Source: a virus. Taken from it: a stretch of 39,919 nucleotides of DNA. Shown here piece after piece: positions 1 through 39,919 of this stretch (the stretch's first letter is position 1; each line of letters opens with the position of its first letter). A program made the position numbers and the translations under genes. A model generated the notes under the pieces. The model made no database searches. It was not told the origin of the DNA and worked only from the letters and a program-made list of their open reading frames with translations. Location: positions 1 to 39,919 of IMG/VR virus record IMGVR_UViG_3300025646_003104, one strand, 5' to 3'.

Positions 1-1
1 C

Positions 2-2836
2 AGTGCAGATGGCGCCCTTCCACCTTCACCAGCCGAAAATGTTGCTGACCTTAACACATCAGCAGTAGGTCAAGGACAACCAAATACAGTATCAGACGCA
101 ACAGTTGCTAGTGTTCCTGAAGTATCTGCGATATCAAAATCATTTGATAAGAATGCAACTACTTCAATGTTAGGAGGAGTAGCAACACAAGCAGCCGCAT
201 CTGCGGGTGCAGCCGCAATCACTAAAGGTGTTACTACTTTCGTAGATAACACTACAGGTAAAGTAGCCGCGGCAGTTGGCGCTTTTGCTCAGACACCATC
301 ACAATTAGCATCAGGTGGTATCTTGAAACCTGGTTCTGACAACATGGTAAACACTCTTGTAGCGGCCGGCAAAGCAACAGTACAACAAGCAATGCCTCAA
401 TCTATCTTTAGTGGTAAAGAGGGTGTTAATAATTTAAATAGCCTGACTGGAAGTGTAAACGCTCAAGCAAAATCAGTTGTGACTAACATGCAAAAAGCAC
501 AGACTGGATTAGCATTAGCAGGAGCCATCACAGGTAAAGAAGCGCCCGGCGCTATTGGTGGTATTGTAGCGGCAGCCGCCGGCGGTACTGCTTCAGCAAG
601 AAGTGTGGGAGATCAAATTTCTAGTACAGTAAATCTAGTCAAGAATGGTTTAAGCACATCAAGTGTATCCGGGGCAGTAAAATCAGCCGCACTAGATTCT
701 ATCAAACAAGGTACATCAGCGGCAATCGCTTCTACGTTGACTGGAGGATTAGGAGGTATCACTAAATCTCTCAATGCTATCGGTAAAGTACCTGATTTTG
801 GTAATTCTTTAGATAGTAATATTGGTCCTGTAGCATCAGCGTTTAAGACAATTACTAAAACGTTTAAGCCTTTCCCGGCTGGCCAACCTATCGATCTTAC
901 TGATATAGCAAAAGGAGTATCTTCGGGAATCATCTCAGATGTTATTGGTAAAGGTGCTTCTAGTATCATAGACGAGATCGGTAGTAGCGGAGCAGCCAGA
1001 GTTGGTGCCGGTGCAATCGAAGGTGCTTTAGACAGCGCAACATCAGCAGTCACAGGAGCAGTTAAAGATGCAGTCGGTGGAATCACCAATGACATTATTT
1101 CTGATGCTGTTAACATAGCAGGAAACGCAACGGATGCCTTAAGTAAGAGTGCCACTGCTCTTACACAACAAAATCAATTGGCAAATGCGGCTCAGCAAGT
1201 TCAGCAAGGTCTATCTGCTGGAGCCGCAGCCGCAGCCGCGACCGGCTTGAAAGATTTACCCGGTGGAACTGCGATTGCAGGTGCGATTGTTGACAGTGCT
1301 AAAGGAGCAATAAATCCTGTATCAACTAACCTTACAGGTCTGACCGGGCAGATAGAAAACTTAGCTACCAAAGCATTCTCTGGATTACCTGCATTACCTA
1401 CTAACATTTCAGGTTCAACTTTATTAGGTGGTGTGACTAATAAATTAACTAGCAATTTGCCTCCAGGCGTACAAGCTATAGTAGAATCAGCACTCGCATC
1501 ATTAACTTCAGGTGGTGGCTCTACAGTCAAATTACCTAGCATCGGTGTCAACACATTTAATAGGGCTCCGCTAACAGCCATGATTAACAATGTTTTAGGT
1601 CCCAGCATTATCCCAAGACCTAATCTATTAGGGGAGATTGCACCTTCTGCAATAGGCGCGGCCGAATCGCTGATAAAACAACGTAAAGAATTATCAACAG
1701 CCGCTAGAAAACTTACAGCAGCCAGCAAGAAAGCTACTAAAGCTCAATCTGCATATGCAGAAGCGTTAGCTAATTTACCTGCAGGATCACCTGAAATAGC
1801 AACTGCATTAGCCGCATATCAGACATCGGTTGCAGAATTAGATATCGCAAGAAATATAGTACAATCAATACTATCGACTGCACCTAATGCAGTTACAGAA
1901 AAAGTACCAGCCGGCGCAACCTTACTAAGTGAGACTAAAGAAGCATTCCAAGACTTAGAAACTGCGATTCAAGATGCGGCAAAAGCAGACACTACTCTTG
2001 CATTACTAGCAACTACCCAAACACCTGGATCAAGTCTTGGACAGTTTAGTTTTGATAGTAATTCAGGTGTGTTCGCACCAGCTTCAGCCGGAGAAGAATA
2101 TTATCTAAATCCTCTAACCGGAGAATCGTTTACATTTACTAGATTCTCTAATGCATTGACTTCTACTACGGGATTCGAGAGCCATCAACAATATGTTGCT
2201 CCGCCCCCACCTCCGCCTCCACCGGACTTAGTAGATGAAGATGATGAACCAGTCGAGGAGAACACAATAGGAGCAGTTGTCGGTCCGATACCGCCACCAA
2301 ATCCTCCACCTCCTCCACCACCACCTCCTCCACCCCCACCAACGACTCCACCACCTGGTGGCGGCGGGTGCGTAGTCTTAGACAGCTATATACCTGCGGT
2401 AGAAACTACTATTTGGAATGGTAGAGCTATTGAACAAGCGTGGCAACTACGAGAAGGTCATGATATTTCTCTAGGTAAAGACAGCAAAGATTTAGAAGTT
2501 TATCTAGGAACCGTAGTATTCAATCACGTAGATCATCAACCTTGCGTAAGATTAGTGACTAAAACAGGTGTATCATTAGTGTGTTCTACAACTGCGCCCA
2601 TCTTTACTAAAGATTTAACGTTCGTTAGTGCTCCTGATCTTATGAACAAAGAAGTAGCATGTATGAGGAATGACGAAACTTTCTGGGACGAAGTTGTTTC
2701 TATTGAAGACATGGGGTACAAGTTTGTTGCAGTAATCAATGCTGGAGACACAGCGTTCTGGGCAGGTGAAACAAACGAAGCGTTTATCTTACACCACAAC
2801 GTTAAAAACGAAGGTATATACTGGGATAAAAAATAG
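2..2836 (+). CDS. Ala/Gly-rich virion-type protein with C-terminal Hint domain (5' truncated)
   Basis: The frame is open to the left edge, so the true start lies upstream; 944 residues are visible, numbered here from the first full codon. Residues up to about 690 are rich in Ala, Gly, Ser and Thr, suggesting an extended structural protein. Two polyproline tracts (8 and 13 prolines) flank an acidic segment and end in GGGG. A Hint (hedgehog/intein) domain follows: it begins at Cys790 (CVVLDSYIP), has a block-B-like LVCSTTAPI around 860-867, and ends with FILHHN at His932-Asn933. Only 11 residues follow the Asn. The block B histidine expected in inteins is Ala865 here. The position just before gp25 suggests a baseplate or tail-tip role, which is inference. 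It ends in TAG directly before a late-promoter octamer. The Hint call is fairly secure; the function of the long N-terminal part is unknown. Confidence 0.75.
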   Translation, partial: SADGALPPSPAENVADLNTSAVGQGQPNTVSDATVASVPEVSAISKSFDKNATTSMLGGVATQAAASAGAAAITKGVTTFVDNTTGKVAAAVGAFAQTPSQLASGGILKPGSDNMVNTLVAAGKATVQQAMPQSIFSGKEGVNNLNSLTGSVNAQAKSVVTNMQKAQTGLALAGAITGKEAPGAIGGIVAAAAGGTASARSVGDQISSTVNLVKNGLSTSSVSGAVKSAALDSIKQGTSAAIASTLTGGLGGITKSLNAIGKVPDFGNSLDSNIGPVASAFKTITKTFKPFPAGQPIDLTDIAKGVSSGIISDVIGKGASSIIDEIGSSGAARVGAGAIEGALDSATSAVTGAVKDAVGGITNDIISDAVNIAGNATDALSKSATALTQQNQLANAAQQVQQGLSAGAAAAAATGLKDLPGGTAIAGAIVDSAKGAINPVSTNLTGLTGQIENLATKAFSGLPALPTNISGSTLLGGVTNKLTSNLPPGVQAIVESALASLTSGGGSTVKLPSIGVNTFNRAPLTAMINNVLGPSIIPRPNLLGEIAPSAIGAAESLIKQRKELSTAARKLTAASKKATKAQSAYAEALANLPAGSPEIATALAAYQTSVAELDIARNIVQSILSTAPNAVTEKVPAGATLLSETKEAFQDLETAIQDAAKADTTLALLATTQTPGSSLGQFSFDSNSGVFAPASAGEEYYLNPLTGESFTFTRFSNALTSTTGFESHQQYVAPPPPPPPPDLVDEDDEPVEENTIGAVVGPIPPPNPPPPPPPPPPPPPTTPPPGGGGCVVLDSYIPAVETTIWNGRAIEQAWQLREGHDISLGKDSKDLEVYLGTVVFNHVDHQPCVRLVTKTGVSLVCSTTAPIFTKDLTFVSAPDLMNKEVACMRNDETFWDEVVSIEDMGYKFVAVINAGDTAFWAGETNEAFILHHNVKNEGIYWDKK
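2201..2341 (+). repeat. Two polyproline-coding tracts separated by an acidic linker
   Basis: Positions 2201-2224 encode eight consecutive prolines and 2303-2341 encode thirteen. Between them lies an acidic stretch (DLVDEDDEPVEE). A short TT-PPP-GGGG segment leads into the Hint domain. All four proline codons are mixed, so selection has kept the amino acid rather than a DNA repeat. It probably forms a stiff linker and would depend on elongation factor P for efficient translation. Confidence 0.85.
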
Positions 2837-2844
2837 GATAAATA
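2837..2844 (+). promoter_or_regulatory. T4-type late promoter octamer before gene 25
   Basis: GATAAATA matches the T4 late consensus TATAAATA in seven of eight positions and follows the TAG stop of the preceding gene. The same heptamer GGATAAA also occurs at 2824-2830. The gene 25 ATG begins only four bases after the octamer, so a start about six bases downstream would give a leaderless or start-less transcript. Its function for gene 25 is therefore uncertain. Confidence 0.5.
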
Positions 2845-2848
2845 CATT

Positions 2849-3307
2849 ATGCCAACATACGTAGGATTTTCAACAATCAATGCTGATAAAGCTAGAACGA
2901 CTAACAATGTCAACCCGCCTGTCAACCAAGCAGGCCAGGGCATTATTCGTTCTGGTGGTATCAAGTATGGTAAAAAGTTTAGACTTGTAGACGAACAACT
3001 TGTAATTCAAGACTTTATCAACGCATTGAACATCCGTAAGGGAGAGAAAGTAGGTAACCCTGCGTATGGCACAACGCTTTGGGATTTTGTTTTTGAACCT
3101 AACACTATAGACGTAGTACAACAATTACAGAACGAAGTCCGTAGAGTGGCTGCATTAGACCCTAGACTTTATGTAAATACGGTCGTAGCATATCCTAGAG
3201 ATAACGGTATCTTAGTAGAGATGCAACTTTCTATCAACCCTTTTAATAACGCCGGTGACCTCGCACTATTTTTCGATCAGCAAACTAATTCAGCCGTCTT
3301 GCTTTAA
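2849..3307 (+). CDS. 25: Baseplate wedge subunit, gp25-like
   Basis: This 152-residue protein is a little longer than T4 gp25. The family signature is visible at residues 63-84: RKGEKVGNPAYGTTLWD followed by FEP. An ALDPRL segment follows near 102-107. gp25-like proteins form the inner core of the baseplate wedge and help nucleate the sheath; related proteins occur in type VI secretion systems. Gene 6 follows after a 53-base gap, the usual 25-6 order of T4-like phages. The chosen ATG gives an MPTYVGFSTI start typical of aquatic phage homologues. No good Shine-Dalgarno sequence is visible, and a late-promoter octamer lies just upstream. Confidence 0.93.
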   Translation: MPTYVGFSTINADKARTTNNVNPPVNQAGQGIIRSGGIKYGKKFRLVDEQLVIQDFINALNIRKGEKVGNPAYGTTLWDFVFEPNTIDVVQQLQNEVRRVAALDPRLYVNTVVAYPRDNGILVEMQLSINPFNNAGDLALFFDQQTNSAVLL

Positions 3308-3325
3308 TATTAAAAAACCGATTTT

Positions 3326-3364
3326 CCGTAATGATAAATATATGAAACAAGAGAATCATTATGG
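3326..3364 (+). promoter_or_regulatory. Start-codon-occluding hairpin with embedded late promoter, gene 6
   Basis: CCGTAATGAT at 3326-3335 pairs with ATCATTATGG at 3355-3364. This gives ten base pairs, one of them G-U, around a 19-base loop. The right arm contains the gene 6 ATG at 3361. The late-promoter octamer at 3333-3340 overlaps the left arm. A transcript from upstream would fold the start codon into the stem; one starting near 3346 would lack the left arm. Confidence 0.6.
3333..3340 (+). promoter_or_regulatory. T4-type late promoter octamer before gene 6
   Basis: GATAAATA lies 20 bases before the gene 6 ATG. A start about six bases downstream gives a leader of roughly 15 bases that keeps a modest purine-rich AGAG sequence ahead of the ATG. 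It sits in the 53-base gap between genes 25 and 6. Confidence 0.65.
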
Positions 3365-6300
3365 CCACTAATTCACGACAATCAGGATTATTCGGAGTAA
3401 ACGATTGGAAAGCTATATACCAAACGTTTAGCGAAGCAGATTTTAAAAGTTATGACTATGAAACTTTACGTAAAAGTTTTATTGACTATCTACGTCTATA
3501 CTATCCTGAGACCTTTAACGATTATATCGAATCAGCAGAGTTCATCGCTCTGTTAGATGTCATGGCCTTCATGGGTCAGGGTCTTGCCTTTCGTAATGAT
3601 TTAAACACTAGAGAAAACTTTTTAGACACTGCTGAACGTAGAGATTCAGTAATCAAACTTGCCACGTTAGTTGGCTACACACCAAAAAGAAACACATGTG
3701 CTTCAGGATATCTAAAAGTAACTTCTATCAGAACTACAGAAGGTGTCGTAGATTCTAATGGCGTCAATCTAAGTAATGTTCCTATCTTGTGGAATGACCC
3801 AGCTAACTCAAATTGGTTAGATCAGATGAATACAGTGATCAATGCTACATTGATAGATTCTCAGCGAATCGGGCGTCCTGGCAACGTATCTGATATTTTA
3901 GGTGTTACTACTAGTGAATATTCTATTAGAATTCCTAACAACACTCTACCCATTGCTCCGTTCTCTACTGTAGTAGATGGACAGTCAATGAATTTTGAAT
4001 TAGTAAGCGGTTCTTCAGTAAACACAGACTATATCTATGAGATTCCACCTGCGCCAAGCGGTAGACTAAACATTCTTTATAGAAATGATCGTCTAGGATT
4101 TGGAAGCCCAAATACAGGTTTTATGTTCTACTTTAAGCAAGGTAGACTTGACAACTATGATTTCACGTTGCAACAAGCTATTTCTAATCAGTCTATCAAC
4201 ATCGATATTGACGGGGTAAACCAAACTGATACTTGGTTATATCAAAGAGGTACTAATAATACTTTAGAACTCTGGGAACAAGTAGAAAACGTTTATGCAG
4301 ATGCATATCTACAGACAGAAACTTCTTCCAAAAAGATTTTTTCTGTTGGATCACGTAGTAACGACCAAGTTTCATATATCTTTGGTGACGGCGTCTTCTC
4401 TGAAATTCCAGTAGGAACTTTCCGTGCATATGTTCGTTCTAGTAACGCATTGACATATACTATTGATCCATCAGAGATGAACGGAGTAGTAGTTGCTATA
4501 TCATACGTTAGTAGACAGGGCAGAAACGAAACATTAACTATTGGATTGCAATTACCTCTTACAGTATCTAATGCACAAAGCAGAGAATCACTTGCTTCAA
4601 TCAAGCAAAGAGCACCTACACGTTACTACACACAAAACAGAATGGTTAACGGAGAAGACTACACTAACTTCCCGTACACTCTTTACAATTCTATCATTAA
4701 ATCTAAGGCTGTAAACAGAAGTTCTATTGGTGTATCTAAAAACTTAGATTTATTAGATCCAACCGGAAAATATAGTAGCACAAATTCATTTGGTAGTGAC
4801 GGTGCATTGTATCAAAGCGATACTGACGGATTCTTGTCCCTTACTGTAGAAAATACTAGTGATATCATTCAATTCTTTACTGCGGACTTATCAGCAGTAT
4901 TATCGCTAAACAGGGCTACACAATACTATATTCAAAATTATCCAAGATATTCTTATCCTGGTTCAGGTGAACCTGTATTATATTGGAAAACTAGTTCCGT
5001 AGAATCTTCTAGCGAATCAGGGTACTTATATTCAGTGTCAGGTAGCTTAGAGCAACCTGCACCTTTAGGTACATTCACTACAACCAATGCAAAATATGTG
5101 ACGCCAGGCGCCATATTAAAATTCACCGCCCCAGTCGGCTACTATTTTGATAGCAATAACCGTTTAGTAGCAGGCGTTCCTGGTATCGGTGATTCTACTT
5201 TTATCTGGTCAACTGTATTAAATGTAGTAGGTGATGGTAGCAATAACGGATCTGGAACTTTCGCAAACGGACAAGGTCCTGTTACATTGAATGGTTATGT
5301 ACCTGACGGAGTGACTCTTGCACAAGTTATCCCGGTATTTGACAACTCACTATCAGCAAACTTGATCCAAGAGTGTATCATCAAAATCGAATTGCAACAA
5401 GATTTTACACTTGTATTCAATAACTCTTTATTGATCAACCAAGAACGCTGGTCAATTAGTACATTTACAGATCCTAACTATTTTGTTAAGTTTACTAGTT
5501 TGGGAAATAACAGATACACCGTTACTTACAGATCATTGACATACTATTTTGGTAGTGTTACTGACACTCGTTTTACATTTAACAAAGACGAATTAGTTTA
5601 CGATCCTTTTACTGGTAAAATTATTCAAGATTACGTAAACATTTTAGGTATCAACTCTGAATTCGGTACAAGTACTGCTTTGGGCGCAGACACTAAAGTA
5701 AATATCTTAGGTCAAACAGTAGAGAGCGATGGTTATGTAAATGATTTCCAAGTTGAAGTCGCCGCTACTGATGTAAACAATAAACAATTAGTATTAAATC
5801 CTGATTTCTTTAACGAGATCACTGGATATGTAAACAATGGCGCTAATATTGGGGTATATGTATTTTTCGAAACTATTACAGATCCGGTAAACTTAGTTAG
5901 AGAATTAATCGTTCCTAACGAAGAAGTAGTTTACACATATGCAACTAAGAATCAAATCGAAGTAGTAAAATATGAATTCCCCGTTGGACAGCTTTTCTAT
6001 GCATATACTGATAATAGATTCTACAAATCAGTGCAAGACCCTACAGTAGTAACTCCTTTATATAATTTAGTAGAGCAAGTAAACTACTCAGTCAAACCAG
6101 GTAGACAGGGACTGTCATACCAGTATAGACACAATGCTAACAATACAACCCGCATTGATCCAGCGACTACAAACATTATTGATCTGTATGTAGTTACACA
6201 GTCTTATTACACAGCATATAGAAACTGGATTACTGACACAACTGATACTATTCCGGAACCTGATCAACCCACATTAAATGAATTGAACAGTGCATATCCT

Positions 6301-6723
6301 TTAGTACAAGACTACAAAATGTTGTCGGATTCAGTGATATTAAATAGTGTTACGTTCAAACCGTTGTTTGGTGCTAAAGCAGATCCTGCGCTACAGGGTA
6401 CTATCAAAGTAGTGAAAGCAAGCAATACAAACGCCAGCAACAGCGAGATCAGAAGTGCGGTATTATCAGCTATGGACAGATATTTTAGTATTAATAATTG
6501 GGATTTTGGAGATACATTCTTTTTCTCAGAACTAAGCGCATATCTACATGAACAGATAGGTGATTTGATTAGCTCAGTTGTTCTTGTCTCAAACGATCCT
6601 GAAAAATTGTTTGGTGATTTGTATGAGATCAAATGTAGACCATATGAGATTTTTGTTAATGCGGCGACAACCAGCAATATTGTTATTGTACCAGCATTAA
6701 CTCCTACGACTCTACAGTCTTAA
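3361..6723 (+). CDS. 6: Baseplate wedge subunit, gp6-like (enlarged)
   Basis: The product has 1120 residues, against about 660 in T4 gp6. The N-terminal 110 residues carry the gp6-type opening with WKAIYQTFSEADFKSYDYE, LRLYYPE, ALLDVMAFMGQGLAFRNDLN and the NFLDTAERRDSV segment. The C-terminal part, from about residue 990, resembles the gp6/J-like end domain: SVTFKPLFGAK, then a helical IRSAVLSAMDRYFSI and DLYEIKCRPYEIFV. gp6 dimers form the ring joining neighbouring wedges. The middle, roughly residues 450-980, is Ser/Thr/Asn-rich beta-type sequence with no T4 counterpart, probably extra decorating domains. The start is set by the hairpin and promoter in front of it. The stop is followed by a good AAAGG site for the next gene. 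Confidence 0.9.
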   Translation: MATNSRQSGLFGVNDWKAIYQTFSEADFKSYDYETLRKSFIDYLRLYYPETFNDYIESAEFIALLDVMAFMGQGLAFRNDLNTRENFLDTAERRDSVIKLATLVGYTPKRNTCASGYLKVTSIRTTEGVVDSNGVNLSNVPILWNDPANSNWLDQMNTVINATLIDSQRIGRPGNVSDILGVTTSEYSIRIPNNTLPIAPFSTVVDGQSMNFELVSGSSVNTDYIYEIPPAPSGRLNILYRNDRLGFGSPNTGFMFYFKQGRLDNYDFTLQQAISNQSINIDIDGVNQTDTWLYQRGTNNTLELWEQVENVYADAYLQTETSSKKIFSVGSRSNDQVSYIFGDGVFSEIPVGTFRAYVRSSNALTYTIDPSEMNGVVVAISYVSRQGRNETLTIGLQLPLTVSNAQSRESLASIKQRAPTRYYTQNRMVNGEDYTNFPYTLYNSIIKSKAVNRSSIGVSKNLDLLDPTGKYSSTNSFGSDGALYQSDTDGFLSLTVENTSDIIQFFTADLSAVLSLNRATQYYIQNYPRYSYPGSGEPVLYWKTSSVESSSESGYLYSVSGSLEQPAPLGTFTTTNAKYVTPGAILKFTAPVGYYFDSNNRLVAGVPGIGDSTFIWSTVLNVVGDGSNNGSGTFANGQGPVTLNGYVPDGVTLAQVIPVFDNSLSANLIQECIIKIELQQDFTLVFNNSLLINQERWSISTFTDPNYFVKFTSLGNNRYTVTYRSLTYYFGSVTDTRFTFNKDELVYDPFTGKIIQDYVNILGINSEFGTSTALGADTKVNILGQTVESDGYVNDFQVEVAATDVNNKQLVLNPDFFNEITGYVNNGANIGVYVFFETITDPVNLVRELIVPNEEVVYTYATKNQIEVVKYEFPVGQLFYAYTDNRFYKSVQDPTVVTPLYNLVEQVNYSVKPGRQGLSYQYRHNANNTTRIDPATTNIIDLYVVTQSYYTAYRNWITDTTDTIPEPDQPTLNELNSAYPLVQDYKMLSDSVILNSVTFKPLFGAKADPALQGTIKVVKASNTNASNSEIRSAVLSAMDRYFSINNWDFGDTFFFSELSAYLHEQIGDLISSVVLVSNDPEKLFGDLYEIKCRPYEIFVNAATTSNIVIVPALTPTTLQS

Positions 6724-6733
6724 AGGTAAGTAG

Positions 6734-9700
6734 ATGAGCCACAGAATTAGAACATTAGATTTTTTACCAGACATATTCAAAACTTCTACTAACGCTCAGT
6801 TTTTAGGAGCGACTCTTGACCAGTTGGTCAACCCTCCTAAAAATCAAACTCTACAAGGTTATGTAGGTAGTAAATTTGGTTATGGAATCAATGCTAAAGA
6901 TTACTACGTAACCGAACCAACCAAGACAAGAACTGATTATCAATTAGCACCGGGTGTTGTTTTCTTAAAAGAAAATCAAAACACAGCGCAAGATTTCATC
7001 ACATACCCAGGTATTATTGATGCTCTCAAACTAAAAGGTGGAGTGACTACAGACAACTCTAAGTTGTTTACTAGTCAGTTTTATTCATGGGATTCGTTCA
7101 GTAACTTAGACAAGTTAATTAACTACAATCAGTACTACTGGTTGCCTGACGGGCCTCCTGCTGTTACCGTAGCATCTGCTACAGTCTTTAATGAAACAGA
7201 TTATGTTGTAACAGATACAGCAAATGCTTATAACATTAGAGCATTAGGTGCGGCATCAGGTTCTCTCAATCCTACAATTACATTGTTACGAGGCGGCACA
7301 TATCGATTTGCAGTAAACCAAGAAACACAATTTTGGATTCAAGGTGTTCCTGGGGTCACAGGATTAGATGGTAATAAAAACACAAGAGATATCTTAGGTG
7401 TTTCTAATAACGGTGCTAACCAGGGATTTGTCACGTTCACAGTTCCTAACAGAAACGCACAAGATGATTTTATTTTTCCAGGAAACAATACAGTTGATTT
7501 AATCAGCACTAAACTATTTTCTGAGATCAACGGTAAAACATTATCAGAGTTAGGAAATATCGACGGTGTCACATCACTTGAAGGTTTAACAGTGATGTTC
7601 TACAACACCGCAGATGCTAACGAGATCGGGTTCGTTTCTGCATATTATGACGAAGCAGATTACGATGAAAACTTAGAAACTCCGGTTATTGTCGCACCAG
7701 TTACTTTGTCCATTAATCAGACTACAACATCTACTTTAGTATTAGCTTCAGGAGATACTAGTGCCTTAGTAGAAAATCAAACAGTAACATTTACTCAACC
7801 CGACGGTTTACCACTGTTAGGTGGTCTAGACGTTGATACTATCTATTATGTAAAAGATATTATCTCTCCAACAACATTTACTATTAGTGATACTGTTGCT
7901 GGTTCTACTAAGGTGTTAACTGCTGACACCGGTACTATGGTAGCAAACGTCAACGAAGGTTTATTTGAAGAGGGTTTCTATACTGTAGTAAACGAAAACT
8001 TTTATTCTATCAGTTATGTTGGTGATTCAGCAGACCCTACTATCCGTTTATTACCCGCAGGAAATATTCCAACAGAAGAAAAAATCACGGTAGTTTACGG
8101 TTCACAGTTTGTTGGTTTAGAGTTTTACAGAAATACTTTAGGTCAGATTCTAGAGATTCCTTATCTGTCTTCACTACTTGACACTTTATATTATCAAGAC
8201 GGTACTAATCCAAACAAAGTTGGTGTCATAAGATTAATCGAAAGCAACCTAACAAATACGCTTAATGTCGAAGAAGATATTTTAGGTAAACAAAACTTTA
8301 CCTCTACTAACGGTGTAGAATTTACTAACGGATTAAAAGTTCAATTTGACGGTGATGTTGTCCCATCAAGTTACTTAGAAGGTGAATATTACGTAGAAGG
8401 TGTTGGTACTAGTATCGAACTAATTCCAGCTAGGGACTTAGTGTGTCCAGAAGACTTCACTGGTTCTACATACATTCCCTACGATTCATTACCTTACGAT
8501 ATTGGACGTTTTGATCAAGAGTTGTTTATTCCTGTAGAACCAGATTATATCACTATTGCTAGAAACTCTATCAATAATAACGCATGGTCTCGTTCAAACA
8601 GATGGTTCCACATTGATGTTATCAATGCAACTGCACAGTATAACGAAGATCCTACGATCACTACAACTTACGCTACTGGCAGAAACAAAGCAAAGCGTCC
8701 TATCATTGAGTTTTATCCTAACTTAAAACTATTTGATTCAGGATCAGCAGCCAAAGCACCTGTAGATTTTATCGACACACGCACTACAAATGCATTCACA
8801 CGTGTTGCAAATCAACAGCAGTACTATCCTGATATCGAAACTTATACAACTTATACCGGTGTTATTGCTAGTGCGTCAAGTGCGACTACTACAACTATTA
8901 CTATTCCTACTAGCGGAATCTTTACAACATTCCAAGTAGGAATGTATATCACAGACTCTACTAACGTATTACCTAGAAACACACAGATCGACAGCATTGA
9001 TGTTTCAGGCACAAATACTATTTTAACTGTAAGCTGGCAAGATCCTGCTACTTTCTCTGCAACTACTAATTCTTCAATTGTAGGTAGCGATACTACTGTA
9101 AACAATTATGCGCTATTCCAAGGTGCTAGAATCGTATTCACACAAGATACAAATCCAGACGTAAGAAATAAAATCTGGGTAGTAGGTTTCTCATCATTCA
9201 CGTTTGGTTCTACTCCAATCATTACGTTGACTCCGGCAGAAGATGCATTAGTGGAAGAGAACGATCAAACTGTTGCACTCAGAGGTTATAATTATCAGGG
9301 TTCAACTTTCTGGTTTGATGGAACTGTGTGGAACGAGGGTCAGCAAAAACTTACAGTAAACCAAGCTCCATTATTTGATGTGTTCGATGAGAACGGAATC
9401 TCATTCGGCGATGCAGAATACTATGCTGGTACGTCATTTACTGGTAACAAATTGTTTGCTTACGGAATTGGATCAGGCACAAACGATCCTATCTTAGGTT
9501 TCCCTGTACGTTATTCAAATATCGATAACGTCGGTGACTTAAGTTTTGACGTATCACTAAACAAAGACACGTTCTCATACGTAACCGGCACCGATCCTAT
9601 CACACAAAATGTCAATACTGGTTATGTTTATAATTATAGTGACCGAACAGAATTCACACGTGAATTGGGGTGGCAAACAGCAGTTGCCCCTTCAGTACAA

Positions 9701-12700
9701 TACCAAGTGTTTGAACTAGAATATCAAGAAGCGACCGTACCTCAATTTACGTGTGATGTTGCGGTTATTCCTGAATCAGAAAGCGCATCATGGCCAAGAA
9801 TTCAAGTATACGTTAACAATCAATTCGTATTACCTTCACAGTATACAGTAACTTCAACTGCTAATTCAACAGTTGTAACATTAAGTGATGAAGCATCGCC
9901 TGTAGGTGATCAACCCATTCAAATCTTGTTATTAAGTAACCAAGTAAGCAAGACTGCTTATTATGATATTCCTATCAACTTAAATAACAACCCATTTAAT
10001 GAAGACTTGACACAAGTTAACATCGGTGATATCAGATCACAGTATCAAAACATTTTTGTTAATACTCCTGATATCACGGGTACTATTTTTGGCTCAAACA
10101 ACTTTAGAGATTTAGGTAATCTTGTTCCTTACGGTACAAAGATTATTCAAAACTCTGCGTCACTAGTACTGCCCGGCGTATTTTTACGTAAGTCCGAGCA
10201 TAACATTTTTGATGCTTTACAATATAACAGTCATCAATATGTTCAATTCAAACAAATACTAGTTAACACTGTTAATAACATTGATTGGGAACAACGTTTT
10301 AGTGCTTCTTATATCTTAGATAAAGCATTAGAACAGATTAGTGCTAATAAAACAGAAGGAGAATCATTCTTCTGGAGCGATATGTTACCTTCACAGGCGC
10401 CATATAGATCAAATTCATATACGTTTGCTAATGCGCTCCAAGAATCTGTATATCCGTTAACACAAATATACAATTTTGATACTGCAAATTATACAGGTGT
10501 ATTAGTTTATCTTACCCGTGTTGTCGCCGGAGTTCAAGTTACAACTCAATTAGTAAAAGATAGAGATTATGTTGTATCAACAACCTCACCCTCACTAAGT
10601 GTAACAGTCGGTCTACAACCAAATGACATAATCACAATTAAAGAATATAATCAAACATACGGATCGTATGTTCCTAACACTCCAACTAAGTTAGGCATGT
10701 ATCCAAGTTTTGTTCCTGAAGTAGTTCTAGATCCAAACTATTCTACTCCAACTTATATGTTGAGAGGACACGACGGGTCTTATACTTCATTGTATGGTGA
10801 CTATTCGCCAGAGTATGGTTTGATTGATTTCAGAGATCAAGCATTACTTGAATTTGAAACAAGAATCTATAACAACTTAAAACTTTCTACTGAAGTTCCT
10901 ATCAATGCTTATGAAGTATTACCCGGCTTCTTTAGAGAAGGTACATATTCAAATGAAGATTACCTAAGAATCTATTCACCATACTTCTTGAACTGGGCAG
11001 GTCAAAATAGAATTAACTACAAGACTCAGCAAGGTTATACTTCAACTAATGAGTTTGTTTATAACTATACAGGATCAGGAAATAAATTAACGAACACGCC
11101 TATCTATCAAGGTTACTGGAGAGGCATATCTGAATTCTTCTATGGTTCTTTACAACCAAACATTGCACCTTGGGAAATGCTAGGTTTTGCAGAAGAACCA
11201 AGTTGGTGGCAAGATCGTTATGGTCCCGCACCTTACACTAGCACTAACGATATCTTGTGGGGAGATATTGAGGCAGGTATTATTTGGAATAACGGAGACC
11301 CCATCACAGTTGATCTGTTAAAGAGACCTGGCTTAAGCAAAATCTTACCAGTAGATGCACAGGGCAATCTAAAATCGCCCCTACAGGCAATCGTAGGTCA
11401 ATATACTTCTAATACATTTAAACGTGAATGGAAAGTTGGAGACATCGCTCCTGCTGAACTAGCTTACCGTAGAAGTTCTTCATATCCGTTCGACCTTATG
11501 AAGATTTTTGCTCTTACTAGACCAGCAGAATTCTTTAACTTATCGGTAGACTTAGACAATTACAAATATAATACAGAATTCAATCAATACCTAGTTAACA
11601 ATAGATCACATTTGATTATTAATGATATCGAAGTATATGGTAACGGAACTGCAAAAACAAGTTACCTGAACTGGATCGTTGATTTCGAAAAACAACAAGG
11701 GGTAGATGCAACTACTTCAATCACTGGACTTCTAGACAATCTGGATGTGCGTTTGATTTATCGTCTAGCAGGTTATAGTGATAAAACATTCTTGAAATTC
11801 TTTGTTGAGAAAGGAACACCTAACTCAAACAATGCATCATTACTAATTCCAGACGAAAGCTACGCATTATTATTACATGATAACCAGCCGATGGATACTA
11901 TCAAGTTCTCGGCTGTGGTACTCCAGCTTACAGCAGATGGTTGGAGAGTATATGGTAACTCACAAAGCCAAGCATATTTTACAGTAGATACACCAATCAA
12001 TAACGGTGTCAACACTACTATAACAGTTGACGATGCTTCTGTCAAGCTACCTTTGAACTATACAAGTACCGAAACAGAAGAACGCCTAATACCATATGGT
12101 ACGCAGTTCTATTCTACATTAGAAGTAGCAACATTCTTGATGGGCTACGGACATTGGTTAGAACGTAAAGGTATGGTGTTCGATAATATCGAATACGGTA
12201 TGGAAATCAACTGGGAAGTAATGGTAAAAGAATTCTTATTCTGGGCACAAACAGGATGGGAAAATGGTGCTATCTTGACTCTAAACCCAGCGGCACAGAA
12301 TTTGAAAGTGTTCAAAGAAAGCGAGATCGTCCAGCCGTTAACAATTCAGCAAAACAATTTTATTTTGAACCAAAACTTATATCCTATCGCTTTAGGGGAT
12401 TTAGCAATCTCTCGTTTAGATACAGAATTTAATGTTAAAACTCTAAACAGCGGCGATACTATGGCTTATACTCAATTCAATTTGAGTAACTTTGAGCATG
12501 GTGTAGTATTTGATAATACTACGTTGTTCAATGATATCATTTATAACTTGATCACAGGATTGCGTCAAAACAGAATTTTCTTACGTGGTACAAAAACAGC
12601 AGAGTGGAACGGTACTGTATTTGCTTCAGGATTTATCTTAAATCAAGATAATATTCAAGAGTGGAACGTTGGTACAAAATATACAAAAGGTATGATTGTT

Positions 12701-15700
12701 ACTTACAAGAACAAGTACTGGACTGCTATAAAAGTTATCGAACCAAGTGCTACATTCAGAGAACTTGATTGGGTTGTAACTGATTACGATGAAATTCAAA
12801 AAGGCTTGCTACCCAACTCATCAACACGATGCTATGAACAGACTCTATATTACAATGACAATGTAGCAAACTTAGAAAAAGATGCTGATCAGTTATCATT
12901 CTCATTGATTGGTTATAGACCAAGAGATTACTTAGCACTAGTAGACTTAACTGACATTACTCAAGTAAACGTTTACAAAAACATGATTAAAAACAAAGGT
13001 ACACCGAATGCTGTATCTGCGTTCAAAGGTGCTAACTTACCGCAAGGCGGCATCGATTATGACGTATACGAAAACTGGGCTATCTTGTCTGGTCAGTTTG
13101 GTGGTACATTAAATGGCAACTTTGTTGATTTTAGAATCAATGAAGCACTGTTGACAGGCAACCCAGCTATTGTTAGTTTAACTAACGGCACTCCAACTCC
13201 GGGCGCACAGCAAGAAGTTCCAACATACGGTTTATTCAACTATGCTAGACCCATCAGTGATCCTAATGTACTGATGACTACCGACAGCGAACCTACTACT
13301 AAGTTGTACCCAACAGCAGGTTACGTTAATTATGATGATGTCAAGATGGCATCTTATTTCTATTCAGGTCTAGCGAATGCGATCAACAATAATGCAATAC
13401 GCATTCCTATCTCAGCATTTTATGTAAGAGATTATGTCTGGTTAGCAAACTTTAAAGAACGCTGGAGAGTGTATACTTGGAAACCTGTAGCCAGAGTCAT
13501 AGGGGCTACACCGTCTGGTTCCGAAACAGTTATCACATTCGATAAGCCACACGGTCTTAAAAAGTTAGATCCAATCTCATTGATTCAAGTTGACAACGAG
13601 ATCAATGGATATTACGTTGTCACTAGAGTCAATAGCATCACTGAAGTTAGTATTAATATAACAACAGAAAGAACATTCTCTCTTGATGGCAGTGGTCTAG
13701 GGTTGACGTTTATCGATCAGCGTGTTGCTAAACCCTCTGAGATCGAAACTCTCGACCTTAACGAAGCAGAATTTGTAAAAAACACTGTTTGGGTTGATGA
13801 AGGCTCTAACGGCGGTTGGACTGTTTATAGAAAATCTATTAACTATCAGCAACTAAAAGAACTTGATAGAGTAGACGGACAATCATTTGGTAGCGCAGTT
13901 GCATACACAGATCGTATGGGTTATCTGATTGGTGACGCTGATGCTGGTAAAGTATATCGTTACGGGTTCAACCCAGTTACACAAAACTATGAAGAAGATA
14001 CAGGAAGTTTATTAACTTCAGGTCCTTCTTTTGGTAGCAAGATCGCATACTCAGGAAACTTGTTTGTTATCTCTGAGCCAACAGGCACACCTAAGCTACA
14101 CATTTATACATTAAATGATACTATCTTAACAGATGATATCATTGACTATCAACCTGCTATCAGTGTTGCATCAGGCGTAGGAACAGACATTGCGATTTCT
14201 AAAGATCAAAATTGGATCTATGCTAGTGACCCTGCAAACGTAAGAGTTCTTGCATATCGTAGAGAAAGAATTCCTCTCAACGCCGGCTACTTTGTAACAG
14301 GTCAAACTTATCAGATCACCGAAGTTGGAACAACAGATTTTAAATTGATCGGTGCAGTAGACAATAAAGTTGGTATCATCTTTGTTGCTACAGGACCAGG
14401 TACAGGTACAGGTAGCGCAGATCAAATAACATACAACACTACACCTTATGTGATCGACGGTTCAGCAGACGGAGCTATATTAGCAGACAACTTTGGTTTC
14501 TCAGTATCAACGGATTACAATGGTGATACTATCGCTATCGGTGCGCCTAATTTTACAGGCCCCGGTGGATTAACAAATTACGGTAAAGGATGGATTTACT
14601 CTCGTTTAGTACAAAACGTAGAAGTTCAGTACACAAGCATTCCAGATTTGTATCAGCCGCTTGAGTTAGCATTTACTCCAACTGCTACTACAAGTAATGC
14701 AACTGCGGTGTCTTCAAACTACATCACGGTAGCATCTACTACAGGTATGAATGTTAACGATCCTGTAGTATTTGATGGAAGTGATTTTGGTGACAGCGGT
14801 ATCTCTCCGTACCAAGTATACTATATCGAAGATATCGTTGGTAGCACTTTCTCATTGAAATTATCACGTTCATCAACTACTGTGCTGGCACTAACAGATG
14901 ATCCTAGTATTACTATCACTGCTTACGTTCAGTCAGAACCTCTACTAGTATCAGTAAATGGTACTCCAGTAGACGATGACAATTACGCTTATGTTGGATC
15001 ACAGTTAAGATATTACACAACTGTACGTGCAGGTGATATTGTTACTATCAGTAGTAACGAATTCCAGTTATTACAAACCGTTGTATCTAACTCTACAGAT
15101 AGAGTAGGGGTGCAGTTGGGTTATGATAATGACATGATATCTTCTGCTAATGAAATCTTGTTTGGAGCACCCGGCGAGATCGTAGTTGATGGTAACTTTC
15201 AAGAAGACGGTGCAGTCTATAGATTTACAAATGGCGGTGCCAAGTATGGCACAATCATCGGCGCCAATGAATGTTTATTGACTGCTAATAGAAAGCTATT
15301 AATAAACGGTTTCTTAGTTCCATTAGCTAATGGTAGTAATGCCGCAACAGTAGCAAGTCAGATTAACGGCATAGGTATCACTAATGTTCAAGCAACAGCT
15401 ACGGATAACAAGCTAATCATCTCTGTTATTGATAAGAATTTGAGTCTTGTCAATGAAAGATTATTATTACAGTCACCAGAGACTGCTACATTTACTGACC
15501 TTGGTATTGAAGTTTATACTAATACGCAGGTATTGACTGCTCCTCATGCTCAAACAAGAACACTGTTTGGTAATACTATCAAGTTTAATGAATTCGACAG
15601 CGTTGTTATCTCAGCTCCTGCAGGTACAAGATTTGCAGGCACGACCTTTGATTTTACGGATGACGAAAACTTAGATAACGACACGGTATTCGATCAAAAC

Positions 15701-18700
15701 GCAACCAGATTTGTAGACCAATATCCAAATGCTGGGGCAGTATACATGTATGATTATCTAGCAAACTACAATGGTAGTATTGCTGATCCCGGTAAGTTTA
15801 TTTACGCACAATCATGTAACTCACTTGACAACAACTATGGCTTCCAGCCAATGTACGGAACTGCACTAGATTTTAGAAATAATCAAGTAGTGATCGGTAC
15901 ACCAGATTTGTCATTTGCTGATGTAGCGGGTCAGATTAATGTATACAGAAATCAGACAGGTGTAAAAGACTGGGCTGTATATAGAGAAAGTGCTCCGGTT
16001 GTTGACATCGAAAAGATTCAGAACTCACAGATATACAGCGCAGAAACTAATCAGACATTAATCAATTTAGATTACTTAGATCCTATGCAAAACAAAATGC
16101 TAGGGGTCATTAGACAAAATATAGATTATGTTGACAACATAGATCCTGCACGTTATAATGCAGACAGAAACAGAACAGTATCAGGTAAGGTATGGGGTAG
16201 CAGAAACGAAGGTAGACTATGGTTTGATACTTCTAATGTTCGCTGGTTAAACTATCATCAGAATGATGTAGTGTACAACAGTAAGTTCTGGGGTAGAGTA
16301 TTTCCAGGTTCTGACGTAGCGGTATATACTTGGGTAACAAGTAATGTACCTCCCGGTCAGTACGCAGGCCCTGGAACAGTTAGAAGCACTACACAGTTCT
16401 CAGTAGAAAGCACACTTAACGCATCTAACGTCTCAGTACCTCTGTACTCATTCTGGGTTCGTAATACTGATACTATCAATACAAAGATCGGTAAAACTAT
16501 TTCTGATATCAATTTACAAATCTATATCAGAAATCCAAGACAATCAGGTATCGCATACTTTGCGCCACTACTGCCAAACACTTTTGCTCTATATAACGCA
16601 GGTTCTTATATCAACGCAAATGATAGCGTGTTCCACGTAGGATTTGGTACAGGACAAAGTGATGATGTACCTCACCAAGAGTTTAGTCTGATCAGAACAG
16701 ATTATCCAGATGACTTCTTACCTGGATTACCTAAACTAGGTCCCCAAACACAAAACAACAGACCAGAAGGTTTGTATGATAGAATGCTAGACAGTCTTGC
16801 AGGTGTTGACGAAGCAGGTGCTGTAGTACCTAATCCGTTCTTACCAAAAGCAGTGCAGTCAGGCGTGTTAGCAAGACCAAGACAAAGTTTCTTCTTTGAT
16901 AGATTGACTGGTCTTAAAAATTTCTTACAGTACGCTAATGATATTTTAGCCCAGTTCCCGATTGCTGAAACAAGACGAGAAGCAACTTACTTGTTTGCAA
17001 CCGGGGAGTTCTACAATACTCCTGATTATTGGGAATATGTAAACTGGTGGTTGCCAACTAACAATCCTGAAAATCAGTATAACAATAACACTAAAGCATC
17101 GTTAAACGTCCCTGTTTACGCTGACTTAGCAAAACTTAATGTTGCTTTAAACACTCTAGTAAAAGTAACTGAAAACGGTGACGGTAAGTGGGAGATGTAT
17201 CGTTTTGATGGTGCAGGTGTTTGGACACGTGTTGGCCTAGAAAACGGTACTATTAAATTTAAGACTTATCTTTGGGATTATGCTGAAGGCAAGATTGGTT
17301 TCGGCGATAACTTCTTTGACACAAGTCCTTTCGATGAATATCCAAGTGAAGAAACACGATGGATCATAAGAGCATTGAACGAGCAGATTTACATCGATGA
17401 ATTAGTTGAGTATAGAAACAAGTCACTGATCATCCTGTTCCAATATATCGAAAGTGAGACAGACGAGTCACAAAATTACTTACCGTGGTTGAACAAGACT
17501 TCATTGATTGACGTGGCTCACACAATTAGAGAACTTTTACCAATCGAGAATTTCCAATCAGACAATCAAGATTTCTTAGAAGGTTATCTGAATGAAGTCA
17601 AGCCTTATCACGTGGTAATCAAAGATTTCTTATTCAAGTACACAGGTAGTGACGTTTATACGGGTGACGTTACAGACTTTGACTTGCCTGCACAATACAA
17701 CACTGCGATACAGCAATATGTAACACCTGAACTTGTGTATACAGGGGTGGACACTACCTCAGAATTCTCAGTAACAAGTCCAATTTGGTCTACACCTGAT
17801 TATAGTAATTGGTTTAATAACTACGGCGTAACTATCACTGGTCAAGATAATTATCAGATAACAACTTTAGCCAGCTACATTACGATCGGTTCTACGTTCT
17901 TGATAGTAGACAACGCTCAAGGTTTCCCAATCAATGGAACGATCACCATTGGTGACGAGCAAATCAGTTACGCATTTGTTGATCGTGCGCTCAACGTATT
18001 AGGTGGTTTGCAAAGAGGTATCAACGGTACTACTCCAGTAACACATATTCCTGGTGACGATATTTATATCGATCTACCTGCTGTATTACTATTAGACGGT
18101 GGTACAGGTTATACAGAGCCTCCGAAAGTAACAGCATATATCGATACTTTTATCTACCCAGAACCTAGAGTAGAAGCACAACTAGAAGCAGTAATGAGCG
18201 TAGACAGTGTTGTGTCAGTTAGAGTAATCGATCCAGGTGAAGGTTATGCAGTTCTTCCAGAGATCATTATCGATCCTGCACAACAAATCTTCTTTACTAA
18301 TGCAGAGATCAATTCTACATTACATACTATCAAACTGTTTGCTCCTAACTTAGCAACAGGTGATATAGTTAGATATCAATCAGATCCAACGGGAGCAACA
18401 ATCAATAGACTTGTTGACGGTAATTGGTATTACGTAAACGTATTAGAGACAGTACCTACATCTATCATCGCTCTATACCCAAGCTATAGAGATGCGGTTA
18501 GACAAGTAAACAGAATCGAATTCACTGCTGGTACTACAGATGGTAACTTTGTGCTAAATGTTGGTGCGAGAGCAACAGCAATTTCTAGCTCTTATCCCGT
18601 ACGTGAAAACAACACTACGATTAGATTTGACAGAACTACATTCAATTCACAAGTTACTGATTGGGAAGCAGGAGTGTTCTATGGTTCATTCTTTGCAGGA

Positions 18701-21700
18701 TCATATTTCAATAGCGAAAAGGTTGCATCATCTTCAATTGGATTAGAATCTACACAGCCCCCGATCGACAGTATTCTTGCTTCAGCACAAGGCGTAGTAT
18801 TTGAGATCAGTCAAGTAGAAAATGATCATCAAGTCACTTGGTCATCGTTTGTTCGTAGAGTTTCCGAAACAGTTGCGGCGAACGATGTTGTAAGATTGAA
18901 TCCTTACGATGAAAGCACTGGAGAATTAAACTCATCTGGTTCTACTATCGGTTTCTACGTAGGTATGCCAATCAAATTTACCGGTGCAGTGATTGGTGGC
19001 ATAGTAGCAGATCAAGTATATTACGTAGACAGTATTGTAAACATAACTGACTTTACTATTTCTGAGACAGCAGGTGGTAGCACGTTTGCGTTGTCAAATG
19101 CTACTGCAACATCAGCAGGAATGTCATGCTTAGTTGGTGAAGTAGTAGATACTGCGGTATTAACATTAAACTATCCAGGTATTATCACAGCGACCGCAAC
19201 TACAAAAGATATTAATACAGTAACTATTCCACAGTCTGTAATAGGTACAGGTGGTACAGATGGATTCTATATTGGTATTCCTCTGTTCTTTACAGGTGAT
19301 GTATTTGGCGGTATCATTGAAAATGATGTTTATTATGTAACTACTGTAGTAGATTCTGAGAATGTTACGATCTCTGCCGAGCCTGATCCATTAACAGCAA
19401 CAGTAAGTGCTACAACTTCAGGTACTAATATTGTTACAGTAGATGATACTACTGGATTTAGTGTCAATGATCCGATCATCTTTAACACTATGGTAGATGG
19501 ATCAAGTAACCCAATCAATAGTTATGGTGGAATCGATTCAGGTGCGTTGTATTATGTAAACGAAATCGTTTCGTTGACCGAACTAAAAATTTCTACTCAA
19601 GTAAACAATGTACCAGTTACACTAACAGATGTAACAACTGGTTCTGCACTATTAACTAACCAGAAAGATACATTAGATTTAACTAATGCTACCGGCACTA
19701 TGGCAATGAACGTGTCATTACCAGTATCACCAGGACAGATCAACGGACAGTTGTTCTCACTGTATGACACATCTGCATTCTATACTGACATCAATTCAGG
19801 TGTGTTGACTGATGCATTAGTTCGTACTGCTTATGCAACTATTGCAGGCGATGCTATCGAAGGTACTGATAACAGAATCGCATTGAGTATGCAAGACAAG
19901 GGCACTTACAACTTCTATGTAAATATGCCAGTAGTCTTTAACACAACACAAGGCGGTATCACTTCTGGTACAGTTTATTACGTAATAGAATTCTCTGATC
20001 CTGATGATCAATCAACGTTTATCGAAGTAGATTGCTCTGGCACATCTTCATCAACTAACCGAATTACTTGTTTAGATACTTCATCACTTTGGGTGAACAT
20101 GCCTATCATCTTCTCAGGTGTAGGCTTAGGTGGAATCGTAATCGGTACAGAATACTATATCAAAACTATAGATAGTGCAACTCAATTTACTATCACTGAT
20201 GTAGCAGGCGGAAGTGTTGTTTCATTAACAACCGACAACGGTCCGATGACTGGTACAGGTAACCCGTTCATCAAAGTTTCTACTACACCAGGTGGCTCTG
20301 CTGTAACGTTAACCGATACAAATACTGCAATGACTATGACTCAAACTCCTCAGACAACAGCAGAGTTTGACATTGGATTTATCTTAGGTGGATATAGAGC
20401 AGTCATTAGCAATGCTGGATCAGGTTATGCAGTAACTAACACTATTACTATTTCAGGAAATGAAGTAGGTGGCACATCACCTGCTAATGACGTTACATTG
20501 GTTGTCAATACTATCGACAGCAACGGTGCAATTACAAGTTTAATTATTGAAGGTGATCCAGAAGATACAGTATATCAATACTACTTCAAAGTTCGTACAC
20601 CGGACACCGTTGAAGTTTACAGTGATCCTAGAATGACAGTGCCAGTATCAGGCATCGACTTCCCATTCAACGGCTTCACAACAGCAAACGTAACAGATTG
20701 TACATCAGGAACTGATACTATCACATTAGATAGCGTTGCAGGCTTCAACGATAACGATGCTATCGTGTTCATGGGAACACTACCTAATAACTCTATCGAT
20801 GTAGAGATCGGTGAAACTTACTATATCATTGATATCGATACAATCACTAACGAGATTCAAGTATCAGATACGCCTAACGGCAGTGCAGTCAACGTAGTAA
20901 CTACACTTGCACTAACTAACTTGACTATAAGTAAAGCAGGTAGCTTTGCGTTCTTACCAGAACCCTTCTACTTTACACAGTCAATCGTCAAATACTTGAA
21001 TAGAGTTTATCGTTGTATCATTTCTAACAACGATACAGAATTCGTATTAGGTAAATGGGAAGAATTAGACTCAGGTGATCGTGTACTAAACGCATTAGAT
21101 AGAGTAGAGGGTTACTATCAACCAACTGCTAACATGCCTGGTTTCGACTTGACACAATTGTTTGAAGGTATCATCTATCCAAACTCAGTCTACTACGGTA
21201 ATGCGTTCGCACCAGAAGATCAGTTTACATTAGATACTGAGTTACAAGATCAGCCATTCTATCCAACAGGTGTTTCTATCACATCTATTCTTTGGAATGA
21301 TCAGTATTTCTTAAGCCCTGCTAACTTAGAAAATTACTCAGGTGTGATCAGAAGTGCTACAGGTCAATCTTGGAGCATCAATAAAGTTTCAAACGCACCT
21401 ATCAACGTAACAGACATCGTTGAAGGTAACGGCTTGTATGTGATGACATCAACAAACACTGCGACTCCAGTGTTTAGAAGCAACGATGGTGTTACTTGGA
21501 CTACTAACGGTTGGTTCACACCATATGATGCGCTGCCATACGACACAAATCCATATGACTCAACTGCACTTTCTATCGCAGCCATCTCGCTAAGAAGCGT
21601 AGATTATGGCAATGGATTCTTTGTAGCCGCAGGTCGTGGAATCGTACAAAGTTCAGACACTTATGTATGGACAGAAAGAAAAGCATATGATCCAGTATTT

Positions 21701-24700
21701 GACGTAACTCTATACGGTGTCAAATATTGCGTGACTTCGGGGTACACTGGTTTCGTAGCAGTAGGTAAAGGTAAGCGTTACGAATACTCATCAGGCGTAA
21801 CTGAGTTAGTAGATACTAACATTGTTGCGTACTCTTTTGATGACGAGGGTCAATTCTGGCAAGACGGCCCATCAGCTACCCCACTAGGTTTCTATGGTAT
21901 TGAGTCTGATGGCACTTACATGCTAGCAGTTGGTGAAGATGGTATCATCTATCAGTCAAACAACGGCGGTAACTGGGTAGGATTGCGTGAAGTTGGTTGT
22001 GTATCAGTTAACGAACCATTAGATATCTTAAACGTGATCTCAACTGAAGGTTTTGCATCAGGTGCTAGCGTATCAGTAACAGATTCATTTGCTGGTTTGA
22101 CAGCAGGTGACACTTATTATGTCGATGTCATCAGTTCAACACAGGTTAAACTGTACACTGATGCAGGATTGTCATCACTGGTAACACTAACTGCTGATAC
22201 GATTCCTTTACAAGCAAGATTGTATCATAAAGATCCTACATTACAACATACATTGTTAGATATCAAGTATGCTAACAGCATCTGGATGGCAGTGGGTGAA
22301 GATGGACAGATCCAAACTTCATCTGATAGAGTGAATTGGACGCAACAGACCTCAGGGACTGTGAAAACATTACGCGGTATCACGTTCAATCAAGATGAAT
22401 CGCTTTGGGTAGTTGTCGGAGACGACAATACTATCATTCAATCAGATGATGATGGTATTACTTGGACATCTTCATCCTTCTTTACTGTACAACAGCCAAT
22501 CTATGACGTACAAGGCGCTGAGTTCCCATACGGTTACGGTCCAGAAGAACTAGTTCCTGGTTTGATCAAAGACAACTTGACTATGACTGTAACAACACGT
22601 CCAGGAACTAACTGGGACGTTACACAATATTCACATACTGGATACAACGTAGCGTCTGTGGTACTGTATCCTCAAGAAGAATTCCAGACTGTATACAGTT
22701 TCGAAGAAATCTTACAGCATCCTGCGCAAATAAGTTTACAAGTTATCGATCCGGCAACTGAGTTGGGTACAGGTCTAGCAACTTCTGAATACACAGTAGA
22801 TTGGCCTAATAAGATAATCACGCTGGATAGTCCACTACAGTTCTCACCAATGCAAGCATTGAGAATCGATGTGTACGAAGTTGGTAACGGCAATCAATTA
22901 GTCAAAGCATGTAGCGATACTTACCCAATCAGAGAGATGGAAGAAACAGGGTTTGATGATATCTACTTGAACTGTAACTATAGTGCATCTATCTTCCAAG
23001 GTTCAGGTGTTATCAGAACAGGTTCACATTCTATCGAAGTAGAAGCGATTGCTACAGATGCTAACGGTGATACTATCACATTTGTAGACGTAAGTAACTT
23101 TGTTGCTAATGATCCAATCACATTCCAAGGTGTTGTGTTTGGTGGTATCGCAGACGAAACAACTTATTATGTGAAAACTATCTCTACAGCAACAAACTCT
23201 ATCACTGTATCTGAGACTTATAATACTTTAACAGGTCTAGCAGGTCCTACTAAAGCATTGACAACTGCAACAGGTTCAATGATTTGTAATATTCAAACAG
23301 GTACTGGCACTGTTTGGACAGATCCTGTTGTAAATCATAACGGTCAACGGTTAGTATTAGGTAAAACAAACACTATTAGCAGAACAAAAGCAAGTAACAA
23401 TGCTATTACAACTGGTACAACTGCTGGCTTGATTGTTGGAAGCAGAATAATCTTTGCCGCAAATATGTTTGGTAGCGATATTACTCCTAACCAATACTAC
23501 TATATCAATTCTATTGTAGATGGCAACGAGTTTACTATCTCTGAGACACTTGGTGGACCAACATTAACACTAAGTGACGCATCAGGTATCTCTAGTTATG
23601 TTACTAACGACTATGCTATCGGTATTCAGCCAAACGGTCAGCAAGCAAAACTTGTGTTAGCGGCGCCCGGCTCATACAACAATGAAGATGATTACTTTGT
23701 ATTCTCATTATTTGGTGAGACTGCTGGCACACAATATGGTTATACTTTACCTGAGATTGCAGAATTCACAGGTGACGGGTCAACATCATCATTCACACTA
23801 CCAAACTTCTGTGGTGATGACAACCCAACACATGCAATCGTAGAGATTGATGGCTTGCGTCAAACAATTTCTAGATATACAATAAACTCAGGATCGAATA
23901 CGATCTTGTTCAATTCACCACCTGCGAATGGAGCAAAGATTTCTGTATTAACTTATAACAACACAGAAAGACAATATTTTACATCGCAATATGGTATATC
24001 TGGTATCTCAGGTGGCGCATTCACCGCTATCACAGTAACAGATACAGTACACTCTGAAGTACCATATGATGCAGGTGATTACGATGCTACAAGTGCCGAG
24101 ACTCCTTATACTTCTGAAACAGTAGTAGCAGGATCATTCGTACCAGATGTAGTATATCAGATCAGCGATCTAGGAACAACTACAGATTGGAACGTGGTAG
24201 CAGGTACTTCAGGTATCACATATAATGTAGGTGACATATTTACAGCAGTTGATGCAGGATCCGGTGATGGTGAAGCAGATACCGTAATCAGCGCCCTTGA
24301 CGAATTATATGATTACTTAGTATGCACAGACACATCAACCCTAGTAGTTGATGAGCCTATCGTATTCTCATCACCTGCATTAGGTGGTTTGACTGGTGGG
24401 TTCACTTACTATGTACTTCAGATTATTAACTCAACAGTCTTTACAATCTCAACAACTCCTGGTGGTACTCCAGTAACGGTAACAGATGATACAGGTTCTA
24501 TGACAGGTACATCAAATGCTATTACTGTTGCACCGATTAGTAATATCTTGACAGAAATTAACAATCCACTAGCAGAGACTAGAGCAACTGCTACATCAAG
24601 CACTGGCAACGAAATTACTTTCAACAGCACAACTGGATTCATCGTAGATCAAACTGTAATCTTAAAAGGAACTGGATTCGGTAACTTAGTACCCGGAACT

Positions 24701-26152
24701 GTATACTTTGTCGAGTCTGTTATTGACAGCACTACTGCGACCCTGAAAGATGCTACCGGAACACAAGTTACTGTTACAAATGCTTCTGGTAACTTAATCA
24801 CAATCGTAGGCGGCAATGATACGGCTAGAATCACAACTAGTGTGCCGCATGCATATGCAGACGATCAGTTAGCGGCTATCGACGGATGTGTTGGAGCAAG
24901 CGAACTTAACGGCAACAACTACTATGTTAAAGTTATTGACCAATATAGATTCGATATTTATACACAACCTTGGGACCCTGCTGTATCAGCAGTTAACTAT
25001 CCAGTAGTTGGTGTAACTGAATGGGTGTCAGGCGGATATACTTGGAGACAAGGCACGTTCTTTATCACAACTACGACTGCATCTGCTACTGCAACAAGTA
25101 CTAACTATATAACAGTAAACAGCACGGCTGATCTAGTAGCAAATACACCTGTGATCTTTACGCAACAAGGTCAAGAAGCAGGAGCAACACTATTAGGTGG
25201 TATCGAACAGGGCGTGACTTATTATGTCAAGCAGGTTATCAGTAATACTGAATTCACTATCGGCTTGACTCGGGACGCTACTACTGCGGTATCGCTAACT
25301 AACGATTCAGGCATCATGAATGTGACTCAATGGGAGCAAACAAATGTTGAAAGACTTTGGGTAACAGTAAATGGCTACAGAGTACCTAACAGCAAGTTAA
25401 GAATGCGTGAAGACAACGAAGTTAGCATCTTGACTGAAGTAATACCAGGTGACGTTGTGATCATTACTTCTATGATTCCTCACTCAACTCCTGACGAAGA
25501 AATCTACTTAGATATCGTCAACACAGCAGGTGAAGAATCTATCTATCGTGCAGATGTACATCAGTCTAGAACTTGGTTAACACAGCCTATCTATGACTTA
25601 AGCACATCAGTGTACGTATACGATGTCAACCAGATCACTGATCAGGTTGTACAAAATTTGACTGCACCTTCACCCGTAAACAATATCTATAGTATAGGCC
25701 TAACAGCAGATAAAAGATTGTTGACCGGTGTTAAAGTCGTAAATAATACGTTAGGAGTAACATTGGATCCAGATACTTATGAAGTGGTAATCGAAGAATT
25801 AAGCCCGATCTTAAAAATCACCAACAATAGTGATATCAATTCTGGTGATAGCTTGACTATTACATCACTAGTAGGTAATATTATCTACGTTAATGGAGAG
25901 CAGATCAGATTTACAACTGTAGAATTCAATACTAACTCTGTAACAGGATTGCAAAGAGGGGCTAATGGTACAGCACAGCAAGACTATATCCCTGTGTATA
26001 CTCCAGTACTCAGCTTATTAAGCAGTAACAAATTACCAGAAGTTTACTATGATCAAACTTGGAACTCTTATGTCTATAACACAGTTGACGGAGACCCATT
26101 GCAGATCAGTGAAACCGATGCCGCACAATTTCTACACACGGATATTACGTAA
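6734..26152 (+). CDS. Giant modular baseplate/tail protein, 6472 residues
   Basis: AAAGG at 6722-6726 lies seven bases before the ATG, and the frame runs 19.4 kb without interruption. The N-terminus contains FLPDIFKTSTNAQFLGATLD. Several segments resemble conserved parts of large aquatic T4-like phage tail proteins: LRGHDGSY near residue 1343, a YRPRDYLALVDL segment near 2062, WGRVFPGSD near 3186 and NEVKPYHVVIKDF near 3620. A seven-blade FG-GAP-like propeller spans about 2385-3076 and a seven-blade Asp-box propeller about 4846-5251. A module of 65-85 residues (pattern VNDPIxF, GG, tYYV, FTIS, GGs, LT, G-M) recurs at least thirteen times. Two GLQRGxNGT modules and two YQI modules are also duplicated. 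There is no transmembrane segment and few cysteines. It follows gp6 directly, where T4 has genes 7, 8 and 10-12, so it may replace or fuse several of them; this is inference. Whether it is cleaved after translation cannot be seen. Confidence 0.85.
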   Translation: MSHRIRTLDFLPDIFKTSTNAQFLGATLDQLVNPPKNQTLQGYVGSKFGYGINAKDYYVTEPTKTRTDYQLAPGVVFLKENQNTAQDFITYPGIIDALKLKGGVTTDNSKLFTSQFYSWDSFSNLDKLINYNQYYWLPDGPPAVTVASATVFNETDYVVTDTANAYNIRALGAASGSLNPTITLLRGGTYRFAVNQETQFWIQGVPGVTGLDGNKNTRDILGVSNNGANQGFVTFTVPNRNAQDDFIFPGNNTVDLISTKLFSEINGKTLSELGNIDGVTSLEGLTVMFYNTADANEIGFVSAYYDEADYDENLETPVIVAPVTLSINQTTTSTLVLASGDTSALVENQTVTFTQPDGLPLLGGLDVDTIYYVKDIISPTTFTISDTVAGSTKVLTADTGTMVANVNEGLFEEGFYTVVNENFYSISYVGDSADPTIRLLPAGNIPTEEKITVVYGSQFVGLEFYRNTLGQILEIPYLSSLLDTLYYQDGTNPNKVGVIRLIESNLTNTLNVEEDILGKQNFTSTNGVEFTNGLKVQFDGDVVPSSYLEGEYYVEGVGTSIELIPARDLVCPEDFTGSTYIPYDSLPYDIGRFDQELFIPVEPDYITIARNSINNNAWSRSNRWFHIDVINATAQYNEDPTITTTYATGRNKAKRPIIEFYPNLKLFDSGSAAKAPVDFIDTRTTNAFTRVANQQQYYPDIETYTTYTGVIASASSATTTTITIPTSGIFTTFQVGMYITDSTNVLPRNTQIDSIDVSGTNTILTVSWQDPATFSATTNSSIVGSDTTVNNYALFQGARIVFTQDTNPDVRNKIWVVGFSSFTFGSTPIITLTPAEDALVEENDQTVALRGYNYQGSTFWFDGTVWNEGQQKLTVNQAPLFDVFDENGISFGDAEYYAGTSFTGNKLFAYGIGSGTNDPILGFPVRYSNIDNVGDLSFDVSLNKDTFSYVTGTDPITQNVNTGYVYNYSDRTEFTRELGWQTAVAPSVQYQVFELEYQEATVPQFTCDVAVIPESESASWPRIQVYVNNQFVLPSQYTVTSTANSTVVTLSDEASPVGDQPIQILLLSNQVSKTAYYDIPINLNNNPFNEDLTQVNIGDIRSQYQNIFVNTPDITGTIFGSNNFRDLGNLVPYGTKIIQNSASLVLPGVFLRKSEHNIFDALQYNSHQYVQFKQILVNTVNNIDWEQRFSASYILDKALEQISANKTEGESFFWSDMLPSQAPYRSNSYTFANALQESVYPLTQIYNFDTANYTGVLVYLTRVVAGVQVTTQLVKDRDYVVSTTSPSLSVTVGLQPNDIITIKEYNQTYGSYVPNTPTKLGMYPSFVPEVVLDPNYSTPTYMLRGHDGSYTSLYGDYSPEYGLIDFRDQALLEFETRIYNNLKLSTEVPINAYEVLPGFFREGTYSNEDYLRIYSPYFLNWAGQNRINYKTQQGYTSTNEFVYNYTGSGNKLTNTPIYQGYWRGISEFFYGSLQPNIAPWEMLGFAEEPSWWQDRYGPAPYTSTNDILWGDIEAGIIWNNGDPITVDLLKRPGLSKILPVDAQGNLKSPLQAIVGQYTSNTFKREWKVGDIAPAELAYRRSSSYPFDLMKIFALTRPAEFFNLSVDLDNYKYNTEFNQYLVNNRSHLIINDIEVYGNGTAKTSYLNWIVDFEKQQGVDATTSITGLLDNLDVRLIYRLAGYSDKTFLKFFVEKGTPNSNNASLLIPDESYALLLHDNQPMDTIKFSAVVLQLTADGWRVYGNSQSQAYFTVDTPINNGVNTTITVDDASVKLPLNYTSTETEERLIPYGTQFYSTLEVATFLMGYGHWLERKGMVFDNIEYGMEINWEVMVKEFLFWAQTGWENGAILTLNPAAQNLKVFKESEIVQPLTIQQNNFILNQNLYPIALGDLAISRLDTEFNVKTLNSGDTMAYTQFNLSNFEHGVVFDNTTLFNDIIYNLITGLRQNRIFLRGTKTAEWNGTVFASGFILNQDNIQEWNVGTKYTKGMIVTYKNKYWTAIKVIEPSATFRELDWVVTDYDEIQKGLLPNSSTRCYEQTLYYNDNVANLEKDADQLSFSLIGYRPRDYLALVDLTDITQVNVYKNMIKNKGTPNAVSAFKGANLPQGGIDYDVYENWAILSGQFGGTLNGNFVDFRINEALLTGNPAIVSLTNGTPTPGAQQEVPTYGLFNYARPISDPNVLMTTDSEPTTKLYPTAGYVNYDDVKMASYFYSGLANAINNNAIRIPISAFYVRDYVWLANFKERWRVYTWKPVARVIGATPSGSETVITFDKPHGLKKLDPISLIQVDNEINGYYVVTRVNSITEVSINITTERTFSLDGSGLGLTFIDQRVAKPSEIETLDLNEAEFVKNTVWVDEGSNGGWTVYRKSINYQQLKELDRVDGQSFGSAVAYTDRMGYLIGDADAGKVYRYGFNPVTQNYEEDTGSLLTSGPSFGSKIAYSGNLFVISEPTGTPKLHIYTLNDTILTDDIIDYQPAISVASGVGTDIAISKDQNWIYASDPANVRVLAYRRERIPLNAGYFVTGQTYQITEVGTTDFKLIGAVDNKVGIIFVATGPGTGTGSADQITYNTTPYVIDGSADGAILADNFGFSVSTDYNGDTIAIGAPNFTGPGGLTNYGKGWIYSRLVQNVEVQYTSIPDLYQPLELAFTPTATTSNATAVSSNYITVASTTGMNVNDPVVFDGSDFGDSGISPYQVYYIEDIVGSTFSLKLSRSSTTVLALTDDPSITITAYVQSEPLLVSVNGTPVDDDNYAYVGSQLRYYTTVRAGDIVTISSNEFQLLQTVVSNSTDRVGVQLGYDNDMISSANEILFGAPGEIVVDGNFQEDGAVYRFTNGGAKYGTIIGANECLLTANRKLLINGFLVPLANGSNAATVASQINGIGITNVQATATDNKLIISVIDKNLSLVNERLLLQSPETATFTDLGIEVYTNTQVLTAPHAQTRTLFGNTIKFNEFDSVVISAPAGTRFAGTTFDFTDDENLDNDTVFDQNATRFVDQYPNAGAVYMYDYLANYNGSIADPGKFIYAQSCNSLDNNYGFQPMYGTALDFRNNQVVIGTPDLSFADVAGQINVYRNQTGVKDWAVYRESAPVVDIEKIQNSQIYSAETNQTLINLDYLDPMQNKMLGVIRQNIDYVDNIDPARYNADRNRTVSGKVWGSRNEGRLWFDTSNVRWLNYHQNDVVYNSKFWGRVFPGSDVAVYTWVTSNVPPGQYAGPGTVRSTTQFSVESTLNASNVSVPLYSFWVRNTDTINTKIGKTISDINLQIYIRNPRQSGIAYFAPLLPNTFALYNAGSYINANDSVFHVGFGTGQSDDVPHQEFSLIRTDYPDDFLPGLPKLGPQTQNNRPEGLYDRMLDSLAGVDEAGAVVPNPFLPKAVQSGVLARPRQSFFFDRLTGLKNFLQYANDILAQFPIAETRREATYLFATGEFYNTPDYWEYVNWWLPTNNPENQYNNNTKASLNVPVYADLAKLNVALNTLVKVTENGDGKWEMYRFDGAGVWTRVGLENGTIKFKTYLWDYAEGKIGFGDNFFDTSPFDEYPSEETRWIIRALNEQIYIDELVEYRNKSLIILFQYIESETDESQNYLPWLNKTSLIDVAHTIRELLPIENFQSDNQDFLEGYLNEVKPYHVVIKDFLFKYTGSDVYTGDVTDFDLPAQYNTAIQQYVTPELVYTGVDTTSEFSVTSPIWSTPDYSNWFNNYGVTITGQDNYQITTLASYITIGSTFLIVDNAQGFPINGTITIGDEQISYAFVDRALNVLGGLQRGINGTTPVTHIPGDDIYIDLPAVLLLDGGTGYTEPPKVTAYIDTFIYPEPRVEAQLEAVMSVDSVVSVRVIDPGEGYAVLPEIIIDPAQQIFFTNAEINSTLHTIKLFAPNLATGDIVRYQSDPTGATINRLVDGNWYYVNVLETVPTSIIALYPSYRDAVRQVNRIEFTAGTTDGNFVLNVGARATAISSSYPVRENNTTIRFDRTTFNSQVTDWEAGVFYGSFFAGSYFNSEKVASSSIGLESTQPPIDSILASAQGVVFEISQVENDHQVTWSSFVRRVSETVAANDVVRLNPYDESTGELNSSGSTIGFYVGMPIKFTGAVIGGIVADQVYYVDSIVNITDFTISETAGGSTFALSNATATSAGMSCLVGEVVDTAVLTLNYPGIITATATTKDINTVTIPQSVIGTGGTDGFYIGIPLFFTGDVFGGIIENDVYYVTTVVDSENVTISAEPDPLTATVSATTSGTNIVTVDDTTGFSVNDPIIFNTMVDGSSNPINSYGGIDSGALYYVNEIVSLTELKISTQVNNVPVTLTDVTTGSALLTNQKDTLDLTNATGTMAMNVSLPVSPGQINGQLFSLYDTSAFYTDINSGVLTDALVRTAYATIAGDAIEGTDNRIALSMQDKGTYNFYVNMPVVFNTTQGGITSGTVYYVIEFSDPDDQSTFIEVDCSGTSSSTNRITCLDTSSLWVNMPIIFSGVGLGGIVIGTEYYIKTIDSATQFTITDVAGGSVVSLTTDNGPMTGTGNPFIKVSTTPGGSAVTLTDTNTAMTMTQTPQTTAEFDIGFILGGYRAVISNAGSGYAVTNTITISGNEVGGTSPANDVTLVVNTIDSNGAITSLIIEGDPEDTVYQYYFKVRTPDTVEVYSDPRMTVPVSGIDFPFNGFTTANVTDCTSGTDTITLDSVAGFNDNDAIVFMGTLPNNSIDVEIGETYYIIDIDTITNEIQVSDTPNGSAVNVVTTLALTNLTISKAGSFAFLPEPFYFTQSIVKYLNRVYRCIISNNDTEFVLGKWEELDSGDRVLNALDRVEGYYQPTANMPGFDLTQLFEGIIYPNSVYYGNAFAPEDQFTLDTELQDQPFYPTGVSITSILWNDQYFLSPANLENYSGVIRSATGQSWSINKVSNAPINVTDIVEGNGLYVMTSTNTATPVFRSNDGVTWTTNGWFTPYDALPYDTNPYDSTALSIAAISLRSVDYGNGFFVAAGRGIVQSSDTYVWTERKAYDPVFDVTLYGVKYCVTSGYTGFVAVGKGKRYEYSSGVTELVDTNIVAYSFDDEGQFWQDGPSATPLGFYGIESDGTYMLAVGEDGIIYQSNNGGNWVGLREVGCVSVNEPLDILNVISTEGFASGASVSVTDSFAGLTAGDTYYVDVISSTQVKLYTDAGLSSLVTLTADTIPLQARLYHKDPTLQHTLLDIKYANSIWMAVGEDGQIQTSSDRVNWTQQTSGTVKTLRGITFNQDESLWVVVGDDNTIIQSDDDGITWTSSSFFTVQQPIYDVQGAEFPYGYGPEELVPGLIKDNLTMTVTTRPGTNWDVTQYSHTGYNVASVVLYPQEEFQTVYSFEEILQHPAQISLQVIDPATELGTGLATSEYTVDWPNKIITLDSPLQFSPMQALRIDVYEVGNGNQLVKACSDTYPIREMEETGFDDIYLNCNYSASIFQGSGVIRTGSHSIEVEAIATDANGDTITFVDVSNFVANDPITFQGVVFGGIADETTYYVKTISTATNSITVSETYNTLTGLAGPTKALTTATGSMICNIQTGTGTVWTDPVVNHNGQRLVLGKTNTISRTKASNNAITTGTTAGLIVGSRIIFAANMFGSDITPNQYYYINSIVDGNEFTISETLGGPTLTLSDASGISSYVTNDYAIGIQPNGQQAKLVLAAPGSYNNEDDYFVFSLFGETAGTQYGYTLPEIAEFTGDGSTSSFTLPNFCGDDNPTHAIVEIDGLRQTISRYTINSGSNTILFNSPPANGAKISVLTYNNTERQYFTSQYGISGISGGAFTAITVTDTVHSEVPYDAGDYDATSAETPYTSETVVAGSFVPDVVYQISDLGTTTDWNVVAGTSGITYNVGDIFTAVDAGSGDGEADTVISALDELYDYLVCTDTSTLVVDEPIVFSSPALGGLTGGFTYYVLQIINSTVFTISTTPGGTPVTVTDDTGSMTGTSNAITVAPISNILTEINNPLAETRATATSSTGNEITFNSTTGFIVDQTVILKGTGFGNLVPGTVYFVESVIDSTTATLKDATGTQVTVTNASGNLITIVGGNDTARITTSVPHAYADDQLAAIDGCVGASELNGNNYYVKVIDQYRFDIYTQPWDPAVSAVNYPVVGVTEWVSGGYTWRQGTFFITTTTASATATSTNYITVNSTADLVANTPVIFTQQGQEAGATLLGGIEQGVTYYVKQVISNTEFTIGLTRDATTAVSLTNDSGIMNVTQWEQTNVERLWVTVNGYRVPNSKLRMREDNEVSILTEVIPGDVVIITSMIPHSTPDEEIYLDIVNTAGEESIYRADVHQSRTWLTQPIYDLSTSVYVYDVNQITDQVVQNLTAPSPVNNIYSIGLTADKRLLTGVKVVNNTLGVTLDPDTYEVVIEELSPILKITNNSDINSGDSLTITSLVGNIIYVNGEQIRFTTVEFNTNSVTGLQRGANGTAQQDYIPVYTPVLSLLSSNKLPEVYYDQTWNSYVYNTVDGDPLQISETDAAQFLHTDIT
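7750..7960 (+). repeat. VNDPI-type module, N-terminal single copy
   Basis: Within the giant protein, this copy reads LVENQTVTFTQ, then LLGGLDVDTIYYVKDI, then TFTISDTVAGSTKVL and TGTM. It shares the spacing of YYV, FTIS, GS and G-M with the copies far downstream and lies about 11 kb from the main arrays. Confidence 0.7.
12661..12780 (+). other. Possible carbohydrate-binding-like segment in the giant protein
   Basis: The encoded WNVGTKYTKGMIVTYKNKYW, followed by TAIKV and a later DWVV, has the W-x-Y-x-G-x-V-x-Y-x-Y-x-A spacing of small chitin- or cellulose-binding modules (CBM5/12 type). A looser relative, SIVKYLNRVYRCIISNNDTE, is near 20980-21060. The similarity is by pattern only, so sugar binding is a guess. 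Confidence 0.35.
14279..14430 (+). repeat. YQI module, copy 1
   Basis: It encodes TGQTYQITEVGTTDFKLIGA, then VGIIFVATGPGTGTGSA. A second copy with the same order of motifs lies at 24127-24290. This copy interrupts the FG-GAP propeller between blades 3 and 4. Confidence 0.65.
14680..14925 (+). repeat. VNDPI-type module inserted in the FG-GAP propeller
   Basis: The copy encodes NYITVASTTGMNVNDPVVFD, YQVYYIEDIVGSTFSLKLS and VLALTDDP. It falls between propeller blades 4 and 5, so the module appears to have been inserted into a surface loop of an existing fold. Confidence 0.65.
17860..18070 (+). repeat. GLQRG module, copy 1
   Basis: It encodes TITIGDEQISYAFVD, then GGLQRGINGTTPVTHIPGD. The partner at 25800-26020 has IIYVNGEQIRFTTVE and GLQRGANGTAQQDYIP. 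The shared I-x-x-x-x-EQI, GLQRG-x-NGT and H/Y-IP marks show a duplicated domain of about 70 residues. Confidence 0.7.
18930..20930 (+). repeat. Main array of VNDPI-type modules, first cluster (six copies)
   Basis: Six copies lie near 18930-19130, 19180-19400, 19400-19660, 19830-20035, 20040-20260 and 20690-20930. Clear marks are VGMPIKFTGAVIGGI, IGIPLFFTGDVFGGI, VNDPIIF, VNMPVVF, VNMPIIFSGVGLGGI and DNDAIVFMGT. Each is followed by YYV or YYI and most by a TIS- or ITD-type strand. The copies are strongly diverged, which points to old duplications kept by function rather than recent slippage. Confidence 0.8.
21270..22485 (+). other. Seven-blade Asp-box (BNR-like) propeller in the giant protein
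   Basis: Seven units can be read, about residues 4846-5251. They include VTDIVEGNGLYVM, LRSVDYGNGFFVAAGRG, FYGIESDGTYMLAVGEDG, LLDIKYANSIWMAVGEDG and LRGITFNQDESLWVVVGDD. Asp-box turns follow as RSNDGVTWTT, QSSDTYVWTE, QSNNGGNWVG, TSSDRVNWTQ and QSDDDGITWTS. This is the sialidase/YCF48-type S-x-D-x-G-x-x-W motif, which usually marks blade turns and does not by itself mean an enzyme. A VNDPI-type module is inserted between blades 5 and 6 at about 21990-22215. Confidence 0.7.
21990..22215 (+). repeat. VNDPI-type module inserted in the Asp-box propeller
   Basis: It encodes VISTEGFASGASVSVTD, GLTAGDTYYVDVISS and VKLYTDAGLSSLVTLT. The motif order matches the other copies although VNDPI itself is degraded. 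It separates propeller blades 5 and 6. Confidence 0.55.
23040..25335 (+). repeat. VNDPI-type modules, second cluster (five copies)
   Basis: Copies lie near 23040-23290, 23380-23610, 24300-24530, 24580-24810 and 25070-25335. They show VANDPITFQGVVFGGI, VGSRIIFAANMFG, VDEPIVFSSPALGGL, VDQTVILKGTGFGNL and VANTPVIFTQQ. These are followed by TYYVKTI, YYYINSIVDGNEFTIS, TYYVLQIINSTVFTIS, VYFVESVID and TYYVKQVISNTEFTI. Non-repeat sequence separates some of the copies, unlike the first cluster. Confidence 0.78.
24127..24290 (+). repeat. YQI module, copy 2
   Basis: It encodes PDVVYQISDLGTTTDWNVVA, then VGDIFTAVDAGSGDGEAD. It matches the copy at 14279-14430 in YQI, LGTT or VGTT, VG-IF and the closing Gly-rich GSGDG. 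Confidence 0.65.
25800..26020 (+). repeat. GLQRG module, copy 2
   Basis: This is the partner of the 17860-18070 module and lies close to the C-terminus of the giant protein. After it only about 45 residues remain, ending in a hydrophilic tail. Confidence 0.7.
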
Positions 26153-26317
26153 ATGATAAATAAAGAAATGAAGGAAACTAAATCAGAAAAAGACAGCCAA
26201 AATTCTAAGGATACTAAGAAACCAAACGAATTGGGCGGTGTATATTTTTCATCAAGTATAAAGATTTCGGATCCAGAGACAAACGAAGTATTAGTTCATG
26301 TACGAGGGGATAATTAA
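26153..26317 (+). CDS. 54-residue mini-protein resembling the N-terminus of the next gene
   Basis: The ATG follows the giant gene's TAA immediately, and the TAA at 26315-26317 overlaps the ATG of the next gene by one base. The first 26 residues are charged and Lys/Ser-rich. The rest, with IKISDPETNEVLVHVRGDN, matches LKITDPNTGEVLVDKHNAI of the following protein, so it looks like a duplicated and truncated copy. No clear Shine-Dalgarno sequence precedes the first ATG. Another in-frame ATG (residue 6) is at 26168, and a late-promoter octamer overlaps codons 1-4. It may be a real small protein, a leader for translational coupling, or a decayed duplicate. Confidence 0.5.
   Translation: MINKEMKETKSEKDSQNSKDTKKPNELGGVYFSSSIKISDPETNEVLVHVRGDN
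26155..26162 (+). promoter_or_regulatory. T4-type late promoter octamer after the giant gene
   Basis: GATAAATA occurs just after the stop of the giant gene. A start about six bases downstream falls at the second ATG of the mini-gene (26168). A transcript from here could therefore serve that shorter version leaderless, or carry a leader of about 150 bases for the gene at 26317. Confidence 0.55.
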
Positions 26318-26937
26318 TGTCAGTCGATCAACCTATTATTAAACTAGAAGGCTTTTTAAAGATCACTGATCCCAACACAGGCGAAGTCTTAGTAGATAAG
26401 CATAATGCTATCAACTATGAAAATATGTCTGAAGCGATTGCTGATACTCTTTCCTCTAGAGGTTATGGTGAAATCTATCAGATGGCTTTTGGTAACGGGG
26501 GCGCATCAGTAGACGAGACAGGTGTGATTACATACTTGCCACCAAATACTACAGGACAGAATGCGGCATTATATAATCAGACATACGCTAAAATCGTAGA
26601 TGATACTTCTGTTTTTAACTTAGATCCAACAAGAAATAAAATGACTGTGTTTCACACAACAGGACGTGTATACACAGATATATTAGTACAGTGCTTGCTA
26701 GATTATGGCGAGCCTGCAGGGCAAGCGGCTTTTGATAACAGTACGCAAACAGACTCTAACTTCATTTTTGATGAGCTGGGTCTATTGGCAAATTATGGTA
26801 CAGACAGCAACGGAAACGTGATTACACGACTATTAACTCATGTGATCTTTCACCCGGTTCAAAAGTCACTAAATAGACAGATACAGATAGATTATACGGT
26901 TAGGATTCAATCGCTAACCAACTTAGTTACAATTTAA
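26317..26937 (+). CDS. Phage tail/baseplate-associated protein of unknown role
   Basis: The product has 206 residues and no recognised enzymatic motif. It opens with IIKLEGFLKITDPNTGEVLV and HNAINYENMSEAIADTLS, then MAFGNGGASVD, and ends in a beta-rich region (QIQIDYTVRIQSL). The sequence style and its place between the giant tail protein and fibre genes indicate a virion structural component. The start codon overlaps the stop of the 54-residue mini-gene, so the two are probably translationally coupled. The first 25 residues are duplicated in that mini-gene. A late promoter for the next gene begins directly at its TAA. Confidence 0.7.
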   Translation: MSVDQPIIKLEGFLKITDPNTGEVLVDKHNAINYENMSEAIADTLSSRGYGEIYQMAFGNGGASVDETGVITYLPPNTTGQNAALYNQTYAKIVDDTSVFNLDPTRNKMTVFHTTGRVYTDILVQCLLDYGEPAGQAAFDNSTQTDSNFIFDELGLLANYGTDSNGNVITRLLTHVIFHPVQKSLNRQIQIDYTVRIQSLTNLVTI

Positions 26938-26945
26938 GATAAATA
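26938..26945 (+). promoter_or_regulatory. T4-type late promoter octamer before the fibre gene
   Basis: GATAAATA begins at the base after the preceding TAA stop. A start about six bases downstream leaves a leader containing GGAG at 26954-26957, ten bases before the ATG at 26968. This is the best-formed promoter plus ribosome-site pair in the window. Confidence 0.68.
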
Positions 26946-26967
26946 ATATTAACGGAGTGACTTTAAA

Positions 26968-28191
26968 ATGGCATACACAATTGTAAAAAGCGATGGTACA
27001 GTACTAACGACCATCTCTGACGGTACTATCAATACAACGAGTACCTCTCTTGGCTTACCAGGTCGAAATTATGCGGGGTATGGACAAACGTTCGATACTA
27101 ACTATGTACATATCATCGAAAATTTCGCGGATAGCACTCCTCCTGCAAATCCTCTAAGAGGTCAGCTTTGGTATGACACAGGTGATTCGACTGTAAAAGT
27201 ATGCCCTACAGACGGAGAAACTAACGCTCTAGCATGGTTGTCACTCACTTCTACAAGCTCAGGCGGTAACACAACATTCGGCTCCGTTAGTGTAACAGGT
27301 AATCTTGCATCAAACAATCTATCAGCAACTAATACAGTAACAGCAAATGCTTTCACAGCTGGTTATTTGACTATCTCTGCAAACGCAACAATCGCAAACG
27401 CAGATATCACTTCCGCAACTATTGGTACATTAACAACAACAGATATCACTACTGGTTCAGCTACAACACCCGGTAATATTACAGGTATCTGGACTGTAAC
27501 AGGTAATACTGGTAACAATGCAAGTGCATTGTTGTTAGAGACAGGTGGTATTTACATTAGTAACTCAGCAGGAGCTAACTTATATGGTATCAGAACTGAC
27601 AAATATATGTACGCAAATGGTACTCCAGTCAGTTTCGCAGGTACTTATAGCAACTCTAACGTTGCTAGTTACTTACCAACATATGGTGGTAACATCTTAA
27701 CAGTTCAAACACAAGCAACTGTTCTTACAACAGGTGCTAACACAACAGCAGGTACAGTAACAGGTAACTGGTCACTATCAACAGGCTCACGCTTAACAGC
27801 AACATACGCTGACTTAGCGGAACGTTTTGAATCAGATCAAGCATACGAGCCAGGTACTGTAGTAGAACTCGGCGGTCCTGCAGAAATTACTGCTGTTAAA
27901 TTCGAATTAAGTGAAGACGTTTTCGGTGTCGTATCAGACAATATGGCGTTCTTGATGAATAATGGTGCAGGTGACGATATAACTCACCCTGCAGTAGCAA
28001 TGACCGGTCGTGTGCGTGTTAAGTGCAAAGGTCAAGTACGTAAAGGTCAACGTCTAGTAAGCGCCGGCGAAGGTTATGCAAGAGCCGCAAAAGACGGTGA
28101 AGCAACAGCATTTAACGTGATCGGTAGAGCATTACAAGATAAAACGAGTGAAGACTTTGGCGTAGTCGAAGCAATCGTCACAATTAAATAA
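26968..28191 (+). CDS. Tail-fibre-like protein with C-terminal chaperone/protease-like domain
   Basis: The product has 407 residues. The N-terminal 80 residues include GLPGRNYAGYGQTFDTNY and NPLRGQLWYDT, a motif common in phage fibre proteins that attach to the tail. The middle, about 95-265, is Thr/Asn/Gly-rich and repetitive (VTGNLASNNLSATNTVTANA), as expected for a trimeric beta-helical shaft. The C-terminal part begins with YADLAERFESDQAYEPGTVV and continues with GVVSDNMAFLMN and VAMTGRVRVKCKGQVRKGQ. This resembles the intramolecular chaperone or Peptidase_G2-like end domains of fibres, which assist trimer folding and may be cut off. No catalytic residues can be assigned with certainty. 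It has its own late promoter and a GGAG ribosome site. Confidence 0.75.
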   Translation: MAYTIVKSDGTVLTTISDGTINTTSTSLGLPGRNYAGYGQTFDTNYVHIIENFADSTPPANPLRGQLWYDTGDSTVKVCPTDGETNALAWLSLTSTSSGGNTTFGSVSVTGNLASNNLSATNTVTANAFTAGYLTISANATIANADITSATIGTLTTTDITTGSATTPGNITGIWTVTGNTGNNASALLLETGGIYISNSAGANLYGIRTDKYMYANGTPVSFAGTYSNSNVASYLPTYGGNILTVQTQATVLTTGANTTAGTVTGNWSLSTGSRLTATYADLAERFESDQAYEPGTVVELGGPAEITAVKFELSEDVFGVVSDNMAFLMNNGAGDDITHPAVAMTGRVRVKCKGQVRKGQRLVSAGEGYARAAKDGEATAFNVIGRALQDKTSEDFGVVEAIVTIK

Positions 28192-28206
28192 TAGGAATAG
28201 CAAAAG

Positions 28207-29160
28207 ATGAGTTATGCACAGTTTGGATTAATCGAAGCATCAGACTTCAATACATTAGTAGGTGGCAACCCCACGACTACTTCTAACACATTAAATGCTG
28301 TTTGGGCAGTAGGTGGCTCAACTGCCGGATATGGACAGACTGCTGTAGCAAACGTTTCAGCCGGGCAAACTGTAGCAAGTTCTGCTCAATGGAACTCGTT
28401 AGTTGCGAATACTGCATCAGCCGCATCACATCAAGGCTCAACTATCACTTCAGTTGCCGCCCCTGTTTCAGGCGGTACTATTACTTACTTGTCAGCTATT
28501 CCTTCTAACTTAACAACTATCTATTCAAACAGAAGAAACGCCGCAACACAAGGTTCAACATCTGCTAACACAGCAACCCGCGGCACTTCTTGGCAGACAG
28601 CATTAACATTTACTCATACAGTAACATTTGCATCAGGAGATGCCGCACGTTACTTCTTTAATGCTGGTGGACAGATTAAAATCACATGCTCACACCCCTC
28701 AGGTACGGGCATCAACTTGTTATGGTCTGATCTAGCGTCTAACGTTGGTACTGTTGTTATGAGTTCTCCAAGCTCAGGTACAGTATCTATTGCAGGCGGT
28801 ACTTATTCAGGTATCACTAAAGTTGGTGGCGGTGGTTCATCACCTACAATCGATGCTAACAAGGGTTATTTTGCATTAACCACAGCGAATGCGACAGCAT
28901 TTACACAGACAGCTTCTACAGGTCCTTCAGGCTACTTGAGTTCTTTCATCCGTTGTATTGTAAAGTCAAACGGTGCTCAAGGATCTAATGGCGATGCTGG
29001 TTCTATAATCACTATCTACACTATCTGGGACGAAGTTCCAGATGATCTAGTAGTGTCTTCAGGTACAGCAGTAACGTGTACAGTACAAAACCCAGAAACA
29101 ACTTATCTAAGTGCTTCTTGGGGTACACCTACTATTGCTGGCTCAGTATCCGGTTCATAA
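28207..29160 (+). CDS. Gly/Ser/Thr-rich tail structural protein
   Basis: The product has 317 residues. AGGAA at 28193-28197 lies nine bases before the ATG. The opening MSYAQFGLIEASDFNTLVG and the QWNSLVAN segment are followed by a region with NRRNAATQGS and ARYFFNAGGQIKITCS, a motif seen in other aquatic phage virion proteins. The rest is beta-rich with frequent Gly and Ser, and there is no transmembrane segment. It is probably a fibre or adhesin component working with the preceding gene. It is the last structural gene before the hairpin that opens the modification operon. Confidence 0.65.
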   Translation: MSYAQFGLIEASDFNTLVGGNPTTTSNTLNAVWAVGGSTAGYGQTAVANVSAGQTVASSAQWNSLVANTASAASHQGSTITSVAAPVSGGTITYLSAIPSNLTTIYSNRRNAATQGSTSANTATRGTSWQTALTFTHTVTFASGDAARYFFNAGGQIKITCSHPSGTGINLLWSDLASNVGTVVMSSPSSGTVSIAGGTYSGITKVGGGGSSPTIDANKGYFALTTANATAFTQTASTGPSGYLSSFIRCIVKSNGAQGSNGDAGSIITIYTIWDEVPDDLVVSSGTAVTCTVQNPETTYLSASWGTPTIAGSVSGS

Positions 29161-29173
29161 AATATTTTTCAAC

Positions 29174-29221
29174 GCCTCAATATCTCTCTAAATACTCATG
29201 GGAGTAATGAGATATAGAGGC
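29174..29221 (+). promoter_or_regulatory. RBS-occluding hairpin with embedded late promoter at the head of the modification operon
   Basis: GCCTCAATATCTC at 29174-29186 pairs with GAGATATAGAGGC at 29209-29221, with a single A-A mismatch. Inside it, TACTC at 29193-29197 pairs with GAGTA at 29202-29206 around an ATGG loop. The outer right arm contains the AGAGG ribosome site (29216-29220) and ends two bases before the ATG at 29224. The late-promoter octamer at 29187-29194 lies between the outer and inner stems. Read-through RNA would hide the ribosome site; RNA started near 29200 would lack the left arm. There is no trailing T-run, so it does not look like a standard terminator. Confidence 0.75.
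29187..29194 (+). promoter_or_regulatory. T4-type late promoter octamer for the modification operon
   Basis: TCTAAATA differs from the T4 consensus TATAAATA at one position. A start about six bases downstream gives a leader of about 24 bases with AGAGG near the ATG. It is the only promoter-like octamer seen in front of the ten-gene operon. Confidence 0.62.
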
Positions 29222-29223
29222 TT

Positions 29224-29529
29224 ATGGATACTAAAAAATTAATTTCAGACGCTAAAGCAAGATTTAGTCATAATTCTGCGAAAGCATACCTTAAAGAAAA
29301 ATACAGTGCTAAACTATTAGTCGCTGAACAAGGCGGCTTATGGCGCGCCTGCCCAGAAACAATTGCACATCTAGCATCTTTCCAATCCGAAAAACTAGTC
29401 CTCATCGATACGTTTGACAATCCGGTCAAAGTTGACAGAAAAGAATTACTCTCTTTACTTACGACTACATACGAAAATGTCATGAACGAATGGTATGAAG
29501 AATGGAAAGAACTAGAAAACAAACGTTAA
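29224..29529 (+). CDS. Small hypothetical protein, first gene of the modification operon
   Basis: The product has 101 residues and is mostly helical and charged. It begins with an amphipathic N-terminus (ISDAKARFSHNSAKAYLKEK), has a central AEQGGLWRACPETIAHLASF and ends in NEWYEEWKELENKR. It resembles small proteins of unknown function in other T4-like phages, and no catalytic motif is visible. AGAGG lies three bases before the ATG and is buried in the hairpin. The next gene starts within its last 28 bases, so translation of the two is probably coupled. Confidence 0.75.
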   Translation: MDTKKLISDAKARFSHNSAKAYLKEKYSAKLLVAEQGGLWRACPETIAHLASFQSEKLVLIDTFDNPVKVDRKELLSLLTTTYENVMNEWYEEWKELENKR

Positions 29530-30377
29530 AATCTAGAGGTCTTCTAATATTTGCATTTAACACTGAAAAGTGGGATTATGTAGCCATGGCTGCATACACT
29601 GCTAAACGTGCAAAGCAATTTTTAGGACTACCTACTACTCTTATCACTAACGAAGAATCTAAACCTGAAGGTGATCTTGCGAAGACCTTTGATCAGATCG
29701 TTGTGGTGAAAGCAGATAAAAATAATATCAGAGACCATATGATTTGGATCAACAAAGGCAGATATCAAGCCTATGAACTAAGTCCATATGATGAGACTCT
29801 ATTATTAGACGCGGATTATGTCATCAACTCTGATAAGTTGTTGACTACTTTTGATCTGTCTGACACGTTCTGTTGTCATAACAAGACCGATTTCTTGATG
29901 TATCCAAATGCTCCCCAAGAAACGTTAAGTTCATATAGTTATGACACGCTATGGGCAACTGTAGTGATGTTTAAAAAATCAGAACGTGCTAGACAGATTT
30001 TTGAAACACTAAAAATGGTTCAAGAAAATTACTCTCACTATGCAAATATTCATAGTTTTATTGGTGGGGTATTTAGAAATGATTATGCACTTACTATTGC
30101 GCTACGAATAGTTAACGGACACTCAATAGAACCCAGTGATTATATTCCCTGGAACTTAGTTCACGTAGGCAAGAATACTTCAGTATACGCAAAATATCCG
30201 GATCAACCGATACCGTTCAGCGATGGCGATCCAGCATTCAATACAGAATTTATTGTTATGTTTGATAACTGGCAAAAGGGCAAGATCAGAAAAGAATACT
30301 TAGAGATTTATGATCTAGATTTTCACGTAATGAACAAAGAACTATTTGTTGACATTATGGAGAACAAACATGGATAA
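29502..30377 (+). CDS. Putative GT-A-type glycosyltransferase 1
   Basis: The product has 291 residues. GLLIFAFNTEKWDYVAMAAY at residues 13-32 is an opening beta strand and helix of a nucleotide-sugar-binding fold. ETLLLDADYVINSDKLL follows, with Asp103-Ala-Asp105 placed as the metal-binding DxD of GT-A (GT8-like) transferases. Later segments WATVVMFKKSERARQIFE and FRNDYALTIALRI also fit this family. The donor and acceptor are unknown. The ATG overlaps the preceding gene by 28 bases; no later in-frame ATG precedes the conserved strand, which supports this start. Its stop overlaps the next start. Confidence 0.68.
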   Translation: MERTRKQTLKSRGLLIFAFNTEKWDYVAMAAYTAKRAKQFLGLPTTLITNEESKPEGDLAKTFDQIVVVKADKNNIRDHMIWINKGRYQAYELSPYDETLLLDADYVINSDKLLTTFDLSDTFCCHNKTDFLMYPNAPQETLSSYSYDTLWATVVMFKKSERARQIFETLKMVQENYSHYANIHSFIGGVFRNDYALTIALRIVNGHSIEPSDYIPWNLVHVGKNTSVYAKYPDQPIPFSDGDPAFNTEFIVMFDNWQKGKIRKEYLEIYDLDFHVMNKELFVDIMENKHG

Positions 30378-31152
30378 AGGATTTGTTATTCTAGCACAAA
30401 ACAGCAGTGTCAATTATATTCGTTGCGCTGAATTGTTAGCAGAAAGCATCGTGCGTGTTATGCCTGATGCTAGAGTATCATTAATTTCTAATAATAAAAC
30501 TAATTCAACAGTATGGGACAAAGTAATCAAATTGCCATACGGCGACTTAGGTGGGTTTTTTAATGATTGGCAAGTATACGAAGCATCGCCATATGAATAC
30601 ACCATTAAACTTGAAGCAGATATGTATGTTCCCCGATCAATTGATTATTGGTGGGAAATTCTAAAAAGTAAAGATGTTGTAGTTTCTACTACGATCAGAA
30701 ATTTTAAGCAAGATATTTCACATATCAAAACTTATAGAAGATTTGTCGTTGACAATGAATTGCCTGATACGTATAATGCTATCACATATTTTAAAAAATC
30801 GGAGACAGCAAAAGAGTTTTTTGATACAGTAAGATTTATTTTTGAAAACTGGGAAGAAATTAAACCAGAGTTCAAGTGCAACCCGGATGAGCCTGCTACA
30901 ACAGATTTCGTGTACGCTATCGCATCGCACGTTGTTGGAGTAGAGAAAACTACTCTCCCTAACTTCACGCAGATGTCCATGATTCACATGAAGCAGTTTA
31001 TCAATACTATGCCTACTGAAGATTGGACATCTACGCTTGTCTACGAGATTTTGCCACACACTATTAGAATAAACACAATCCCCCAGATATATCCTTTTCA
31101 CTATCATGTTAAAGAATTTTCTGATAGAATAGCAGAGGTATTTTATGAGTGA
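30370..31152 (+). CDS. Putative GT-A-type glycosyltransferase 2
   Basis: The product has 260 residues from the chosen ATG at 30370. GGAG at 30359-30362 lies seven bases upstream. An in-frame ATG at 30346 would add eight residues without a good ribosome site. DKGFVILAQNSSVNYIRCAE is the opening strand and helix, and EYTIKLEADMYVPRSIDYWW contains Glu82-Ala-Asp84 at the DxD position. TYNAITYFKKSETAKEFFD and ATTDFVYAIA parallel the previous protein, so the two are probably distant paralogues. The first aspartate of DxD is replaced by Glu. It overlaps the neighbours on both sides by eight bases. Confidence 0.62.
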   Translation: MDKGFVILAQNSSVNYIRCAELLAESIVRVMPDARVSLISNNKTNSTVWDKVIKLPYGDLGGFFNDWQVYEASPYEYTIKLEADMYVPRSIDYWWEILKSKDVVVSTTIRNFKQDISHIKTYRRFVVDNELPDTYNAITYFKKSETAKEFFDTVRFIFENWEEIKPEFKCNPDEPATTDFVYAIASHVVGVEKTTLPNFTQMSMIHMKQFINTMPTEDWTSTLVYEILPHTIRINTIPQIYPFHYHVKEFSDRIAEVFYE

Positions 31153-31492
31153 TGATCTAGAAGAATACATCTTAATCTGGGAAGCCCCCAAGATCGAAGC
31201 ACCCGAATTCAGATTGTATTACAAAGAAGACGGGAGTGTAGATTTCTATACTTGCGAGAAACCCGAAGGAAATTATATCGTCATAGACCAACAGACATAT
31301 GCTGAAGGTAGACAAGACGTAAAGGTTGTTAATGGCAGGGTCTCTAGAATCAGACCTCATACTACAATCGAAAAACTAGTAAAGTCAGACAGAGGACAAA
31401 AAACTGCATTACATGATGTCAGTGTAGTCATCACCTCAGACTCGACAGAGAAAGAATTTGCATATTGGGAATTAAAAACATATGAGTACTGA
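31145..31492 (+). CDS. Small hypothetical protein between glycosyltransferase-like genes
   Basis: The product has 115 residues. It begins with an acidic stretch (SDDLEEYILIWEAPKIEA). A beta-rich core follows with FRLYYKEDGSVDFYTCEKP and GNYIVIDQQTYAEGRQD, and it ends in FAYWELKTYEY. No enzyme motif is visible, and small phage proteins with this layout are usually unannotated. It overlaps the previous gene by eight bases (ATGAGTGA) and the next by eleven, so it belongs to the same translational unit and may be an accessory subunit. Confidence 0.7.
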   Translation: MSDDLEEYILIWEAPKIEAPEFRLYYKEDGSVDFYTCEKPEGNYIVIDQQTYAEGRQDVKVVNGRVSRIRPHTTIEKLVKSDRGQKTALHDVSVVITSDSTEKEFAYWELKTYEY

Positions 31493-32429
31493 TATTATCG
31501 ATGTAGCTGATTTAGATTGTATCTATCTTAGTTACGATGAGCCACAAAAAGAAGAATTTTGGTTAAAGATTAAAAACATGGTACCTTGGGCTAAAAGAGT
31601 CGATGGTGTACTAGGTTCCGATGCGGCTCACAAAGCCGCAGGTGAGGCCAGTGACACGGAAAGATTTATTCTTATCGATGGTGACAATATGCCTGACGAA
31701 GAATTTTTTAATATACAACTAGATTTTACTGATAAAGATCCTAGGTATCATCAAGCACAATTTAGATGGAAAGCGATCAACAACATTAATGGATTGCGTT
31801 ATGGTAATGGTGGCATGAGTTCATGGACTAAATCATATGTAGAGAAAATGAATACTCACGAACATACTGATGGTAGCGCACACACTCAAGTAGACTTCTG
31901 CATGGATAGCAGTGATAGTTTATATTGGGCTATGTATGATTGTTACTCAACAACTTATCCTAACTACACACCTTTCCAAGCATGGCGTGCAGGTTTTCGT
32001 GAAGGAGTGAAGATGGTTCTTGACAGAGGCGCAAGAACTACAGTAGAACAATTCAAGCAACGTGTTGCAACAAGAAACTTAGATAACTTGACTATCTGGC
32101 AAAACGTTGGTGATGATGTAGAGAATGGCATCTGGGCTATCTATGGCGCAAGACTTGGTACATATATGACTATGTTAAGCGATTGGGATCACGTTAATGT
32201 TATGTGGTTTGAGAACTATCCCAAGATGTGGGAAGAGCATAAAGATAAAGATCCATATGCAGAAGCCGAAACAATCGGACAAGCATTACACGCAAAACTA
32301 GGTTTACCTATGTGTATAATGTCTCCTGAGCAAAGTGCATTCTTTAAACGTCACTATAAGGCAGACAGAGCAAACAAAGGACCTCTAGTCACTGAGATGG
32401 AAGTAATTAGAGAAATTGAGGGCTGGTAA
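31482..32429 (+). CDS. Putative phage glycosyltransferase 3 (DGDN type)
   Basis: The product has 315 residues. The N-terminus has DCIYLSYDEPQKEEFWLKI, VPWAKRVDGVLGSDAAHKAA and ERFILIDGDNMPDEEF, with the DGD at residues 66-68 placed like the metal-binding DxD of GT-A enzymes. This set of motifs is typical of a protein often labelled glycosyltransferase in aquatic T4-like phages. Further marks are NGLRYGNGGMSSWTKSYVEK and TPFQAWRAGFREGVKM. The acceptor is unknown. It overlaps the previous gene by eleven bases, and its TAA shares a base with the ATG of the first radical SAM gene, which ties the sugar and radical SAM parts together. Confidence 0.65.
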   Translation: MSTDIIDVADLDCIYLSYDEPQKEEFWLKIKNMVPWAKRVDGVLGSDAAHKAAGEASDTERFILIDGDNMPDEEFFNIQLDFTDKDPRYHQAQFRWKAINNINGLRYGNGGMSSWTKSYVEKMNTHEHTDGSAHTQVDFCMDSSDSLYWAMYDCYSTTYPNYTPFQAWRAGFREGVKMVLDRGARTTVEQFKQRVATRNLDNLTIWQNVGDDVENGIWAIYGARLGTYMTMLSDWDHVNVMWFENYPKMWEEHKDKDPYAEAETIGQALHAKLGLPMCIMSPEQSAFFKRHYKADRANKGPLVTEMEVIREIEGW

Positions 32430-33832
32430 TGTCTAAAGAAACAGACAGAATTAAAACTATACAAATACGAGTAGAAAACGAAGCATCGCCTACGTTCTGT
32501 CTGGCTAAGTGGCATCACGTTACTATGTATTTGCAGACAGGCGAGACGCACAGTTGCTATCACCCTAGACCTCATAAGATTCCGTTGCATGAATTAAAAG
32601 AAAACCCAAGTGCTTTACACAACACTTGGGAAAAGAAAATGGAACGTAAGCAGATGCTTGAGGGTGAGAAACCTGAAGGCTGTCAATACTGCTGGAACGT
32701 AGAAGCATTGGGTCCTGATTATATCTCAGACAGACATATCAGAAACGGGTCTATCTTTACTGAAGAAAGATTTGAACAGTGCGCTAAAGGCAGTTACGAA
32801 CAAAACATCAATCCAGAATACATTGAAATCAACTTTGGTAACGAGTGTAACTTTAAATGTGGTTACTGTCACCCTAAATATTCTTCAAGTTATCACAGTG
32901 AGATCAAACAGTTTGGTCCTGTAGAAAGTGTGAAGAATCATAGATGTGATATTGACTGGATGAAACTGTTTGAACGTGAAGAAGAAAATCCTTACGTAGA
33001 TGCGTTCTGGGAATGGTGGCCTGAGATGCGTAAGACCTTAAACATCTTGCGGGTGACAGGTGGTGAACCTACTATGCACGTTTCTACTTGGAGACTACTA
33101 AAACAGATCGATGAAGATCCTATGCCGTGGTTAGAACTAAACATGAATTCTAATCTAGGAACAAAAACGGCCCTCATCGAACGTCTAGCAGACTCAGTGA
33201 AGAAACTGTGTGATGAAAAGAAACTAGAAAGTTTCAAACTATTTACCAGCTTAGATTGCTGGGGCGAACGTGCAGAATATATTAGGACGGGTCTAGACTT
33301 AGCGTTATGGGAAAAGAATTTTCATACATATCTAACTAGAACTGATTCTCCCGTCACGTTCATGGTAACATTCAATATCTTAGCAGTAACATCATTCAAG
33401 CAATTATTAGAAAAGTTCTTAGAATGGCGTAAGATGTATGGGTGGTATGAATGGAAATCTGAAGACAAACATAGAGTGCGTTTCGATACCCCATACTTGA
33501 AAGAGCCTTTACAATATGATATGAATATCTTACCAAAAGAAGAATTCATGCCTTATATGCATGAGTCGCTACAGTTTATCAAAGATAACGTAGATGACAC
33601 AAGACCTGATGCGTTTACAACTATTGAATATGAAAAGTTCAAACGAGTTGTTGACTATATGGCTGAGACACATTATAGTGAAGAAAAACTGATTGAAGGA
33701 AGACGAGATTTCTACAACTGGTTCAACGAACTTGATGATCGTAGAGAAACTGATTTACTGTCTATCTATCCTGAATATCTAGATTTCTATAGATTGTGTC
33801 AACAAGCCAACTTAACGAACCCAATGAGATAA
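32429..33832 (+). CDS. Radical SAM protein 1 with N-terminal twitch-like domain
   Basis: The product has 467 residues. The radical SAM motif CNFKCGYC is at Cys140, Cys144 and Cys147, binding the [4Fe-4S] cluster that cleaves S-adenosylmethionine. GGEP follows at 211-214. Ahead of it is a twitch/SPASM-like domain with Cys24, Cys43, Cys85 and Cys88 (PTFCLAKWHH, HSCYHP, GCQYCWN), probably holding an auxiliary cluster. A GERAEYIRTG motif near 280 is shared with the next two proteins. It is the most diverged of the four twitch-bearing copies, lacking their PCC motif. The first start position (TAATG) suggests translational coupling. The substrate is unknown. Confidence 0.85.
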   Translation: MSKETDRIKTIQIRVENEASPTFCLAKWHHVTMYLQTGETHSCYHPRPHKIPLHELKENPSALHNTWEKKMERKQMLEGEKPEGCQYCWNVEALGPDYISDRHIRNGSIFTEERFEQCAKGSYEQNINPEYIEINFGNECNFKCGYCHPKYSSSYHSEIKQFGPVESVKNHRCDIDWMKLFEREEENPYVDAFWEWWPEMRKTLNILRVTGGEPTMHVSTWRLLKQIDEDPMPWLELNMNSNLGTKTALIERLADSVKKLCDEKKLESFKLFTSLDCWGERAEYIRTGLDLALWEKNFHTYLTRTDSPVTFMVTFNILAVTSFKQLLEKFLEWRKMYGWYEWKSEDKHRVRFDTPYLKEPLQYDMNILPKEEFMPYMHESLQFIKDNVDDTRPDAFTTIEYEKFKRVVDYMAETHYSEEKLIEGRRDFYNWFNELDDRRETDLLSIYPEYLDFYRLCQQANLTNPMR

Positions 33833-33835
33833 AAG

Positions 33836-35128
33836 ATGAAGGGACCGGCAGCTACATTTTTAAAGAAATTACTTTTAGAAGAAAGCGAAACTTTCTGCAT
33901 GATTCCGTGGGTGTCTATTCATACAACACCTACTGGTCAAGCCGCACCGTGTTGTATTTCTAAATCCTGTTCAGATAATATCGGTATAGGAAATTCAAAC
34001 GTGAACACCTTAGATGAACTAGTAAACTCACCTAAGATGAAGCAGTTACGTTTAGATATGATCAAGGGTACTAAGAATCCTGAGTGTGCTAACTGTCATA
34101 AACACGATGCTCAGGGTGTACCTAGTTTTAGAACGCAATCTAATACAGTATGGGCAAAAGACTTGATTCAAGTAGTAGAAAACACTGACTTAAAGACAGG
34201 AAAGATCAGTAATTTTAAAATGAAATATTTTGATGTCAGATTTTCAAACATATGTAACTTCAAATGTCGTACATGCGGATCAGCGTTTTCTACTCAATGG
34301 GAACAAGAAGATTTAAAGAGCCAAGAATTGACCGGTTTACCAATGTATGCTGTGCAATTAGAAAAAGGCAACAGAAAAGAATTTGTACAAGAAGTGTTAG
34401 AACATATTCCAAATATGGAAGTTGCATATTTTGCAGGCGGCGAACCCCTGATCACTGATGAAATGTACCTGATGCTAGAAGAAATGATCAGAGTAGGTAA
34501 GACAGATATTGAGCTAAGATATAATACTAATATCTCTAATCTCAAATATAAAAAGAAAGATATCTTCAAACTATGGGAACACTTTTCTAAACCTATTCAA
34601 GTTTTTGCGTCAGTAGATCATTTTGGACCCAGAGCAGAATATATAAGACACGGCACAGATTGGAAGCAAGTAGAAGAAAATATTAAAAGGCTACGCAAAG
34701 CTCCTAATGTAAGATTCCAAGTTAACTCAGTTCTGAGTGTATTCAATGCTTTGACTATTTCTCATTTCTACAAGTACATGATCGATAATCATTACTATGT
34801 TCCTAGCAGTCCCGTATGGACTCTTTATAACATGGGCAGTCCTGAGCATGTATCAGTACACGTATTACCCCCTGATTACAAAGAACAAGTTGTACAGCAA
34901 TTAGAACTTACTATCAAGTATATGGAAGATTTGGGCTTCTCTGATAGCCATACCCAGCAGATCAAAAACTGTATTCCTTGGGTGTTGTCTAAAGATACGT
35001 GGGACGAACAGAAAAAAGACTTCAAAGAAGAAATTCATAGACTTGATGCACTCAGGGAAGAAGATTTCACAGTAACTTTCCCTGAACTAGCAAATTTATA
35101 TAAACCACCTACTAATTTGAGACCATAA
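33836..35128 (+). CDS. Radical SAM protein 2 with N-terminal twitch/SPASM-like domain
   Basis: The product has 430 residues. The N-terminal domain has FCMIPWVSIHTTPTGQAAPC with Cys21, Cys39 and Cys40, and ECANCHKH with Cys84 and Cys87. In normal SPASM enzymes this type of segment lies after the radical SAM core. The core has RFSNICNFKCRTCG with Cys140, Cys144 and Cys147, then AYFAGGEPLIT with GGEP at 201-204. YNTNISNLKYKKKDIF and GPRAEYIRHGTDW follow. Similar N-terminal-twitch radical SAM proteins are known as a family in phages and bacteria; the reaction is not established here. The ribosome site before its ATG is weak, and only three bases separate it from the previous stop. Confidence 0.85.
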   Translation: MKGPAATFLKKLLLEESETFCMIPWVSIHTTPTGQAAPCCISKSCSDNIGIGNSNVNTLDELVNSPKMKQLRLDMIKGTKNPECANCHKHDAQGVPSFRTQSNTVWAKDLIQVVENTDLKTGKISNFKMKYFDVRFSNICNFKCRTCGSAFSTQWEQEDLKSQELTGLPMYAVQLEKGNRKEFVQEVLEHIPNMEVAYFAGGEPLITDEMYLMLEEMIRVGKTDIELRYNTNISNLKYKKKDIFKLWEHFSKPIQVFASVDHFGPRAEYIRHGTDWKQVEENIKRLRKAPNVRFQVNSVLSVFNALTISHFYKYMIDNHYYVPSSPVWTLYNMGSPEHVSVHVLPPDYKEQVVQQLELTIKYMEDLGFSDSHTQQIKNCIPWVLSKDTWDEQKKDFKEEIHRLDALREEDFTVTFPELANLYKPPTNLRP

Positions 35129-36369
35129 TGTCACGTATACCTATCGACAAAGAATTTCTATTAAACGAAAGCAAAACTTTCTGTATGTTTCCGTGGCTGC
35201 ACTTGAACGTGACTCCTAAAGGTGATATCTATCCTTGCTGTTCAAATGACTATACACAGCCTTTTGGTAACACAAAAGAGATTACTTTAGAAGAAGCATT
35301 CAACAGTGACAAGATGAAGAAACTGCGCCTAGATATGCTTAACGAACGCAAGAACGATATCTGTACTTTTTGTTATAAGCATGAAGAAGCAGGTCCTCAC
35401 AGTTTTAGGAACTATTCTAAAGAGCAGTTTGCACACCACTTTGATGATCTTGTTCCCTTGACACAAGAAGATGGACATGTACATGACTTTAGAATGCACT
35501 ACTTTGATATTAGATTCTCAAATATCTGCAACTTTAAATGCAGAACTTGCGGTGCAGAGTTTAGTTCTCAGTGGGCGCAAGAGATGCGTGAACACTTTGA
35601 CCCAACACACAAGATCATTATTCACGCAGATGACGGTAAGGGTACAGTACTAGAAGAAGTTATCGGACAGATTGACAACATCGAACTGTGTTACTTTGCA
35701 GGTGGCGAGCCACTTATCACTGAAGAACACTATGTGATGTTAGAAGAATTTATCAGACGCGGCAAAAAGCCCGTATTACGTTACAATACTAACGCAAGTA
35801 ATATAAAATATAAAAAGCATGACATCTTAGAGTTGTGGAAGCATTTTGACAAGATCGAACTAAGTTGTTCTATCGATCATTTCGGGGAACGTGCTGAGTG
35901 GTTGCGTAAAGGTACAGATTGGGGTAAGGTAGAAAGCAACTTGCTTACCTTCAGAGATTTAGATTATGTGTCATTCCAGATGAACACTGTATTCTCACTG
36001 TTTAACTATCCAATGATCGGCGAGTTCTATCAGTATCTAAAAGACAAGAATATTGTTAGAGCAGAAGATTGGTATCATAGTCTGTATCTTGCGGTACATC
36101 CAAATTATTATAGTGCGAAAAGTTTACCAAAAGAACTAAAGATCGAAGCCGCAGAAAAAGCAATGCGCTGGGCCGATGCAAACAGAGATGACAAAACAAG
36201 TTTGTCTAGATTAGTAACTGATGCAGTAAACTTTGCGGCAGAAAGTGATACTTGGAAAGATGTTAAAGATACTATGCTTATGCATACAAGATCAATAGAC
36301 AGAATAAGAGACGAAGATTTCTGGAAGGTGTTTCCTGAATTAAATAAGTTGCGTGACTTAAACGAATAG
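35128..36369 (+). CDS. Radical SAM protein 3 with N-terminal twitch/SPASM-like domain
   Basis: The product has 413 residues. The N-terminal cysteines are Cys19, Cys37, Cys38, Cys79 and Cys82 (TFCMFPWLHLNVTP, YPCC, CTFCYKHEEAG). The radical SAM motif ICNFKCRTCG uses Cys134, Cys138 and Cys141, and GGEP is at 192-195. YNTNASNIKYKKHDILELW and GERAEWLRKGTDW match the previous protein closely, so the pair arose by duplication. The TAA of the preceding gene overlaps this ATG by one base. All catalytic residues that can be checked are present. Confidence 0.86.
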   Translation: MSRIPIDKEFLLNESKTFCMFPWLHLNVTPKGDIYPCCSNDYTQPFGNTKEITLEEAFNSDKMKKLRLDMLNERKNDICTFCYKHEEAGPHSFRNYSKEQFAHHFDDLVPLTQEDGHVHDFRMHYFDIRFSNICNFKCRTCGAEFSSQWAQEMREHFDPTHKIIIHADDGKGTVLEEVIGQIDNIELCYFAGGEPLITEEHYVMLEEFIRRGKKPVLRYNTNASNIKYKKHDILELWKHFDKIELSCSIDHFGERAEWLRKGTDWGKVESNLLTFRDLDYVSFQMNTVFSLFNYPMIGEFYQYLKDKNIVRAEDWYHSLYLAVHPNYYSAKSLPKELKIEAAEKAMRWADANRDDKTSLSRLVTDAVNFAAESDTWKDVKDTMLMHTRSIDRIRDEDFWKVFPELNKLRDLNE

Positions 36370-36379
36370 GTGAAAATAA

Positions 36380-37660
36380 ATGGATAAATTAGTAGTAAAA
36401 AATCTAGTTGAGAACGGTAAGCACTTCTGTGTATTACCCTGGGTTCACTTTCATGCTTGGCCCGACAAGCGTGTATTACCTTGTTGCGTAGCAGATTCTA
36501 ATATGCCAATGGGCGAGATCAGAGAAGACGAATCTATCATCCAGATGATGAACTCTGACGAGTATAAAAAGTTGCGTACAGCGATGATGAAAGATGAGCC
36601 TGTCGCCGCATGTAAGCGTTGCTATGACTTAGAACTCATGGGCGAGTGGACTATGCGTCAGTCACATAACAAACGTAAAGGCTTAGAATACGTAGACTAC
36701 ATTGCAGATACTACTAATGATGACGGATCGTTAAAAGAGTTTGAGATGAAGTATATGGATATTAGATTCTCTAATATCTGTAACATGAAGTGTAGATCAT
36801 GCGGACCTTCATGTTCATCTCTTTGGTCACAAGAGTTTTTAGATCAGCGAGGCAAAGAAGTATTCAATGAATACTTCCCGCAGAATAATGGTAAGATCGT
36901 TATCAGTAACAACGATGATCAGCGTTTCTTGACTAAACTAAAACCTTATTTAAGTGACGTAACTGAAGTATATTTTGCAGGTGGTGAAATCATTATTACC
37001 CCTGAACATTATGAATGCTTAGACTATTGGGTCGATAACGGCTTGACTGAGCAAGTAGAGTTAACCTATACTACAAACTTCTCAACATTAAACTACAAAA
37101 AGAATGTTGACTTGATTGGGTATTGGAAAAAGTTCCCCCAGCTAAAAATCTGGGCAAGTTTAGATGCACATGAAGAAGTGGCAGAGTGTATCAGAGCAGG
37201 CACAGATTGGGAGAAAATCGTCAGGAATATCAGAGAAGTTAGAGAGCAAGTGCCACATGCTCAGTTTCAAATTACTCCCACGATATCCATTTGGAACATC
37301 TTTGATTTTCCTGACTTCTGGGATTACATGGTTGAAAACGATTTTATCGATGTTAAAAACTCGGCACCTCGTTTCAACTTAGCAACTAACCCTTGGTATG
37401 CAAACGTTATGATCTTGCCACAGCATGTTAAGCGCAGGCTAGCAGAACTATATCGTGTGTATCAAGAACGTCATAAAGATAACGTACATATCTATAATGG
37501 CTTTAAGATGATCATCTACAACTTAACAGTAGGCGATGAAAACAAAGGTGGTATTTTAGAATTCAAGCAATTCAATGATGAACTAGATCAGTTTAGAGAC
37601 GAAAAGTTTGAAGACATCGTACCCGAAATTAAGGAAGTATACGAGTGGGCCGCGAGTTAA
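36380..37660 (+). CDS. Radical SAM protein 4 with N-terminal twitch/SPASM-like domain and altered GGE motif
   Basis: The product has 426 residues. The N-terminal cysteines are Cys17, Cys35, Cys36, Cys78 and Cys81 (FCVLPWVHFHAWP, LPCC, CKRCYDLELMG). The core motif ICNMKCRSCGPSC has Cys134, Cys138 and Cys141 plus an extra Cys145. The usual GGEP is GGEI at 201-204 (VYFAGGEIIITPEH). The RAExxRxGTDW motif is altered to EEVAECIRAGTDW. AGGTGA close to the previous stop serves as a weak ribosome site. It is clearly a paralogue of proteins 2 and 3 with several changed positions around the active site, suggesting a different substrate. Confidence 0.84.
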   Translation: MDKLVVKNLVENGKHFCVLPWVHFHAWPDKRVLPCCVADSNMPMGEIREDESIIQMMNSDEYKKLRTAMMKDEPVAACKRCYDLELMGEWTMRQSHNKRKGLEYVDYIADTTNDDGSLKEFEMKYMDIRFSNICNMKCRSCGPSCSSLWSQEFLDQRGKEVFNEYFPQNNGKIVISNNDDQRFLTKLKPYLSDVTEVYFAGGEIIITPEHYECLDYWVDNGLTEQVELTYTTNFSTLNYKKNVDLIGYWKKFPQLKIWASLDAHEEVAECIRAGTDWEKIVRNIREVREQVPHAQFQITPTISIWNIFDFPDFWDYMVENDFIDVKNSAPRFNLATNPWYANVMILPQHVKRRLAELYRVYQERHKDNVHIYNGFKMIIYNLTVGDENKGGILEFKQFNDELDQFRDEKFEDIVPEIKEVYEWAAS

Positions 37661-38658
37661 GAGAAGTATTTGCACCAGAACCCTACTTGGCAATAACATG
37701 GCAAGTAAACAATTTTTGCAATTTTAAATGCTCTTATTGTAATCCGGGTAACTGGGCGGGCGAAAACCCCAACAATGGTAATTTAGATATCTACTTAAAG
37801 AATCTATCTACTATTGTTAGTCGCTATCAAAAAGCAGGATACAAACACTTTAAGTTTTTCTTTTCTGGTGGTGAACCCACTGCATGGAGAAACTTTATTC
37901 CTATCTGTGAGTATCTACACAGTGAGTTACCTAATGCTACTTTAGCAGTGAATACTAACTTGTCAAGACCTCTAGCGTGGTGGGAAAAACACGCATACTT
38001 GTTCGATGATGTAGTTGCCAGCTTTCACGTAGAGTTTGCTAACAAAGAACGCTACGAAGAAAATTCTATCTTTCTATGTGAGAACGTAAACTATCTTTCT
38101 ACAAAGATGTTGATGCACGAAGAACGATTCTGGGAAGTAGTAGAGTTTGCTGAACATCTCAAAACAGTGATGCCTAACTACTTTATTGAGTGGACTCCTT
38201 TGTATGATGAACTTAGTCATGTTACAGGGCCATGGCAATACAAAGATCCTGAGAAAGTAAAGTTCATCGAAGAACATAACTTAGAAATCAAGCAAACAAA
38301 AGACAAGCCCGCAAAACGCACAGAGTTCACGGTATCGTATAATAAATACTCAGATGGAAGTGAGCAAGTATGTAATGCTAACGACATTATCGTAAACTCA
38401 CAGAACTTTTTTAAAGGATGGAAGTGTAATGTAGGTGACTGTATCTTTATCAATCCTGTAGGCACGATGAGTTTAGCAAGTTGTGGCATGGGAGGGGTTG
38501 TAGGACACATCTTAGAAGATATCAAAAATGTAGGTCCCAAACAAATCACTTGTTATAAAGACATGTGTATGTGCGGCACAGACATCATTATTCCGAAATT
38601 TTGGACAGGGGAAAAAATAACAAATGAACGAAAAATTCCGATCAGTCATCTCGCATAG
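37645..38658 (+). CDS. Radical SAM protein 5, C-terminal auxiliary cysteines, GTG start
   Basis: The product has 337 residues. The start is GTG at 37645, supported by AAGGA at 37631-37635 nine bases upstream; it overlaps the previous gene by 16 bases. The radical SAM motif CNFKCSYCNPG is near the N-terminus at Cys25, Cys29 and Cys32, and FFSGGEPTAWRNF places GGEP at 75-78. There is no N-terminal twitch domain. The C-terminus instead carries Cys261, Cys266, Cys280, Cys303, Cys308 and Cys310 (GWKCNVGDC, ASCGMGG, ITCYKDMCMC), a SPASM/twitch-like auxiliary cluster region. It is from a different subfamily than the four preceding copies. The substrate is unknown. Confidence 0.83.
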   Translation: MGRELREVFAPEPYLAITWQVNNFCNFKCSYCNPGNWAGENPNNGNLDIYLKNLSTIVSRYQKAGYKHFKFFFSGGEPTAWRNFIPICEYLHSELPNATLAVNTNLSRPLAWWEKHAYLFDDVVASFHVEFANKERYEENSIFLCENVNYLSTKMLMHEERFWEVVEFAEHLKTVMPNYFIEWTPLYDELSHVTGPWQYKDPEKVKFIEEHNLEIKQTKDKPAKRTEFTVSYNKYSDGSEQVCNANDIIVNSQNFFKGWKCNVGDCIFINPVGTMSLASCGMGGVVGHILEDIKNVGPKQITCYKDMCMCGTDIIIPKFWTGEKITNERKIPISHLA

Positions 38659-39919
38659 TTCAGATGATAAAGTCAAAGTAGTCTATGCATGGCACGGTCC
38701 TAGGGGCCCGATCTGGAATACAGAGTTGCCTAATGTGCTGTCATTCGCATCAGTATCAGAAGGTGTAGGACCATATATGGAGTCTAGACATTTTTGGTGT
38801 GACGATTTATGGCAAAAACTGTTTTCTTTTCAAGATGAAATGTATGAATTGACAACTGCACAATCTATCGAATTTGATGATATGCGCCCATTCGTGTATC
38901 CGTTTTCTTTAGCCTGGCGAGTTCCGTTTGAGTCATATTTTTGCGGAAATTCAGGAATTTTAGAATTTTCTCACATGCCTGATTGGTTAGTTCATTTATG
39001 TATAATCGGTAACGGTTATATTCTTATCGACCATTCAGTAGAAGCATTCATGTCAGACAGAGAACTAGATTCGATGTACTCTTATTTTCATCATAATCAT
39101 AATATTCCTATGTACAAGATCATGTACTTAACGGGTACTATTAATGGCGAACAAGTATATGATGATTGGGCTAACAGAAATAACATTCCTGATGATAAAG
39201 ATCACAGAATGAAGATTATTCCATATGCTTCTTCAAGGGAAATATTCAGTAGATTTCTAGAGTGCGGGGACACTGACGGAAATCTAGCAGTAGAACCACA
39301 TTATGATCCTAATCATGTACCTGAAAAATTATTTTTAAGCTGGAATAGAAGATTTAGAACACATAGAACATTGTTAGCATTGATTTTAGAAAAATATAAT
39401 CTAATCGAACGATCTGTGATTAGTTTTGCAAAACACGATGAAGAAAGATTCACTGACACGTTTATAAAACTTATACACAATATGGATAAACCTATCAGAC
39501 CATATGGTAACGGTTCGATTGAGTTTAATTCCAAAGAGATAGAAAGATTCAACAGCAGGCTTCCACTAGTAATCGATGGTGAAAAAGACGTTAATAAGAT
39601 GTGTGAAGATTTTGGTTTTACTGCGGACTACTATAAACAAACTTTAGTAAGTTTAGTAACTGAAACTAATTTTACACTCAACGAATGTACATTAACTGAA
39701 AAGTCATTTAAGCCGTTATTACATAAACACCCCTTTATTATTTTAGGCGTACCCGGCGCAGTTAGAGGGTTGAGAGATTTAGGGTTCCAGACATTTGGAG
39801 AATTCTGGGACGAAAGTTATGATGAAACCGATGATCCCGGAAACCGTATGGTAAAGATAGCAGAAATTCTTAAAGATATAGGAACTTGGGACGATAATAG
39901 AATCAGAGATTTTAGGATG
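38624..39919 (+). CDS. Unknown protein, possibly glycosyltransferase-related (3' truncated)
   Basis: An uninterrupted frame begins at the ATG at 38624 and runs off the right edge; 432 residues are visible. AGGGG at 38607-38611 lies twelve bases upstream, and the start overlaps the previous gene by 35 bases. The N-terminus has VVYAWHGPRGPIWNTELPN. The C-terminal visible part contains KLFLSWNRRFRTHRTLLALI, LVTETNFTLNECTLTEKSFK and HPFIILGVPGAVRGLRDLGF, then FWDESYDE. The E-x-TEK (Thr358-Glu-Lys360) followed by a hydrophobic PFIILG strand is reminiscent of the acceptor-loop and donor motif of GT10-type transferases. That similarity is by eye only, so the function is open. Confidence 0.6.
   Translation, partial: MNEKFRSVISHSSDDKVKVVYAWHGPRGPIWNTELPNVLSFASVSEGVGPYMESRHFWCDDLWQKLFSFQDEMYELTTAQSIEFDDMRPFVYPFSLAWRVPFESYFCGNSGILEFSHMPDWLVHLCIIGNGYILIDHSVEAFMSDRELDSMYSYFHHNHNIPMYKIMYLTGTINGEQVYDDWANRNNIPDDKDHRMKIIPYASSREIFSRFLECGDTDGNLAVEPHYDPNHVPEKLFLSWNRRFRTHRTLLALILEKYNLIERSVISFAKHDEERFTDTFIKLIHNMDKPIRPYGNGSIEFNSKEIERFNSRLPLVIDGEKDVNKMCEDFGFTADYYKQTLVSLVTETNFTLNECTLTEKSFKPLLHKHPFIILGVPGAVRGLRDLGFQTFGEFWDESYDETDDPGNRMVKIAEILKDIGTWDDNRIRDFRM

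Follow-up and report, generated by a model that had tools for sequence, protein, structure and literature searches.

Two groups of described leaders come closest to the locus reported here. In the leader of T4 gene e, a late promoter lies between the left arm of a hairpin and the ribosome site and AUG; the long RNA hides the start, and the late RNA is made without the left arm (described in passages of PMC3014915). In the portions of the T4 literature that deal with e, and also with soc, 49 and I-TevI, the promoter comes after the left arm and before the start region, as is the case here. The second group comprises the leaders of I-TevI, I-TevII, I-TevIII, segB and mobE, where, according to the relevant passages of PMC2988022, readthrough RNA has its ribosome site hidden by a hairpin, and a late promoter lies beside or within this hairpin. 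These homing endonuclease leaders belong to mobile genes situated mostly inside early or middle operons, whereas the gene considered here is fixed and stands in a conserved order with tail genes (121/121 loci). Gene e had served as the model for the original prediction, and when its leader was submitted to the same exposure computation as our locus, values of 0.03 for the long RNA, 0.72 for RNA from the nearer promoter and 0.41 for RNA from the farther promoter were obtained. These figures agree with the case as set out in that part of PMC3014915, and gene e proved an apt model.

The locus lies in a stretch of viral DNA of 39,919 nucleotides (the window, taken over its full length), which is part of the genome of an uncultured T4-like phage. 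A 1120-aa baseplate protein encoded in the window showed 32–42% identity, among the 15 matches listed, to proteins of Phosso, Atu_ph07, Vibrio 2.275.O and Munch; the genomes of the phages matched by this protein are about 340–490 kb, and relatives of the hairpin locus sit in records of up to 525 kb. The large ORFs upstream of the locus are on the same strand, several of them match tail or baseplate families, and the late-type octamer GATAAATA is found at 2837, 3333, 26155 and 26938. A single ORF of 6472 codons fills positions 6734–26152, between baseplate and tail genes. The gene that follows the hairpin codes for a conserved 101-aa protein, whose predicted structure (pLDDT 92.7) gave one strong structural match, to an uncharacterised phage protein (E 1.4e-9), a loose likeness to DUF4376-type phage proteins (E 0.008–0.03, TM about 0.5–0.6) and no match among solved structures. 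Its position hints at a possible role near the tail fibres. We consider it highly probable that the leader of this gene is a cis-acting translation gate, the features of which are collected in Table 1.

Table 1 Features of the putative translation gate and its surroundings in the window
Feature	Position	Strand	Basis or remark
Late-type octamer GATAAATA ahead of the tail genes, from which readthrough likely starts	26938..26945	+	
Upstream gene, after tail-fibre-like gene 26968	28207..29160	+	Orthologue in 121/121 loci
T-tract with constant spacing to the octamer that follows it	29165..29169	+	Near -35 relative to the predicted +1
Left arm of outer stem	29174..29186	+	Fold and inverted repeat; missing from RNA starting at 29200
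Late-promoter-like octamer TCTAAATA	29187..29194	+	nnTAAATA octamer here in 90/90 distinct loci
Inner stem-loop TACTC/GAGTA	29193..29206	+	Fold (29193-29197 with 29202-29206); paired in 94.6% of cells in relatives
Predicted transcript start (+1)	29200	+	From T4 spacing
Right arm of outer stem, containing the ribosome site	29209..29221	+	Fold and inverted repeat
Shine-Dalgarno-like AGAGG	29216..29220	+	Sequence; within right arm, 3 nt before ATG 29224
Putatively gated gene, conserved 101-aa protein	29224..29529	+	Fold loosely DUF4376-like
Downstream ORFs, tightly packed or overlapping	29502..38658	+	Radical SAM: 32429, 33836, 35128, 36380, 37645

The original prediction held that a late promoter is nested inside a hairpin whose 13-base arms, with one mismatch, pair the AGAGG ribosome site away. 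The arms were confirmed as described, with 12 of 13 positions paired (92%) and 22 nt between them. On folding, the 51-nt stretch gave -20.6 kcal/mol (z -4.89), and 0/200 shuffles were equally stable; no Rfam family matched over the hairpin, the single weak match elsewhere being at chance level. The octamer was also said to lie between the outer and inner stems, and it does directly follow the 3' end of the left arm, but it shares two bases with the inner stem. In T4 the octamer of a late promoter is numbered -13 to -6 (in the passage of PMC1524935 that gives the numbering), so that the +1 is predicted at 29200 and the left arm would be excluded from the transcript. When the region was folded with and without the bases before 29200, as had been proposed, predicted exposure of the Shine-Dalgarno (SD) sequence rose from 0.20 in the long RNA to 0.81 in the short RNA, in line with the claim of a hidden ribosome site. 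This predicted change is robust to temperature and length: RNA starts from 29198 to 29203 gave 0.59–0.82 at 37 °C, as against 0.20 for starts from 28974 to 29174, and short RNA gave 0.55–0.74 at 15 and 25 °C. With a start at 29187 the SD sequence was still hidden (0.04–0.35, predicted), and the start must therefore be beyond the octamer. Predicted exposure of the AUG is nearly flat in the window (0.47 long, 0.53 short), and the spacing between it and the SD sequence is short.

An inverted repeat of this size is not remarkable in 40 kb, since the window holds two and eight shuffles held 0 to 3; TCTAAATA by itself is not enriched in the window either (2 observed, 3.05 expected). As the size of the repeat alone was within chance, we examined relatives. 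The 101-aa protein was used to scan IMG/VR, the best 80 of 177 and the best 80 of 164 relatives being taken from two of the scans; this provided 121 related loci with a common gene order and, including the window, 90 distinct leaders. All 90 carry an nnTAAATA octamer upstream of the start. It reads TCTAAATA in 68 of the 76 relatives counted, whereas the other late promoters mostly read GATAAATA, and TCTAAATA might perhaps be no ordinary late promoter. In most relatives the first T of TCTAAATA pairs with the A of AUG. A gp55-like sigma factor was found in 13/14 records. Because of the position of the octamer and these gp55 relatives, we regard it as a putative T4-type late promoter, placed such that its RNA would lack the left arm, as befits a gate of the gene e type. 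What exceeds chance is the placement of hairpin and octamer together, and the conservation of this placement in relatives.

In most relatives the partner of the left arm is the start codon together with codons 2–5; the sequence that ends on the first octamer base is GTATCCAT, the complement of ATGGATAC (start codon and next codons). The left arm follows the coding side where the latter differs, so that the two arms change together: GTATTCAT is matched to coding side ATGAATAC in the L027 group, GTGTCTAT to ATGGACAC in L058, L067, L072 and L086, and CTTCGGTATCCAT to ATGGATACCGAAG in L062. Across the 90 leaders, own arms paired at -11.9 kcal/mol and swapped arms at -9.15 kcal/mol, with 0/200 swaps as good; for 31 representatives the values were -10.42 and -7.77 kcal/mol, again with 0/200. 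Compensating base changes in related phages had been named beforehand as a check, and the covariation score was 0.188 as compared with 0.128 after shuffling (0/500 shuffles; 24-sequence alignment). In the same 24 sequences, changes on both sides were found at 7 of 12 outer pairs and slid registers scored 0.046–0.087. This alignment comprises 24 of the 31 representatives, the window, L034, L018, L026, L033, L060 and L002 having been dropped beforehand because their arms are elsewhere, short or absent; loci found from a DNA pattern (L123-L170) were also kept out. RNAalifold alone returned 7 pairs and -1.37 kcal/mol. The structure is kept by compensating changes, a second mark of the gene e type of gate.

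The same leaders bear on whether the start is hidden. Over the 90, the median predicted probability of the AUG being unpaired was 0.03 in readthrough RNA and 0.56 in octamer-started RNA, the long form lowering predicted exposure of the AUG in 83/90 and of the SD sequence in 76/87. In the remaining 7/90 AUG exposure was not lower in the long form; one of these exceptions, L060, has no comparable stem. As in gene e, the hairpin of the readthrough RNA is therefore predicted to hide the SD sequence, the AUG or both.

The window is one of a subgroup of loci whose spacer is longer; its right arm precedes the start codon, as do those of L034 and L018. L034, which is the nearest relative of the window among the matches listed (74% identical protein), pairs AGTCTCTCT with AGAGAGACT, and L018 pairs TATATAATC with GATTATATA, each as distinct from the 13-base arms of the window. 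The arms of the window and of L034 are unrelated in sequence, and both sets are placed before the start codon. Own arms in this subgroup (8 distinct loci) paired at -11.6 on average and swapped arms at -8.7, with 1/5000 swaps as good; L002 and L014, of the same subgroup, pair weakly (-6.1 and -6.8). To judge from these sequences, pairing has been retained in the subgroup while the arms themselves were replaced.

A search of the whole of IMG/VR with the consensus TATCCATCTAAATACTCNTAGGAG returned 48 stretches, 47 of them directly before the 101-aa gene and the 48th running off the stored DNA. As a control we took 71 GATAAATA promoters that serve other genes of these loci, most of these genes being orthologues of a single tail gene; predicted exposures were 0.50 long and 0.55 short. 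The 22 'other' TCTAAATA rows proved to be the same gene with an in-frame ATG further upstream in 12 cases, a stop-codon overlap (TCTAAATAAGGA) in 9 and another site (L068) in 1, and for this reason only the 71 GATAAATA rows were used as the control. Among 33 leadered promoters from seven records, own arms paired no better than swapped arms. The idea that the conserved element is a promoter motif and nothing else was rejected, given that the extended consensus is specific to the 101-aa gene and that other late promoters in the same loci are without the hairpin. In the phages collection, no named phage record showed DNA or protein likeness to the leader or to the 101-aa gene. Among GTDB genomes a single contig, L299, binned as Rhodobacteraceae, has TATAAATA and a six-base ATCCAT/ATGGAT pairing; a gp25 search of the GTDB genome of L299 gave no match. 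This is a weak hint at a Rhodobacteraceae host, and the binning may be wrong.

We propose that the leader of the 101-aa gene would be transcribed in two ways, by readthrough from the upstream tail genes or from the nested late promoter. Readthrough RNA would keep the left arm and fold; in the window this would hide the ribosome site, and in most relatives the start codon. RNA from the nested promoter would have its 5' end near 29200, on the ribosome site or immediately ahead of it, and, being made without the left arm, would be translated. The overlapping downstream ORFs may follow via translational coupling, which is plausible since the next ORF overlaps the 101-aa gene in 113/121 loci. The sequence, the predicted fold and exposure change, the covariation and the conserved promoter are established here, and from them we infer the actual start, the repression of translation, which upstream transcripts exist and the coupling.

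The original prediction went further, in that ten genes of sugar and radical SAM enzymes would be restricted to late expression. As regards their number, the first start codon would be hidden directly, and the rest would be gated by way of the coupling just described. The radical SAM enzymes were confirmed as five consecutive genes (32429-38658), four of which match the twitch-domain radical SAM family NF033640 above its curated cut-off. The sugar enzymes found no support, the four ORFs from 29502 to 32429 having no match to Pfam, NCBIfam or a function-named PHROG; the gene at 29502 has an orthologue in 121/121 loci. The restriction to late expression was not upheld either: the upstream tail genes have late-type octamers of their own, so the readthrough to be silenced is itself probably late, and the hairpin probably serves to shield the gene against late readthrough instead of delaying it. 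A delay, with early or middle readthrough kept silent and late transcripts translated as for T4 gene e, would draw on an architecture identical in kind to that of gene e; we nevertheless find it doubtful, as the upstream same-strand ORFs match tail or baseplate families, the GATAAATA octamers listed above lie among them and no early promoter was identified.

A protein that binds the dyad around the promoter as a DNA-level operator, and so represses the promoter, is a much less probable explanation. The dyad does flank the promoter and the wobble counts are compatible with such an operator: G-U wobbles (43/357) and A-C mismatches (29/363) differed with a Fisher p of 0.08, or 0.49 for the representatives, and since this preference is not significant the base counts alone are no proof of RNA over DNA. 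A sequence-specific protein needs a conserved site, however, and the arms of the main group, of L034, of L018 and of the window have quite different sequences that nonetheless still pair; moreover, the right arm follows the start codon or the SD sequence.

Marginally less credible still is a terminator, or a protector of the 3' end of the upstream tail mRNA, for which the intergenic position and the conserved T-tract upstream might speak. The T-tract lies about 18–25 bases before the octamer in nearly all loci, position -22 relative to the octamer being T in 99% of the 90 distinct loci, and is not seen at the GATAAATA promoters (T in 10% of 71). It is, however, 5' of the hairpin, and no consistent terminator hairpin precedes it (mean z -0.5 in 29 loci); a GC-rich stem followed by a T-run was not found, no T-run follows the hairpin, no terminator-like site was detected and the arms track the start of the next gene. 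A terminator was rejected on these grounds. A chance hairpin beside a chance octamer, conceivable from the frequency of such repeats in 40 kb and the lack of octamer enrichment, has been refuted by the conserved octamer and covarying arms of the relatives and is the least probable reading of all.

With the translation gate as the preferred reading, a further feature of the clade concerns where late transcripts would start. In many genes 5 nt separate the octamer from the start codon, which places the AUG at the predicted +1 of the late promoter. Our survey of this spacing covered the window, relatives L219-L298 (the best 80 of 260) and records G001-G011. The pattern ATAAATA-N5-ATG occurs 135 times in nine records, where the reversed pattern was counted 25 times and an N8 spacing 21 times; in Atu_ph07, Vibrio 2.275.O, Munch, S-PM2 and T4 it occurs 5, 0, 1, 2 and 2 times, respectively. 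In parts of seven records and the window, the gap from the octamer to the first ATG has a peak at 5 (19 genes, with 10 at gap 4 and 6 at gap 6) and, separately, a broad one at about 15–25. The gp25 leaders of 40 distinct relatives have either a gap of 4–5 (29) or a gap of 15–18 (11, an SD-like site being present in 10), and gp25 of the window (gene 2849; octamer region 2837-2851) has a gap of 4 and no ribosome site between. In L061 and L065 (both 3001) the 101-aa gene itself has its AUG on the predicted +1, with the promoter enclosed by a stem of about 15 pairs. As a class, leaderless starts showed no hairpins (own -4.03, swapped -3.90), and single cases pair well.

The spacing with AUG at +1 would imply leaderless late mRNAs in this clade. 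Within the passages of the literature covered, leaderless late mRNA was nowhere reported for T4-like phages: the relevant part of the AR9 paper remarks only that phage transcripts are often leaderless (PMC5312081), and the passages covered of PMC9004378 do not concern leaderless mRNA. On balance, if only just, we favour a clade-wide rule that would join late promoter to translation start, with the transcript beginning either on the AUG (leaderless) or exactly on the SD sequence, a hairpin silencing the longer RNA. Readthrough would then be untranslatable by design, and gp55-type late transcription would set which starts are live.

Comparison supports well the placement of this putative element with the T4 promoter-in-hairpin translation gates, as these are presented in the passages concerned of PMC3014915 and PMC2988022. 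The sequences are TATAAATACTTAGGAGG in T4 e and TCTAAATACTCnTAGGAGT in the family described here. In contrast to T4 e, the gene is an unrelated one in distant, uncultured phages of large genome, the upstream genes look late rather than early, the arms have diversified in place and two relatives appear leaderless. The device of T4 gene e would here be found at another gene, kept by selection in a large and widespread phage group, and the natural variants of the leader are enough to read the rules of the element. If true, the AUG-at-+1 spacing would make leaderless mRNAs a genome-wide strategy of a T4-like group.

Follow-up and report, generated by a model that had tools for sequence, protein, structure and literature searches.

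We describe here five intact radical SAM open reading frames encoded head to tail by an uncultured large phage, on the + strand at positions 32429-38658 of the window, by which we mean the whole 39,919-nucleotide stretch analyzed (IMG/VR record IMGVR_UViG_3300025646_003104). Four of the five, R1 to R4, are old paralogs that keep a fixed order in many phages, and a tight link of the array to glycosyltransferase (GT)-like and fiber genes is supported by searches seeded with those neighbors. The reading that we lean towards, while giving it slightly less than an even chance, is that R1-R5 form the oxidative or radical part of a glycan pathway that is soluble, encoded by the phage, and linked to genes of the distal tail fiber, and the data suggest that a sugar or a protein on the virions of such phages undergoes chemical remodeling by the phages themselves.

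The proteins and their families are established computationally. R1 (32429..33832, 467 aa), R2 (33836..35128, 430 aa), R3 (35128..36369, 413 aa), R4 (36380..37660, 426 aa), and R5 (37645..38658, 337 aa, with a GTG start) all contain the CX3CX2C motif, and the successive junctions are +3, -1, +10, and -16 bases, confirming the initial annotation's claim of five consecutive genes of this type; a promoter and terminator scan gave the same counts as in shuffles. When searched against family models, R1-R4 match NCBIfam NF033640 (N_Twi_rSAM; cut-off 170 bits) over the whole protein at 306 (E 3.5e-91), 375, 359, and 354 bits respectively, and so have the N-terminal twitch that had been noticed before the core in four proteins, whereas R5 scores 31 bits, lies outside the family, and is recognized by Pfam Radical_SAM (37.1 bits). 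The family name states only the domain order, and no function is assigned to it. R2 and R3, like R5, exceed the Pfam Radical_SAM gathering score and R1 and R4 fall below it; Pfam SPASM is above cut-off at the N-terminus of R2, R3, and R4 (in R2, SPASM spans residues 21-88 and Radical_SAM 135-289). R1 carries SCY where PCC is expected and has no Pfam SPASM match, yet it keeps the four twitch cysteines (C21, C39, C84, and C87 in R2 numbering) that do not vary among R1-R4 or 19 diverse NF033640 members, and that are predicted to bind a cluster. The twitch domain begins almost at the first residues of these array proteins; R5 has no N-terminal auxiliary domain, and its family alignment has conserved C-terminal cysteines (C261, C303, and C308).

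A radical SAM fold, the absence of which from structural models had been set as a refuting test, is present in the AlphaFold2 model of R2 (pLDDT 87.6), the sole array protein for which the fold is shown, with a structural comparison that barely covers residues 1-93. Viperin, which has nucleotides as substrates, is the top match of the R2 core both in Foldseek and by sequence, and the fold neighbors also include the sugar enzymes DesII and BlsE. The N-terminal twitch domain of the R1-R4 family significantly matches that of BtrN (4m7t, E 5e-4, by sequence), an aminocyclitol dehydrogenase and twitch radical SAM enzyme of butirosin biosynthesis, but the twitch lies after the core in BtrN and before it in R1-R4, and any activity in common would be suggested by the sequence similarity of the twitch domains. 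Both this match and the two sugar enzymes speak for the glycan reading. Peptide enzymes (anSME with Z 11.6, SkfB, SuiB, and EpeE) also rank with the top fold matches and, with viperin, are as numerous as the sugar enzymes, which counts against the glycan reading. The peptide enzymes argue instead for a reading in which R1-R5 modify a virion polypeptide directly, in RiPP-like fashion as SPASM/twitch relatives do, with the GT-like genes glycosylating the same protein. We consider this unlikely, while granting it real weight; RiPP maturase models all score far below cut-off.

The array is not of recent making. The motifs RFSNICN, YxTNxSxxxYKK, and GTDW are all found in R2, R3, and R4, as first noted, and identity to R2 is 43% for R3, 32% for R4, and 24% for R1, so that the proposed origin by duplication holds as paralogy; expansion within this phage does not, because R1, R2, R3, and R4 each form their own orthologous clade across phages, with R3 as the sister clade of R2, and recent tandem duplication is thereby ruled out. 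Chance or an assembly artefact is likewise ruled out, since every array gene has syntenic orthologs in dozens of other contigs. Selection is evident in the comparison with locus L005, in which R1 is 95% identical with dN/dS 0.019 and the values for R1, R3, and R4 are 0.02-0.04, with dS saturated for R2 and R5; R2 is the fastest evolving of R1-R4. Extra local copies of the N-terminal-twitch (N-Twi) genes occur in loci L009, L018-L020, and L128 only. R5, d1, and d0 (the latter two are described below) have no matches among 50,697 phage records. Bacterial N-Twi genes also occur in runs, with up to nine in 21 kb in Bdellovibrionota, where the neighbors (aspartyl hydroxylase, aminotransferases, patatin, and others) do not point to any single function.

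Upstream of the array, on the same strand, is a structural block. It includes a baseplate wedge subunit (3361..6723, 1120 aa; phrog_10646, E 1e-252) whose closest relatives, at ~33%, are in jumbo T4-like phages, and a giant virion structural protein (6734..26152, 6472 aa) with an N-terminal piece that matches phrog_10938 and a position that in Atu_ph07 and Phosso is taken by virion proteins of 4450-4555 aa. The conserved fiber-region protein d11 (26317..26937, 206 aa; phrog_11259, E 2e-70) corresponds both in location and in sequence to Atu_ph07 gp177 and Phosso gp293. The tail-fiber-type structural protein d12 (26968..28191, 407 aa), for which PHROG gives virion structural and tail fiber matches, is similar at both ends to Atu_ph07 gp176 and Phosso gp292 when read by eye. 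The fiber-like virion protein d6 (28207..29160, 317 aa) is a candidate substrate or carrier, and its homolog in PA5oct, gp360, was found in virions by ESI-MS/MS. In an alignment of 59 members d6 has neither a RiPP-like tail nor a conserved core-like stretch, and conservation is even along its length without special conservation of the C-terminus, which argues against direct peptide modification. PA5oct has d6 and its fiber neighbors with no annotated radical SAM gene adjoining; this counts against the glycan reading, and indicates that modification is not needed for fibers as such.

Between d6 and R1 are two small conserved proteins, d5 (29224..29529, 101 aa; in 77 viral loci) and d7 (31145..31492, 115 aa; in 61), and the glycosyltransferase candidates d3 (29502..30377), d2 (30346..31152, with a later ATG possible at 30370), and d1 (31482..32429, 315 aa), the last directly upstream of R1; d0 (38624..39919), a conserved protein with putative glycosyltransferase-like motifs, continues past the contig end. 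All are on the + strand. Searches of d1, d3, d5, and d7 against Pfam, NCBIfam, and PHROGs gave no usable match (none for d7 in NCBIfam, and no credible family for d5), the sole match of d2 is a PHROG of unknown function, and profiles of d0, d1, and d3 brought up nothing useful when run against PDB sequences. The AlphaFold2 model of d1 (pLDDT 90.7) has GT-A-type glycosyltransferases as its best Foldseek matches (E from 2e-4), with a structural Z of 7-8 that is near the background of the tool, and its acidic motif has an invariant D66 and a near-invariant D68, making d1 a candidate GT-A-like protein. Pfam gives no match for d0, d2, or d3, nor does PDB for d0 or d3, so that a glycosyltransferase role for these is suggested by acidic motifs and position, with an invariant DxD in d3 (D103, D105) and an invariant D92 within a LEAD motif in d2. 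There are 173 copies of d0 across 89 viral loci.

The linkage of these genes is strict among the window's relatives, as sampled by the best 80 matches to each seed. N-Twi genes are present in 79 of 80 loci seeded with d1 (74/74 where more than 3 kb lies downstream), in 68/68 seeded with d3 and in 53/55 seeded with d6 where there is room; d2 and d3 accompany d1 in all 80, and 62 of the d1-seeded contigs are absent from the radical-SAM-seeded sets. The tie to glycosyltransferase candidates and fiber genes that was originally remarked upon is stronger than could be seen from the sequence by itself. Among 88 dereplicated viral N-Twi loci, 85 contain a d0-d3 gene (N-Twi loci having also served to define these clusters), a sugar-type enzyme occurs in 67, and 51 have d1 immediately 5' of the first N-Twi gene. 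Occurrence in unrelated contexts had been set beforehand as refuting, and just three of the 88 lack both GT-like and fiber-like genes of these clusters. Neighboring Pfam families include NDP-sugar epimerase, UDP-glucose/GDP-mannose dehydrogenase, NodU-type carbamoyltransferase, DegT aminotransferase, and B12 radical SAM. Related loci also contain amidinotransferase-like, PP-loop, and PLP genes alongside the carbamoyltransferase, as natural-product clusters do, and this and the viperin match would fit a pathway whose product is a small molecule in free form, or one that acts on nucleotides or the DNA of the phage. We think this very improbable, as the strict linkage is to fiber rather than replication genes, the genes common across phages are mostly GT-like, and a hydropathy scan finds no exporter in the module.

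Clusters of phage radical SAM genes are already known, and the N-terminal-twitch order characterizes a curated NCBIfam family. The environmental T4-like virus TARA_ERS488813_N000010 carries 12 such genes (PMC5332604), and there are eight in Aeromonas phage 332-Vera, within its structural gene cluster (PMC12390700); the excerpts of these reports that we draw upon do not give subfamily, order, or substrate, and that on 332-Vera makes a comparison with pPa_SNUABM_DT01, whose cluster is of the Cys-His (CH)-tail kind considered below. The array, first remarked upon as unusual for a phage, is therefore unusual among cultivated phages but not among phages at large, since such clusters are common in environmental genomes and have been reported. 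The cultivated Vibrio phages K566 and K567 have four radical SAM genes of the N-Twi type, two of them above cut-off, and in K566 two GT8 genes are interleaved with them, but identity to the window is ~21-25%, gene order differs, and no close d1 relative was found. Similar in composition is a variable island of T4-like pelagimyophages and cyanomyophages, whose host recognition cluster holds glycosyltransferases and radical SAM cassettes amid tail-fiber genes (PMC7029224). Those cassettes vary between close genomes, whereas the arrangement d6-d5-d3-d2-d7-d1-R1..R5 is retained across widely diverged loci, and the window phage is of the jumbo T4-like kind.

A change in the O-chain was proposed for that host recognition cluster (PMC7029224), and this, together with the nearby sugar-nucleotide enzymes, raises the prospect that during infection the module acts on the surface polysaccharide of the host (LPS/O-chain), altering it so as, for instance, to exclude other phages. 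We find this improbable. Membrane proteins are nearly absent, as a simple hydropathy scan of 118 loci found only four proteins with three or more hydrophobic stretches; the module has no flippase or membrane glycosyltransferase of the gtr/wzx type used in serotype conversion, and no lipid-linked glycosyltransferase or other membrane protein; and its genes sit in a structural block behind fiber genes, with the d6 linkage noted above.

The cultivated jumbo phages Atu_ph07 (Agrobacterium) and Phosso (Sinorhizobium) share with the window a baseplate wedge, a giant structural protein, d11, and d12 followed by radical SAM genes, but the cluster at this equivalent locus is a different one. Its radical SAM genes are of other subfamilies, with C-terminal SPASM domains, and it has a cupin-like protein but lacks both d0-d3 and any full N-Twi protein. 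A PapB/DynA-like radical SAM/SPASM gene there adjoins a protein with the conserved tail CHxSCHxSCHxSRxRR, an ending that recurs across at least 120 viral loci. This pairing speaks for RiPP-like modification of a virion polypeptide, but a CHxxCHxxCHxxRxRR tail is absent from the window and from every N-Twi locus, so that we reject such a substrate for the window phage, and tail loci never contain d1-d3 or full N-Twi proteins, so the two systems look distinct.

Returning to the glycan pathway that we favor, nucleotide sugars would come from host and phage enzymes, and the GT-A-like d3, d2, and d1, perhaps with d0, would carry out sugar transfer. R1-R5 would then perform successive radical SAM steps on the sugar or glycan, each paralog a different one, with dehydrogenation, epimerization, deoxygenation, or C-C chemistry as candidates, and related phages may append carbamoyl, amino, methyl (by B12 radical SAM), or acyl groups. 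A virion fiber protein, with d6 the best candidate, would most likely be the final carrier of the glycan, and what the fiber binds would be altered; the sugar substrate, the virion acceptor, and the order of steps are what we infer. The fuller proposal, that a tail-fiber glycan is rewritten stepwise by at least five radical SAM enzymes to give a chemically unusual virion sugar for host binding, is put forward tentatively, as less likely than not.

Phage radical SAM genes have long been listed as oddities or metabolic helpers, and to our knowledge no substrate has been given for them so far. The fixed block described here links a functionally empty curated family to three GT-like proteins and one fiber protein, and so narrows the possible substrates to a few that can be tested; similar clusters in phages already in culture, namely Vibrio K566 and K567 and, in the case of the sister system, Atu_ph07 and Phosso, make the question testable. 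If this proposal is true, radical chemistry on the virion would count as a novel type of post-translational modification in viruses, and phages would offer an extensive and as yet unexplored supply of radical reactions on sugars or peptides.

The five successive radical SAM ORFs proposed in the initial annotation are borne out, namely R1 (32429-33832), R2 (33836-35128), R3 (35128-36369), R4 (36380-37660) and R5 (37645-38658), the window being a complete 39,919-base IMG/VR virus record that may itself be a fragment. The N-terminal location of the auxiliary domain in four of them also holds: R1 to R4 are full-length members of NF033640, an already existing curated NCBIfam family whose radical SAM proteins carry the twitch domain at the N-terminus (here N-Twi), and the Pfam SPASM domain is N-terminal in R2, R3 and R4. 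R5, whose conserved cysteines are C-terminal, represents a separate type of radical SAM protein. Four cysteines, C21, C39, C84 and C87 in R2 numbering, are invariant across R1 to R4 and 19 diverse relatives. In the family profile, the first 80 positions match the BtrN twitch domain (E 5e-4) and the core matches viperin (E 8e-8). The radical SAM fold is present in an AlphaFold2 model of R2 (19 aligned sequences; pLDDT 87.6, pTM 0.84), whose top structural matches by Foldseek and VIA-align are radical SAM enzymes, among them viperin (E 2e-5), SkfB, BlsE, DesII, MoaA and anSME (Z 11.6, 3.8 A over 222 residues). Because sugar, nucleotide and peptide enzymes are intermixed among these matches, the fold does not decide the substrate.

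An R2-seeded scan gave 46 related viral loci, and a family-alignment scan at least 593 relatives. In the closest group the order beside the fibre genes is nearly constant, d11-d12-d6-d5-d3-d2-d7-d1-R1-R2-R3-R4-R5-d0, where d11, d12 and d6 are fibre-region, tail-fibre-type and fibre-like proteins, d5 and d7 are small conserved proteins, d1 to d3 are glycosyltransferase-like and d0 is the downstream gene; the near-constant order extends 3' of d0 to an NDP-sugar epimerase, then an SGNH-like protein, then a B12 radical SAM protein. In a second group (L032, L036-L040) the d1-like domain is the end of a longer protein, followed by R1, a single R2-type gene, R4, R5 and a B12 radical SAM gene; at L036 a d6-like protein, read by eye, lies immediately upstream of the longer protein. 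The third group (L046, L050, L158, L163, L165) has five N-Twi genes in a fixed order of its own, with carbamoyltransferase, 2OG-oxygenase-like and amidinotransferase-like genes at some loci. Phage contigs L048 and L049 show a different pathway composition, in which about nine to ten radical SAM genes are accompanied by genes for PP-loop ATPase-like proteins and one for a PLP-enzyme-like protein. N-Twi runs of up to nine genes in 21 kb also occur in Bdellovibrionota MAG contigs (L073, L084, L068, L104), and in L104 each of the five genes of one phage set has a relative. Contigs filed as Rhodobacteraceae, Verrucomicrobia, Rickettsiales, Pelagibacter and Betaproteobacteria MAGs (L053, L054-L057, L065, L067) contain the phage fibre block and probably come from phages that were binned with bacteria.

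The suggestion that at least part of the array arose by duplication stands as regards paralogy, with the qualification that duplication happened long ago and the copies were retained, since in a tree of 125 sequences (quick method, SH-aLRT support) R1, R2, R3 and R4 each form a separate clade spanning phages, with R2 and R3 as sisters. This retention fits a division of labour. Compared with contig L005, dN/dS is 0.019 for R1, 0.028 for R3 and 0.041 for R4, and synonymous sites are saturated for R2 and R5. R2 evolves much faster (76% identity to L005 versus 92-95% for R1, R3 and R4), as if its substrate varied between phages.

Searches were also seeded with d1, d3 and d6, so that context was not judged from radical SAM-seeded loci alone; each used the best 80 matches, and the linkage holds for relatives of the window. 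Among these matches, N-Twi genes were found at 79 of 80 d1-seeded loci (74/74 with more than 3 kb downstream), at 68/68 d3-seeded loci and at 53/55 d6-seeded loci with more than 6 kb downstream, which ties the array to glycosyltransferase-like and fibre genes as initially supposed. Both d2 and d3 were present at 80/80 of the d1-seeded loci, and 62 of those 80 contigs, counted by name, were absent from the radical SAM-seeded sets. Of the 88 loci in the dereplicated set, 85 contain at least one gene of the d0-d3 types and 67 contain a sugar-type enzyme. The d1 model (pLDDT 90.7) matches GT-A enzymes with E from 2e-4 (ArnC, cellulose synthase, RmlT, TarP and the PBCV-1 capsid glycosyltransferase), with structural Z of 7-8, near background; a DxD is invariant in d3, as is the Asp of LEAD in d2, and neither protein matches Pfam. 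We tentatively favor a glycan that would be built by a soluble pathway and tailored by radical chemistry, its target most likely being a virion fibre protein. Modification of the host surface is a real, though less likely, alternative: an O-chain role has been proposed for the glycosyltransferases of pelagimyophage host recognition clusters, which contain radical SAM cassettes (PMC7029224), but membrane proteins are nearly absent from the loci, which disfavors a lipid-linked O-antigen route.

The fibre-like d6 is likely a virion protein, because a distant homologue in Pseudomonas phage PA5oct was detected in the virion by ESI-MS/MS, together with its fibre neighbours and the giant protein. No radical SAM gene is annotated within 12 kb after that PA5oct block, so the fibre block can exist without the array. 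The closest relatives of the window's baseplate wedge protein (about 33%) are in the jumbo T4-like phages Phosso (Sinorhizobium, 469 kb) and Atu_ph07 (Agrobacterium, 490 kb). The window's own giant protein, a virion structural protein encoded by one ORF at 6734-26152, has 6472 aa, about 2000 more than its Phosso and Atu_ph07 counterparts (about 4450-4555 aa).

At the very genomic position of the array, Phosso and Atu_ph07 have three to four radical SAM genes, but these belong to other subfamilies with C-terminal SPASM-type domains, whereas the twitch domain of R1 to R4 is N-terminal. Their neighbours are a cupin-like protein and another whose sequence ends in CHSSCHASCHNSRSRR or CHTSCHASCHSSRSRR. 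Burkholderia phage SURPRISE13 and Pseudomonas phage pPa_SNUABM_DT01 have this CH tail too, again after the same enzyme, though the proteins that bear it otherwise differ. At least 120 viral stretches contain the tail according to a pattern scan. Proteins with a CHxSCHxSCHxSRGRR C-terminus lie at L199:21119-22009 and L198:40415-41335 (both minus strand), L200:9060-9620 and L201:9025-9561, with further loci at L202-L321; they occur in the fibre region of jumbo phages beside PapB/HxsB-like radical SAM and cupin-like genes. In the P. aeruginosa jumbo phage pPa_SNUABM_DT01, six radical SAM genes lie in about 9 kb (L201:7480-16965) beside spike/fibre-like genes. Across 147 tails in nine body clusters, positions not fixed by the search pattern are strongly conserved as well, with Ser at -13 (93%), -9 (80%) and -5 (91%) and Gly at -3 (90%), and the Atu_ph07 enzyme has a relative at 91 of 124 CH-tail loci. 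The tail, of which we found no description in the literature searched, looks like the target of the adjoining radical SAM enzymes and like a RiPP-type core borne by a phage protein. By analogy only, this system supports action of fibre-region radical SAM genes on virion proteins. Direct peptide modification by the array itself is also a real alternative, less likely than the glycan pathway but likelier than a host-surface role; no CH tail occurs in N-Twi loci, and no d0-d3 or full N-Twi protein in CH-tail loci.

Radical SAM gene clusters in phages are already published: 12 genes in a T4-like environmental genome (PMC5332604), enrichment of both radical SAM and glycosyltransferase genes among phages of the Tasman Sea (PMC7150976), three genes in SURPRISE13 (PMC11898562) and eight, termed highly unusual, within the structural cluster of Aeromonas phage 332-Vera (PMC12390700). 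The available portions of these papers and of PMC7029224 describe neither a substrate nor a fixed module of this kind. The array is real, conserved and under selection, and, relative to those portions, its fixed module is a new form of such clusters.
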